Virus record (IMG/VR): IMGVR_UViG_3300043786_000367
Span: 1-43,415 of that record
Direction: 5' to 3' (one strand)
From: a virus
Length of the DNA: 43,415 nt
Positions within the stretch are counted from its first letter, which is position 1; each line of letters begins with the position of its first letter. Positions 1 through 43,415 of the stretch are shown one piece after another. The notes under the pieces were generated by a model, which worked only from the letters and a program-made list of their open reading frames with translations, was not told the DNA's origin and made no database searches. Position numbers and translations under genes: made by a program.

Positions 1-812
1 CCTTTGCCTTCGCGAAGGTCATCTTTAATCTGTTGTCCTATTTGGAAGACAGTCTCTGGGTTGAGACTTGCCATGGCTGCTGCCATGTCAAACGTTGCGT
101 TGTCTCTGTCGACGCGGATGACGCGGTCGTCGTCAGACACGAATGGGTTTTTAGTCGAGTCTTCAAACGTCGGTGGCGATATAAAGATTAGTTTGCTGTT
201 ATCAGCAACCGACACGTCTAATGGGTGTTTGATTGACTGGCCGTTGGCGCTTAACTCAAGTTGTGGCTTGAGAAGATCTGAAACGTAATTGATGTTTTGT
301 AGCCAAAGCTTTATGGACTTAGGTGGCATAGCCACTGTAAGCATCATAAAGATGTGCAACGAAATACGATCGCCTTTAAGACCAAGGCTAGCTGATGCCT
401 GCGCGATATAACTAACGTTATGAAGTTCAGGTGGCAGCTCAGCAATAATCTGTTCAGAGATCAGTTGTACGTCATTAGCGCTCAGCTTTTTCGAACGTAC
501 AATTCGCCGCGGTAATGTGATTGCATCAAAGTCGAGTACAAGTAAATTGCTAACGGCAAGCCTGTCGCTTTTTTGTGCGCGGCTTTCGTTTACAAGTTGG
601 CGACGCAATGGGCCTTTCAGCATGCAGTTACCTTTTGCAGCATGCTGGCGAATCAAATTTTCAAGCTGCACTAAACCAGCTTGATCATTAGGTATTGTGT
701 GCTCGTACGAAGTTACGTCTTTTACATACGGATACGGTCGTGATTCGCCACTTGTGAAGTAATGCTTGCTAAGTGGAGTGCCGTTTGAGCTCTCCAGAAA
801 CGTAACCTTCAT
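1..812 (-). CDS. Putative primase (archaeo-eukaryotic primase-like domain), C-terminus cut off by the window edge
   Basis: An open frame of 270 codons runs from an ATG at 812 to the left edge with no stop, so the gene is partial. A GGGGAG ribosome site lies just upstream. The protein has LVLDFD (D94, D96), which fits the acidic hhhDhD motif I of archaeo-eukaryotic primase folds, and about 55 residues later ISLHIF (S151-x-H153), which fits the s-x-H motif II. A third acidic motif is not clear. It follows csrA and DNA polymerase in the leftward operon, where a phage primase or primase-helicase is expected. If right, it would make primers at the fork, perhaps with a helicase domain beyond the edge. 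The call rests on two short motifs and context; another nucleotidyl transferase fold is possible. Confidence 0.5.
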   Translation of the reverse strand, partial: MKVTFLESSNGTPLSKHYFTSGESRPYPYVKDVTSYEHTIPNDQAGLVQLENLIRQHAAKGNCMLKGPLRRQLVNESRAQKSDRLAVSNLLVLDFDAITLPRRIVRSKKLSANDVQLISEQIIAELPPELHNVSYIAQASASLGLKGDRISLHIFMMLTVAMPPKSIKLWLQNINYVSDLLKPQLELSANGQSIKHPLDVSVADNSKLIFISPPTFEDSTKNPFVSDDDRVIRVDRDNATFDMAAAMASLNPETVFQIGQQIKDDLREGK

Positions 813-830
813 AACAACTCCCCAGAAACA

Positions 831-1031
831 CTAGCTCTTGTCTTGCTCCGAAGAGCCGGGGCTTTCGTCTAAAGTTTCTTTCCGGTCAATAATTACTGAC
901 GGGTCAGCGACGAAAGCAATGCGAACTTGATTACGATCTATGCGACAGACTTTTACTTCAACAAGGACTTTACCGTTGTGTTGAACAACAACGGTTTCGT
1001 TTAAACGCCTTGTTAAAACAAGCCTGGACAT
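831..1031 (-). CDS. csrA: CsrA/RsmA-family RNA-binding translational regulator
   Basis: The 66-aa product aligns along its length with bacterial CsrA: LVLTRR at residues 4-9 (strand 1), NQVRIAF near 34-40, and IDRKET at 49-53. L6 and R50 correspond to the L4 and R44 that contact RNA in E. coli CsrA. About four extra residues sit between strands 1 and 3, and the tail is acidic and polar. CsrA dimers bind GGA motifs, often in hairpin loops over ribosome sites, and repress or stabilise mRNAs. The ATG overlaps the polymerase stop codon (TAATG) with no strong ribosome site of its own, so translation is probably coupled to the polymerase. Its target could be host carbon-flow mRNAs or the phage's own messages (see the hairpin at 3244-3260). 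Confidence 0.92.
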   Translation of the reverse strand: MSRLVLTRRLNETVVVQHNGKVLVEVKVCRIDRNQVRIAFVADPSVIIDRKETLDESPGSSEQDKS

Positions 1032-2854
1032 TACTTACTATACATCCTGTCATAACCACCTTCAGCGGACAACGGTAGATCCGGAGCCCAGCTGGGCGGG
1101 GTGCAAAGATCGTCAATGATTTGAGCCATTGTAGCATCGGGATTTTCATCTGATGCAACAATTACTACTTCGTCATGTACGGTAAGGGCAACGCATCCGT
1201 TGCGTAAGTTCTTGTCTAGCCTCAATAAACTGTCAGTAATTACTATTCTTGATAAAGCCTGAATAACGTTTTCAGTTATTCGACCACCATAAGTTGACTC
1301 ATGGCTAAACCCGCGCGTTTCGTAAGTCATGCCTTGAGGAGTCATTTGTAAGTTCTCGTATCTCAAAGCCATTCCATTAGGCAAAACAAGAGAACGATCT
1401 TGTATTGTTAAGACTCCGTTGCGGTAAGTAACGCCGTAGTTGTTTCGGTCTAGTGATTGCTTCAAGAGGTTTTCCATTCGCCCCCATAAGAGCGGAATGC
1501 AGCTGTAGCTAGACCTGTATGTATGTACAACGTTTAAGGCGTCTGATTCTGAAATTTGCATGGCCGGTCCTGCGGCTCCGGATTCCAGAGTGAGTTTGAA
1601 CTTCTTGTGTCCCATGCCGTAGCCAAGACCTAGGATTGCGGTTTTACCTACAAATCGTTCAGTAGGATGTTCTTGTTTATTTACTGGTTTGTTGTAAATT
1701 TTCGAGGCAAAGTTACTGTATATATCCTCACCTTTGCGGAACTGGTCCAGAAGGTCGTATTGCCCTGCGAGCCACGCAAGCATGCGGGCTTCGATATTAG
1801 ACAAGTCTGCTACGTAAACAAGCATGCCTTCTGGGGCTACTAAGCATTTACGTAGCTCACTGCCTCGAGGTAAGTTCTGAAGATTGATCTTTTCTGTGCC
1901 GCCAAAGCGGCCAGTGTGGGCTGCGTAATACTTAAGCGGGACACTAATAGTGTCGTCGCTGTGGGCTACGTCTAAAAATCGTTTAGACCGAGTCTCACTA
2001 ATGCGCGACTTGACTGCTGTTCTAGCATCCCAGAGAGCTTTGTGCTCTGGGTACTTAGCCATTAGCTGCTTCCAACCTGCGTCGTTTTTACCAAACGCCG
2101 GGATCATGTTACCGGTGCTTGGGCTGCGTTTTACTGGCGGTGTGATGCCAAGTCTTTCAAGGAGCGCAACGAACTTGACGTTGCTTGAGAGTACATCTTT
2201 AGAAACGCCGGAGTTCTTGATCAGATCTTCAGCGCGAGTGAATTCCTGATCGTGGTACGTGGTCAGTCGTTCACGGTCAATCTTAAGAATCGGCTGACAG
2301 AACATCTTGGTTGTGAGATGAATAAGGTCCAACTCAGACTGTGGGTAATTAGCCACAAGTTTGTTGTAAACAGCGTAGGTCAGATCTACGTCTTGTACGC
2401 AGTACTTGGAGATAGCCTCTTCAATGTCTGGTGGAAGGTCGTAAAGTCCCTTGGCTTTAACAAGGTCTTCGCCTTTACGCATAGATTCGTCGTCTGGGAA
2501 CAAGCGAATACTTGTCTCTTTAAGAGATGCAGATAAGCCAGGAAACGCGCCGCGTGCCATTGCTGCGGTATCGAGATAGTACGCAGGCGTTATGCCGTAG
2601 TGCCTGGCTAGTATGTAGCCGTCAAACAAAGTGTTGTGACAAAGCAACTTGACGTTGCTCCAGTCAAATTGGCGCAGACAGTCTTCAGCTTCGTCTGCTC
2701 CAAACCATTCTGCTGGTTCATCGTTGACTTTAATGCCAACACCCCAGACCTTGAACATGTCATGTTTAACATATTCCATAGTGGTCATTTTGGTGAGACT
2801 GAGCTTTACGTCGTAGTAAGTCTCAAAGTCCAAAGTCACAAGAGTCTCTGACAC
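1031..2854 (-). CDS. Family A DNA polymerase with 3'-5' exonuclease domain
   Basis: The 607-aa replicative polymerase has an N-terminal DEDDy proofreading exonuclease: LDFET (D9, E11), the D78 of an N-x3-D-type ExoII motif, and Y151/D155 for ExoIII. The C-terminal palm and fingers carry motif A (D350-LSNIE), motif B/O-helix (R400, K404, Y412-G) and motif C (H560-D-E). The residue matching E. coli Pol I F762 is leucine (L408). I chose the GTG at 2854, eight bases after GAAGGA and just past the upstream stop, over an ATG at 2908 that would overlap that gene by 50 bp and add 18 residues before the exonuclease. It sits between a small HTH-like gene and csrA in the leftward replication operon. No 5'-nuclease domain is present, as in T7-like polymerases. 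Confidence 0.95.
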   Translation of the reverse strand: MSETLVTLDFETYYDVKLSLTKMTTMEYVKHDMFKVWGVGIKVNDEPAEWFGADEAEDCLRQFDWSNVKLLCHNTLFDGYILARHYGITPAYYLDTAAMARGAFPGLSASLKETSIRLFPDDESMRKGEDLVKAKGLYDLPPDIEEAISKYCVQDVDLTYAVYNKLVANYPQSELDLIHLTTKMFCQPILKIDRERLTTYHDQEFTRAEDLIKNSGVSKDVLSSNVKFVALLERLGITPPVKRSPSTGNMIPAFGKNDAGWKQLMAKYPEHKALWDARTAVKSRISETRSKRFLDVAHSDDTISVPLKYYAAHTGRFGGTEKINLQNLPRGSELRKCLVAPEGMLVYVADLSNIEARMLAWLAGQYDLLDQFRKGEDIYSNFASKIYNKPVNKQEHPTERFVGKTAILGLGYGMGHKKFKLTLESGAAGPAMQISESDALNVVHTYRSSYSCIPLLWGRMENLLKQSLDRNNYGVTYRNGVLTIQDRSLVLPNGMALRYENLQMTPQGMTYETRGFSHESTYGGRITENVIQALSRIVITDSLLRLDKNLRNGCVALTVHDEVVIVASDENPDATMAQIIDDLCTPPSWAPDLPLSAEGGYDRMYSK

Positions 2855-2858
2855 GGCG

Positions 2859-3020
2859 TTATCCTTCTTCGTACGCTGTAGCGTCCTGCAGTATTCGGTA
2901 AATCTCATCGACCCGTTGTTTAGGGATCTTGAGTTTTGTTTCTATTTCAGTAGTAGTGTAGCCATTAAGCAACAAGTCGCAGACCTGCATAACTTCTACA
3001 CTTTCGGTGAAATGACCCAT
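2859..3020 (-). CDS. Small protein with helix-turn-helix-like segment
   Basis: A 53-aa protein that I do not recognise. Residues 19-45 (TTTEIETKLKIPKQRVDEIY) look like a helix-turn-helix, as in sigma or homeodomain-like DNA-binding folds. I chose the ATG at 3020, four bases after the upstream stop at 3025; a longer frame from 3095 would overlap that gene by 71 bp. The end lies five bases before the polymerase GTG, and its last codons supply the polymerase ribosome site, so the two are probably translationally coupled. A DNA-binding regulator or replication accessory is possible; the function is inferred only from the HTH look. Confidence 0.6.
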   Translation of the reverse strand: MGHFTESVEVMQVCDLLLNGYTTTEIETKLKIPKQRVDEIYRILQDATAYEEG

Positions 3021-3024
3021 CGTA

Positions 3025-3243
3025 TTAACGATAGGCTTCAAGGACGGCGAGTACCGCATTTGCGCGCTTTTGTGCTCGTATGCGAGATTTCGCATACAGG
3101 GAGTCGGTCATTAAGGTAGCAATTTCTTTAAGCCCTTTGTCTTCGGACAAAGTGCCAAGTGCAATGGCCAGGCTAGTGAGGTTGATTTTATTAGCCGTGG
3201 ATACGGCTCGTGGGAAAATGAGTTCTTTCGTGACTCGAGGCAT
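3025..3243 (-). CDS. Hypothetical protein, 72 aa
   Basis: A 72-aa basic, alpha-helical-looking protein of no family I recognise. The N-terminus carries MPRVTKELIF; the rest alternates helix-forming segments rich in Ala, Leu, Lys and Arg. It has a strong AGGAG ribosome site that lies in the loop of a perfect 6-bp hairpin directly before the ATG. It is followed after four bases by the small HTH-like gene and then DNA polymerase, so it belongs to the replication operon. Confidence 0.7.
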   Translation of the reverse strand: MPRVTKELIFPRAVSTANKINLTSLAIALGTLSEDKGLKEIATLMTDSLYAKSRIRAQKRANAVLAVLEAYR

Positions 3244-3260
3244 AAAGGTCTCCTACCTTT
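3244..3260 (-). promoter_or_regulatory. Leader hairpin with the Shine-Dalgarno in its loop; candidate CsrA site
   Basis: On the transcript (minus strand) AAAGGT and ACCTTT form a perfect 6-bp stem around the 5-nt loop AGGAG, and the ATG of the 72-aa gene follows at once. The ribosome site is thus shown in the apical loop. CsrA typically binds GGA in a hairpin loop that overlaps a ribosome site, and csrA is encoded downstream in the same operon. The hairpin is directly visible; its role as a CsrA target is inference. Confidence 0.5.
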
Positions 3261-3291
3261 GCGTTGAGGATAGTTAGTAGCTGAGTTTGTA

Positions 3292-4410
3292 TCAAGAGGG
3301 TAAATATACAGTGGTACCAAATGGCGCTTGTGAGTGTCGCGTTGTAGCTACCCAAAGCGTCGGTGCGATGCAGTTGCGTTCGGCTTCGTCGAAGTCGCTA
3401 GACTCCAGGTCTGTGAGATACACAATTGCCTGGACATCCGGGTGGTGCTCTTTAATGTAAGCAAATGCCGGGGCAAATGCTGTACCGCCACGACCCTTGA
3501 ACGTACGTTTGTTGTCCGTGATCCGTTGTCCACGGTCAAACACATGCACGTCCTGGACGTTGGCGTCGCACTGTATAAATACGACGGACTCGGGTCGGAC
3601 TTGAGCGAGCACTGCGTCTAGTTCGCTGAAGAACTGAACACCCTGCTCGTCAGAGATAGATCCGCTGGAGTCAGCGACGATTGCAACTTTACCGCAGGCT
3701 TCTTCGTACATTGACGGAAGATATTCGTCTTCCGAAATGTAAGCACGATTTGGTTTACGCCAGGTAAAGTCGTCGTTAGTAAGATCGGTAAAGAACGGCC
3801 AGAGAATAGTACGCCAGTCGACCTTCGGGTCAAGAATATCGGTTAGTGCAAGCTCCAGGTGACCTGGCATCTTGCCGCGTGATTTAGCTACCGAGAGTGC
3901 TTCCCCAACAGCGATCTGCCATTGGGATTCCATCTCGGCAGCAGAACCAGACTCTATGCTGCCGCTGTTTGCATCAAGCACAATACCCCAGGCGCACGGC
4001 TTGTGCTTCTTGGGTTCTTGTTGGAGTTTGCTGTAGATGGCTTCTGCAGACATGTCTTTATAAGCCGGATCTACTAAGCCGCCTTTGGGCAGAATAAAAC
4101 CCGCGTCCACAAGATGGTTGTTGATAGCGTAGTCGCAAGCAACGTTCCACAAGCTGTGGTCGCGGGCTTGTCTGCGAGTTTGATGGTTGAAGACACAATG
4201 CATAACTTCGTGGGCGATTAACCCACGAAGCTGCATTGGATCTAGTTTCCGTATGAAATCAGAGTTGTAGAAAAAACTTGTGCCGTCAGTGGCTGCCGTC
4301 TTTACGTCCTCTTTTTCAACGGGGCGTAGTCTCAAGGCCAGCGTTCCGAAGAACGGCTGTTCCATGAGCAGTTGCGATCGCGCCTTGATAAGTGCGCTTT
4401 CAGCAGACAT
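3292..4410 (-). CDS. VWA-like / putative zinc metallopeptidase protein (DUF2201-type)
   Basis: The 372-aa protein has two parts. The N-terminal part carries a zincin signature HEVMH at residues 67-71, followed by NVACDYAINN (89-98), as in the putative metallopeptidase domain of DUF2201 proteins. The C-terminal part is a von Willebrand A-like fold with a MIDAS motif DSSGS (247-251), GGT (308-310) and TDL (333-335). Such proteins are usually encoded beside MoxR AAA+ ATPases, and here moxR lies two genes upstream. MoxR-VWA pairs act in chaperone-like remodelling or metal-cofactor insertion in bacteria; the job in phages is not established. It has a strong TAGGAGG ribosome site. Peptidase activity is not proven by HEVMH alone. 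Confidence 0.85.
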   Translation of the reverse strand: MSAESALIKARSQLLMEQPFFGTLALRLRPVEKEDVKTAATDGTSFFYNSDFIRKLDPMQLRGLIAHEVMHCVFNHQTRRQARDHSLWNVACDYAINNHLVDAGFILPKGGLVDPAYKDMSAEAIYSKLQQEPKKHKPCAWGIVLDANSGSIESGSAAEMESQWQIAVGEALSVAKSRGKMPGHLELALTDILDPKVDWRTILWPFFTDLTNDDFTWRKPNRAYISEDEYLPSMYEEACGKVAIVADSSGSISDEQGVQFFSELDAVLAQVRPESVVFIQCDANVQDVHVFDRGQRITDNKRTFKGRGGTAFAPAFAYIKEHHPDVQAIVYLTDLESSDFDEAERNCIAPTLWVATTRHSQAPFGTTVYLPS

Positions 4411-4411
4411 G

Positions 4412-5104
4412 TTAGCCTCCTACTAGTTTTGCGGTAAGTACTACTTCATTTACAAATGAGTCGTCGAATTGAACTTCTTCTCGGATCTGTTTGGCACGCT
4501 CGACACGAGTAACCTTGGTGTACATGCGCGTCTTGTGCTCGTGCGGAACAAACGATTCGCCTGCTGGCCAGGTAGTAAGCAATTGCTTAACTGTTGTGCA
4601 AGCGTCCAAAAGATCTTTGATCTTTTTGGAATAGTCATGCTGTTCAGCATAGTGATCAACAATGTCTTTAGAAAGTTGTTGCAAAGGGCCAGCAAGATCT
4701 GCACGCGTCTGCGCACTAAAGTCCTCAAAGCAGAAATCTGCTGTGCCCCAGGACGAGCCTCGGAAAAGCTTGATCTGAGGTACCATCTCAATCGGAATAG
4801 TTTTGTTGGTACCGTCAGGAAAAGACGTGGTGCCAAAGTTAGTTTTAGAAGATAGGTTAACAACAGCGTCAGCAGTCTGAGCTACGTTGTTAGGTACTCC
4901 GCCAAGCGAAGTGAACGTATAGCGGTTGCGTGTCTCGTACATATCTTTAAGAACCTTATACGCTTCGGATCCCATGATGCCGTCGCGGATTCGGTCGCAA
5001 AGCCAAGTAGTAGGCTTGGGCATAGGTTTGGCAACCTTGAAAGCTTCCATAGCGTTACGATGAATATCGCTACGGATTTCGTTAGTTAATCGTACAGAAG
5101 CCAT
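4412..5104 (-). CDS. Hypothetical protein in the moxR-VWA cassette, 230 aa
   Basis: A 230-aa protein lying between moxR (10 bp upstream) and the VWA gene (1 bp downstream), so almost certainly co-expressed with both. The N-terminus reads MASVRLTNEIRSDIHRNAM, which resembles the start of a phage family sometimes annotated as a nucleotide-modification-associated domain (Nmad5-like). That match is from memory and weak. The C-terminal third is charged (MYTKVTRVERAKQIREEV) and looks helical. A substrate or adaptor of the MoxR-VWA pair is an equally reasonable guess. Confidence 0.75.
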   Translation of the reverse strand: MASVRLTNEIRSDIHRNAMEAFKVAKPMPKPTTWLCDRIRDGIMGSEAYKVLKDMYETRNRYTFTSLGGVPNNVAQTADAVVNLSSKTNFGTTSFPDGTNKTIPIEMVPQIKLFRGSSWGTADFCFEDFSAQTRADLAGPLQQLSKDIVDHYAEQHDYSKKIKDLLDACTTVKQLLTTWPAGESFVPHEHKTRMYTKVTRVERAKQIREEVQFDDSFVNEVVLTAKLVGG

Positions 5105-5114
5105 GTGATTCTCC

Positions 5115-6113
5115 TTAGATGACTACTTCTACGTTAGCAGTGGTCCAGTCCTTGAATGACTTTTCGTTAATCAAAGTACGTTCTTTAGCCAAGCAGTCGC
5201 GGACAAGAACTACTTGAAACTCGCGTGGCAAACGTCTGTTGTAACGCATGATCGCGTCGAAGTTCAGCTGGTCTACGCGTGATGCCAGCGCACCGGCAAT
5301 TGCGTACAGAGCTGATGGGTCGCTCGGAACGTGGCTGGTTGACGGGTTCTTGATGAGCTCTTCGATGTCAGGCAGATCCTTGTGGATTGCCTTGTGAGCC
5401 AAGTACTCGCCAGCCGGGCCGTCGCCAACAAGCGATGCAACGCCGTAGAACATGTCGTTCATATGCGGCAACTTGCGGCTGACCATCTCCCAGGTACGGG
5501 GCGACGGGAACGCGTAGTCGTTGGCGTCTAAGCTGTGAAGCAGACTCGGACGGTAACGAAGGAACGAGATGATGCTGTCGTCGATTTTGTTACGAAGCGC
5601 CCAGGCTACCCAGTCGTCGATGTTTGCCTCGAGCGTGTAATGCGCGAAGCGGTTCTTAACAGGCGTTGGCATCTCGTGCACAGCGGCACGATCTTGCGAA
5701 CGGTTACCTGCACCAACAATGATGGTGTTTTCTGGAAGAACGTAAGTGCCGATCTTGCGATCGAGCGTCAACTGCAGCAACGCGTTTTGCGTAGCTTTAG
5801 GTGCGTTAGGCAACTCGTCGATGAGCAGCACGACGGTGCCCTGGTAGTTAGTGTCGGGGTAATCCTCAGGCACGCCGTAACGAGTTCGGTACGAGCCGTC
5901 GGCTTGCTCAACTACTTTGAGACCGCCGCGAACGTCGACGGGGTCAAACAAGTTGGCACGAAGCTCGAAGACCTTGGCGTATAGGTCGTTGGAAAATTGA
6001 TAAACAATCTGAGATTTACCGAGGCCTGGCGGGCCCCAGATCATGCTTGGCACGCGGGCTAAGGCGTTGGCTTTTAGTTCGGACTTGAGTTGTGATGGAC
6101 GAATAGTGCGCAT
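5115..6113 (-). CDS. MoxR-family AAA+ ATPase
   Basis: The 332-aa protein shows Walker A GPPGLGKS (27-34), Walker B VVLLIDE (94-100), sensor 1 in GAGNR (134-138) and a later arginine-rich segment VKNRF (152-156), in the order typical of MoxR ATPases. These form ring complexes that remodel partner proteins, usually with a VWA protein encoded nearby. The DUF2201/VWA gene here is the likely partner. The start is the ATG at 6113, behind a clear AAGGAG. The 133-nt leader contains a predicted pseudoknot, which suggests post-transcriptional control of the whole cassette. Confidence 0.93.
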   Translation of the reverse strand: MRTIRPSQLKSELKANALARVPSMIWGPPGLGKSQIVYQFSNDLYAKVFELRANLFDPVDVRGGLKVVEQADGSYRTRYGVPEDYPDTNYQGTVVLLIDELPNAPKATQNALLQLTLDRKIGTYVLPENTIIVGAGNRSQDRAAVHEMPTPVKNRFAHYTLEANIDDWVAWALRNKIDDSIISFLRYRPSLLHSLDANDYAFPSPRTWEMVSRKLPHMNDMFYGVASLVGDGPAGEYLAHKAIHKDLPDIEELIKNPSTSHVPSDPSALYAIAGALASRVDQLNFDAIMRYNRRLPREFQVVLVRDCLAKERTLINEKSFKDWTTANVEVVI

Positions 6114-6141
6114 TGTTTACTCCTTAAGTAATGCGATAGGT

Positions 6142-6246
6142 CTAACCTCTGACCAGTTACAGACAACGACTCTTGGCTTGCACTGGTCACCAAGAGCTGG
6201 GTTCAGGGGGGCTGAAGTCTGCAACCGGCCAGAGGCCAGATGTTAG
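6142..6246 (-). promoter_or_regulatory. Structured moxR leader with predicted H-type pseudoknot
   Basis: Two interleaved perfect 7-bp pairings lie in the moxR 5' region: CTCTTGG/CCAAGAG (plus 6170-6176 with 6190-6196) and GACCAGT/ACTGGTC (6151-6157 with 6182-6188). On the transcript the order is stem 1, 1-nt loop, stem 2, 5-nt loop, stem 1', 12-nt loop, stem 2', the topology of an H-type pseudoknot. A longer-range pairing (6142-6151 with 6230-6234 and 6242-6246) may close the region. No known riboswitch class was recognised. Function is unknown; autoregulation of the MoxR cassette is a guess. Confidence 0.45.
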
Positions 6247-6552
6247 TTAACGGTTTTTGGTTTTAATGATCGTTACCCAAGCTAGCTTCCGATACGGAAA
6301 ACGCTTGGTCTTGATCCACTTGAGTTCTTCTTGCGGCAGGCTACGTTTAGCCCACCACAAGAATATGGATATGAGTGCACCGGCCCAAAGGCCAGCCATC
6401 ATACCGGCGAAAGTACCGGCAAAGATCCAGATAAAGAAGAACGTAAGTACTACGTCCAGGAAGATGTCGTACTTTGCGATACGTCGTAGGTTAAGTTTAA
6501 GTAGCAAAAAGATCATTGCTAGAGCTGCAAGTAAGCCGGATAGAAAGAACAT
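6247..6552 (-). CDS. Small inner-membrane protein, 101 aa
   Basis: An integral membrane protein of no recognised family. The N-terminus (residues 2-19) is one hydrophobic helix. Residues 30-67 make two more, including a Gly/Ala-rich stretch (FAGTFAGMMAGLWAGAL). The C-terminal 34 residues are basic and cytoplasmic-looking (KTKRFPYRK). A GGAG ribosome site precedes the ATG. It is expressed with the early genes rather than the lysis genes, so host-membrane modification or superinfection exclusion is more likely than a holin role; this is inference from position. Confidence 0.75.
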   Translation of the reverse strand: MFFLSGLLAALAMIFLLLKLNLRRIAKYDIFLDVVLTFFFIWIFAGTFAGMMAGLWAGALISIFLWWAKRSLPQEELKWIKTKRFPYRKLAWVTIIKTKNR

Positions 6553-6565
6553 TGTTAGTGCTCCG

Positions 6566-6751
6566 TTATTCGTCGTCAGTTTCTATTGGATCAATGCTAA
6601 TGCTTAGGCAGTATGGGCAACCGTCGTATTCGACGTCTTCAAGATATCTGCCGTCGCCTACGTAGTGCACGTTGTTGCCTTCGTGAACAGGGACTATTTC
6701 GTCTTCTTCGAAAGTTATGCCACACGATTGGCATGCATATTTACTTGCCAT
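6566..6751 (-). CDS. Zinc-ribbon-like protein, 61 aa
   Basis: The 61-aa acidic protein has two CxxC knuckles, C7-x2-C10 and C45-x2-C48, set about 35 residues apart, as in zinc ribbons. The C-terminus is very acidic (DPIETDDE). Such small phage zinc-ribbon proteins often bind nucleic acid or host polymerase, but no target can be named. The start overlaps the upstream gene by 37 bp and an AGGA lies very close to the ATG, so translation is likely coupled. Confidence 0.72.
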   Translation of the reverse strand: MASKYACQSCGITFEEDEIVPVHEGNNVHYVGDGRYLEDVEYDGCPYCLSISIDPIETDDE

Positions 6752-7062
6752 AGTCCTACCCAGTGTTGTTTGTGTTCTTCGGATGTGTATTCGGGGAATC
6801 TGTGTTTATTAGCTTTTACGTACTCATGTGCTTGATGCACTACGTTGGAGTTTTTTCTAGAGAAAAGAATAGTGTCACTGTGGAAAAAGTTACGTAGTTT
6901 GTTAGTAACTCGTGGTTTGTTTGCAGGTAAAAGTGGAAAGTCTTGTATGACTTCGTAGTTTACGTATTCCACTCCGTTGAACTCTGCTAGGAGTAGCACA
7001 CTGTTGTACATGTCGTAGTCGATTAGTATTTTTCCTGGTGGTATTACGTTTGGTTTTTTCAT
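6715..7062 (-). CDS. Hypothetical protein, 115 aa
   Basis: A 115-aa protein with no family I recognise. It begins MKKPNVIPPGKILIDYD and has a hydrophobic strand-like middle (SVLLLAEFNGVEYVNYEV), then a basic helical C-terminal half rich in His, Lys and Asn. It starts five bases after the stop of a 38-aa gene and overlaps the zinc-ribbon gene at its end, so it sits in a tightly packed early operon. The ribosome site is weak (GGTAA). Confidence 0.65.
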   Translation of the reverse strand: MKKPNVIPPGKILIDYDMYNSVLLLAEFNGVEYVNYEVIQDFPLLPANKPRVTNKLRNFFHSDTILFSRKNSNVVHQAHEYVKANKHRFPEYTSEEHKQHWVGLWQVNMHANRVA

Positions 7063-7067
7063 GATAG

Positions 7068-7184
7068 TTACCAGTAGTCACGGCCGCTGCGTTTGCATGC
7101 CCAGTTGGGCGGCGGCACATGACGCCAGTCATAGTCTTTAATAGAGTTGATCCTTTTAATAAAAGCGCGGAGTGCTTTCAGCAT
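7068..7184 (-). CDS. Tiny basic Trp-rich protein, 38 aa
   Basis: A 38-codon frame that fits the gap between two tightly packed genes: its ATG comes two bases after the upstream stop (TAACTATG) and its stop is five bases before the next ATG. The product is basic, with an amphipathic N-terminal helix (MLKALRAFIKRINSIK) and a tail with three Trp and a Pro-Pro-Pro turn (WRHVPPPNW). The precise fit and the absence of other coding support it as a real gene. The function is unknown. Confidence 0.55.
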   Translation of the reverse strand: MLKALRAFIKRINSIKDYDWRHVPPPNWACKRSGRDYW

Positions 7185-7186
7185 AG

Positions 7187-7444
7187 TTAGAACTCAATGT
7201 CTTCGTCGTCGAACGCTGACACTGGAAAGTCACTAACATGCAGCATGGGAAGCTGGGCGGCACGCATGATATCTAGTACAAATGTGTTTACTTGTTCGAT
7301 GTTGTCGAACGTGTGCATTGGGTAGTTGAACTTGAACAGTTTGCCCTGTTCGTCGTAAGTGACTACGCACAATGCTATGAAGGGGTCTTCTTCATATAGT
7401 GGGGACTGGGACTCAAATACGATGAATCGGTATTCTTGTTTCAT
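7187..7444 (-). CDS. Hypothetical protein, 85 aa, paralogue of the upstream gene
   Basis: The 85-aa acidic protein resembles its 75-aa neighbour at 7449-7676. They share a strand pattern, DPF, VxYDExG-type turn, a PMxxxDNxEQ motif before a helix, and a conserved ending PxLxxSxF. This suggests an old tandem duplication. A related small family is common in phages and cyanobacteria, but I know no function for it. The start follows the upstream stop by four bases, with a GAGGA ribosome site inside the end of that gene. Confidence 0.7.
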   Translation of the reverse strand: MKQEYRFIVFESQSPLYEEDPFIALCVVTYDEQGKLFKFNYPMHTFDNIEQVNTFVLDIMRAAQLPMLHVSDFPVSAFDDEDIEF

Positions 7445-7448
7445 ATGG

Positions 7449-7676
7449 TTAGTCCTCTTTGAAAATAGAGTCGTCTAATACTGGGTGGCTTAGTGCTGTT
7501 TGTAGTCGGTTAACTAAAGACTGGAGTTCTTCCAGGTTGTCACCGCACATAAACGGGTCGCTGTAGCTTGTGGGAGTACCGTCGTCTTCGTAGAACACCT
7601 CTTTAAAGTGGTAGGTTGTTTCTACTCCTCCGAGGTATTCGTTGTGTTGTACTACTATTCTGTGGTTCCAATGCAT
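7449..7676 (-). CDS. Hypothetical protein, 75 aa, paralogue of the downstream gene
   Basis: The 75-aa acidic protein begins MHWNHRIVVQHNEYLGG and carries VFYEDDG, SDPFMCGDNLEELQSLV and PVLDDSIF. This order is shared with the 85-aa protein encoded just downstream, so the two are probably a tandem duplicate pair. The predicted form is a small beta-sheet followed by one helix. An AAAGG site lies upstream of the ATG. The role is unknown; the company is early takeover genes. Confidence 0.7.
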   Translation of the reverse strand: MHWNHRIVVQHNEYLGGVETTYHFKEVFYEDDGTPTSYSDPFMCGDNLEELQSLVNRLQTALSHPVLDDSIFKED

Positions 7677-7682
7677 ATGGTT

Positions 7683-7943
7683 TTACCTTTTGTGATCTAT
7701 ACATCCAAAGTCTTCACGGGTGTAAAGACATGCGCTGTAGTCGCTTGCGTCCTGGACGAACGCTCGTTTGTGCGCAAACTTCGGGTTGATTTCTCGAGTG
7801 AACGGCTCTTCTTCGAGCCATTCACTAGCGTCCCACCACATCATCACCATGTTGCAGTTGCCCATGCGAGATGTGAACGTGGCTTGGTCGGTGACTTTAT
7901 GTTTCCACCGACGCCAGTATTTGCAGGTGCTGCAGGTATCCAT
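7683..7943 (-). CDS. Cysteine-rich zinc-binding-like protein, 86 aa
   Basis: The 86-aa protein starts MDTCSTCKYWRRW: a CxxC pair at residues 4 and 7, then further cysteines at 30, 72 and 80, with His nearby. Small phage proteins with an N-terminal C-x2-C-KYW motif followed by spaced cysteines are common and thought to bind zinc. It is encoded three bases after the preceding gene in the early operon. No specific function can be assigned. Confidence 0.72.
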   Translation of the reverse strand: MDTCSTCKYWRRWKHKVTDQATFTSRMGNCNMVMMWWDASEWLEEEPFTREINPKFAHKRAFVQDASDYSACLYTREDFGCIDHKR

Positions 7944-7945
7944 GA

Positions 7946-8203
7946 TTAGTTAGCTTTGGGCGGGGTGAGTTCAGTCGTGCGTCGGGCACATGACTTAATG
8001 AACTCAGACATGCTGTCGATCTGTAGGTCGATTTCTTCTAGCGGGATCTTCTTTTCGGTAGATACGTGGAGTGCACCGAATACAAAGCCGAGTGTTCCGG
8101 CTACGGTGCTGATGAAGTCAAACAAGTTGTCGCTGTCGATGCCTTGCGCAACGAGGTCATCGAGTGCAGTCTTCATGATTTGTTTTGTGTTGAGAGATGC
8201 CAT
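7946..8203 (-). CDS. Hypothetical protein, 85 aa
   Basis: The 85-aa protein is largely helical, with a hydrophobic centre (LFDFISTVAGTLGFVFGAL, about residues 27-45) that could be a membrane helix or the core of a small helical fold. The charged C-terminal half ends in ELTPPKAN. It has an AAAGGA ribosome site about ten bases upstream. It is the first gene after the intrinsic terminator at 8231-8266, so its expression needs read-through or a promoter inside that structure. The family is not recognised. Confidence 0.7.
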   Translation of the reverse strand: MASLNTKQIMKTALDDLVAQGIDSDNLFDFISTVAGTLGFVFGALHVSTEKKIPLEEIDLQIDSMSEFIKSCARRTTELTPPKAN

Positions 8204-8230
8204 TGTCTGGTTGTCCTTTTGTGTTGGGAA

Positions 8231-8266
8231 TAAAAAAGCCCGCTTGACCTGGTGGCCAAACGGGCT
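8231..8266 (-). terminator. Intrinsic terminator (leftward)
   Basis: On the minus strand AGCCCGTTTG pairs with CAAGCGGGCT (10 bp with one G-U pair, loop of 10 nt), followed by TTTTTTA. It is a textbook rho-independent terminator. Only 27 bp separate it from the next start codon, so it may act as an attenuator or as the 3' end of the structured RNA upstream. Confidence 0.85.
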
Positions 8267-8544
8267 GTGGTGGTAGGTGGAAGTCAGGGCTGGATAGAGG
8301 GTTAGCCTTCTCCAAGCATCCGGTGGAGGCCATACATTACTGCTGGCCAGGCCCTAAACTTCCGGTTCGGTAATTATATATGAAGTGCTTCCCCTATGCG
8401 GCGGTCTTTGTCATCGCACCACAAACACTTAACGCAATGTGGTATCCGCATCCCGACCACAGGGGACTGTCGTGCTGCTAACGCCGGAATTCACCGGGGA
8501 GAACGCTACGGGAAACCATCCCGTTTCTCATCGTGCGCGTCACA
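8231..8544 (-). ncRNA. Candidate structured non-coding RNA, about 300 nt
   Basis: A 340-bp stretch without a convincing gene folds into ordered helices. Domain 1: TCCCCT-ATGCGG (plus 8390-8401) pairs with CCGCAT (8446-8451) and AGGGGA (8461-8466), enclosing CCACA/TGTGG (8419-8423 with 8438-8442). Domain 2: 8279-8293 pairs with 8347-8363 in three blocks (GGAAGT/ACTTCC, AGGGC/GCCCT, TGG/CCA), enclosing a CTCCA/TGGAG hairpin (8310-8328). A further ACGGGA/TCCCGT hairpin lies at 8508-8524. The stretch ends in the intrinsic terminator, which sets the strand. No known RNA class was recognised. An 11-codon frame inside (8334 to 8299) could be a leader peptide. Confidence 0.45.
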
Positions 8545-8730
8545 CTAGCCGTTGGTATCGGCACGTTGCAAAAAGTCGTAAAGCTCTTGTACTGAGTAGT
8601 TGTAAAACTTCTGATTCTTTAACTTGGTGTTAGAATGGGTAAGCACAGCGTGCATGATTTCGTGTATCTCTAAAGCTAACTTTTGTTCAGTCGATAACTG
8701 TGTCAGTAGGTTTTTTAGGCCATTAGTCAT
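8545..8730 (-). CDS. Mini zincin-motif protein, 61 aa
   Basis: A 61-aa protein whose centre reads LALEIHEIMHAVLTHSN: HEIMH-x4-H (HExxH at about residues 22-26), the zinc signature of metallopeptidases. It resembles the same segment of the DUF2201/VWA protein encoded at 3292-4410, but is far too short to be a full enzyme. I chose the internal ATG at 8730, behind GGGAG, since the longer frame from 8829 would run through two strong hairpins. It may be a truncated or decoy partner of the MoxR-VWA system, or an unrelated small zinc protein. Confidence 0.6.
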   Translation of the reverse strand: MTNGLKNLLTQLSTEQKLALEIHEIMHAVLTHSNTKLKNQKFYNYSVQELYDFLQRADTNG

Positions 8731-8762
8731 GGCACACTGTCTCCCTGGCGGCCAGAAGTTGA

Positions 8763-8828
8763 TCCCTCCCCGCCGAGGTATCAGCGACGGGGAGGGACCG
8801 TGGTCGTTTTGGTCAAGGGTGACGACCA
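8763..8828. other. Two adjacent strong hairpins upstream of the mini zincin gene
   Basis: TCCCTCCCCG (8763-8772) pairs perfectly with CGGGGAGGGA (8788-8797) around a 15-nt loop, and TGGTCGT (8801-8807) pairs with ACGACCA (8822-8828). Neither is followed by a T-run on either strand, so they are not standard intrinsic terminators. They may slow or process the leftward transcript. Confidence 0.55.
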
Positions 8829-8846
8829 ACCTTCTCTAGGGTTTGG

Positions 8847-9491
8847 TTACGCGGCGCGCAGCTGCTTCATAAAATCAGCAACTTCGTTAGCCTCGGATTC
8901 CTGCTGGAGACGGGCGACAATGTCGTCCATAACCGGCATGGCCTGCGAGAACGAGTTACACACCGTCTCGACGTACCAGTTGCCGTCCTCGTCCTTGGCG
9001 CGCTGCTCGAAGTGGTAGAGCGGAGCGATGTCGGTGAGGTACGCCATCTTGGCGGCGAGCAAAGTGTGCAGGCGGGTGAGCGCCATGAAGTCGCTATCCA
9101 CCAGCTCGGGGATACGCTCGTTCGTAGCGTAGACTCCGACATAGTCACCGACGTCTTGTGAGAAGTCGATGCCGTTGCCGAATTCCTGCTTGTCGTTCGC
9201 CACATACAAGCGGCGAGCGGCCCAGCAGACACCGTTCATGATGGACTGAATGAAGCTGAGCAAACGCTCCGGCTTGAACGGCGGTCCCTCAACCGGGACT
9301 CCCTGCTCAAGCTCGGCGGTCACTGCAGCCTGACGAGCGCGCTGCAAACGGAAGAATGCAAGAGCAATACGCTCGAGCGGATCGTCCGCTTGTTGAGACT
9401 CCACGTACTTGGCTATGGAGCCAATAGTGGTGTTTTTCTCGGACATGTAGCCGATGACGTTGGGGATGAAAGTCTGATCTTTAACGGTCAT
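8847..9491 (-). CDS. Hypothetical protein, 214 aa
   Basis: The 214-aa acidic, mainly helical protein is the largest product of the early small-gene block. No enzymatic motif is visible. It contains segments such as ERIALAFFRLQRARQAAVTAE and DFMALTRLHTLLAAKMAYL that look like long helices, and it ends in FMKQLRAA. Codon use is noticeably more GC-rich than that of its neighbours, as in the capsid gene, which suggests strong expression. An AGGTAA ribosome site lies 7-8 bases before the ATG, and the start overlaps the upstream gene by 11 bp. The family is not recognised. Confidence 0.75.
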   Translation of the reverse strand: MTVKDQTFIPNVIGYMSEKNTTIGSIAKYVESQQADDPLERIALAFFRLQRARQAAVTAELEQGVPVEGPPFKPERLLSFIQSIMNGVCWAARRLYVANDKQEFGNGIDFSQDVGDYVGVYATNERIPELVDSDFMALTRLHTLLAAKMAYLTDIAPLYHFEQRAKDEDGNWYVETVCNSFSQAMPVMDDIVARLQQESEANEVADFMKQLRAA

Positions 9492-9684
9492 TGTAGTTAC
9501 CTATGGTTGTTAAGTTGTAGTCGGAAAGCAGCTTTGCCAACTGGCTGGCATTGTCTGCATCGTCAAACGCTGTATCGATATCAACGTCTGATGATTCGTG
9601 GTTAGCCAACTGGTTCTCGTGATCAACGAGCCAATCCCAGTGGACAGTGTTTAGATTTAGAACCGTATACGGATTTGAAGCCAT
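9481..9684 (-). CDS. Small acidic protein, 67 aa
   Basis: A 67-aa acidic protein rich in Asp and Asn (VDIDTAFDDADNASQLAKLL), with a hydrophobic and aromatic start (YTVLNLNTVHWDWLVDH). No family is recognised. It has a clear AAAGGA ribosome site and overlaps the next gene by 11 bp. Small acidic early phage proteins sometimes mimic DNA or inhibit host enzymes, but nothing here shows that directly. Confidence 0.65.
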   Translation of the reverse strand: MASNPYTVLNLNTVHWDWLVDHENQLANHESSDVDIDTAFDDADNASQLAKLLSDYNLTTIGNYNDR

Positions 9685-9701
9685 GGTTAAGTATCCTTTG
9701 G

Positions 9702-9869
9702 TTACTTGGAGACATCGTCTAAGTCATCTTCAATGTCTAATAACAGGATAGTCATTAGTGCGAGCATTACTTCATCTGGGTGCTCCTTAGCATATTGGAT
9801 TGCTTGTTGTAGTTTGTGAGTGATCCGTTGTGCGTGGTTAGTTGTTAGTGGTAATTGCAACTGTTTCAT
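9702..9869 (-). CDS. Small early protein, 55 aa, first gene after a hairpin promoter
   Basis: I chose the internal ATG at 9869, behind AGGTACC. It gives 55 aa and leaves a 37-nt leader from the predicted start site at 9907; the longer frame from 9956 would run through the promoter element. The protein has a basic helix (AQRITHKLQQAIQYAKEHPD), a hydrophobic stretch (VMLALMTILLLDI) and an acidic end. The YAKExPD plus hydrophobic-tail arrangement recurs in the 57-aa product at 11275-11448, also first behind such a promoter. The function is unknown. Confidence 0.65.
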   Translation of the reverse strand: MKQLQLPLTTNHAQRITHKLQQAIQYAKEHPDEVMLALMTILLLDIEDDLDDVSK

Positions 9870-9903
9870 ACTGGTACCTGTTAGTTGGATCACTGGTTGC
9901 ACC

Positions 9904-9931
9904 GACCGCGAGCGCGGAACGCGCGAGCGTT
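9904..9931 (-). promoter_or_regulatory. N4-type hairpin promoter, copy 1
   Basis: On the plus (template) strand: GACCGCGA, stem GCGCG, loop GAA, stem CGCGC, then GAGCGTT. Flanks and loop are identical to two other copies, and the stem differs but pairs fully. Counting the loop centre as -11 puts template CC at +1/+2 (9907/9906), so RNA would start GG 37 nt before the ATG at 9869. The assignment to an N4-like virion RNA polymerase is inference from geometry. Confidence 0.6.
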
Positions 9932-10143
9932 CAGAACTCCTCGGTTGGAGTCTCAAGTTCGCGCAGCTTTTCCTCCGCCATCATGCGCATGTGCGCCATG
10001 GAGTAGATGGCATGGGCTGCTTCGTTGGTGAGGCGAAGGGTTTCATACATGGCCTTGGAGTCTTGGTCTGGGGAGGACTGCAACGAGCTCAAGGCCCGTT
10101 GCAGTGAGTCAACCGCCAGTACGTAGCACTGTGTGTCGTTCAT
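9931..10143 (-). CDS. Small helical protein, 70 aa
   Basis: A 70-aa, nearly all-helical, Met- and Ala-rich protein (NEAAHAIYSMAHMRMMAEEKLREL). The ATG at 10143 overlaps the upstream stop in ATGA, which favours it over an earlier in-frame ATG at 10176. Its own stop overlaps the edge of the hairpin promoter that drives the next gene. No family was recognised. It may be a small coiled-coil partner protein. Confidence 0.68.
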   Translation of the reverse strand: MNDTQCYVLAVDSLQRALSSLQSSPDQDSKAMYETLRLTNEAAHAIYSMAHMRMMAEEKLRELETPTEEF

Positions 10144-10469
10144 ATGGATGGGTGTCCTGCTCCCCAACGGTGCCAAGAGGCTACGTCAGCAGCCTCAGAT
10201 TCTGTTTGGTAGTAGTCCGAAATACGGTCGTACGGCTCGTACCACCAACGGTTAGTTACTTCGTCGAAGTTGAACCCGGCACGTCCGACATACCAGCCTG
10301 CGCCTGAACGCAGTGGGATAGGTGGGCTGACGGCAAGCGTGCCGTGGGGGAACGTGTTAGCAAAATCCTTAGTTACTAACATGAAGAACTGATCGAGGTT
10401 AACGACTGGAGCGTCGTCGCAGTAAATGACCATTGGGTCGAATAGATCAATTTGCTGTGGCTCGGACAT
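10140..10469 (-). CDS. Hypothetical protein, 109 aa, first gene after hairpin promoter 2
   Basis: A 109-aa protein with an aromatic-rich C-terminal half (GWYVGRAGFNFDEVTNRWWYEPYDRIS). That segment reads like a short beta-sheet module with a YVGRAGFxFDExxxxWxEP pattern, but I cannot assign a family. The start follows AGAGGTAT. It lies 49 nt downstream of the predicted start site at 10518 and should therefore be among the first genes made. It is translationally coupled to the 70-aa gene. Confidence 0.7.
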   Translation of the reverse strand: MSEPQQIDLFDPMVIYCDDAPVVNLDQFFMLVTKDFANTFPHGTLAVSPPIPLRSGAGWYVGRAGFNFDEVTNRWWYEPYDRISDYYQTESEAADVASWHRWGAGHPSI

Positions 10470-10514
10470 GGTTGATACCTCTGGTTGTTACATAAGTGAA
10501 TCAATAGGACATCT

Positions 10515-10542
10515 GACCGCGAATCGGGAACCGATGAGCGTT
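10515..10542 (-). promoter_or_regulatory. N4-type hairpin promoter, copy 2
   Basis: Template-strand element: GACCGCGA, stem ATCGG, loop GAA, stem CCGAT, then GAGCGTT. The predicted start site is C10518, giving RNA that begins GGUCAG with a 49-nt leader to the ATG at 10469. The stem differs from copies 1 and 3 in sequence but is perfectly paired. Confidence 0.62.
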
Positions 10543-10560
10543 GTCCTGTATAAGTGAACA

Positions 10561-10940
10561 GTGGTTAGTGGTCAGTTTTAACCACTAGTTTGAGTTATCC
10601 ACAGACTGTGTGCAGCTAAGGGTCTAAATGTGTGCAGCAAACAGGGCAATGTGTGCAGCAAACGAGGGTGTGTGTGCAGGCATTTTTCCTTATAAATCAA
10701 TGTGTGTTCACTGTGTGCAGGCATTTTTTCAGTTCGCAAGAAAAACAACATGTTGTATTTTTCAAATTGCACCCCGTTTTAAAAATGGTAAAAACCCTGC
10801 ACACACTGCACACATTTCGTTATCGCAGGGTTAAAGTGTTTGTAAATCAGGCACTTGCATGCGTTTGTCTGCAACAAACTTGCCTGCACACATGCCTGCA
10901 CACAAACCGTAATCGCTGCACACACTGCACACATGCCTGT
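10561..10940. other. Putative replication origin: DnaA box plus head-on iterons around an AT-rich core
   Basis: No convincing gene lies in this region. A consensus DnaA box TTATCCACA is at 10595-10603. The 9-mer TGTGTGCAG occurs at 10607, 10629, 10650, 10671 and 10712. Its complement CTGCACACA occurs at 10797, 10806, 10884, 10896, 10916 and 10925. All left copies face one way and all right copies the other, around an AT-rich core (10681-10796). Left copies are spaced 22, 21, 21 and 41 bp, about whole helical turns. A GTGGTTA/TAACCAC inverted repeat (10561-10585) flanks the DnaA box. The region separates leftward from rightward genes. Origin function is inferred. Confidence 0.65.
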
Positions 10941-11020
10941 GTGAGCGGATCACGGGCAACTGGCCATGAGCACACGACCGTTGTCCACTGGCACATGACA
11001 TGTGTTGCGTGCAAACAACA

Positions 11021-11050
11021 ACTGACCACGGTATGTTGACCGTGGTCAGT
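11021..11050 (-). terminator. Perfect 12-bp hairpin, probable end of the first leftward transcript
   Basis: ACTGACCACGGT (11021-11032) and ACCGTGGTCAGT (11039-11050) pair perfectly around a 6-nt loop. On the minus strand it is followed by the T-rich TGTTGTTTG. It lies 10 bp past the stop of the 53-aa gene and just before the origin-like region, so it may stop the transcript from hairpin promoter 3 before it enters the iterons. It could also be a binding palindrome. Confidence 0.55.
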
Positions 11051-11059
11051 GGATAGTTG

Positions 11060-11221
11060 TTAGTCGTTGGAGAGCAGTGATACGAGGGTGCCGATAACGG
11101 CTAATCCGGTAGCGATGATGAGTGAGTGGCTAACCGGGGGCTCAGTGAAGAACGAGCCGAGGAAGGTGATGTTTGCGAGGATGCTGAAGGCCAGTGATGT
11201 CTTGCCGCTGGTGAGGGTCAT
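11060..11221 (-). CDS. Small membrane protein, 53 aa
   Basis: A 53-codon frame with a good AAGGAA ribosome site. The product has two hydrophobic helices (about 9-26 and 33-50) separated by a short polar turn (TEPPVSHS), so it is probably an inner-membrane hairpin protein. It is the second gene behind hairpin promoter 3. No family was recognised. Early membrane proteins of this size in phages often affect superinfection or host energy metabolism, but the function here is not known. Confidence 0.65.
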   Translation of the reverse strand: MTLTSGKTSLAFSILANITFLGSFFTEPPVSHSLIIATGLAVIGTLVSLLSND

Positions 11222-11274
11222 TGGATAGTTCCTTGTGGTTAGTGATGGGAGGTTGGAGGTCCCTCCCGATTGGA

Positions 11275-11448
11275 TTAGCTGAAGAGGTTGAGTACGCCTA
11301 GGACGAATAGAGCTGCCATGTCAGGCTTCTCTTTAGCGTAGGTGATGACAGACTTGGATGCTTCTTTTGCTTTCTCAGCAGCGAGATACATCTGGTCCGG
11401 TTGTTCGTTGTCGTTGATGTTGTTGGTTGTATTGGCTTGGTTGTCCAT
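11275..11448 (-). CDS. Small early protein, 57 aa, first gene after hairpin promoter 3
   Basis: A 57-codon frame behind a strong AGGAG. A 12-bp palindrome GAGTAATTACTC (11449-11460) overlaps the ribosome site. The N-terminal 18 residues are Asn/Asp/Gln-rich, followed by a basic helix (YLAAEKAKEASKSVITYAKEKPD) and a hydrophobic end (MAALFVLGVLNLFS). The second half resembles the 55-aa protein at 9702-9869. The leader from the predicted start site at 11495 is 46 nt. The function is unknown. Confidence 0.68.
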   Translation of the reverse strand: MDNQANTTNNINDNEQPDQMYLAAEKAKEASKSVITYAKEKPDMAALFVLGVLNLFS

Positions 11449-11491
11449 GAGTAATTACTCCTAGTTAATTGACAGATACACAATAGTCACT

Positions 11492-11519
11492 GACCGCGAG
11501 ACACGAAGTGTCGAGCGTT
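11492..11519 (-). promoter_or_regulatory. N4-type hairpin promoter, copy 3
   Basis: Template-strand element: GACCGCGA, stem GACAC, loop GAA, stem GTGTC, then GAGCGTT. The predicted start site is C11495, with RNA beginning GGUCAG. It is the rightmost leftward promoter, at the edge between the two transcription directions. Confidence 0.62.
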
Positions 11520-11787
11520 GACGCTGGGGGGTTACTGGGCGACAAGGTTCCACGATTCTGGTTAAAAACAAGGTTCCAATGGCTAAATTCCGGGAAAGGG
11601 GTTGGTGCTGGAGGCGAGGGGGGAGACTATGAGTGAGCAAAATAGATAGAAAAACGCATACCCCCTCCTATAGAAATTTTTTCTGCAAAATTTTTCTATA
11701 GAAATTTTTTGCGGAATCAAGGGTATACTCCGGCAACTTCACCCGGCGCAGGAGATCGACGGTCGATTTTCCGGGTAGGTTGTACTA
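11520..11787 (+). promoter_or_regulatory. Leader region of the rightward genes with two direct-repeat pairs
   Basis: No gene is seen in these 268 bp. ACAAGGTTCCA occurs at 11542-11552 and 11568-11578. CTATAGAAATTTTTT occurs at 11668-11682 and 11696-11710, 28 bp apart, and TTTCTATAG before the second copy also makes an inverted repeat with the first. TATACT (11724-11729) resembles a -10 box but lacks a well-placed -35. Because all rightward genes start just after it, it probably holds the late promoter; which polymerase uses it is unknown. Confidence 0.5.
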
Positions 11788-12258
11788 GTGTCAGACACTA
11801 AGACATGCGCTCGCTGCCAGACGGACCTGCCCATAGCGAGTTTCGAGGCTATGAAAGGCGGCTTCAGGACAATATGCCGCCCCTGTAATCAAGCCACGCG
11901 CCGTCAACAACGGTCCACGGGCTACGAACCGTACTTAACGAATCTCGTATCTACGAGCAAAAGTAAGAGCCGTAGTCGTGGGTTCACGGACTACGAGGTA
12001 ACCGCCGAGTACCTCATTGATCTCTGGCAACGGCAAGAAGGCCGTTGTGCGATATCAGGAGTAGTGCTCACTCACCATAACGACGGGTCGGGAGCCAAGG
12101 ACTTTAACGCAAGCATCGACCGAATAGACAGCCAGCAAGGGTATATACCGGGAAACGTGCAGCTCGTTGCTCTACGGGTTAATCTCTTAAAACAGAGCTT
12201 AAGCAACGACATGCTGTACTGGTGGGTGAAGACAATTTACCAGTACTCTTGTGATTAG
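11788..12258 (+). CDS. HNH endonuclease with N-terminal zinc ribbon
   Basis: The 156-aa protein starts at a GTG (11788) behind GTAGG. Residues 7-33 hold a zinc ribbon (C7-x2-C10, C30-x2-C33). The C-terminal half has the HNH arrangement: GRCAISG (85-91), ASIDRID (108-114), then GYIPGNVQ (118-125). HNH proteins encoded next to the terminase in other phages (for example HK97 gp74) are required with terminase for DNA packaging, and here it precedes terminase by two genes. A homing-type nuclease is the alternative. Confidence 0.85.
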   Translation: MSDTKTCARCQTDLPIASFEAMKGGFRTICRPCNQATRRQQRSTGYEPYLTNLVSTSKSKSRSRGFTDYEVTAEYLIDLWQRQEGRCAISGVVLTHHNDGSGAKDFNASIDRIDSQQGYIPGNVQLVALRVNLLKQSLSNDMLYWWVKTIYQYSCD

Positions 12259-12279
12259 ACAGGAGCAGGGCTAATATAA

Positions 12280-12558
12280 ATGCTGCCGAAAGTCCAGGTG
12301 TTCGCAATAGAGGGCTTCGAAGATGCCATTATCGGTACGGCATACCGAGGTGGCCACGAAGTGTTGGTGTACGACGGGTGGATATTTGAGGCAATCGTCG
12401 CCTCTATCGACCCTAATCCCACATCTCTTCACGAATACCTGACCAGGATCCGCTTGCATGAGCTAGGGGATCGGGCACCGGTTTTTGTTTATCTGGATGA
12501 AGAAGTTGTTGGAGAGCTTGCCGATTCAATCAGAGAACCAGGCACCCCTGTCCACTGA
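12280..12558 (+). CDS. Hypothetical protein, 92 aa
   Basis: A 92-aa acidic protein between the HNH nuclease and small terminase. It seems alpha/beta, with a strand-rich start (VQVFAIEGFEDAIIGTAYRGGHEVLVYDG) and an acidic C-terminal half (FVYLDEEVVGELADSI). No family was recognised. GGAGCAGGG lies upstream of the ATG. The position suggests late expression and perhaps a packaging role, but nothing in the sequence confirms it. Confidence 0.65.
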   Translation: MLPKVQVFAIEGFEDAIIGTAYRGGHEVLVYDGWIFEAIVASIDPNPTSLHEYLTRIRLHELGDRAPVFVYLDEEVVGELADSIREPGTPVH

Positions 12559-13048
12559 CATAGCTCAGACTGATGAGTTGATGTCCCATACTGAGTTCCA
12601 GGCGCTCACTCCATACATGGGGCTGACGCTTGGAGCTCTGACCGTGCAGCAGGAGCGGCTGGTTCTATACATGGCGCGCGGCATGACGATTGCCGCTGCT
12701 GGCCGTGCAGCTGGGTACGCAAGTTATCAGACGGCGTTGGATGCGGCTAAGCGCCCGGCAGTAGTTCAGGCTCTGAACTTCTTTCGGGAGCAGATGCGGG
12801 AAGAGGTCAAGTTCACCAGGACGCACGCGCACCAGATGTACCTGGAAGCGTACAACGCCGCAGTGAACGCGACCGAGATGAAGAACACGGTTGACTCGTT
12901 GGTGAAGCTGCACGGGCTAACGGCCCCAGACACCGCCATGCAGGTCAACATAAATTTGAACCCCGCTCAGATAGAGCGGATGACTGACGAAGAGTTGTTG
13001 AAGCTGGCTGGTAAGGATGTCGGTTACTTGGAGCCTGACGCGCCTTGA
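12497..13048 (+). CDS. Terminase small subunit
   Basis: The 183-aa protein (from the ATG at 12497) lies directly before the large terminase and overlaps it by four bases (TTGA). Residues about 50-90 (LTVQQERLVLYMARGMTIA, then AAGRAAGYAS) form a helix-turn-helix typical of small terminases that recognise the packaging site, followed by a helical oligomerisation region. The start is uncertain: TTG 12485, ATG 12497 and ATG 12581 are all in frame and none has a strong ribosome site. The first two overlap the previous gene by 60-75 bp. Confidence 0.8.
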   Translation: MKKLLESLPIQSENQAPLSTDIAQTDELMSHTEFQALTPYMGLTLGALTVQQERLVLYMARGMTIAAAGRAAGYASYQTALDAAKRPAVVQALNFFREQMREEVKFTRTHAHQMYLEAYNAAVNATEMKNTVDSLVKLHGLTAPDTAMQVNINLNPAQIERMTDEELLKLAGKDVGYLEPDAP

Positions 13049-14715
13049 CAGACGAGATCCCAACTATTGAGTGCTTGAAGTGCAAGAAGCTCCATCCGGA
13101 GACCTTGTACTCTGGTAAGCATAAAGGGGTGTGCGTCTATTGTCTTGCTGACGCGGAGGACGCGCTGCTTAACCCAGTGCAGGTGAAACCCGACAACGAA
13201 CCACTGTCAGAGGCAGCTAAGAAAGAGTTCGATGTAAAGGAACAGGCGCGGAAAGAACTAGCCGAACGAATACTGTCGCGTAAGCGGCTGCTACCGTTCG
13301 TCGAGAAGTTCAATCCGGACTACAACGCGGGTTGGGTGCACAAAGATGTCTGCAAACGACTTGAACAGTTTTCTCGCGACGTGGTGGACCAAAAGTCTCC
13401 ACGGCTTATGCTCTTTATGCCGCCGCGTCACGGGAAGTCAACGCTTGCTTCTATTTCGTTTCCGGCTTGGCATCTGGGTCGTAACCCTTCGCATGAGTTT
13501 ATTAGCTGCTCGTATTCGGGTTCGCTTGCGATGGGTTTTAGCCGTAAGGTACGTCAGGTGCTTCGTGAACCGTCCTATAAAGCAATTTTTCAAACGCGGT
13601 TGGACCCGGATAGTCAAAGCGCTGAAGCATGGCTAACGACAGATGGCGGTGGCTACGTAGCCGCTGGTGTCGGTGGCGGTATTACGGGAAAAGGTGCTCA
13701 CGTTCTCGTTATCGACGACCCGGTGAAGAACCGGGAAGATGCCGAGAGCCAGAACAATCGGGATGCTAACTGGGACTGGTATACGTCAACGGCGTACACC
13801 CGTCTTGCTCCCGGTGGTGGCGTGTTGGTCATTCTAACGAGGTGGCATGATGATGACTTGGCTGGTCGACTTCTTAAAGCGGGTTCTCAAGGTGGAGACG
13901 AGTGGGAAGTTGTCAGATATCCCGCCATCGCCGAAGAAGACGAAGAATTCCGCAAGGCGGGAGAAGCTCTCCACCCCGAAAGGTACGACGTCCAAGCGCT
14001 CAGGCGCATCGAAAAAGCCGTAGGCCCGCGCGACTGGTCGGCGCTCTTTCAGCAAAACCCTGTTGCTGACGACGGCCAGTACTTCACTCGCAGCATGATT
14101 AACTACTACGACTTCGACGAGATTGACCAGGACTCCATGCGGTATTACTGCGCGTGGGACTTGGCGATCGGTAAGAACGATCGTAACGACTACAGCGTCG
14201 GGATAGTAGTTGGCATCAACGAGTATGACGACATGTTCGTCATGGACTGCGTGCGCGGTCGGTTCGACGGCTTCGAACTTGTCGAACGAATACTTGATCT
14301 GTACATCCAGTGGAAGCCGTCGATTGTAGGTATCGAAAAGAGCCACATCGAAATGGCGCTAGGCCCGTTCCTAGAAAAGCGCGTGCGTGAGCGCGGCTTG
14401 TTTGAGGCGTACTTCAAAGATCTTAAGACTGGGCGGCGCGATAAAGAAGCGCGTGCTCGAGCCATCCAAGGACGCATGCAGCAGGGGAAAGTGTATTTCC
14501 CTCGCGACGCATCGTTCACTGGTCCGTTGATTGCGGAACTTCTTAGGTTCCCGAACGGTATGCATGATGACCAGGTAGACGCCTTGGCGTGGATTGGTCT
14601 CATGATGTCTGAGTTCTCTACATATCAAGCTCCAGTAGTCCATACACAGTCTTGGCGGGACAAACTTCTATCTCTTACTCGCGGACCCCGCCAAAAATCC
14701 GCGATGAGTGCGTAA
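13045..14715 (+). CDS. Terminase large subunit
   Basis: The 556-aa DNA-packaging motor and nuclease. The ATPase domain has Walker A MPPRHGKST (125-133), Walker B VLVIDD (220-225) and the coupling motif LTRWHD (264-269). The nuclease domain shows AWDLAIG (370-376), IVGIEKS (427-433) and HDDQVDA (507-513), the acidic residues of the RNase H-like fold. An unusual N-terminal zinc knuckle (C10-x2-C13, C30-x2-C33) precedes the ATPase. It starts with TTG overlapping the small-subunit stop. It works with the small subunit and portal to fill the prohead. Confidence 0.95.
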   Translation: MTDEIPTIECLKCKKLHPETLYSGKHKGVCVYCLADAEDALLNPVQVKPDNEPLSEAAKKEFDVKEQARKELAERILSRKRLLPFVEKFNPDYNAGWVHKDVCKRLEQFSRDVVDQKSPRLMLFMPPRHGKSTLASISFPAWHLGRNPSHEFISCSYSGSLAMGFSRKVRQVLREPSYKAIFQTRLDPDSQSAEAWLTTDGGGYVAAGVGGGITGKGAHVLVIDDPVKNREDAESQNNRDANWDWYTSTAYTRLAPGGGVLVILTRWHDDDLAGRLLKAGSQGGDEWEVVRYPAIAEEDEEFRKAGEALHPERYDVQALRRIEKAVGPRDWSALFQQNPVADDGQYFTRSMINYYDFDEIDQDSMRYYCAWDLAIGKNDRNDYSVGIVVGINEYDDMFVMDCVRGRFDGFELVERILDLYIQWKPSIVGIEKSHIEMALGPFLEKRVRERGLFEAYFKDLKTGRRDKEARARAIQGRMQQGKVYFPRDASFTGPLIAELLRFPNGMHDDQVDALAWIGLMMSEFSTYQAPVVHTQSWRDKLLSLTRGPRQKSAMSA

Positions 14716-14718
14716 ACC

Positions 14719-16869
14719 ATGGCTAAGATCAAAACCCCTTCGATCGAAGAACAGCAGCTTGCCCAGCAGCAGTGGAACCGGTACGTCCGGGCCAGAGACA
14801 ACGGGCACCTGCAGTACGTCGAAATGGCTAAGAAATGCGACGCGTTCTATCGCGGCGATCAGTGGGACGAGACTGATCTGGCTAAGCTGGAGGCAGAAGG
14901 CCGCCCGGCACTGACCATTAACACCGTACTCCCGACAGTGAACACTGTCCTCGGAGAACAGTCCACGCGCCGTGCCGACGTGCAGTTCAAACCGCGCCGT
15001 GGTGGTGATCAGGACGTAGCGAGCGTGCTGACTAAGTTGTACATGCAGATCGCTGACAATAACAAGCTCGACTGGGTTGAGCAGACGGTGTTCAGCGACG
15101 GTCTCATCATGGATGGCCGTGGTTACTTTGACGTTCGTATGGACTTCAGTGATCACGTCGAAGGTGAGATCCGCATCACGGCCAAAGATCCTATTGACAT
15201 CCTGATTGACCCGGATGCGAAGGAGTACGACCCGAAGACCTGGAACGAGGTGTTCGAGACCAAGTGGATGACGCTCGATGAGATCGAGGAACTCTACGGT
15301 AAGGACAAGGCTGAGGCGCTTCGCTTCGTAGCCGAGAATGGCAACAGTTTTGGTCGGGACTCCATCGAATACGAAGAGACCCGCTATGGTAAGACGGATA
15401 CGTCGCAGGATTACTTGGGTGCCGCTATCCCAGGAAACGAAGATTATCGCAATGTCCGCGCACTGCGCGTGATCTCGCGTCAGTATCGTAAGATGGGCCG
15501 CGCGGATTTCTTCGTTGACCCGAATACCGGCGACCAGCGTGAAGTGCCTGAGAACTGGAACGATCAAAAGACTAAGAAGTTTGCCAAGCAGTACGGCTTG
15601 AGCATTATCTCTAAGGTGGTTCGACGTGTGCGTTGGACCGTCACCTGCGACAAGATCGTGTTGCATGACGACTGGTCACCGTACGATGACTTCACCATCG
15701 TGCCGTACTTTGCGTACTTCCGACGCGGTCGTCCCTTTGGGATGGTGCGTAACCTGCTCTCGCCGCAGGAGCAGCTCAACAAGATTGCCAGCCAGGAGTT
15801 GCATATCGTCAACACCACTGCCAACAGCGGCTGGATGGTGGAGAGCGGATCGCTTGTCGGTATGACTGCTGACGACCTTGAAGAGCACGGTGCAGAGACC
15901 GGCTTGGTTCTGGAGTACAACCGTGGCTCGCAGCCGCCGGTCAAAATTCAGCCGAACCAGATCCCGACTGGACTTGATCGTATTAGCCAGAAGGCGGCGA
16001 TCAACATTAAGACTATTAGCGGCGTGAACGACTCCATGCTTGGGTCTGACGGCGCTGAGGTTTCGGGTATCGCGATCCAGGCCAAGCAGAATCGCGGCGT
16101 CATCATGATTCAGGTGCCGCTCGATAACTTGCGTAAGACTCGGCATTATCTCGCAGAGAAGGTGCTGAACCTCGTTCAGAAGTTCTATACTGAACAGCGA
16201 GTGATTCAGATTACCAACGAAGATGATCCGCTCAAGCCCCGCGAGCCGCTCGTGTTGAACGAGATGACTCCGGAAGGCCGCGTGATCAACGACCTCACTC
16301 TTGGTGAGTACGATGTCGTTATTGGTACTGCCCCGGCCCGCGACTCGTTCGACGAGATGCAGTTCGCCGAAGCCCTCAACTTGCGTCTGGCTGGTGTCGC
16401 CATTCCTGATGACGCCATCATTGAGTACAGCCACCTTGCCCGTAAGGGTGAGCTTGCCAAGCGCATTCGCATGATGACGGGCGTCGAGCAGACACCGGAA
16501 CAGCAGGAAGCCGCAGCAGCCCAGAACGAGATTGCCATGCAGCAGGTTCAGCTCACGCTGGCGAAGATGCAGGCGGAAGTTCAGAAGCTGCAGTCCGAGG
16601 CGGCGATCAACATCGCCAAGGTCCAGGATGTGGCAGACGTCCAACCGCAGCTCAAGATGGCCGATCTGCAGGCGCAGATCGCTATGAAGGAGCAGGAGTT
16701 GCAGCTGCGGCGTGAGTTGGCCAACTTGACCAACCAGACTCGCCGCTCGCAGCAGGAGACCGCTGCCGCGACTCGCATCGCTGCCACCGTAATGCAGACC
16801 GCTGCAAAGACGCAGACACAAGCCGCATCGCGACCCGCCCCATTGATGCGGCCGATTACCCCGCAATAG
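14719..16869 (+). CDS. Portal protein (P22-type)
   Basis: The 716-aa protein follows the terminase after three bases and is of the long P22-like portal class: an N-terminal region with FYRGDQWDE, LTINTVLPTVNTVLGEQ and a wing region, plus a long C-terminal Gln/Ala-rich coiled coil (about 600-700) that may form the portal barrel inside the capsid. Twelve copies would form the ring through which DNA enters and leaves and to which the terminase docks. Codon use is GC-rich. It reads into the scaffold gene in the usual head-gene order. Confidence 0.93.
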   Translation: MAKIKTPSIEEQQLAQQQWNRYVRARDNGHLQYVEMAKKCDAFYRGDQWDETDLAKLEAEGRPALTINTVLPTVNTVLGEQSTRRADVQFKPRRGGDQDVASVLTKLYMQIADNNKLDWVEQTVFSDGLIMDGRGYFDVRMDFSDHVEGEIRITAKDPIDILIDPDAKEYDPKTWNEVFETKWMTLDEIEELYGKDKAEALRFVAENGNSFGRDSIEYEETRYGKTDTSQDYLGAAIPGNEDYRNVRALRVISRQYRKMGRADFFVDPNTGDQREVPENWNDQKTKKFAKQYGLSIISKVVRRVRWTVTCDKIVLHDDWSPYDDFTIVPYFAYFRRGRPFGMVRNLLSPQEQLNKIASQELHIVNTTANSGWMVESGSLVGMTADDLEEHGAETGLVLEYNRGSQPPVKIQPNQIPTGLDRISQKAAINIKTISGVNDSMLGSDGAEVSGIAIQAKQNRGVIMIQVPLDNLRKTRHYLAEKVLNLVQKFYTEQRVIQITNEDDPLKPREPLVLNEMTPEGRVINDLTLGEYDVVIGTAPARDSFDEMQFAEALNLRLAGVAIPDDAIIEYSHLARKGELAKRIRMMTGVEQTPEQQEAAAAQNEIAMQQVQLTLAKMQAEVQKLQSEAAINIAKVQDVADVQPQLKMADLQAQIAMKEQELQLRRELANLTNQTRRSQQETAAATRIAATVMQTAAKTQTQAASRPAPLMRPITPQ

Positions 16870-16879
16870 GAGATTGATC

Positions 16880-17887
16880 ATGTCCGAGGATAAGAAGGAA
16901 GTTACTCTTGATCGTATGCCTGGTTCAGACCCGATTGAGGACGCTCAAAGTCCCTCGATTGATCTGAACTTTGGCCTTGGCGAAGAGCCTAAGGCGGCTG
17001 CGCCGGTAGAAGAGCCAGAAGTTGCTGAGGAGACGGTTGCTGAGGCCCCTAAAGTTGAGCTGAAAGCTGAAGAACCGGTCGAAGCGCCTAGCATTCCTGA
17101 GCCTGAGGCAGGAATTGCCGCCGAACCGGAGGCAAAAATTGCCCCCGAACCGGAGCAAAAGAAGCCGATGGTGCCGAAGTCACGCCTCGATGAGGTGCTG
17201 GCGAAGCAGAAGGCTCTACAAAAGCAGCTTGATGACCTCATGGCTGCAAAAAACGTAGCCGAAAACGCTCCGAGTACCTACGAATTTGCTGCAAAAGAGG
17301 TCGAGTACCAGAATTTGGTGCTAGATGGGCAGCATGAGAAGGCCGCAGCCCTCCGTCAGGAGATTCGTCAGGCGGAACGTGCCCAGCTTGAGTACGAACT
17401 GACCCAAAAAATGGAGCAGAAGGTCACTCAGAGCCAGCAGATGTCGGCTTTGCAGCAGGCCGCAGCCGAGTTGGAGACGAACTTCCCGGTTTTTGACCGC
17501 GCAAGTTCCGACTTCAACGAAAAGTACACCCAGGAAGTCATCGATCTTCGTGACGCGTTCATCGTGAAGGGTGACAACCCGGTTGCTGCGCTGTCAAAGG
17601 CGGCTAAATTCGTCATTCGTGAGTACGGTTTGGACCCCGGCGCACCGGCTGAGCCGTCTCTTGGCTCAACACCGACTGCTGCTAAGCCTGCCGTTGATGA
17701 AGTAGCCAAAAAGCGCGCTGAAGTGGCCCGTAAGATGAAGGCCGCTGAGGCTCAGCCGCCTGATATGCCGGGCGAAAGCTCTGCTGCACGCGGGGAGAAG
17801 GCGTTTGACATCATGTCGCTGAGCGAAGATGAGTTTAACGCGCTTCCAGCAGCTACTTTGAAGCGCTTACGTGGAGACGTTGTCTAA
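16880..17887 (+). CDS. Scaffolding protein
   Basis: The 335-aa acidic protein has the composition of head scaffolds: a disordered N-terminal third rich in Glu, Ala and Pro with EPE repeats, a coiled-coil centre (LDEVLAKQKALQKQLDDLMA and later QLEYELTQKMEQKV), and a charged C-terminus. It sits between portal and capsid, where scaffolds are expected. I chose the ATG at 16880, behind AGGAG, over an in-frame TTG at 16874. It would guide capsid assembly and then exit or be degraded. Confidence 0.85.
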   Translation: MSEDKKEVTLDRMPGSDPIEDAQSPSIDLNFGLGEEPKAAAPVEEPEVAEETVAEAPKVELKAEEPVEAPSIPEPEAGIAAEPEAKIAPEPEQKKPMVPKSRLDEVLAKQKALQKQLDDLMAAKNVAENAPSTYEFAAKEVEYQNLVLDGQHEKAAALRQEIRQAERAQLEYELTQKMEQKVTQSQQMSALQQAAAELETNFPVFDRASSDFNEKYTQEVIDLRDAFIVKGDNPVAALSKAAKFVIREYGLDPGAPAEPSLGSTPTAAKPAVDEVAKKRAEVARKMKAAEAQPPDMPGESSAARGEKAFDIMSLSEDEFNALPAATLKRLRGDVV

Positions 17888-18171
17888 TGGCTAACCGTGA
17901 TCCAAGGCTCGCCAGAGCCGGTGTGTCTGGCTACAACAAACCTAAGCGTACCCCTAGCCATCCGACCAAAAGTCACGTAGTTGTGGCGAAGTCCGGAGAC
18001 CAAGTGAAGACGATTCGCTTCGGTCAGCAGGGCGTTAGCGGCTCCCCCAAGAAGCAGGGGGAGTCAGCTGCTTACCGTAAGCGTCGCGAGTCGTTCAAAG
18101 CTCGTCATGCATCAAATATTTCTAAGGGCAAAATGTCGGCTGCTTACTGGGCTGACAAGGTCAAATGGTAA
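17887..18171 (+). CDS. Small basic phage protein, 94 aa
   Basis: A 94-aa basic protein that belongs to a family I have seen often in phage head regions, with GVSGYNKPKRTPSHPTKS, IRFGQQGV and a C-terminal KGKMSAAYWADKVKW. The ATG shares a base with the scaffold stop (TAATG), so translation is coupled. It is the first of five tiny basic proteins before the capsid gene. A DNA-binding or virion role is plausible from charge and position but not shown. Confidence 0.82.
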   Translation: MANRDPRLARAGVSGYNKPKRTPSHPTKSHVVVAKSGDQVKTIRFGQQGVSGSPKKQGESAAYRKRRESFKARHASNISKGKMSAAYWADKVKW

Positions 18172-18182
18172 AGGAGTCTCGC

Positions 18183-18308
18183 ATGAAGAATATGCATCGA
18201 ATGCCGGATGGCACCATGATGAAAGGTGCTAAACACAAAGGTCCGATGAAGAAGGGAGCCGCCAAGAAGAAGGCCCCTGCTAAGAAGGCCAAAGGATATG
18301 GCTACTAA
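18183..18308 (+). CDS. Lys/Met-rich peptide, 41 aa
   Basis: A 41-codon frame behind a strong AAGGAG. The product starts MKNMHRMPDGTMMKG and ends in a histone-tail-like Lys/Ala/Pro run (KKGAAKKKAPAKKAKGYGY). Similar peptides with a MPDGxMMKG-type start are common in phage head clusters. It overlaps the next gene by 11 bp. The charge suggests that it coats or neutralises DNA; this is not tested. Confidence 0.75.
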   Translation: MKNMHRMPDGTMMKGAKHKGPMKKGAAKKKAPAKKAKGYGY

Positions 18309-18477
18309 GAAAAGTAGCGTTAACTCCGCCGGTAATTACACTAAGCCGACGATGCGAAAACGACTGTTTGAGAGCATCAAGGCTGGCGGTAAAGGCGGTA
18401 AACCAGGACAGTGGAGCGCCAGGAAGGCGCAGATGCTGGCCGTGCAGTACAAAAAAGCAGGTGGAGGCTACAAGTAA
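18298..18477 (+). CDS. Small basic protein, 59 aa
   Basis: A 59-codon frame whose product contains VNSAGNYTKPTMRKRLF, then IKAGGKGGKPGQWSARKAQ, and ends QYKKAGGGYK. This pattern recurs in small phage proteins beside scaffold and capsid genes. Its ATG lies inside the end of the 41-aa gene and its stop overlaps the next ATG (TAATG), so the cluster is translationally linked. The function is unknown; it is strongly positive. Confidence 0.8.
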   Translation: MATKKSSVNSAGNYTKPTMRKRLFESIKAGGKGGKPGQWSARKAQMLAVQYKKAGGGYK

Positions 18478-18656
18478 TGGCTAAGAACTGGATTAGCGGG
18501 GCTATTAAAAAGCCCGGTGCGTTGCGAAAGTCACTCGGTGTTAAGAAGGGGGAAAAGATCCCCGCCAAGCAACTTCGCAAAGCAGCCAAAAAGTCCGGCA
18601 AGATGGGACAGCGTGCCCGCCTTGCCATGACGCTTCGTAAGATGGGGAAGGACTAA
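18477..18656 (+). CDS. Small basic protein, 59 aa
   Basis: A 59-aa product beginning MAKNWISGAIKKPGALRKSL, with GEKIPAKQLRKAAKK and a C-terminal QRARLAMTLRKMGK. It belongs to a small Lys-rich family common in phages and some viruses. I chose the ATG overlapping the upstream stop; an earlier in-frame ATG at 18411 would overlap the previous gene by 67 bp. A nucleic-acid-binding role is likely from the charge only. Confidence 0.8.
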   Translation: MAKNWISGAIKKPGALRKSLGVKKGEKIPAKQLRKAAKKSGKMGQRARLAMTLRKMGKD

Positions 18657-18659
18657 CTC

Positions 18660-18911
18660 ATGGGGTTAGCCAAGTCCCAGCGGTCGCTCAAGAAGTGGAC
18701 CAAGGAAGACTGGGGCACCCGGTCTGGTAAGAACAGCATCCAGGGTAGCAAGGCTACGGGGGAGCGTTATCTCCCCCGAGCCGCGCGTAATGCGTTAAGC
18801 CCGCAGGAGTACGCTGCTACTACGCGCAATAAGCGTAAAGCTACGGCTAGCGGGAAGCAGTTCTCTAAGCAGCCTAAGCGGATTGCAAAAAAGACAGCGA
18901 AATACAGATAG
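18660..18911 (+). CDS. Small basic protein, 83 aa (possibly DUF5872-type)
   Basis: The 83-aa protein has SLKKWTKEDWGTRSGK near the start, GERYLPRAARNALSPQEYAATT in the middle, and a basic end (GKQFSKQPKRIAKK). This layout recalls a family of unknown function listed as DUF5872 that occurs in phages and large viruses; the assignment is from memory. It is the last of five tiny basic proteins before the capsid gene. After it comes a 265-bp gap. Confidence 0.8.
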   Translation: MGLAKSQRSLKKWTKEDWGTRSGKNSIQGSKATGERYLPRAARNALSPQEYAATTRNKRKATASGKQFSKQPKRIAKKTAKYR

Positions 18912-19176
18912 TAGTTGCGAACTTTTATTCGTGTTGCTAATCTACAACTGAATTCGTCCGCCGGAACGATATCTGGCCGTGTCGCACACGCTAAAAACGT
19001 TTGAGATTTCGCCTGCAATGGCGTTAAACGTGCCGAGGTCGCGCCTCGTAAATACGCGCTAAGTCGTGACCCCACGATACGGGGAAACGGGTTAGCCGCT
19101 CCATAAAGTCGGCTGTAGAGGCTGGTAATGCAGGTGCATTACTGGATTTTTAAACGCAATATCAAGGAGAAGCCAA
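18912..19176 (+). promoter_or_regulatory. Capsid leader region with terminator-like hairpin
   Basis: No gene is seen in these 265 bp. GTAATGC (19125-19131) pairs with GCATTAC (19136-19142) around a 4-nt loop, then TGGATTTTT (to 19151): a weak intrinsic terminator or a stabilising 5' hairpin. A GAGG/CCTC hairpin lies near 19035-19047. The strong AAGGAG of the capsid gene follows. The gap probably holds a separate promoter for the capsid, but no match to a known consensus was found. Confidence 0.45.
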
Positions 19177-20319
19177 ATGGCTCTTACTAACTTTGCGGCG
19201 CTGACTAGTGAACAACTCACGGCGTGGAGCCGTGATTTCTGGCGCGTCGCTCGCAATATGTCGTTTGTGAACCAGTTCGCTGGTTCGGGTTCTAACGCGA
19301 TGATCCAGCGGGTCACCGAGCTGACGAAGTCCGACAAGGGCACGAAGGCCGTGATCACGTTGTTGGCCGACATGACCGGTGACGGCGTGACGGGCGACAG
19401 CTCGCTTGAGGGCAATGAAGAGGCGCTCCGCGCTTACGACATCACCATCGAGCTCGATCAGCTGCGCTTTGCGAACCGTATCGCTGGTCGCCTCGCTGAT
19501 CAGAAGTCGGTCGTGAACTTCCGTGAGACGTCCCGTGACGCCCTCGCCTACGCGATGGCCGATCGTATGGACCAGCTCGCGTTCTTGACGCTCGCCGGTG
19601 TTGCTTACACGCACAAGACGAACGGTGGTCTCCGCCCGGTGCTGGCCTCTGGTCAGAACCTGTCGAACCTCGAGTTCGCTTCGGATGTGTCGGCCCCGAC
19701 CGCTGCTCGCCACCTGCGCGTTTCAGGCAACGACATCGTTGCCGGTGACACGACCGCGATTACTTCGGCCGACGTGCTGAAGTATCGTCATGTGGTTGAG
19801 TTGAAGGCCTACGCTAAGGACCAGTACGTCCGTGGTGTTCGCGGTGCTGGTAACGACGAGGTGTTCCACCTCTTCGTGACGCCGCAGCAGATGGCGGCCC
19901 TTAAGCTCGATTCGGACTTCCTTGCCAACGTGCGTAACGCTGGCATCCGTGGCCCGAGCAACCAGTTGTTCGCTGGTTCGAGCTCGCTGATGGTCGACGG
20001 TGTGATGGTCCACGAGTTCCGCCATGTGTTTAACACTGCTGGCGCAACGACTGGTACCTCGGCGAATGCTGGTGCCGCTGGCTACAAGTGGGGTGCTAAC
20101 GCCAACGTTGTTGGCGGTCGTGCTCTCTTCTGTGGCGCTCAGGCTCTTGCTATGGCCGACATCGGTCTGCCGGAAATCGTCGAAGACACCTTCGATTACC
20201 AGAACCAGTCTGGTATCTCGATCGGTAAGATCTTCGGTCTCCGCAAGCCGAAGTACAACAGCGATGTCACTGCCAACGTCCAAGACTTTGGCGTGATCGC
20301 GCTCGACACGGCCGTCTAA
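19177..20319 (+). CDS. Major capsid protein (N4-gp56 family)
   Basis: The 380-aa protein follows scaffold in the head cluster and has the features of the N4-gp56 capsid family: an N-terminal LTSEQLTAWSRDFWRVAR, then GDGVTGDSSLEGNEEAL, FANRIAGRLADQKS, and FRETSRDALAYAMADRMDQ. It should adopt the HK97 fold. Codon use is strongly biased to GC-rich preferred codons, a sign of very high expression, and a strong hairpin terminator lies just after the stop. It has its own AAGGAG ribosome site and a long leader. Confidence 0.92.
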   Translation: MALTNFAALTSEQLTAWSRDFWRVARNMSFVNQFAGSGSNAMIQRVTELTKSDKGTKAVITLLADMTGDGVTGDSSLEGNEEALRAYDITIELDQLRFANRIAGRLADQKSVVNFRETSRDALAYAMADRMDQLAFLTLAGVAYTHKTNGGLRPVLASGQNLSNLEFASDVSAPTAARHLRVSGNDIVAGDTTAITSADVLKYRHVVELKAYAKDQYVRGVRGAGNDEVFHLFVTPQQMAALKLDSDFLANVRNAGIRGPSNQLFAGSSSLMVDGVMVHEFRHVFNTAGATTGTSANAGAAGYKWGANANVVGGRALFCGAQALAMADIGLPEIVEDTFDYQNQSGISIGKIFGLRKPKYNSDVTANVQDFGVIALDTAV

Positions 20320-20326
20320 GCTGTGA

Positions 20327-20363
20327 GGGGGGCCCTCTCTTCGGAGGGGGCTCCCCGCTCTTT
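20327..20363 (+). terminator. Strong intrinsic terminator after the capsid gene
   Basis: GGGGGGCCCTCTC, the tetraloop TTCG, then GAGGGGGCTCCCC make a 13-bp hairpin (two G-U pairs) at 20327-20356, followed by GCTCTTTG. The T-tract is short, so termination may be partial. This would lower transcription of connector genes relative to capsid. Confidence 0.8.
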
Positions 20364-20378
20364 GTACCAGGAGGTTCT

Positions 20379-20771
20379 GTGAAGGTCATTTCAGACCGAG
20401 AAATTCGGGTAGCTACTCTCAGCGGTGCTTGCGTTTTGTTTCTTCCGGGTGTTGAGCGAGAGGTATCTGATGAAATCGGATTACTAGCTCTTCAGCAGGG
20501 AGCGAAACAGGTAACAACTGATAAAAAACCCGAACCAGCAGCAGAACCCTCAGGCATAACGATAGATAATGTCCCTTCCGTAGAAGAGTTCGAGGAAGTC
20601 CATACGCTGGATGATGTTATTACTGGGATCGAAAAGCTCGTTGAGAGCGGCGACCCAGATGATTTCAAGTCTGACGGAGCGCCAAAGGCAGCCGCATTGA
20701 ACCGCGTTGTCGGGCGAACAGTCAGCACCGAAGATCGAGAAGCGGCTTGGGAGGCGTTCCTTCATTCGTGA
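20379..20771 (+). CDS. Head-proximal structural protein, 130 aa
   Basis: The 130-aa protein starts with GTG behind AGGAGG. The N-terminal part (ATLSGACVLFLPGVEREVSDEIGLLALQQGAKQV) is a small beta module seen in phage head-completion regions; a Pro/Glu linker and an acidic helical C-terminus follow. It comes directly after capsid and before two connector-like genes. I do not know a specific name. A minor capsid or head-completion role is likely from position. Confidence 0.72.
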   Translation: MKVISDREIRVATLSGACVLFLPGVEREVSDEIGLLALQQGAKQVTTDKKPEPAAEPSGITIDNVPSVEEFEEVHTLDDVITGIEKLVESGDPDDFKSDGAPKAAALNRVVGRTVSTEDREAAWEAFLHS

Positions 20772-20779
20772 GGTAGACC

Positions 20780-21490
20780 ATGGCTGTCACCGTACAAAGC
20801 GTTATTGACCGAGTTCAAAAGACCCTGCAGGACACCACGGGTGTTCGTTGGCCAGTGGTGGATGAACTCGTACTCTGGGTCAATGATGCCCAGCGTGAAA
20901 TCGCCCTTTTAAAGCCGGACGCTTCGGCTAAGAACACTACTATTACCCTCGTAGCCGGTACCAAGCAGGAGATCCCTAGCGACGGTAATCGACTTCTTCG
21001 CGTTGTCCGAAATATGTCCGCCGCTACAAACGGCGTAGGCAAACGAGCTGTCCGTATTGTTTCGCGCGAAGTGCTCGATGCTCAGACTCCAGACTGGCAC
21101 GATCCGCTCGTAGCCGGTGATGCTTCGCATGCTGCGGTTATCAAACATTACATCTACGACGAGGCAAACCCACGTAACTTTTACGTGTACCCCGGCGTTG
21201 CGTCGCCAGCAGCGTCGTACGTAGAGATTATTTATTCGGCTAATCCGACCACGGTTGCCCAGAACGGGAACTTAGATATCCCTGATATCTTTGCAAACGC
21301 CGTGATGAACTACGTCCTCTATATGGCGTACATGAAGGACGCTGAGTATGCTGGTAACCAGCAGCGGGCTTCTTCGCACTTCCAGCTGTTTATGTCTTCC
21401 ATCACCGGTAAGGCGCAGCTAGACGCTATTACTTCGCCTAACTTCGACGCTAGCCGACAAGTAACGTCTGTCCCAGCTGTAGCGGGGTAA
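20780..21490 (+). CDS. Head-tail adaptor-like protein (DUF6682-type), 236 aa
   Basis: The 236-aa protein has an N-terminal helical adaptor segment (VIDRVQKTLQDTTGVRWPVVDELVLWVNDAQREI) typical of a phage family listed as DUF6682, then strands (VEIIYSANPTTV) and a helical C-terminus (YMKDAEYAGNQQRASSHFQLF). This architecture is that of ring connectors that sit under the portal. It has a GAGGTAG ribosome site and follows the 130-aa protein by 8 bp. The family name is from memory. Confidence 0.8.
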   Translation: MAVTVQSVIDRVQKTLQDTTGVRWPVVDELVLWVNDAQREIALLKPDASAKNTTITLVAGTKQEIPSDGNRLLRVVRNMSAATNGVGKRAVRIVSREVLDAQTPDWHDPLVAGDASHAAVIKHYIYDEANPRNFYVYPGVASPAASYVEIIYSANPTTVAQNGNLDIPDIFANAVMNYVLYMAYMKDAEYAGNQQRASSHFQLFMSSITGKAQLDAITSPNFDASRQVTSVPAVAG

Positions 21491-21496
21491 TAACTC

Positions 21497-22180
21497 ATGG
21501 CGCTCTATGAGTCGCTCCTGCCAGAGATCATCCCGATGGTGCCGGGTTGCCCCGACACGCTTATCGAGAACAATATCCGCGCAGCGGTTATTGAGCTTTG
21601 CGAAAAAGCAGCTGTGCTGCAAGCCGAATTAGACCCTGTTACCACAATTGCTGGCATCTACGAATATGATCTTGAGCCGCCTACCGATACGGTAGTGCAC
21701 AAGATCATGTGGGTAGTTCATGACGGCAAAGAGATTGAGCCAATCAGCACTAATCTCTTAGAGCAACGTAAGCAGAACTGGCGTGACGCCGACAATCGTG
21801 GAACTCCGGAGTACTTCGTAAAGACCAGTCAGTCACTGTTCTGGATGGTACCGGTACCAAACGAAACTAAAGCGTCTAGTACCATTTTGCGGGTGCAGCT
21901 GAAACCCACTCAAACTTCTACCACCGCTGATGACGAGCTGATGTCGGAGTACCGCGACACCATCGTCAACGGTGCTCTGTTTCGTTTATTGCGTTTGCCT
22001 AGCAAAGACTGGACTGACTTTGCTGGGGCACAGGTGTACGGGTCTTTGTTTGCTGAGGGCATAGCCCAAGCAGACAGACGCGCACGAAACGCTGATGCGG
22101 GAATTGCTAGGAAGGTAGCGTATGGCGGCATTCACTCCTCTTTCTCACGTCGTAGGAACCGGTACGGTAGCGGCGGTTGA
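21497..22180 (+). CDS. Connector / tail-tube-A-like protein, 227 aa
   Basis: The 227-aa protein resembles phage connectors: an N-terminal LIENNIRAAVIELCEKAAVLQ helix, a central beta region (DPVTTIAGIYEYDLEPPTDTVVHKI) and GTPEYFVKTSQSLFWMVPVP, then a helical end and a basic tail (SSFSRRRNRYGSGG). T7 gp11 (tail tubular protein A) has a similar layout and size. The gene is followed, with 59 bp overlap, by a GNAT-like gene, as in podovirus late operons. Confidence 0.78.
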   Translation: MALYESLLPEIIPMVPGCPDTLIENNIRAAVIELCEKAAVLQAELDPVTTIAGIYEYDLEPPTDTVVHKIMWVVHDGKEIEPISTNLLEQRKQNWRDADNRGTPEYFVKTSQSLFWMVPVPNETKASSTILRVQLKPTQTSTTADDELMSEYRDTIVNGALFRLLRLPSKDWTDFAGAQVYGSLFAEGIAQADRRARNADAGIARKVAYGGIHSSFSRRRNRYGSGG

Positions 22181-22577
22181 GCCGATCGTATCTGACATAC
22201 GTAGGGAGTGGGATTGGGTTAAACCAGGTGTAGAAGAGATCCTTCGTAACGCGAAGACTTTGACATACCGGGCCGAAGATGTGTACGCGGCGTGTGTAAA
22301 TGGACAAGCCGTGTTGTGGGTTACAAGTGAAGGGTTCGTAGTCTCTACAACAGAGGTCGATAACTTCACCGGAAAGAAGACAATGTTTCTTTGGCTCGCG
22401 TGGGCCAAGGAGAAGGGGAATAGTTTGGTATCTAGGTACCAGTCGTTCTTCGAGCGCGTTGCCAGAGAAGCGGGGTATAGCTACTTAGAGACAAGATCCC
22501 CGTTTTTAGGTCTGATGTCGCACTTGGAAACGAACGGGTGGACTGTAGATACAGTTGTATATACGAGGGCACTATGA
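22122..22577 (+). CDS. GNAT-like internal virion protein (T7 gp13-like), 151 aa
   Basis: The 151-aa protein carries a GNAT-like pattern: ACVNGQAVLWVTSEGFVVSTTEV (strands), LAWAKEKGNSLVSRYQSFFERVAREAGYSYLETRS (helix and strand) and a C-terminal GWTVDTVVYTRAL. T7 gp13, encoded ahead of the internal core proteins, has the same fold and size and is needed for ejection-protein assembly. The start overlaps the previous gene but has a good AGGAAGG site. Acyl transfer activity is unlikely to be its role. Confidence 0.7.
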   Translation: MAAFTPLSHVVGTGTVAAVEPIVSDIRREWDWVKPGVEEILRNAKTLTYRAEDVYAACVNGQAVLWVTSEGFVVSTTEVDNFTGKKTMFLWLAWAKEKGNSLVSRYQSFFERVAREAGYSYLETRSPFLGLMSHLETNGWTVDTVVYTRAL

Positions 22578-23359
22578 GCAGCAAACCGAAGGCAGCAGAC
22601 TATAAGCCAAGTGAAGCTGAAAAAGCTTCCGCCTCAGTTGCTATGGCGGAGTACGAGTACTTCAAACAGAAGTACGATCCGTTGCTGCAGGAGATGCGCG
22701 ATAAATCGCTAACCGAAGACGTACAGTCCAGTCTTCGTGGCCGTGCTAACGCAGACGTTATGCAGGCAATCTCTACGCCTAGCCTTCAACAAGCCACTAG
22801 CAGCACTGCTGCTAGCGATATGGCGCAAGCACTGACTAGCCAACTTAACACCGCTAACGTTTCGGCCAAGCAAGTTCAGAATACTATGCAGACAGGCGTA
22901 CTCGGCACTGCTCGCGGGCAAGCTGCTGACGCTCAATCCGGCATGGCTCAAGCTAGTCGGCTAGCTACGTCCTCTGCACTGGAACGCGCTCGCGCCAATC
23001 AGCAGGTAGCTCAAGCTAAGCAAACTGCTGCTGCCCAGATAGCATCGACCGCTATTGCTCAGGCTGGCGAAAACATCGCTAGCGGCGGTAAATGGTACGC
23101 TCCAAAAGACGCTAAAACCGGCCAGTTAGTTACCGGCGTTGGCGATCGGTTACGCTACAGTACGTACGGAAGCACTACGTATGGGCAACAAAACCAACCT
23201 CAGTCGTTAGGTGGTACGCCATTATTCGTACCTACTTCTCCGCTTGGGTTTTATTCTCCTACCGGAGGAGCTTCTGCTTTTAATGCAGCCACCCCAACTG
23301 TTAAAAAGTCTGATCTTGTTTCTACACCAGTAGTCGGCATGTTTGCTCCGCGAGGCTAA
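22574..23359 (+). CDS. Internal virion (ejection) protein, 261 aa
   Basis: The 261-aa Ala/Gln/Ser-rich helical protein has a long low-complexity helical segment (about 60-175), typical of small ejection proteins stored in the capsid core, and a Gly/Ser/Pro-rich C-terminal tail. The ATG overlaps the upstream TGA (ATGA) behind GAGG, preferred over a frame start at 22538. It lies in the T7-style series that ends with two very large ejection proteins. Confidence 0.75.
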   Translation: MSSKPKAADYKPSEAEKASASVAMAEYEYFKQKYDPLLQEMRDKSLTEDVQSSLRGRANADVMQAISTPSLQQATSSTAASDMAQALTSQLNTANVSAKQVQNTMQTGVLGTARGQAADAQSGMAQASRLATSSALERARANQQVAQAKQTAAAQIASTAIAQAGENIASGGKWYAPKDAKTGQLVTGVGDRLRYSTYGSTTYGQQNQPQSLGGTPLFVPTSPLGFYSPTGGASAFNAATPTVKKSDLVSTPVVGMFAPRG

Positions 23360-23362
23360 GAA

Positions 23363-23968
23363 ATGATATCCACTTTGTCTCCTGAAGTTATGGAAGCTTT
23401 GCGGCAGCAACAAGCCGTATCTGGCGGCGGCGGATCTACTTACGTCTCGCTCCCAAACGTATCAGACCCGGAACAAGCGTACGCTAACCTCACGCGTCAA
23501 GAGTACCTTGACTACGTAAAGAACTACCGTGGGTTTGAAGAAGAGCTTATTAATAAAGCGCGTACCGATAAAACTCTTATAGAGCAAGCCCGAAAAGACG
23601 TGGGAGCCGCTTCTGCGCTTACGCAAGGCGTAGCGTCTCGCAATGCTCAGCGTTACGGAGTTGCTCTAACGCCAGCGCAAATCCAGCAGCAGGAACTCCG
23701 TTTGCAGCGTGCTAATACGCTCGGCGGTATTCAGTCAGTTAATGACGCTAAAATTGCTCAACGTGAAGCTAACACGGCCTTGCTTGCTGACCTAATTAAC
23801 ATTGGCCAGGGCGTAAATCGCGCTTCGCAGCAGCAACTTGGTTCAGCAGCAGCGGACGCTACAGCTCGCAAAAATGCTTACACACAGGCAAAAGCAGCGT
23901 CTAAAGCCAATACTTATTCAACTATCGGTTCGCTCGCTTCAGCAGCGATCCTTGCGTTTGCATTCTGA
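23363..23968 (+). CDS. Internal virion (ejection) protein, 201 aa (T7 gp14-like position)
   Basis: The 201-aa helical protein has LTRQEYLDYVKNYRGFEEELI near residues 44-64, an Ala/Gln-rich heptad centre and a hydrophobic end (TIGSLASAAILAFAF) that could insert in the outer membrane, as T7 gp14 does. It is encoded just before two large ejection proteins. The sequence gives the order and composition; the outer-membrane role is by analogy. Confidence 0.75.
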   Translation: MISTLSPEVMEALRQQQAVSGGGGSTYVSLPNVSDPEQAYANLTRQEYLDYVKNYRGFEEELINKARTDKTLIEQARKDVGAASALTQGVASRNAQRYGVALTPAQIQQQELRLQRANTLGGIQSVNDAKIAQREANTALLADLINIGQGVNRASQQQLGSAAADATARKNAYTQAKAASKANTYSTIGSLASAAILAFAF

Positions 23969-23976
23969 GGTAAGCC

Positions 23977-26262
23977 ATGGCTGACAATATTGGTAGCGCA
24001 ATCCTGGCTGGTATCCAAGGTGTGCAACAAAACGCACGCCAGCGGCAAGCTATGCTTTTGCAAGAACAAGAGCTAGATCTGGCGCGTCAGCGTTCAGCTC
24101 GAGAAGATGAACAGCTAAAGATTCAGCAAGAGCAGCTTGGCATCAACAAAGATGTAAATGCTAGAGCGCAACAGCAGCAGACTGAGTTGCTGCGTACAAA
24201 CGCAAAGACTCGTCTAACGGAAGATTCCGACCGCGTGTTTGGCAGAGCGCAGAGCCTTGGCATCATCAAGCGCGATGGGAGCATCGACCGTGAGGCTTTG
24301 GCCAAAGGTATTAAGAGCGGCGACCGTCAGTACATCGGCGTTGTCGCAGACATCCTGAACGTTAACAAAGCAGAAGAGAATTTAAACCGTGGGAAGTTTG
24401 ACCCTACAGACTTCCGATTTACTGGGGTAGATCCAGAAGCCTTGAAGCAAGGCAGACTAATTGCTACCGGGCAATATAGCGACGGTCGCCAGGGAGTGTT
24501 TACTGCACAGGGCGGATCTGAGCCAAACGAGAATGTGATTAATACGTCTGTCGACGAAGGCGTTGATCTTGCTATTGAAGCGCTTCAGATGCGCGTTATT
24601 CCTAATTCAAATATGGGCGCCACAAGCGCCGAGTCTCGTTTGAATGTTGGAAGAAACGTTGGCGGAACTATTGCCGACGCGTTTAGCAACGTGTCTCCGG
24701 TGTACGCGCGTCGAAGCGGCGCACGTACAGTGCTTAATGCCGTAGACGCCAGCGGGCTACCAGTAGAAGCAAGCCGCACGGTTATTGCGCAGCTTGCTGC
24801 TATTAAAGACCCTAAGCAGAAGCAGGAGTTTCTTTGGAACTTGTCCAGAGAACTCGGCGTAGAAGCAGAAGTTAAAACGCAAGGCGGTCTTTCTTCGTCA
24901 AGGTTGGGAGAAGACCGAGAAAGATTGCTGCCAGGCACTGGCGGAACACCCATTACTGTACCAGTAACTATAAAGGCAAGCGATAAGGTTCGTGGTCTAG
25001 ATATTCAGTTGAGTAAAAAACGCGCTGAAGCAGACAAACTGCCAGTTGATTCCCCAGCAAGGGAACGTCTTGAATTGGAAATTACGGATCTTAACACCCA
25101 ACGCGGCGAGTTTATCCGTGGTGAAAACGAACGCGTTTGGACTGGTTTTGAAACAGAAAGCAAACGCATTAAAGAAGCCTCTGCTCGTCCAAATGCTACC
25201 GCAGAGACAAAGAGCTTTTGGTCTAAAAAGCAGCAAGACCTGGACGCAAAGAAACAAGCATTCATTAAGGCAGGCGGCTACACGCCTGTTATGCGTACCA
25301 CTGACTATGCTGCGTTAGAACAAAATGTGCTGTCTAAAATTAAGCAGCTGTCGCCCGGCGAAATTGCTACGGCGGTTCAGAATGGGCAGCTTAAGTTCTC
25401 TGAGACAGACGTACGTGCCATGCGCGCAAGACTTTCTGAGTCTGGAGCTGGCTCGGTTAACGCGGTTGCAAAGGCGCACCCAAAAGAAGAGATCATTGGG
25501 TCATTTGCTATTGCTTATGCGCAGTCTACTAACCCAGCGCAGCAACAAAGTCTTCTTACTATGATTGCCAACACCGCTGAAACTGGTAGTCCGTTCTTGA
25601 GTGACGCAGCCCGTCGCGAAATGGACCTACAAGAACAGCGTATGGCAGTTGATCTTGAGACAGCTCGCCTTCGTGCGAGTACGTCTGCTAACGAAGTTAA
25701 GCTTGCGAATATACAGGCTTTAGACAGAACACTTGTTGAGAGCGGCAACAATCTCAATCGTACAGAAGATGGTAAGCCAGTAAAAACAACTCTAGATGAT
25801 GCTCGTAGATGGGCTATTGCATCTCAGCCTAGAAACCAATTTGTTATAGGACAAATGGCCCGACTAGATCCTGTTGCTGCCCAGCAAGCCTATAAAGTGC
25901 ATATTGGGCAGGCTTCACAGGCAGCTGCTACCATATTTGACGAGATGCCTAGCGGCGGTTTTTTAGGCCCGGCTAAAGACGTCCTTTATTCTTGGTTTGG
26001 CGATAAGCCTACAGTTGATACTATGGCGCAGCGTTTAGAAAACGTACGAGTTGTTAAAGAAAAAGGAAGCGACGGAGTAGAACGCGTAAAGTCGCTATAC
26101 CTCGTTAATAGAAGTACTGGCCGACAACAGGGTAAAGAGCTGACAGCCTCTCAGATCCAGAACATGGATGGCGGTCCAGAGTTGTTTGCGATCCTTTCAA
26201 CAGCCGGTGTGATCAACGATAACATAGCTTCATCTCGTGCCGCCGCTAACGCTAAGCAGTAA
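23977..26262 (+). CDS. Internal virion (ejection) protein, 761 aa (T7 gp15-like)
   Basis: The 761-aa protein begins with a Gln-rich coiled coil (QQNARQRQAMLLQEQELDLARQ), then mixed helical domains with several Ala/Gln-rich heptad stretches. No enzyme motif is seen. Size and place between the 201-aa and 1816-aa proteins match T7 gp15 (747 aa), which forms the periplasmic part of the ejection channel. Codon use is less GC-rich than in the capsid. A GAGGTAA ribosome site precedes the ATG. Confidence 0.8.
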   Translation: MADNIGSAILAGIQGVQQNARQRQAMLLQEQELDLARQRSAREDEQLKIQQEQLGINKDVNARAQQQQTELLRTNAKTRLTEDSDRVFGRAQSLGIIKRDGSIDREALAKGIKSGDRQYIGVVADILNVNKAEENLNRGKFDPTDFRFTGVDPEALKQGRLIATGQYSDGRQGVFTAQGGSEPNENVINTSVDEGVDLAIEALQMRVIPNSNMGATSAESRLNVGRNVGGTIADAFSNVSPVYARRSGARTVLNAVDASGLPVEASRTVIAQLAAIKDPKQKQEFLWNLSRELGVEAEVKTQGGLSSSRLGEDRERLLPGTGGTPITVPVTIKASDKVRGLDIQLSKKRAEADKLPVDSPARERLELEITDLNTQRGEFIRGENERVWTGFETESKRIKEASARPNATAETKSFWSKKQQDLDAKKQAFIKAGGYTPVMRTTDYAALEQNVLSKIKQLSPGEIATAVQNGQLKFSETDVRAMRARLSESGAGSVNAVAKAHPKEEIIGSFAIAYAQSTNPAQQQSLLTMIANTAETGSPFLSDAARREMDLQEQRMAVDLETARLRASTSANEVKLANIQALDRTLVESGNNLNRTEDGKPVKTTLDDARRWAIASQPRNQFVIGQMARLDPVAAQQAYKVHIGQASQAAATIFDEMPSGGFLGPAKDVLYSWFGDKPTVDTMAQRLENVRVVKEKGSDGVERVKSLYLVNRSTGRQQGKELTASQIQNMDGGPELFAILSTAGVINDNIASSRAAANAKQ

Positions 26263-26270
26263 CTAAACGC

Positions 26271-29200
26271 ATGGCCGAAAGAACACTAGTCCTTCCGGAG
26301 CAAGAGGATCAGTTCACGTCTTTTTTACGGGACGTGTACTCATCTACTCCAGAGGAAGATGCGCAGTTCCAAAGATTTGCTGCTGGGGAGAACGCTCCGC
26401 AGCTACCAACTGCGCCTGGCAACTTGCAAGAAGTATTTAGCGCCGGTATTGAGTCCGGTGTTCAAGGACTAACAGCAGATCTTGAATACTTTAAAGCGCT
26501 TGGCAACACCCTTATGGGGGACGAACAAGCCGCTGCTTTAAATATCCAAGAGGCTCGACTCCGTGAGGAGTTTGCTGCAGCGCCAGTACAAGGTCTCGAT
26601 ACGTTTGAACAGTTCTTAGACCAGCCTACATTCGGCGGGTTTATTGAACAGGCAACCAAAAGTTTTGGCCAGGTTCTGCCATCAGCCGCGCTATCTATAG
26701 CGGGTGCCGGTACCGGTGCTATTACAGCCGCCGTCGGCCGTGGCGTACTTAATCAGGTCAACAAGCAGGTTGCCAAGCGAATCATAAAAGACTCCGTTGA
26801 GCGTACTGCCAACGGCGTTGCTGATCCTGTCGAACAACAAATTGCAGAGCTGGCTTATGGTTCTCTCCGCACGGCCGCTAAGCGTGGCGCTATAGGTGGT
26901 GCATTCGCTGCCGAATATGCGCCTATGTCGGGTAGCAATTTGTCCGAGGCTCTCGAAGCCGGACAGCCACTTGACCAGGCCAACGCGCTACGGGCCGCTG
27001 CTATCGGCATTCCGCAAGCAGCAATCGGCGTCGGTAGTGAGTACGCATTACTTAAGCTGATCGGCGAGCAAGCCACTAAGCGTGCCGCTGTTGAAGGCGG
27101 CGTATTTGCAAACTTTGCGAAGCGGTTAGGCACCGGTGCGCTCCAAGGCGGTGCTATCGAAGCCACCACTGAAGTAGCTCAAGAAGGCATTAGCGTCCTA
27201 AACCGCGCTGACCTAGACCCGCTATTTACTGCAGAAGACGCCAAGATGCGTCTCGCAGAAGCTGCGTTTGCTGGTTTCTTTGGCGGTGCTGCTCCTGGCG
27301 GTGCTGGTGGCGCTATAGGCGGAACGCTAGACGCTGTGTCGTCTATGAAGCCTGGCCAAGGAGTGCTTACTAATGTAGGCAACATTGTAGAAAAGGCTAA
27401 AGGCTTCCTAGAAACAGCTCGCGGGCAGCGCGTTGATCAGCAGATCAACAACGAGCAGTTCGGCGATGTGGCGGCTGGCTTAACAACTCCCGAGTCTGAA
27501 GGCGACATCGACGCTCAGCTCCGTGCGATGGTTGATCCGTCTAGCGGCAAAAAAGCCGTGTGGATTGCTGGTGCCGCTCCAAAATTTAACGCTCCGCAAA
27601 ACCGGGTTAAGACGGCTAGCATTAATGGAACACTGGCATATTCAGCATTTGTCCCAGGCCGAGGCACAATCGTCTCTACTGACGAAGACGTAGTGCGCGA
27701 AGTTATTGCAGCCGGTGCATCAGATAAGGCCTTGCAGATCGCCCTTGGTTATAGCGCCGTAAAAGATTATTCCGCTCCCGGTGACATTGTTGTTCAGGCA
27801 CTCGACCGTAACGGTCGGGTCATCTCTGAAGAAGTCACGTCGCCAGAGGGGGTAAGTGCTGCTTTCGAAGCCGCTCGTAATCTGATGCCCGAAGGTGGCA
27901 GCATCCAACAGACTACTGTAGAAAAGGCGCTCGAAGATCGTAAGCGCCGCTTTGAGTCAGAGCAGCGAGTCGAGGTTCGTGACATTGACTTGTCTGACGA
28001 ACAGACCGACGAGACAGACGCTGACCAGGTAGAGATGTTCGGCCAAGGCGTGCAAGCCGTAGAGGGGCAACGCACAGTTGTTCGAGCGTATGGTCGTAAG
28101 ACTGACCCGAACCGAGTGTTTGATAACACACAGTCCGCCCGTGCCTCTTACGACACGGTGTTCGGTGAGACTAACTGGGCTGACCCGCGTTTCGCGTCTA
28201 TGACCGAAGCGATGCTTAACGCTGCTGTAAATGAGCAGCGCAGTAACCCAGACTCAGCGGTATCTATTGAAGACACGCCAGATGGTGGGTATCAAATCGT
28301 TCGCGATGATTTTGGCGATCTGTTCCGCTCAATTGATACGGCTGGCAACGAAGTACGTCTAAATCTCCCTGAGTTTTTACGTTCTGCCATACAGAGAGCA
28401 CGCCGAAGCAAGTACGCTCAGAACTCTCGCGTTACTATTGTTGGCCCAGACGGAAAAAAGTCAGCCGTAAACCTTGTTGACCTTACTGCGGCTGGGCAGC
28501 GCTTACTAGAAGGCCGTGAAGGATCTGGGTTTCAGTTGCGCCAAGACCCACGTACCGGCGCTACATACGTATCTCCAGAAGCAGCCGCCAGGGCTGGTTT
28601 GCTTGAAGTCTTGGGCGATTTGGCTGTTGAAGGGTACGATGTACAGATCGATGGGCAGTCGCTTTTCCCTGGCTTCCAGCTGACGCCTGACCGTAATCAG
28701 GCTGCTGCTGGCCGTATCCCTGCTCGATTAGGCAACGTAACTGCGGCAGTTATTGGCGGCCGTCAGCGATCTTTGAACGATCTTCTGAACCCCGTCCAAG
28801 AGTCGGTGATGACGGCAGAAGAGCGCCAAGCTGCGCTTGCTGCTGAACCGCTCGGCCCGCCAAGAGATGATGTTTCAGACGGCCGTACCGAAACAGAACG
28901 TATGATCGAGTCGAGCGTTACGGGCGGTGAGCTCCTAACGCCGATGAACATCGACACGCCGCGCTCAGCTATTGATCTGCGCGCTGGTCGTGCTCCTACT
29001 ACTGTAAGCCCGTTGGCCGAAAGACGCTCGGCGCAAGAGCGTATCTCTAACGCCATCAACAGCATGGTCGGCGATATTGTTCGCGACCTGTTTGACTCGC
29101 TCAAGTTTGCCGACCCGCCGCATATTTTTACGTTCGCTGAACTCATAGCTATGTCGGATGACCAGCTATTGCAGCTGTTTGGCGGCGCGTTGAATCCAGT

Positions 29201-31721
29201 ACGCGAAGCAATCGCTAGCATGCAGAATAGCTCCACAAAGATGGGCATGCATATTTCTGGACAGTTTGGAAAGATAATTATCCTTCGAGAGTCCGGCAAC
29301 GTACTGCAAGACGCTCTTGTTATTGCGCACGAAATTGGCCACAGCCTCTACAAAGAGGAGCGGAATAAAGCGCTTGAGAACTCCGCTATTCGTAAGCGGC
29401 TGTTTAGAGCCTATCAGTCATCCCCATCGTTCAAAGACCTAAAGGACAAGTACGGGTTTGATCTCGGCTTTGAAGAGTGGTTCTCTGACCAGGTGGCTTT
29501 GTGGGCTAACAAGCGGTACAGAAGCCGTCAGAAGGCTGATAGTCTCGTTAAGAAGTTCTTCAAGGACTTTGCGGCTCGCCTTGAGTCGCTCTGGAAGCAG
29601 ACATCGGAGTCTTTCCGTAAACGGTTTGGCGGACGACTTGGAGCCGTCAACGAAGACTTCGAGACGTTCATGGACGCTGTCCTTGAGTCCAGAAAGTCAC
29701 AAGTAAAGGAAAACGGCTTATCCTTTACTGAGCGAGCATTCGTATACGAGCTTAACGACCTTAATATTGCCAACGGCGGCGCAGCCCGAGCGGCGCACTG
29801 GCAGTCGAAGATCTCGCAGCTTAAGAAGAGCCCATACGTTAAACCTATCCTTCGGCTTGTATCGACGGCCGATGGCATCCTGCGTATGTACGCCGGTAAC
29901 GAAATAGCGGATATGTTTTACGTACGGGCCCAAGATCCGACCGGCAAAGGCCGTCTTGGTTTTGTACCGCAGTCGGCGCGTACGTTTGACTTGTATAAGA
30001 ACCGACTTGATACGGAGTTAGGGTCATTTGATGATCCGGCTCTGGACGCAGAGTTCGATAAGGCAGCGTCAGACACGCCGACCGCACAGTTGACCGGTAA
30101 GGCGCTGGCCATCCGCCAGTTCCTTGAGGACTTCTACTCAGAATACGTCAGCCCATCGAAGACTAAGATCGGCTTCCAGCGCGACTACTTTCCGCGTCTG
30201 CTTGATCTTGTGGCTATCTCAAATGACCCGCAAGCATTTGTCGATTTGATTCTGCAGGCCGACCCAAGTGCAAACCGCGCAAAAATAACTAGCAGAGTTC
30301 AGAAGCTCGTAGACCTTCAGCAGGCGGTAACTAACGGCGCCGACGTAGAAGGCAACCCGTTGGACCCGGCCGCTAGCGTTAACGAGGCGCTTGAGTTAAC
30401 GAAGAACTTAACTCGCCAGCAGCTTCGAGATAACGGCTTTTTGCTCCCGCCAAAGCAGGCGTTTTCTGAGTACGTCCGCAAGGTAATCAAGCGCGTCGAG
30501 TTCGACCGCGCTACCAAAGATGACCAGGGTAACGATCGCCTCAAGCCGCTGCTGGATGCTCTTGCACCAGAGGATCGCGAGCAGGCGCTGCAGGTTATCA
30601 ACACCTACATGGGTTATCGCGCTCCGCTCAGTCCGTTCTGGCGAAAGCTGAACAGCTGGGGGCAGTTCATTCAGTTCGTGACTATCCTGCCGTTTGCTGC
30701 AATCTCGTCTGTGACAGACCTGGCTGGTCCGGTTATCGCGTCAAAAGAGTTTGGCGACCTGACGACTGGCATGAAAGAGGTAGTAGCGACTATCAAAAAC
30801 CGCGAAGAGGCCAAACAGTTGGCTCGCGACATCGGTGTCGTTACGCCAGAAGCCGTGGCTAACGCGTGGATCACTGATGCGGACGCCGACTATATGGATC
30901 CGACCGCTCGTAAGTGGTCTGACCACTGGTTCTCGTTGACTGGTTTGAACTGGTTCACTCGGTTCACTCGTGAGTTTGCTACCGGCATGGGCGTGCAGTT
31001 CATTACGAAACACGCACGTAATGAGTTCAATAACCCGCGATCGGATCGGTACCTCGAAGAGCTTGGTCTGACCCGAGCCGATGTAACGAGCTGGCTCAAC
31101 AGTGGGCGCAAGCTTTCGACGCCAGAAGGTAAGAAGGTTACTCAGGCGCTGCAGCGATTCGTTGAATCTTCGACGCTGCGTCCTAATGCTGCAGAGCGAC
31201 CGGTGTGGGCGTCTGATCCGCACTTCGCTTTGATATGGCAGCTGAAAGGTTACTTTTACTCCTACGGTAAGGTCATCCTAGGCGGTATGTTCTCGGAGGC
31301 TGAAACCAGACTTCGTGAGCAGAATATTGGAACCCCGTGGCAGCGTGTTGGGTCCGCAGCCGGGCTGCTCGCGCTTACTGCGGTAGCGACTATGCCGCTG
31401 GCAATGCTTGGTATGGAACTTCGCGAGTACGCAAAGTTTGGCCTGGCAGCGTTCTTACCGTTCGTTGAGGCCGACCAGAAGTACTTCCGGACCGACCGTA
31501 TGGACTGGTCTGAGTATCTCGGAACGGCCTTTGAGCGGTCAAACTTTAGCGGGCCATTTGGGCTAGCTACAGGGGCTTCAAATGCTGCTAACTTTGGCGA
31601 CAGCCCACTGTTTACGCTTCTTGGACCCACGACAGAGACTATCGATACCGCTATGACTAATGGCTGGCGGATAGACCGGACGTTGAAAGACCGGCTGCTG
31701 CCAATTTATAACCAGCTGTAA
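26271..31721 (+). CDS. Giant internal virion protein with zinc-metallopeptidase motif, 1816 aa
   Basis: The 1816-aa protein is the largest in the window and follows the gp15-like gene, the place of T7 gp16. It has hydrophobic segments near residues 130-150 and again near 1465-1495 and 1690-1710, suited to membrane insertion. In the middle lies IAHEIGHSLYKEE (HExxH, 1020-1024), with FEEWF (E1068/E1069) about 44 residues later as a possible third ligand, so it seems to hold a zincin rather than the lytic transglycosylase of T7 gp16. The C-terminal part (WFTRFTREFATG) recalls large polyvalent phage proteins. It likely forms the inner-membrane part of the ejection channel. No RNA polymerase motifs were found in it. 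Confidence 0.85.
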   Translation: MAERTLVLPEQEDQFTSFLRDVYSSTPEEDAQFQRFAAGENAPQLPTAPGNLQEVFSAGIESGVQGLTADLEYFKALGNTLMGDEQAAALNIQEARLREEFAAAPVQGLDTFEQFLDQPTFGGFIEQATKSFGQVLPSAALSIAGAGTGAITAAVGRGVLNQVNKQVAKRIIKDSVERTANGVADPVEQQIAELAYGSLRTAAKRGAIGGAFAAEYAPMSGSNLSEALEAGQPLDQANALRAAAIGIPQAAIGVGSEYALLKLIGEQATKRAAVEGGVFANFAKRLGTGALQGGAIEATTEVAQEGISVLNRADLDPLFTAEDAKMRLAEAAFAGFFGGAAPGGAGGAIGGTLDAVSSMKPGQGVLTNVGNIVEKAKGFLETARGQRVDQQINNEQFGDVAAGLTTPESEGDIDAQLRAMVDPSSGKKAVWIAGAAPKFNAPQNRVKTASINGTLAYSAFVPGRGTIVSTDEDVVREVIAAGASDKALQIALGYSAVKDYSAPGDIVVQALDRNGRVISEEVTSPEGVSAAFEAARNLMPEGGSIQQTTVEKALEDRKRRFESEQRVEVRDIDLSDEQTDETDADQVEMFGQGVQAVEGQRTVVRAYGRKTDPNRVFDNTQSARASYDTVFGETNWADPRFASMTEAMLNAAVNEQRSNPDSAVSIEDTPDGGYQIVRDDFGDLFRSIDTAGNEVRLNLPEFLRSAIQRARRSKYAQNSRVTIVGPDGKKSAVNLVDLTAAGQRLLEGREGSGFQLRQDPRTGATYVSPEAAARAGLLEVLGDLAVEGYDVQIDGQSLFPGFQLTPDRNQAAAGRIPARLGNVTAAVIGGRQRSLNDLLNPVQESVMTAEERQAALAAEPLGPPRDDVSDGRTETERMIESSVTGGELLTPMNIDTPRSAIDLRAGRAPTTVSPLAERRSAQERISNAINSMVGDIVRDLFDSLKFADPPHIFTFAELIAMSDDQLLQLFGGALNPVREAIASMQNSSTKMGMHISGQFGKIIILRESGNVLQDALVIAHEIGHSLYKEERNKALENSAIRKRLFRAYQSSPSFKDLKDKYGFDLGFEEWFSDQVALWANKRYRSRQKADSLVKKFFKDFAARLESLWKQTSESFRKRFGGRLGAVNEDFETFMDAVLESRKSQVKENGLSFTERAFVYELNDLNIANGGAARAAHWQSKISQLKKSPYVKPILRLVSTADGILRMYAGNEIADMFYVRAQDPTGKGRLGFVPQSARTFDLYKNRLDTELGSFDDPALDAEFDKAASDTPTAQLTGKALAIRQFLEDFYSEYVSPSKTKIGFQRDYFPRLLDLVAISNDPQAFVDLILQADPSANRAKITSRVQKLVDLQQAVTNGADVEGNPLDPAASVNEALELTKNLTRQQLRDNGFLLPPKQAFSEYVRKVIKRVEFDRATKDDQGNDRLKPLLDALAPEDREQALQVINTYMGYRAPLSPFWRKLNSWGQFIQFVTILPFAAISSVTDLAGPVIASKEFGDLTTGMKEVVATIKNREEAKQLARDIGVVTPEAVANAWITDADADYMDPTARKWSDHWFSLTGLNWFTRFTREFATGMGVQFITKHARNEFNNPRSDRYLEELGLTRADVTSWLNSGRKLSTPEGKKVTQALQRFVESSTLRPNAAERPVWASDPHFALIWQLKGYFYSYGKVILGGMFSEAETRLREQNIGTPWQRVGSAAGLLALTAVATMPLAMLGMELREYAKFGLAAFLPFVEADQKYFRTDRMDWSEYLGTAFERSNFSGPFGLATGASNAANFGDSPLFTLLGPTTETIDTAMTNGWRIDRTLKDRLLPIYNQL

Positions 31722-31730
31722 GGGGTACCT

Positions 31731-31886
31731 ATGGAACTCTTTGAAATCTTTACTCGCGCATGGCCAGTTATTCTGGCGATGATCACCCTTATCATCGTGC
31801 TGTCTAAGCTGGATCTGCGGGTCGCGGTATTAGAGGATAAGATCAAGACCTTGTTTGATCTGCTTAACAAGAGGAACGAAAAATGA
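31731..31886 (+). CDS. Single-span membrane peptide, 51 aa, in lysis cluster
   Basis: A 51-codon frame directly after the giant protein. One hydrophobic helix (AWPVILAMITLIIVL, about 10-25) is followed by a charged heptad helix (LDLRVAVLEDKIKTLFDLL). The stop overlaps the start of the holin-like gene (AAATGATG). Size, topology and place suggest a pinholin, holin regulator or spanin-like piece; the sequence does not decide. Confidence 0.68.
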   Translation: MELFEIFTRAWPVILAMITLIIVLSKLDLRVAVLEDKIKTLFDLLNKRNEK

Positions 31887-32368
31887 TGACTATGATTAGT
31901 ACCTTCCTGTCATTTTTGGCAGGCGGTCTTCCTAAGATTTTGCAGATTTTTCAAGATCGACAGGACAAGAAACACGAGTTGGCCTTGGTTGCCGCGCAGA
32001 AGGAGCGTGAGTTGGCTTTGGCCGAGAAGGGCTTTCTTGCTCAGGCTCGGGTTGAAGAGATCAAACTGGAGCAAATCCAAACTCAAACGGCAGGCGAAGA
32101 GCGCCAATCCCTGTATCAGCACGACATCGAGATCGGCAAAGGTGCATCCCAGTGGATGATTAACCTCCGGGCCTCCGTTCGCCCGGTCGTCACCTACATC
32201 TTCGTGTTGGAGCTTGTCGCCCTTAACATTACGGGCATCTGGTACGCCTGGAACCAAGGCGTACCGTTCGCCGTGGCTATGGAGAACGTGTTTGGTGATG
32301 ACGAGATGTTGATCCTCAGCAGCATAATCGCCTTCTGGTTTGGCACTCAGGCGTTCAACAAGAAGTGA
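31883..32368 (+). CDS. Holin-like membrane protein, 161 aa
   Basis: The 161-aa protein has a hydrophobic N-terminus (about 6-23), a long charged coiled coil (KKHELALVAAQKERELALAEKG, 28-80) and two C-terminal hydrophobic segments (VRPVVTYIFVLELVALNI and LILSSIIAFWFGTQAF). This recalls three-span holins of the gene-transfer-agent type. It ends inside the GTG of the endolysin, so the two are translationally coupled. It would form the pore that releases the endolysin. Confidence 0.75.
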   Translation: MMTMISTFLSFLAGGLPKILQIFQDRQDKKHELALVAAQKERELALAEKGFLAQARVEEIKLEQIQTQTAGEERQSLYQHDIEIGKGASQWMINLRASVRPVVTYIFVLELVALNITGIWYAWNQGVPFAVAMENVFGDDEMLILSSIIAFWFGTQAFNKK

Positions 32369-32880
32369 AAGTCTCCCCCGCCGCCATCCAGATGATCAAG
32401 CACCACGAAGGGGTGCGGACTAAGCCTTACCGCTGTCCTGCCCTTTTGTGGACGGTCGGCGTGGGCCACGTAATTGACCCAACCCACACGAGGATAAAGT
32501 ATGAGGAGCGGCGTAATATATCGGTACCCCCTGGCTGGGACAGAGTCCTCTCCGTGGGAGAAGTTGACGCTCTTCTTGCTGAAGACCTTGGCCGTTTTGA
32601 GCGTGGTGTACTTAGACTGTGTCCTGCTGCTGCTGGCCGTCAGGGAGTTTTCGATTCTCTCGTCAGTTTTGCCTTCAACGTGGGCCTCGGCAATCTCCAG
32701 CGTTCTTCCCTTCGGATGAAGACCAACCGGGGCGAGTTTGAGGAAGCGGCTGATGAGTTCCTGAAGTGGACTAAGGCCGGTGGCCGGGTACTTCCTGGCC
32801 TGGTCAAACGGCGTATGGACGAGCGTTCCTTGTACTTGTCCGGCGTGCATTGTACAAACGATCCTGCTAATATCCGGTAG
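32365..32880 (+). CDS. Endolysin, lysozyme of the T4/P22 (GH24) type
   Basis: The 171-aa muramidase has HHEGVRTKPYRC with the catalytic E15, then C24 and T30 in the E-8aa-(D/C)-5aa-T spacing of GH24 enzymes; the middle residue is Cys instead of the Asp of T4 lysozyme. WTVGVGH (29-35), SFAFNVGLGNLQRSSL and LPGLVKRRMDERSLYL match the family. There is no signal peptide, so it depends on the holin. The GTG start overlaps the holin stop (GTGA). It cuts peptidoglycan at the end of infection. Confidence 0.93.
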   Translation: MKVSPAAIQMIKHHEGVRTKPYRCPALLWTVGVGHVIDPTHTRIKYEERRNISVPPGWDRVLSVGEVDALLAEDLGRFERGVLRLCPAAAGRQGVFDSLVSFAFNVGLGNLQRSSLRMKTNRGEFEEAADEFLKWTKAGGRVLPGLVKRRMDERSLYLSGVHCTNDPANIR

Positions 32881-32911
32881 GGGATCTCTACCTCCACACG
32901 AAGGGTTTAAG

Positions 32912-33244
32912 ATGGCAGAGAAAATTAAACTCGTTCAAGGGGACACCCGCCCTCAGGTGCGCCTCACGCTTACCGACGAAAATACGGGTCAGGTCATAGA
33001 CCTAACGGGTGCTACCGTTACCCTACACTTTCGCTCTGTCGGCGCTACTACTTCGTTGTTTTCACGGCAAGGCGTAGTTATTGACGCCCCAAACGGCATC
33101 GCTGTCGTTTCCTGGCAAGCCGGTGACCTTAACGTCCCGGCTGGTGAGTACGAGGGGGAGATCGAGGTCTACTGGTCCGCGACCAACGCGCGCCAGACAG
33201 TTTACGACTTGTTGAAGTTTAAAGTCCGTGAGGACATCGCGTGA
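32912..33244 (+). CDS. Tail structural protein with BppU-N-like domain, 110 aa
   Basis: The 110-aa protein starts MAEKIKLVQGDTRPQVRLTL and continues with VIDLTGATVTLHFR and a strand-rich C-terminal part. This matches the small beta domain found at the N-terminus of baseplate upper proteins (BppU-like) and similar tail parts. I chose the ATG at 32912, behind AAGGG; the frame upstream overlaps the lysozyme gene. It overlaps the next gene in GTGA. Confidence 0.75.
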   Translation: MAEKIKLVQGDTRPQVRLTLTDENTGQVIDLTGATVTLHFRSVGATTSLFSRQGVVIDAPNGIAVVSWQAGDLNVPAGEYEGEIEVYWSATNARQTVYDLLKFKVREDIA

Positions 33245-34746
33245 AACTGACTGCCGCTTGGACAGTCATAAAGAGCGCCATATCTTCCCAGGCGCTCTCT
33301 GCATCGGTTTCCGCCGTGCAGTTAGCCGCAGCTACTCAGGCAGCGGTCATTACGCTAGTCTATGAGCTGGGGCTGTTTTTACTCCTTGTCGATCGGGAAG
33401 ACGGAGTTTCCGTAGACGAAAACCTGCAGCGTTCTTTTTCGAAGCGTTTAACTGACGCATTTAGGGCAGTCGATGCCCATGCTTTAGGTTTCCAGAAATC
33501 GGCCCAAGATGCAGTCGCCTTAACAGATGCCGAAACGCTGGCTATCTTTAAGAACAACTCAGACCTACTTCAACTTGTAGACATCCGAGCCGTAGCAGTG
33601 GCAAAGGCGCTGGCAGACGGCGCCTTGACGCAAGACAAATTGGTCAATGCGGTCTACAAGGCTCTCGTTGATCTTGCCGCTGTTATAGACAATAAGTCGC
33701 TCGCTACCGGCAAGGTGGTCGGAGACGCGCTAGCCATTGCCGATGAAGCGTTTGCCTCGGTCTCCAAATCGCTGACTGACACAGCAGTTCTGTCGGACTT
33801 GCATCAGTTCTCTGCCCAAAAGAGCCTCTCCGATGTCGTCGGAGTAACCGATGACATCGACGGTGCTTTGACTATTGAAGACGACCAAGAGGTCAACTTC
33901 TTTAAGTTTACTAGCAACGTTGCTGCAGCTACTGACAACTTTGTTCGTCAGGTTGACTACGTACGCCAGTTTGACGACGCCGGGTTTGTCGCTGACCAGA
34001 GTGTTCTGGCCAGCAATAAAGCCCTCGCCAATGATGCGGAACTGACTGACGCAGCAGCACGCGTGTTTGACAAAGGCCTCTTTGAGTTCCCGTCCGTTGC
34101 TGATGCGTTCGTAAGCTCGGTACAGAAGGCCGTCGATGATCTCATCCGTGCTACTGCTGAGGATCAGCACGAACTGCAGATCAACAAGATTGTAGCCCAC
34201 GTTGCAACAGTCACGGATACTATCCTACTTGCGCTGACGTCGATACGTAACGCTGCTGACTCCGGTATTTTGTCTGACGTAGATGTCTTGGAGATATCTA
34301 AGGCGCTTAACGAAGCATTGTCAGTTGCTGACACAGCTGTAGTATCGTTGTCGAAGCCTTTATTTGACAGCGTTGATCTGTTTGACCTGGTATCACAAGA
34401 ACTGTCTAAGCCTCGCGCAGACAGTTCGTTGGTATCAGACGATTCTGTCTTGGCTTTGTTTAAGGGGCTAGCAGACGAAACTCAGATCTCTGATCAGTTT
34501 GTCTTGATTGCTACATACCTACGTAGCATTGATGATTCCTCTGTAGCAGTTGACCAGTTGGTACGCTTGCTATCAAAAGTCCTGTCTGACTCAACCACTG
34601 TCTCGGATTCGCCGTTCAAGCAACCGAACTTAGGTAAGTCGGATTCTGTGTCAGTAGGAAGTTCGGGAACGCTACTGATGCAAGGGTACTGCGATATTAC
34701 GTATTTCGCAGAAGACTTTGTCGGTAGTTCTCGGTCATTTACTTAG
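33241..34746 (+). CDS. Tandem-repeat tail-fibre protein, 501 aa
   Basis: From residue 65 or so the protein is built of about 20 imperfect repeats of 18-21 residues with the pattern K-x-L-x-D-x5-D (examples: SKSLTDTAVLSDLHQF, SKALNEALSVADTAV, FKGLADETQISDQFV). Such acidic repeats suggest a long, rod-like, perhaps trimeric fibre shaft. The N-terminus is hydrophobic and the last 40 residues are Ser-rich with an aromatic end. It lies between lysis and fibre genes. The function as a side-fibre shaft is inferred. Confidence 0.72.
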   Translation: MKLTAAWTVIKSAISSQALSASVSAVQLAAATQAAVITLVYELGLFLLLVDREDGVSVDENLQRSFSKRLTDAFRAVDAHALGFQKSAQDAVALTDAETLAIFKNNSDLLQLVDIRAVAVAKALADGALTQDKLVNAVYKALVDLAAVIDNKSLATGKVVGDALAIADEAFASVSKSLTDTAVLSDLHQFSAQKSLSDVVGVTDDIDGALTIEDDQEVNFFKFTSNVAAATDNFVRQVDYVRQFDDAGFVADQSVLASNKALANDAELTDAAARVFDKGLFEFPSVADAFVSSVQKAVDDLIRATAEDQHELQINKIVAHVATVTDTILLALTSIRNAADSGILSDVDVLEISKALNEALSVADTAVVSLSKPLFDSVDLFDLVSQELSKPRADSSLVSDDSVLALFKGLADETQISDQFVLIATYLRSIDDSSVAVDQLVRLLSKVLSDSTTVSDSPFKQPNLGKSDSVSVGSSGTLLMQGYCDITYFAEDFVGSSRSFT

Positions 34747-34760
34747 TGAGGTCTTTTTAG

Positions 34761-35222
34761 ATGAATACGCTCGAAAGTTTGAAGGTGAAGGGTCGCCTGA
34801 ACATTGTTCTGCGCGACAAAGACGGTAACGTCAAGGACGAGCGCGAGGTCGATAATCTCGTCGTCAGCTCGGGCTTGGCTTACATCATTAGCCGTATGGT
34901 CGGCACGTCGAAGGCTGTCATGTCTCATATGGGTCTCGGCTCTGGTACCACGGCTGCTGCCGCTGGTCAGACCGATCTCGTGAGCGTGCTTGGCTCACGT
35001 GAGGCTCTTGATTCCAGCACGATCGCTGGCACGGACAACGAAAAGGTTGTTTACGTTGCCTCGTTTGAGCCGGGTGACGCGACTGGTGCTGTGACCGAAG
35101 CGGGCATTTTCAATGCCTCGACGGCTGGTGACATGCTCTGCCGCACCGTGTTTCCGGTTGTGAACAAGGGCGCAGATGACGCATTGTCCGTTACTTGGAC
35201 GATCACGTTGTCAGCGGTCTAA
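34761..35222 (+). CDS. Tail-associated structural protein, 153 aa
   Basis: The 153-aa beta-rich protein begins MNTLESLKVKGRLNIVLRDK, with DNLVVSSGLAYIISRM and MGLGSGTTAAAAGQTDL. This pattern is common in phage structural proteins next to tail fibres (often annotated as tail fibre or virion protein). Codon use is GC-rich, unlike the flanking fibre genes and like the capsid, so it may be abundant. It has a GAGG ribosome site. Confidence 0.75.
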   Translation: MNTLESLKVKGRLNIVLRDKDGNVKDEREVDNLVVSSGLAYIISRMVGTSKAVMSHMGLGSGTTAAAAGQTDLVSVLGSREALDSSTIAGTDNEKVVYVASFEPGDATGAVTEAGIFNASTAGDMLCRTVFPVVNKGADDALSVTWTITLSAV

Positions 35223-35234
35223 CAGAGACCGTAA

Positions 35235-35447
35235 ATGTCAACGGTAACTCTTAGAAACGTAAAGGGATCGCCGCTGACTAATGCGGAGGTTGATGCTAAC
35301 TTTTCGAACTTGAATAGCGACAAGTCGGAAAAAGCAGCCAACCTCAGCGACCTCACTAGCGCGAGTACCGCCCGGAGCAATCTGGGCGTGTACTCAAGCG
35401 CTGAGGTAGACAGCAAAGCGATTGCTATGGCTATCGCTCTGGGGTAA
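35235..35447 (+). CDS. Small tail-fibre segment protein, 70 aa
   Basis: The 70-aa product starts MSTVTLRNVKGSPLTNAEVDANFSNLN, a motif that recurs at the start of phage tail-fibre segments, and continues with LTSASTARSNLGVYSSAEVD, another fibre-type repeat unit. It seems to be a fibre module encoded alone rather than as part of a long chain. It ends three bases before the next ATG. Confidence 0.72.
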   Translation: MSTVTLRNVKGSPLTNAEVDANFSNLNSDKSEKAANLSDLTSASTARSNLGVYSSAEVDSKAIAMAIALG

Positions 35448-35450
35448 CAC

Positions 35451-35777
35451 ATGGCTTTTAAATCGATCGCATTGCCGAACATCGGCACATCAGGATCGCC
35501 TTCGACTGTTACTACTACCGTACAGGCTGGGGAAACCCAGACCCTTATTGGGTTAGCTTTTGCCAACGCAAGCGGTACAAACGTGACTATTTCGGCGAAA
35601 CTGAACAAGAGTGGCGGCGCTTCTGCGTTCTTAATTAAGGACGCACTGGTTCTTCCAGGCGGAGCGTTGGCGGTGGTAGGCGGCGATCAAAAAGTGGTGC
35701 TCGAAACGGGCGACACAATTACTGCGTACGCAAGTGCTAGTAATTCAGTCGACGCTACTCTGTCTTACCTCGTCTGA
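35451..35777 (+). CDS. Small beta-rich tail protein, 108 aa
   Basis: The 108-aa Ser/Thr/Gly-rich protein appears to be a single beta sandwich (TQTLIGLAFANASGTNVTISAKLNK; DTITAYASASNSVDATLSYLV). Similar small proteins occur with phage tail fibres. It is preceded by a GGGGTAA site and followed after 10 bp by a large fibre gene. A fibre-linker or decoration role is likely, but the family is not certain. Confidence 0.68.
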   Translation: MAFKSIALPNIGTSGSPSTVTTTVQAGETQTLIGLAFANASGTNVTISAKLNKSGGASAFLIKDALVLPGGALAVVGGDQKVVLETGDTITAYASASNSVDATLSYLV

Positions 35778-35787
35778 GGATTGAGCA

Positions 35788-37866
35788 ATGGGCTATATTG
35801 GTAACGCTCCGTTTGGCGGACAAATCACTGGTGACAACGTCCTTGACGGGTCAGTTGGCACAGCTGATATAACCAATGGAGCAGTTACGGCTGCCAAACT
35901 TAGTTCTACTGCTATTACTGATAAGCTTGGATTCACGCCGTACAATTCCGCTAACCCTAGTGGGTACATAACTAGTTCTGCGCTCTCTCCGTACTTAACG
36001 ATTGCTAGCGCAGCTAGTACGTATCAGACTATCCTTACCTACTCTGACGTTACTACAGCTCTCGGATTTACTCCGTATAACAGCACAAACCCTAGCGGGT
36101 ATATATCCGGCAACCAGACGATTACCGTCTCCGGTGACGCCAGCGGTAGCGGTACTACTGCAATCTCTCTTACGCTGGCTAACAGCGGCGTTAGTGCTGG
36201 CACCTACGGTAACGCAACAAACATTCCTCAGATCGCGGTTGACGCTAAAGGTAGACTTACTTCTGTTAGTAACGTTGCTGTTAGCATCCCGTCCGGGTCT
36301 TTGACGTTTACCGGTGATGTAACTGGAACCGGATCGACTGGATCCAGCACGGCATTGACGTTAGCCAACAGCGGCGTGTCTGCCGGTACGTACACAAAAG
36401 TCACTGTTGATGCGAAAGGCCGCGTTACTACCGGAGCATCGCTAGCCTCGGGCGACCTGCCTACCTACACCGGCACGATCACCTCAAGCCAGGTGACGAC
36501 CGCGCTCGGGTACACGCCTCCGCAGCCAACCGGTACTGGTGCAAGCGGAACGTGGGGCATCTCGATCAGCGGCAACGCTGCTACGGCAACCACGGCTTCC
36601 AACGTAAACAACGGCACGTTGACAATGAACGTGTCGGGTACGGGGTTGTCTGGTTCTCAGACTTTTACGGCTAACCAGTCGAGCAACGCAACGTTCACAA
36701 TAACGTCGAACGCAACAAGTGCAAATACAGCAAACGCTATTGTCGCGCGTGATGCTAATGGTGCTTTTGTTGCTCAAGACATTACCGCCACTCGTAGTAA
36801 CGGCACCGGCGTTATTTTCTTTGGTAATACTGGAACGCGATACCTTTTCTGGGATGGGACTAACTACGCCATGCCCGGTGCCAATCTTTTTGTTAACGGT
36901 TCTCAGGCCGTCACAAATAACGGTGGTACGTGGGGCATCAATATCTCCGGCACGGCCGCGTACGCAACCAACACTACGCAGGGTTTTGCTAGTAACTGGA
37001 ACACCGACTTCGCCAACACGCCTGCTGGGAGCACAAGGCTTTCTGGCGACACACCTACTGGTAGCTCAACAGGTGGCCCCGGTGGAGTGTGGTGGTTCCA
37101 GCAAAACATGCGTCATACCAACGCATCAAACGTCTGGGGCGTTCAGGTCGCGTGGGGGTGGGAAGACAATGCTAACGTTCTTCGCACTCGCAACGTACAA
37201 GGCGGCAATTACGGTGCGTGGGTCACGTACCTTAATAGCGCTAATTACACTTCTTATGTAACGGGTAGCAAATTGCAGTCACAGACATTTACAGGTTCGG
37301 GCACCTTTACTGTCCCGACAGGCGTTACATCCGTTTGGGTCACCATGGTTGGTGGCGGCTCAGGCGGAGGCGCAAGCGCATACGGCAACGGTGCTGGCGG
37401 CGGCGGTGCTGGCGCATATATGATCAAAAGGGCCGTTAATGTTACGCCGGGATCAGGAGTTGCTGTCACTATCGGTGGAGGGGGTGCTGGTCACCCTCCT
37501 GACTCTCAAGGTAACGGGTCTCCTGGCGGTGCTACTTCGTTTGGCTCAATTAGCTGCTCTGGCGCGCTTGGTGGCGGTGGTATTGGCCAACAGCAAAATT
37601 CACAGGCAGGCGCTGGTGGAGCGGTTGGTGGCGCAAGGCAATACACTTTCGCAGCGGGTAGCCTTGGCGGGCTAGTGGGTAGAAACGTAACGGGTGGCGT
37701 CAATTGGGGCGGCGGTGCAGGCGGCCTGTATGGTAACGGCGGTAACGCTAGCGACGCTTACGGTGAGAGCGCGGTTGGAAACTCCGGCGGCGGTGGCGGT
37801 GCTGGTGGTTATGGCGGCGGCGGTAACGGTGGATCGGGAATGGTTATCGTCGAGTGGTTAGCATAA
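35788..37866 (+). CDS. Tail fibre with glycine-rich C-terminal adhesin domain, 692 aa
   Basis: The 692-aa protein begins MGYIGNAPFGGQITGDNVLDG, a frequent fibre anchor start. Fibre repeats follow: two copies of LGFTPYNS-x-NPSGYI, two of LANSGVSAGTY with VDAKGR, then N-S-G-rich repeats. A central region (GFASNWNTDFANTP; WWFQQNMRHTN) looks like a knob domain. The last 170 residues are Gly-rich in GGGGAG-type runs ending MVIVEWLA, similar to the Gly-rich receptor-binding loops of T-even adhesins. It probably forms a receptor-binding fibre. Confidence 0.85.
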   Translation: MGYIGNAPFGGQITGDNVLDGSVGTADITNGAVTAAKLSSTAITDKLGFTPYNSANPSGYITSSALSPYLTIASAASTYQTILTYSDVTTALGFTPYNSTNPSGYISGNQTITVSGDASGSGTTAISLTLANSGVSAGTYGNATNIPQIAVDAKGRLTSVSNVAVSIPSGSLTFTGDVTGTGSTGSSTALTLANSGVSAGTYTKVTVDAKGRVTTGASLASGDLPTYTGTITSSQVTTALGYTPPQPTGTGASGTWGISISGNAATATTASNVNNGTLTMNVSGTGLSGSQTFTANQSSNATFTITSNATSANTANAIVARDANGAFVAQDITATRSNGTGVIFFGNTGTRYLFWDGTNYAMPGANLFVNGSQAVTNNGGTWGINISGTAAYATNTTQGFASNWNTDFANTPAGSTRLSGDTPTGSSTGGPGGVWWFQQNMRHTNASNVWGVQVAWGWEDNANVLRTRNVQGGNYGAWVTYLNSANYTSYVTGSKLQSQTFTGSGTFTVPTGVTSVWVTMVGGGSGGGASAYGNGAGGGGAGAYMIKRAVNVTPGSGVAVTIGGGGAGHPPDSQGNGSPGGATSFGSISCSGALGGGGIGQQQNSQAGAGGAVGGARQYTFAAGSLGGLVGRNVTGGVNWGGGAGGLYGNGGNASDAYGESAVGNSGGGGGAGGYGGGGNGGSGMVIVEWLA

Positions 37867-37878
37867 GGAGTATAAGAC

Positions 37879-38253
37879 GTGGCACATTTTGCACAGCTTG
37901 ATGAAGACAACGTGGTAATCAAAGTCGTAGTGATTGGCAACGAAGATATATGCGACGAAGACGGAAACGAGGTTGAAAGTATTGGCGTCGCCTTTTGCCA
38001 AAGTTTATTTGGCGAGGGCAATTGGGTGCAGACCTCGTATAACGGAACGTTTCGTAAACGATATGCTGGCGTAGGTTATACCTATGACGCTGACTACGAC
38101 GCGTTTATCCCACCGAAGCCATTTGCTTCTTGGGTTTTTGATGAAGTCAAACTGAACTGGGCACCACCGGTGCCATTTCCGTCTGACGGTGGACGCTACG
38201 ATTGGGACGAAGCATCAGGCTCTTGGGAAGCCATTGCTGGTTCAAACGGTTAA
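37879..38253 (+). CDS. Conserved phage tail-region protein, 124 aa
   Basis: The 124-aa acidic protein starts with GTG behind AAGGAG and has MAHFAQLDEDNVVIKVVVI, KRYAGVGYTYDADYDAFIPPKPFASWVF and PFPSDGGRYDWDEASGSWEA. This layout is widespread among marine phages next to fibre genes, of unknown role. Candidates are a fibre-assembly chaperone or a small fibre-tip protein; the sequence alone does not decide. Confidence 0.78.
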   Translation: MAHFAQLDEDNVVIKVVVIGNEDICDEDGNEVESIGVAFCQSLFGEGNWVQTSYNGTFRKRYAGVGYTYDADYDAFIPPKPFASWVFDEVKLNWAPPVPFPSDGGRYDWDEASGSWEAIAGSNG

Positions 38254-38263
38254 TAGGTGCTAA

Positions 38264-38461
38264 ATGGAAACGTATTCTTTTGTTCTTACTGAGCAGGACG
38301 CCAACATTATTATTGGCGCGTTGGCAAAACAACCGTTTGAGGTGGTTGTGAACCTGATACAGAAACTTCAAACGCAAGCTGAGAAGCAAAGAAACGCTAA
38401 GGAAATGATGGAGGTAGCGGCAGGAGCGGCTTCCACCGAACTTCCTAGCCCAGCCAAATAA
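38264..38461 (+). CDS. Small coiled-coil protein, 65 aa
   Basis: The 65-aa protein has a start METYSFVLTEQDANIIIGAL and a helical centre (EVVVNLIQKLQTQAEKQ), ending in an Ala/Ser/Pro tail. Such small proteins recur in phage tail regions between fibre genes. An AGGTG site lies before the ATG. Its function is unknown. Confidence 0.7.
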   Translation: METYSFVLTEQDANIIIGALAKQPFEVVVNLIQKLQTQAEKQRNAKEMMEVAAGAASTELPSPAK

Positions 38462-38465
38462 AATC

Positions 38466-38485
38466 AGAGCAGCAAAAGCTGCTCT
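38466..38485. other. Perfect 8-bp hairpin between tail genes
   Basis: AGAGCAGC and GCTGCTCT pair around AAAA. On the plus strand TGAGG follows, so it is not a typical rightward terminator; read on the minus strand it is followed by GATTTTATTT and could stop antisense transcription. It sits just before the ribosome site of the next fibre gene. Confidence 0.6.
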
Positions 38486-38496
38486 TGAGGTAACGC

Positions 38497-39864
38497 ATGG
38501 CATACATCGGCAACGCACCAGGGTTCTCAACGCAGCGCATCGTGACTACGTTCACGGCGACTGCTGGTCAGACCTCGTTCTCGCCCACCGGCGGGTACAT
38601 ACTTAATTACGTCGATGTGTACTACAACGGCGTTAAGTTGGTAGCGGGTGACGATTTCACTGCTACCGACATGAGCGCGGTTGTATTAACCATTCCTGCT
38701 TCTGCTGGTGACATGGTTGAAGTTGTCTCGTATGTACCGAGAGGCTTAACTGACGGTTACACCAAGGTTGAAGCCGACGCTCGCTACGAACCAATTGATA
38801 GCGCGTATACAAAAGCTGAAGCTGATGCCCGTTACGAACCAATCGATAGCGCCTACACGAAAGCAGAATCTGACGCTCGTTACGAGCCTTTAGACAGCGC
38901 GTATACAAAAGCTGAGTCTGATGCGAAGTACGCGCTGTTAGGTGCGAACACTGACATTACTTCGCTAAATCCTGACTACATAACGTTTGACCAGACGGCA
39001 GTCGTCACCGACGCTGTTGGCCGCTTGACATGGGATTCTGCGACCGGCTCTTTGCGCATGCCGATGCTCGGCGGTAATGCCGTTGCGTCTCTCGGTCAAA
39101 CAATGCATGCGTATGTAACTAACGCCGAGTCGTTTACAATCAATAAAGGGCAGCCTGTATATCTACACTCTGCTCAAGGCGATCGAGCGACGGTAAAGCT
39201 GGCGTTTAATACTTCTGATGCAACATCGGCAAAGACTTTTGGTCTTGCCGCTGAAAACATAGGCGCGAATCAGACAGGCTACGTTATTTGCCAAGGCGTA
39301 CTAAGTAATATAGATACATCCGCTTACACTGGCGGAGCAACTCTTTACCTTGGAAGCACTGCTGGGTCGCTAACAACGACTAAGCCAGTAGCGCCAAACC
39401 ACTTGGTTTATATCGGCGTTGTCGAAAAAACCAATGCTGGCGGCGGTCAGATTTACGTTCGCCCACAGAATGGGTACGAGCTGGATGAGATTCACGACGT
39501 ACTGATTACGTCTCCTGCCAATGGGCAGATACTGGTATACGACGGCTCCACTAACTTATGGAAAAATCAAGCCCCGGCTGGCGGTCTGCCAGATTTAGTA
39601 GTCGTCTCTGGCACTACGCAAGCAGCCGTCGCTAACAAGCACTACGTTTTGACTAACGCTGCTACCACGACCGTCACACTTCCGGCTTCTCCGGCGGCTG
39701 GCGACGTAGTGTGGGTCACTGTAGAGAACGGCCGCATCGACAACGTGATTGCCCGCAACGGCCAGAACATTGAAAGCATCGCGGATGACTTACTGCTCGA
39801 CGACACGCAAGCGTCGCTGCAGCTCCGCTACGTCAACGCAACTATTGGATGGGTTTTGATATGA
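38497..39864 (+). CDS. Tail fibre with four 16-residue repeats, 455 aa
   Basis: The protein begins MAYIGNAPGFSTQRIV, sharing the YIGNAP anchor with the 692-aa fibre. A beta domain (GYILNYVDVYYNGVKLV) is followed by four near-identical copies of YTKAEADARYEPIDSA (residues about 88-145), likely a trimeric coiled coil. The C-terminal 92 residues (from SGTTQAAV to GWVLI) are clearly homologous to the end of the 290-aa protein at 41025-41897. It ends in ATGA overlap with a Gly-rich adhesin gene, so shaft and tip are probably made together. Confidence 0.85.
   Translation: MAYIGNAPGFSTQRIVTTFTATAGQTSFSPTGGYILNYVDVYYNGVKLVAGDDFTATDMSAVVLTIPASAGDMVEVVSYVPRGLTDGYTKVEADARYEPIDSAYTKAEADARYEPIDSAYTKAESDARYEPLDSAYTKAESDAKYALLGANTDITSLNPDYITFDQTAVVTDAVGRLTWDSATGSLRMPMLGGNAVASLGQTMHAYVTNAESFTINKGQPVYLHSAQGDRATVKLAFNTSDATSAKTFGLAAENIGANQTGYVICQGVLSNIDTSAYTGGATLYLGSTAGSLTTTKPVAPNHLVYIGVVEKTNAGGGQIYVRPQNGYELDEIHDVLITSPANGQILVYDGSTNLWKNQAPAGGLPDLVVVSGTTQAAVANKHYVLTNAATTTVTLPASPAAGDVVWVTVENGRIDNVIARNGQNIESIADDLLLDDTQASLQLRYVNATIGWVLI
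38758..38931 (+). repeat. 48-bp tandem repeats within a fibre gene (3.6 copies)
   Basis: The four units start at 38758, 38806, 38854 and 38902 and encode the 16-residue motif YTKAEADARYEPIDSA, with silent and a few conservative changes. The copies differ at third positions, so the array has been kept by selection at the protein level and could expand or contract by slippage. Confidence 0.85.
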
Positions 39865-40373
39865 CCGCTCTTAGCAGCCTAAGGTCTGGCGGAAAGCCAA
39901 AACAAGTAACTACGTATACAAGTGGAACTGGAACATATACGCCTACCGCCGCTAATGCGTGGTGCTACGTCACTCTCGTCGGCGGAGGCGGAAATGGTGG
40001 CGGCGGCTCCGGTGACGGCGGGTCTGCTGCAGCTGTATGGACACAGTGGATAAAGTTGTCAGGGGCTACTTCTTATGCTGTTGGAGCTGGCGGCGGCGGC
40101 AACACTACGTTTGGCTCGTTAACCGCAGTTGGAGGTAGATCCGGCGGCGGCAACTTCTCTCAGGGTAGTGACGCTGGCGGAGGAGCTGGTGGTTTTAATG
40201 GACAGTCGTCGCAATATGGCGCAGGAGGTTCTGGATCTGGCTACGGGGGTGTAAACGGTGGTAACGCAACTGGCTACGGAGCCGGTGGGGGCGGCGCCGG
40301 GTACTACTACGGCGGGCGGGATGCTGGCAGCGGGTCTGGCGGTTTAATTATCATTGAGGATTTTGGACCATGA
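39861..40373 (+). CDS. Glycine-rich fibre-tip adhesin, 170 aa
   Basis: I chose the ATG at 39861, which overlaps the upstream stop, over one at 39849. The protein starts MTALSSLRSGGKPKQVTTY, has a short beta segment (AWCYVTLVGGGGNGGGG), then Gly-rich runs through most of its length and a C-terminal SGGLIIIEDFGP. This is the layout of Gly-rich receptor-binding tips, like the end of the 692-aa fibre but made as a separate chain. It is translationally coupled to the 455-aa fibre. Confidence 0.78.
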   Translation: MTALSSLRSGGKPKQVTTYTSGTGTYTPTAANAWCYVTLVGGGGNGGGGSGDGGSAAAVWTQWIKLSGATSYAVGAGGGGNTTFGSLTAVGGRSGGGNFSQGSDAGGGAGGFNGQSSQYGAGGSGSGYGGVNGGNATGYGAGGGGAGYYYGGRDAGSGSGGLIIIEDFGP

Positions 40374-40789
40374 AGCGTTGGGCATTGATTGAAGACGGAA
40401 AAGTAACAAATGTCGTCGAGCAGGCCACGCAGCCGGTATTGTTTGGTTCATGGGTTGAAACGCCGACGCACTATGTTAGCCCCGGTTGGAGTTATATAGA
40501 TGGCGAATTCGTTGACCCACGTCCGCCGATCACTATTCCTAACATTATCACAAAGGTGTCGTTTCGTTTCCGCATGACCGACACTGAGTATGTCGGCGTT
40601 CTGACCGCTGCCAAGACCGACGTTGAGGTCCAGGCTTGGGTCGAGACCTTCAACATGGTGTCACAGGTCAACTTGTCGGACGAACGAACCGTGGCCGGAC
40701 TTAACGTCTTGGTCAGCAAAGGTCTGCTCACCCAAGAGCGGGCTACAGAAATACTGTCTACTACCGTACTAGAGGGGGAAAGGCCGTAA
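40370..40789 (+). CDS. Tail-fibre-associated protein, 139 aa
   Basis: The 139-aa protein has an N-terminal WALIEDGKVTNVVEQ segment, then HYVSPGWSYIDGEFVDP, as in small fibre-assembly-like phage proteins, and a C-terminal helical part (FRMTDTEYVGVLTAAKTDVEVQAW) common in marine phages. The start overlaps the upstream stop in ATGA and the end overlaps the next ATG in TAATG. A chaperone of the Gly-rich tip is a reasonable guess. Confidence 0.75.
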   Translation: MKRWALIEDGKVTNVVEQATQPVLFGSWVETPTHYVSPGWSYIDGEFVDPRPPITIPNIITKVSFRFRMTDTEYVGVLTAAKTDVEVQAWVETFNMVSQVNLSDERTVAGLNVLVSKGLLTQERATEILSTTVLEGERP

Positions 40790-41010
40790 TGTCCAGAGCC
40801 AGAACACTAGCCAGCGCCATCGGTTCCGACGGTGCGCTTAACGTAGGCGACGTCGCGGGGCTGCATACGGTCGCGTCTACGGGTCTTTTTTCGGACCTTA
40901 TGAGTAAACCCACAACCCTGGCCGGATATGGTATAACAGACGCGGCCACGCAACAGTACGTCGCTGATTCCATTGGAGAAGTAGAAGCGCTCGCGTTGGC
41001 GGGCATTTAG
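40789..41010 (+). CDS. Small fibre segment protein, 73 aa
   Basis: The 73-aa product contains SRARTLASAIGSDGALNVGDVAG and LFSDLMSKPTTLAGYGITDAA, both standard tail-fibre repeat motifs, and ends in an Ala/Glu-rich helix. It appears to be a stand-alone fibre module, like the 70-aa protein at 35235-35447. AAAGG lies before the ATG. Confidence 0.72.
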   Translation: MSRARTLASAIGSDGALNVGDVAGLHTVASTGLFSDLMSKPTTLAGYGITDAATQQYVADSIGEVEALALAGI

Positions 41011-41024
41011 AGAGGTACGGCCAA

Positions 41025-41897
41025 ATGCCAGTCAATATATCGGTTTTTGAGTCCAGCCTTCAGTCAAAACTGAACGGTACTACTGGCTCAAGCAGTGGTA
41101 CTGAGTTCTTACTCCTGTCCAAGTCGCTCAACGAGCTTAACACAGGTTTTACCGCTACCGTTGCTGCTGTTAACGATCTTCCTGCCGCAGCTGGAAATGC
41201 TGGGCGAATCATTTTTGTCACCGCAACCAACCTGCCGTACTACAGCAACGGCACGTCTTGGAACTCAATCAGCGGCACGGTTTCCAGCATCTCGGTGTCC
41301 GGTGGTACGACCGGTCTTACGACTACTGGTGGCCCGATCACTGCGAGTGGGACGATCACGCTTACCGGTACTCTTACGGTAGCTAACGGTGGTACCGGCG
41401 CAACAACCGAGTCTGGTGCCCGAACGGCGCTTGGTGTACCCAGCCTGACAGGTACTGGAGCGACCGGCTCCTGGGACATCTCAGTCACCGGCACCGCGTC
41501 CAACGTTACCGGTGTTGTTGCCGCTGCCAACGGTGGCACTGGCATTACATCTCCTGGCGTGGCTGGGAACGTCCTTACCTCTGACGGCACCGCATGGGTA
41601 AGCACGCCTGTTCAGGGGTTGCCCACCGCGAATATTGTAAGCGGCACGACTCAGCAGGCCGTAGCACTCAACCACTACATTCTGGTCAACGCAGCAGCGA
41701 CCACGGTCACGCTGCCAGCGACCCCGTCGCTTGGCGATGTGGTGTGGGTGACGGTGGCTAACGGCAGAACAGACAACGTCATCGCAAGGAACGGATCAAA
41801 TATCCAGTCCCTTGCAGAGAATCTTACGATTAACGCGGCCTACGCCGCTGTTCAACTTCGGTATGCAGACGCAACGAGAGGATGGGTTTTCACATGA
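41025..41897 (+). CDS. Tail fibre, 290 aa, duplicate of the 455-aa fibre C-terminus
   Basis: The protein has a short helical start (VFESSLQSKLNG), a Gly/Thr/Ser-rich shaft with ANGGTGATTESGARTALG and AANGGTGITSPGVAGNVLTSDG units, and a C-terminal domain (SGTTQQAVALNHYIL to GWVFT) that matches the end of the 455-aa fibre almost residue by residue. The next gene begins inside its stop codon (ATGA), just as in the first pair. It has GAGGT before the ATG. Confidence 0.82.
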   Translation: MPVNISVFESSLQSKLNGTTGSSSGTEFLLLSKSLNELNTGFTATVAAVNDLPAAAGNAGRIIFVTATNLPYYSNGTSWNSISGTVSSISVSGGTTGLTTTGGPITASGTITLTGTLTVANGGTGATTESGARTALGVPSLTGTGATGSWDISVTGTASNVTGVVAAANGGTGITSPGVAGNVLTSDGTAWVSTPVQGLPTANIVSGTTQQAVALNHYILVNAAATTVTLPATPSLGDVVWVTVANGRTDNVIARNGSNIQSLAENLTINAAYAAVQLRYADATRGWVFT

Positions 41898-43360
41898 GTA
41901 CGCTCACTCAATTTACTGGCGGCGGCGATTCGATACTCGGGGAAGTCGTCGAGTTTAACGCGCGAACCAAAGGGTTTAGCTTTACTGACGGTACTCGCGA
42001 ATACATGCAGACCGGCGTTATCAAAGAGTACTCCTCTGCGTACGCGCCTCTTGTTGCATCAAATACGCTGTGTGGAATCAGCGTGCCTACTGATCCCCTC
42101 CATAAGGATTGGTCGTTCTTGTCGTACTCAAACTACTGGAACCAAACTTCTAGTCATGCTGGCGCCAAATTTTTTCAGCTAGGAACAGATCAAGCAAGCG
42201 GACTTCCGTACAAGCATATATGCCTAATTGGCAGCAACTACGCAGGCGCAGGTTCTACTTGGTTCAAGCATAAGTACGGCGTCAACTTTGCAAACACCGT
42301 GACCGCCCAGCAGGACGACGACGGTGGCGGAGTTCATTCAGTTCATTTGTTCAATAACCGGCTCGTGTTTAGTGGCTACCGCTCCTCAATGGATACTGAC
42401 GCCAACGGCTTCAGTATGTTTTGGTCGACGGGCGCTAATAGCCCTACACAAAATGCTACTCGTAACTATCAGACTACATGGAACTGGGGCTACACGCCGA
42501 TCCCAGCGGAAAATCAGACTACTGCGCTTTTGTGGACTATTTATGAGTACGCCAGAAGCGGGTGGAGCGCTAACGCCTTTAAGACCACAGACGGCGTTAA
42601 CTTTACGTCGCTAAATATCACTTCAGATCTACGTTATCCGGGTCGGTTTACTTGGTCTACTGTGGGTAACTGTTGGATTATGGTGACATGGGACGGCCGT
42701 ATCATGACGTCTGCTGACGGACAGACGTGGACTCAACGGACTGTTCCGGTTGGTATGCCGACCTCTATAGGCCATTCTATGTTGTTTGGCTCTTCGGGGT
42801 ATCGCTTCTGCGTAGATCATCCGACCCAAGGCACCATTATTTGTCTCGATAGTAACGATACAACTAGTCTGTACTTCCTTAAGACTACAGACGGTATCAA
42901 CTACACCCTCTTAAACGCAGCGAGTGCAAACCCCCACCTGCGTAATTATTTTTGGGGTGCATCTGGCTATCAGCCGCGCCTTATGCGGGATGGCGATACG
43001 TTGATTATGTACAACGTATCAACTACTAACGGTGACACTGCAGGTTCTACCATTGCCACCTCTACGGACTTTGGTCAGACCTGGACGCTTCACCCATTAA
43101 TTTTCAACAACAACCCGCCAAGCAATACGTTGCAGACTGCCGGTGGTATTTACTTAAACTTTATGGGGTTAGAGAAGTTTGATTCTAAGTGGTACGGAAT
43201 TTTCATGGCTCGCAACCAATACGGCACTGTTGGTACAAAAGCCTATGAATTAACAAACCGTGGTGGTTATTTCTCAGGCACGCCAACCCATATTGGCGTA
43301 ACTCAGGGCCTTTCGTTTGCAACCGGCAGCAGTTTGTCGCCCTATGTTCGGATTAAGTGA
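41894..43360 (+). CDS. Tail-spike-like protein with BNR/Asp-box repeats, 488 aa
   Basis: I chose the ATG at 41894, overlapping the upstream stop, over one at 41882. The first residues (MSTLTQFTGGG) echo those of the Gly-rich tip at 39861. The rest has four Asp-box-like motifs (S/T-x-D-G-x-x-W/F-T) near residues 231, 271, 331 and 390, such as TTDGVNFT, SADGQTWT, TTDGINYT and TDFGQTWT, indicating a beta-propeller as in sialidases and other glycan-binding proteins. Host glycan binding or cleavage is likely. Catalytic residues cannot be named from sequence alone. Confidence 0.72.
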   Translation: MSTLTQFTGGGDSILGEVVEFNARTKGFSFTDGTREYMQTGVIKEYSSAYAPLVASNTLCGISVPTDPLHKDWSFLSYSNYWNQTSSHAGAKFFQLGTDQASGLPYKHICLIGSNYAGAGSTWFKHKYGVNFANTVTAQQDDDGGGVHSVHLFNNRLVFSGYRSSMDTDANGFSMFWSTGANSPTQNATRNYQTTWNWGYTPIPAENQTTALLWTIYEYARSGWSANAFKTTDGVNFTSLNITSDLRYPGRFTWSTVGNCWIMVTWDGRIMTSADGQTWTQRTVPVGMPTSIGHSMLFGSSGYRFCVDHPTQGTIICLDSNDTTSLYFLKTTDGINYTLLNAASANPHLRNYFWGASGYQPRLMRDGDTLIMYNVSTTNGDTAGSTIATSTDFGQTWTLHPLIFNNNPPSNTLQTAGGIYLNFMGLEKFDSKWYGIFMARNQYGTVGTKAYELTNRGGYFSGTPTHIGVTQGLSFATGSSLSPYVRIK

Positions 43361-43370
43361 GGATTAGACA

Positions 43371-43415
43371 ATGTCAGAAGAGTTTATCTTTATTCCTCAG
43401 GTCGAGCCAAAAATC
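43371..43415 (+). CDS. Start of a further tail-region gene, cut by the window edge
   Basis: An ATG at 43371 behind GAGG opens a frame of 15 codons to the edge (MSEEFIFIPQVEPKI). It follows the spike gene by 10 bp. Too little is present to assign a function; the spacing and ribosome site match the neighbouring genes. Confidence 0.6.
   Translation, partial: MSEEFIFIPQVEPKI

Follow-up and report, generated by a model that had tools for sequence, protein, structure and literature searches.

In the parts of the literature covered, DNA hairpins on the template strand that act as start signals are tied to phage N4, its relatives and one giant polymerase. According to PMC4496689, extrusion of the N4 hairpin from the template strand requires the 5′ G and the 3′ A of the loop, a contact at -8G is required, and the promoter extends from -17 to +1. 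Here we describe hairpin elements of related geometry in the window, a 43,415-nt stretch of DNA from an uncultured virus (IMG/VR record IMGVR_UViG_3300043786_000367). No description of the element was found in the open-access PMC literature, a scope outside which most subscription papers fall, and blastn of the element region against phages gave no match.

Three hairpin elements upstream of leftward early genes

The pattern GACCGCGA-N5-GAA-N5'-GAGCGTT has three mismatch-free copies in the window, all on the + strand, against a mean of 0.02 in 100 dinucleotide-preserving shuffles. No further copy was present in the window even when up to 3 mismatches were allowed. The original prediction of three elements in one orientation, each 5-bp stem (GCGCG, ATCGG and GACAC in elements 1 to 3) having its own exact complement, was borne out in all three. 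It had taken the hairpin to be that 5-bp stem; the hairpin is in fact longer, as an outer CGC/GCG stem pairs beyond two GA/GA tandem G·A mismatches. This outer stem is compensated to CGT/ACG in two relatives. The elements and the neighbouring genes are as follows.

9904-9931, + strand: element 1, template-strand hairpin (pattern match and fold)
9907-9909/9927-9929, + strand: outer stem of element 1 (fold)
9910-9911/9925-9926, + strand: GA/GA of element 1 (fold)
9912-9916/9920-9924, + strand: inner stem of element 1 (fold)
9917-9919, + strand: GAA loop of element 1 (fold)
10515-10542, + strand: element 2, same architecture, inner stem ATCGG, loop 10528-10530
11492-11519, + strand: element 3, same architecture, inner stem GACAC, loop 11505-11507
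9891-9907, - strand: start-side half of element 1, GGTCGGT at +1 to +7, CAGTG at +13 to +17 (start predicted from geometry)
10502-10518, - strand: start-side half of element 2, GGTCAGA at +1 to +7, TATTG at +13 to +17 (predicted start)
11479-11495, - strand: start-side half of element 3, GGTCAGT at +1 to +7, TTGTG at +13 to +17 (predicted start)
9702-9869, - strand: early gene after element 1, 55 aa, function not assigned
10140-10469, - strand: early gene after element 2, 109 aa, no Pfam or PHROG match
11275-11448, - strand: early gene after element 3, 57 aa, function not assigned
8847-9491, - strand: 214-aa early protein, with matches in 9 of 10 other records
26271-31721, + strand: 1816-aa virion protein, putatively of ejection type, with a zinc-protease-like motif

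Identity of the 214-aa protein was 71-83% in four records of the window's clade and 24-36% in five others. The predicted starts, C9907, C10518 and C11495, lie 38, 49 and 47 nt from the ATG (37, 48 and 46 nt when counted from GTC), in agreement with the 37-49 nt originally proposed for these geometrically placed starts. Because the outer stem exists, full folding places the predicted +1 C in a base pair, which we count against the promoter reading. By folding energy both strands fold, equally well as DNA and, as RNA, slightly better on the + strand.

Conserved pairing, folded strand and spacing in the family

Among the matches listed, 18 of 19 distinct family contexts (the kinship of L247 was looked at separately) have a fully paired inner stem, versus 0 of 193 other matches with the same flanks, which shows that the pairing, and hence the hairpin fold, is under selection. 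In 17 aligned clade elements, hand-picked as GAA-bearing and with a decayed G002 copy left out, all 136 of 136 cells pair, and the covariation score is 0.684 versus 0.156 shuffled; this score was reached by none of 500 shuffles, and slid controls gave at most 0.181. Pairing rather than sequence is therefore kept, as had been proposed. The stems of relatives did not lose pairing in those 18 contexts, and did so in the decayed third copy of G002, where 2 of 8 pairs are lost; that copy is counted against the promoter reading. The claim of identical flanks and loop holds for all three elements of the window and not beyond it: within the clade, CGC and the final letters of GAGCGTT vary somewhat, and elsewhere in the family both loops and flanks change. 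In a de novo survey of 5-bp hairpins, GA/GAA/GA was the top flank/loop class (75 loci, 11 stems). One of these stems, CTAAC, falls in the structural arm.

The unit extends beyond the window's clade, with changed stems and loops. In TerL relatives below 80%, the letters of the clade's element are absent but altered versions of the unit are present. Exactly upstream of the homologue of window gene 9702-9869, G016 carries a 10-bp hairpin that differs from the window's but shares its loop. The position of the hairpin before early genes is kept even where the genes differ, and recognised units lie 35-95 nt upstream of start codons where the early arm begins, in a single direction. A hairpin with 10-nt arms whose loop ends 9-12 nt before GTC[A/G] occurs in the early direction in 34 of 40 testable relatives versus 5 of 40 in the opposite direction, a rule that was written after the units had been seen and whose controls are the other direction and other words only. 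By direction its matches number 93 leftward versus 5 rightward, and the 6 loci of the 40 that fail it are counted against the promoter reading. Since GTC[A/G] was the search key in these family-wide searches, its conservation is by construction.

Most units have a 3-4-nt loop ending 10 nt before [G/A]GTC[A/G]. Hairpins with 3-nt loops at 10 nt from GTC[AG]G numbered 18 after sets were collapsed at 75-80% identity, which still contain related elements; at 14 other distances the count was 0-7, and four control pentamers gave 2-4. Without the clade's own pattern the count at 10 nt was 13 versus 0-7, and some 7 of these 13 are recognised units. Four-nt loops gave no distance spike (6 at a distance of 10 versus 0-7), nor was GNNA enriched among them (2 of 15 gene-proximal versus 8 of 77), and we count this against the promoter reading. 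Loops other than GAA in relatives are GTTA, GTAA, GCTA and CTTG, the last in L128, and G017/L126 and L131 have TTT or CTT, some at 12-13 nt. Units at G022 33589, in G017 and L131 and some in G019 fail the 7-of-10 rule and were judged GA/GA-rich by eye. Positions +13 to +17 are mostly TTGTG in the family, past the -17 to +1 of N4, which suggests more than a start site and, like the differing loops, is counted against the promoter reading.

The folded strand was examined through its mismatches and loops. In 15 elements, the non-Watson-Crick cells read G-A or G-T 23 times on the template strand and twice on the sense strand, and 15:2 without the window's clade (hand count), while 29 control hairpins with other loops, three L128 units among them, gave 25:38 (template to sense). 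Of the gene-proximal matches, 16 of 19 had a triloop reading G-N-A on the template, versus 6 of 61 others. Mismatches and 3-nt loops are both unevenly distributed between the strands: the strand that folds is the one serving the early genes as template, and the + strand is shown to be the one that folds well, as the original prediction held. RNA of the folded + strand would give identical marks, and this is counted against the promoter reading.

Chance origin was ruled out by the shuffles, the distance spike, the direction bias and the flank-context controls. Scanning virus and genome collections with looser patterns gave mostly chance matches among those listed, and L004 was a chance match with an unpaired stem. 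A whole-record scan gave 36 matches, of which 6 with other loops were treated as chance. Aeromonas phage phiA008 (TerL 49%) had no unit by the rules tried and one model match (E 4.9). The Pseudomonas phages KPP25 and R18 have perfect 9-bp hairpins at the corresponding position, and there it is the sense strand that carries GGA; this is counted against the promoter reading.

The candidate reader and alternative explanations

An N4-type polymerase had been expected elsewhere in the genome, and none was found. PF00940 (N4/T7-type polymerase) matched in 0 of 23 records, five of them with overlapping ends, and the N4 control was positive both times; searches with N4 mini-vRNAP, PF14700 and PF00623 gave 0 of 11, 0 of 9 and 0 of 10 records. 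The coverage argument includes the near relative G003, which appears to span the part of the genome missing from the window, and G002, which has a 314-base terminal overlap. Searches of the 1816-aa virion protein against the PDB, by sequence and by profile, gave no polymerase signal, hhalign against N4 gave no profile match, and Foldseek with its models gave no match at E ≤0.001. These models are weak (pTM 0.45 and 0.32; residues 1-384 left out), which makes the rejection of a polymerase hidden in this protein tentative, and that of the C-terminus is all helical. The best Foldseek match of one of them, a Pol III chain (E 0.24, probability 0.04), was not meaningful.

We read the elements as template-strand hairpin promoters, N4-like in form and read by no recognisable N4- or T7-type enzyme; on the sequence evidence, the case for this stands about level with the case against. 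After entry of the DNA, negative supercoiling would extrude the hairpin. An RNA polymerase, either by itself or helped by a phage factor, would recognise the folded template strand and start at the purine opposite the hairpin foot (C9907, C10518 and C11495). The mode would resemble that of an N4 virion-polymerase promoter, though the reader would be other than a recognisable N4- or T7-type enzyme.

The same geometry is expected of single-strand replication sites, at which a primase or initiator would bind the folded + strand and prime at its foot; in plasmid ssi sites the primer is started at the foot of a folded strand. The units point one way, a repeat-rich block (10598-10960) lies between elements 2 and 3, and G002 encodes a primase/helicase-like protein (phrog_1829, phrog_1156, DUF5906) whose window homologue is cut by the left end. 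Such sites nevertheless seem unlikely, as elements 2 and 3 stand only 49 and 47 nt from a start codon in gaps of ~800 and ~340 nt (taken as non-coding) and the place upstream of early genes is kept when the genes differ. If instead a factor bound the extruded hairpin, as a cruciform, or the double-stranded site together with GTC[AG]G, next to a promoter for host RNA polymerase, conservation reaching +17 would be that of a protein site, and clade positions 11-16 are often TATTGT-like. Yet at the position that would hold the -11 A of a -10 box, 12 of 19 clade elements have A, compared with 2 of 21 hand-picked elements outside the clade, where T leads with 12, and a sigma-70 scan of 8000-13000 found 2 sites versus 3.6 by chance, neither adjoining an element. 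On these counts a sigma-70 -10 box was rejected, and a double-stranded site alone leaves the covariation unexplained; we consider a regulatory site of this kind rather improbable.

A sense-strand RNA leader controlling stability, processing or translation would suit units 35-95 nt before start codons, within a possible 5′ leader, and both strands fold by energy. It is very unlikely, however, since mismatches and triloops fit the opposite strand, and in the G022 and G019 versions single Watson-Crick pairs are split by TC/TC on the sense strand and GA/GA on the template. One-sided (G-U type) changes were absent from the 136 chosen cells, and the three Rfam matches in 8000-13000 all fell below the gathering score with none on an element, so that a known RNA family was rejected. 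A terminator scan included none of the three elements, and an intrinsic terminator was likewise rejected. Two G025 units do carry T runs. That these are true N4-type promoters whose N4-type polymerase was missed, or lies on an unsampled part, is the most improbable of these readings. The P1-like loop, the spacing and CC are all exact, the models of the 1816-aa protein are poor, and its first 384 residues and a 761-aa protein lie outside them; against this stand the 0 of 23 records despite detection of N4 both times, the lack of a profile match, the all-helical C-terminal model, and a -8G and closing pair that are not kept.

Returning to hairpin promoters with another reader, a broader claim, which we regard as doubtful, is that in a group of uncultured podovirus-like phages, early genes are switched on at single-stranded DNA hairpins by a reader that has no sequence kinship with the N4 enzyme and may be a new virion-carried polymerase. 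If true, hairpin-driven transcription would have been invented a second time, independently, and these promoters would be read by DNA shape (GNA loops, tandem G-A pairs) and not by letters. Selection keeps an N4-like geometry across uncultured phages in which searches for the N4 enzyme came back empty. Two options follow: the hairpins have a reader of a new kind, or DNA folded as a single strand does something else at the early genes of phages. Through its loops and tandem G·A pairs, DNA structure becomes a signal that can be searched for, and the reader still to be found gives such searches a definite object.

Comparison with N4 and other known systems

Like P1-P3 of N4 (Schitoviridae), the elements are template-strand hairpins upstream of early genes. 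Promoters of the N4 type depend on gyrase and SSB. All three in the window have a 3-nt loop centred at -11, with 4 nt between the 5-bp stem and +1 and CC at +1/+2 of the predicted start, as in N4. The GAA loop is that of P1, both systems having a GNA loop at -10 to -12; -10G, -11 purine and -12 A are present in 3 of 3 window elements and in the 17 clade elements picked for GAA, a loop not universal across the family. Loop position, -10G, -11 purine and +1C agree with P1 as read from the N4 record, and the geometry recurs in the family. In both systems stem bases that are not contacted are free to vary and the start would be a purine at the hairpin foot, here placed by geometry. By hand count, one of the three window elements has -8G, as do 4 of 10 distinct stems of the clade; a C:G loop-closing pair is present in one of the three and in 7 of the 10. 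Unlike N4, the window elements have the extra outer stem with tandem G-A mismatches, the family conserves RGTC[AG] and mostly TTGTG after the start, and relatives of the window phage have GTTA, GTAA, GCTA and CTTG loops.

The N4-like Pseudomonas phages LUZ7, LIT1 and PEV2 have three potential early-region hairpin promoters with 3-nt loops and encode a 3,398-aa virion polymerase (PMC3715699), whereas none was found in the records searched here. The tail-protein-fused virion polymerase of P23-45 is a precedent for a polymerase concealed in a giant virion protein (PMC10770324); the search made here, with weak models, turned up no domain of this kind. The CUUCGG hairpins of phages resemble the present ones in containing TTC and lying between phage genes, upstream of a gene, but are RNA tetraloops on the sense strand (PMC8948821), whereas in the window's family the closing pair varies and the mismatches fit the template strand.

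Hairpin architecture and covariation in the close relatives

The record, a virus of 43,415 bases, encodes a DNA polymerase, a large terminase and a virion protein of 1816 aa. A portal like that of P22 and a head protein of the Phage_capsid_3 family suggest a podovirus-like phage. Leftward genes fill the first 11.45 kb, the stretch from 11.8 kb to the end holds rightward structural genes, and the left end of the record is cut. Three hairpin elements open the leftward arm and match the first description exactly:

9904-9931, plus strand, element 1
10515-10542, plus strand, element 2
11492-11519, plus strand, element 3

All three fold as CGC-GA-N5-GAA-N5'-GA-GCG. The 5-bp stem of the original prediction is therefore the innermost section of a more extended hairpin.

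The exact pattern was matched in 26 IMG/VR stretches, one of which (locus L004) was rejected as a chance match. Among all loci collected, the flank pattern occurred in 212 distinct contexts. All 18 contexts with a perfect inner stem belong to this phage family: 17 come from the window's clade and the other from L247, a more remote relative (ATPase 69% identical, 214-aa protein 32%). A further family context was decayed, with 4/5 inner pairs left, and none of the other 193 had a perfect stem. When 5-bp hairpins were scanned without a motif (75 loci, 829 kb), GA|GAA|GA ranked first among flank/loop classes: its 11 different stems came from 34 loci, and the next class had 2 stems. In an alignment of 17 chosen clade elements, from which the decayed copy of the near relative G002 was omitted, pairing was kept in 136/136 cells; both sides change in 6/8 pairs, C-G becomes T-A twice, and no one-sided change was seen. 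When 43 sources (866 kb) were searched with a covariance model, 16 matches reached E 0.003 or better; every one lies in an early arm, and the decayed G002 copy is among them. Three matches were weaker (E 1.3 to 4.9): two divergent units, in relatives G016 and G025, and one in phiA008.

The decayed third element of G002 (L061:10614-10641) retains 6/8 pairs and has GATC in place of GACC, and a start codon is still found 53 nt on. At L247:5770-5815 the clade flanks enclose a new stem, GTGAT, upstream of the 214-aa homologue; the outer stem has a G-T wobble on the template strand. The 214-aa early protein itself (window 8847-9491, minus strand) is 71-83% identical inside the clade and only 24-36% in five other records; it diverges far more rapidly than the DNA polymerase or the helicase. 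The same arm encodes a MoxR-like ATPase adjoining a DUF2201 metallopeptidase/VWA protein and an Nmad5 protein (window 3292-6113, minus strand), here in a phage.

The same design with other letters

Large terminase (TerL) relatives without the clade's letters have the same design preceding early genes: on the sense strand, a 10-nt arm, a 3- or 4-nt loop, a 10-nt arm and then GTC[A/G].

Example units in four relatives (sense strand)
G025: CGATTCGCGC-TTC-GCGCTCATCG
G016: CGTGTCCCCC-TTC-GGGGTCCACG
L136: CATTTGGCCT-TTAC-AGTCCAAATG
L128: CGAAAAATAA-CAAG-TGATTTTTCG

Window gene 9702-9869 has a homologue in G016 (42% over 55 aa) that starts at 44130; a fully paired hairpin, CGCGCATCCT-TTC-AGGATGCGCG, with letters unlike those of the window, ends 41 nt before it. 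For 3-nt loops, matches peak at a distance of 10 nt: 18 non-redundant ones were counted there, whereas other distances gave 0-7 and control pentamers 2-4. With the clade's own pattern removed the peak is 13 vs 0-7, and roughly 7 of these 13 are recognised units. For 4-nt loops no distance peak was found (6 at 10 nt vs 0-7). Of 80 TerL loci, 40 had at least 2.5 kb before TerL and were testable; a unit was present in the early direction in 34/40 and in the other direction in 5/40, and four control words gave 0-9. The six loci without a rule-passing unit are L115, L126, L131, L132, L134 and L135; in L126 and L131 there are versions with TTT or CTT loops whose distance or pairing falls outside the rule. 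Whole-record scanning (12 records and 6 loci) gave 36 matches. The 30 that have GNA, GNNA or CTTG loops all lie upstream of TerL and point in the early direction; the other six, with other loops, are taken as chance.

The start codon lies 35-95 nt downstream of GTC. Although the gaps that hold elements 2 and 3 measure about 800 and 340 nt, both elements are less than 50 nt from the start codon. Counting from +1, the presumed start at the hairpin foot, positions +13 to +17 are T, T, G, T, G in 15, 15, 14, 16 and 17 of 21 hand-picked elements outside the clade, and T16 and G17 occur in 19/19 elements inside it.

Other words accompany these regions. GGAACCTTGT (sense) occurs twice upstream of element 3, at window 11542-11551 and 11568-11577 (plus strand ACAAGGTTCC); G002, G023, G025 and G019 also have it ahead of their first early gene, and G022 has a version with one change there. 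Window 10598-10960, which lies between elements 2 and 3, holds many TGTGTGCAG repeats in both orientations (by eye), a possible replication origin. A 12-bp hairpin at window 11021-11050 (minus strand), with GGTCAGT within an arm and followed by TTGTTG, is terminator-like, yet shares letters with the start-side motif. Directly after that motif in G022, G023, G019 and L145, and before some early genes, is a small TGAGCA-N2/3-ACGCTC hairpin, reminiscent of a boxA-type sequence.

The folding strand and the search for a polymerase

DNA loops of the GNA, GNNA and CTTG types are unusually stable. Mismatched cells in 15 non-redundant gene-proximal elements whose loops are GNA or GNNA read G·A or G·T on the template strand in 23 cases and on the sense strand in 2, while 29 hairpins with other loops split 25:38 (Fisher 4.6e-6); the split without the window's clade was 15:2 (p 0.0007). 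Template G-N-A triloops were found in 16/19 gene-proximal hairpins vs 6/61 others (p 2e-9), and 4-nt loops showed no gene-proximal GNNA enrichment (2/15 vs 8/77). Units of G022 and G019 alternate single Watson-Crick pairs with TC/TC on the sense strand, which is GA/GA on the template, so this helix is plausible on the template only. Some relatives have hairpins without any mismatch. The strand marks may instead come from a folded plus-strand RNA, but such an RNA would be antisense to the leaders.

The near relative G003 (49,511 bases; shared arm 95-96% identical to the window) appears to cover the window's missing part. Terminal overlaps were seen in G002 (314 bases) and, shorter, in G022, G025, G017 and G019. 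PF00940 was found in 0/23 records (N4 control found), N4 mini-vRNAP in 0/11, PF00623 in 0/10 (cellular controls 14/14 positive) and PF14700 in 0/9, a set outside which N4 falls. The ten proteins scanned from the G002 region that extends past the window included no RNA polymerase; they are tail proteins, a helicase, an exonuclease, a primase-like protein and uncharacterised ones. The 1816-aa virion protein has a zinc-protease-like motif. Its models (C-terminal all helical, pTM 0.45; middle poor, pTM 0.32), being weak queries, gave no Foldseek match at E 0.001 or better.

Geometry and strand agree with the proposal of N4 virion RNA polymerase promoters, and the N4-type polymerase that it predicted was not found in the records searched. 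A very diverged polymerase may be present in these phages. The most likely reading, to which we give about an even chance, is a family of template-strand hairpin promoters read by something other than a recognisable N4- or T7-type polymerase; transcription would initiate at the hairpin foot.

Comparison with N4 promoters and other phage hairpins

In Pseudomonas phages R18, KPP25 and two relatives, one arm carries a pair of perfect 9-bp hairpins whose GGA loop is on the sense strand (L150, about 25440-25470 and 25140-25170, minus strand; L429-L431); they lie about 40 nt ahead of its first two genes. They are identical in all four phages and therefore offer no covariation test.

On the template strand of the N4 record, P1 reads CC-ATAA-GTTGC-GAA-GCAAC, a hairpin also given in PMC12633501, and the next hairpin promoter reads CC-AAAA-GAAGC-GGA-GCTTC; the window counterpart is CC-GCGA-N5-GAA-N5'. 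PMC4496689 gives the N4 contacts as -11A/G, -10G, -8G, +1C and a C:G closing pair, and states that hairpin extrusion requires 5'G and 3'A in the loop. The window elements have -11, -10 and +1 in 3/3 each, but -8G and the C:G closing pair in only 1/3 each. They are therefore N4-promoter-like in form but fall short in defining contacts.
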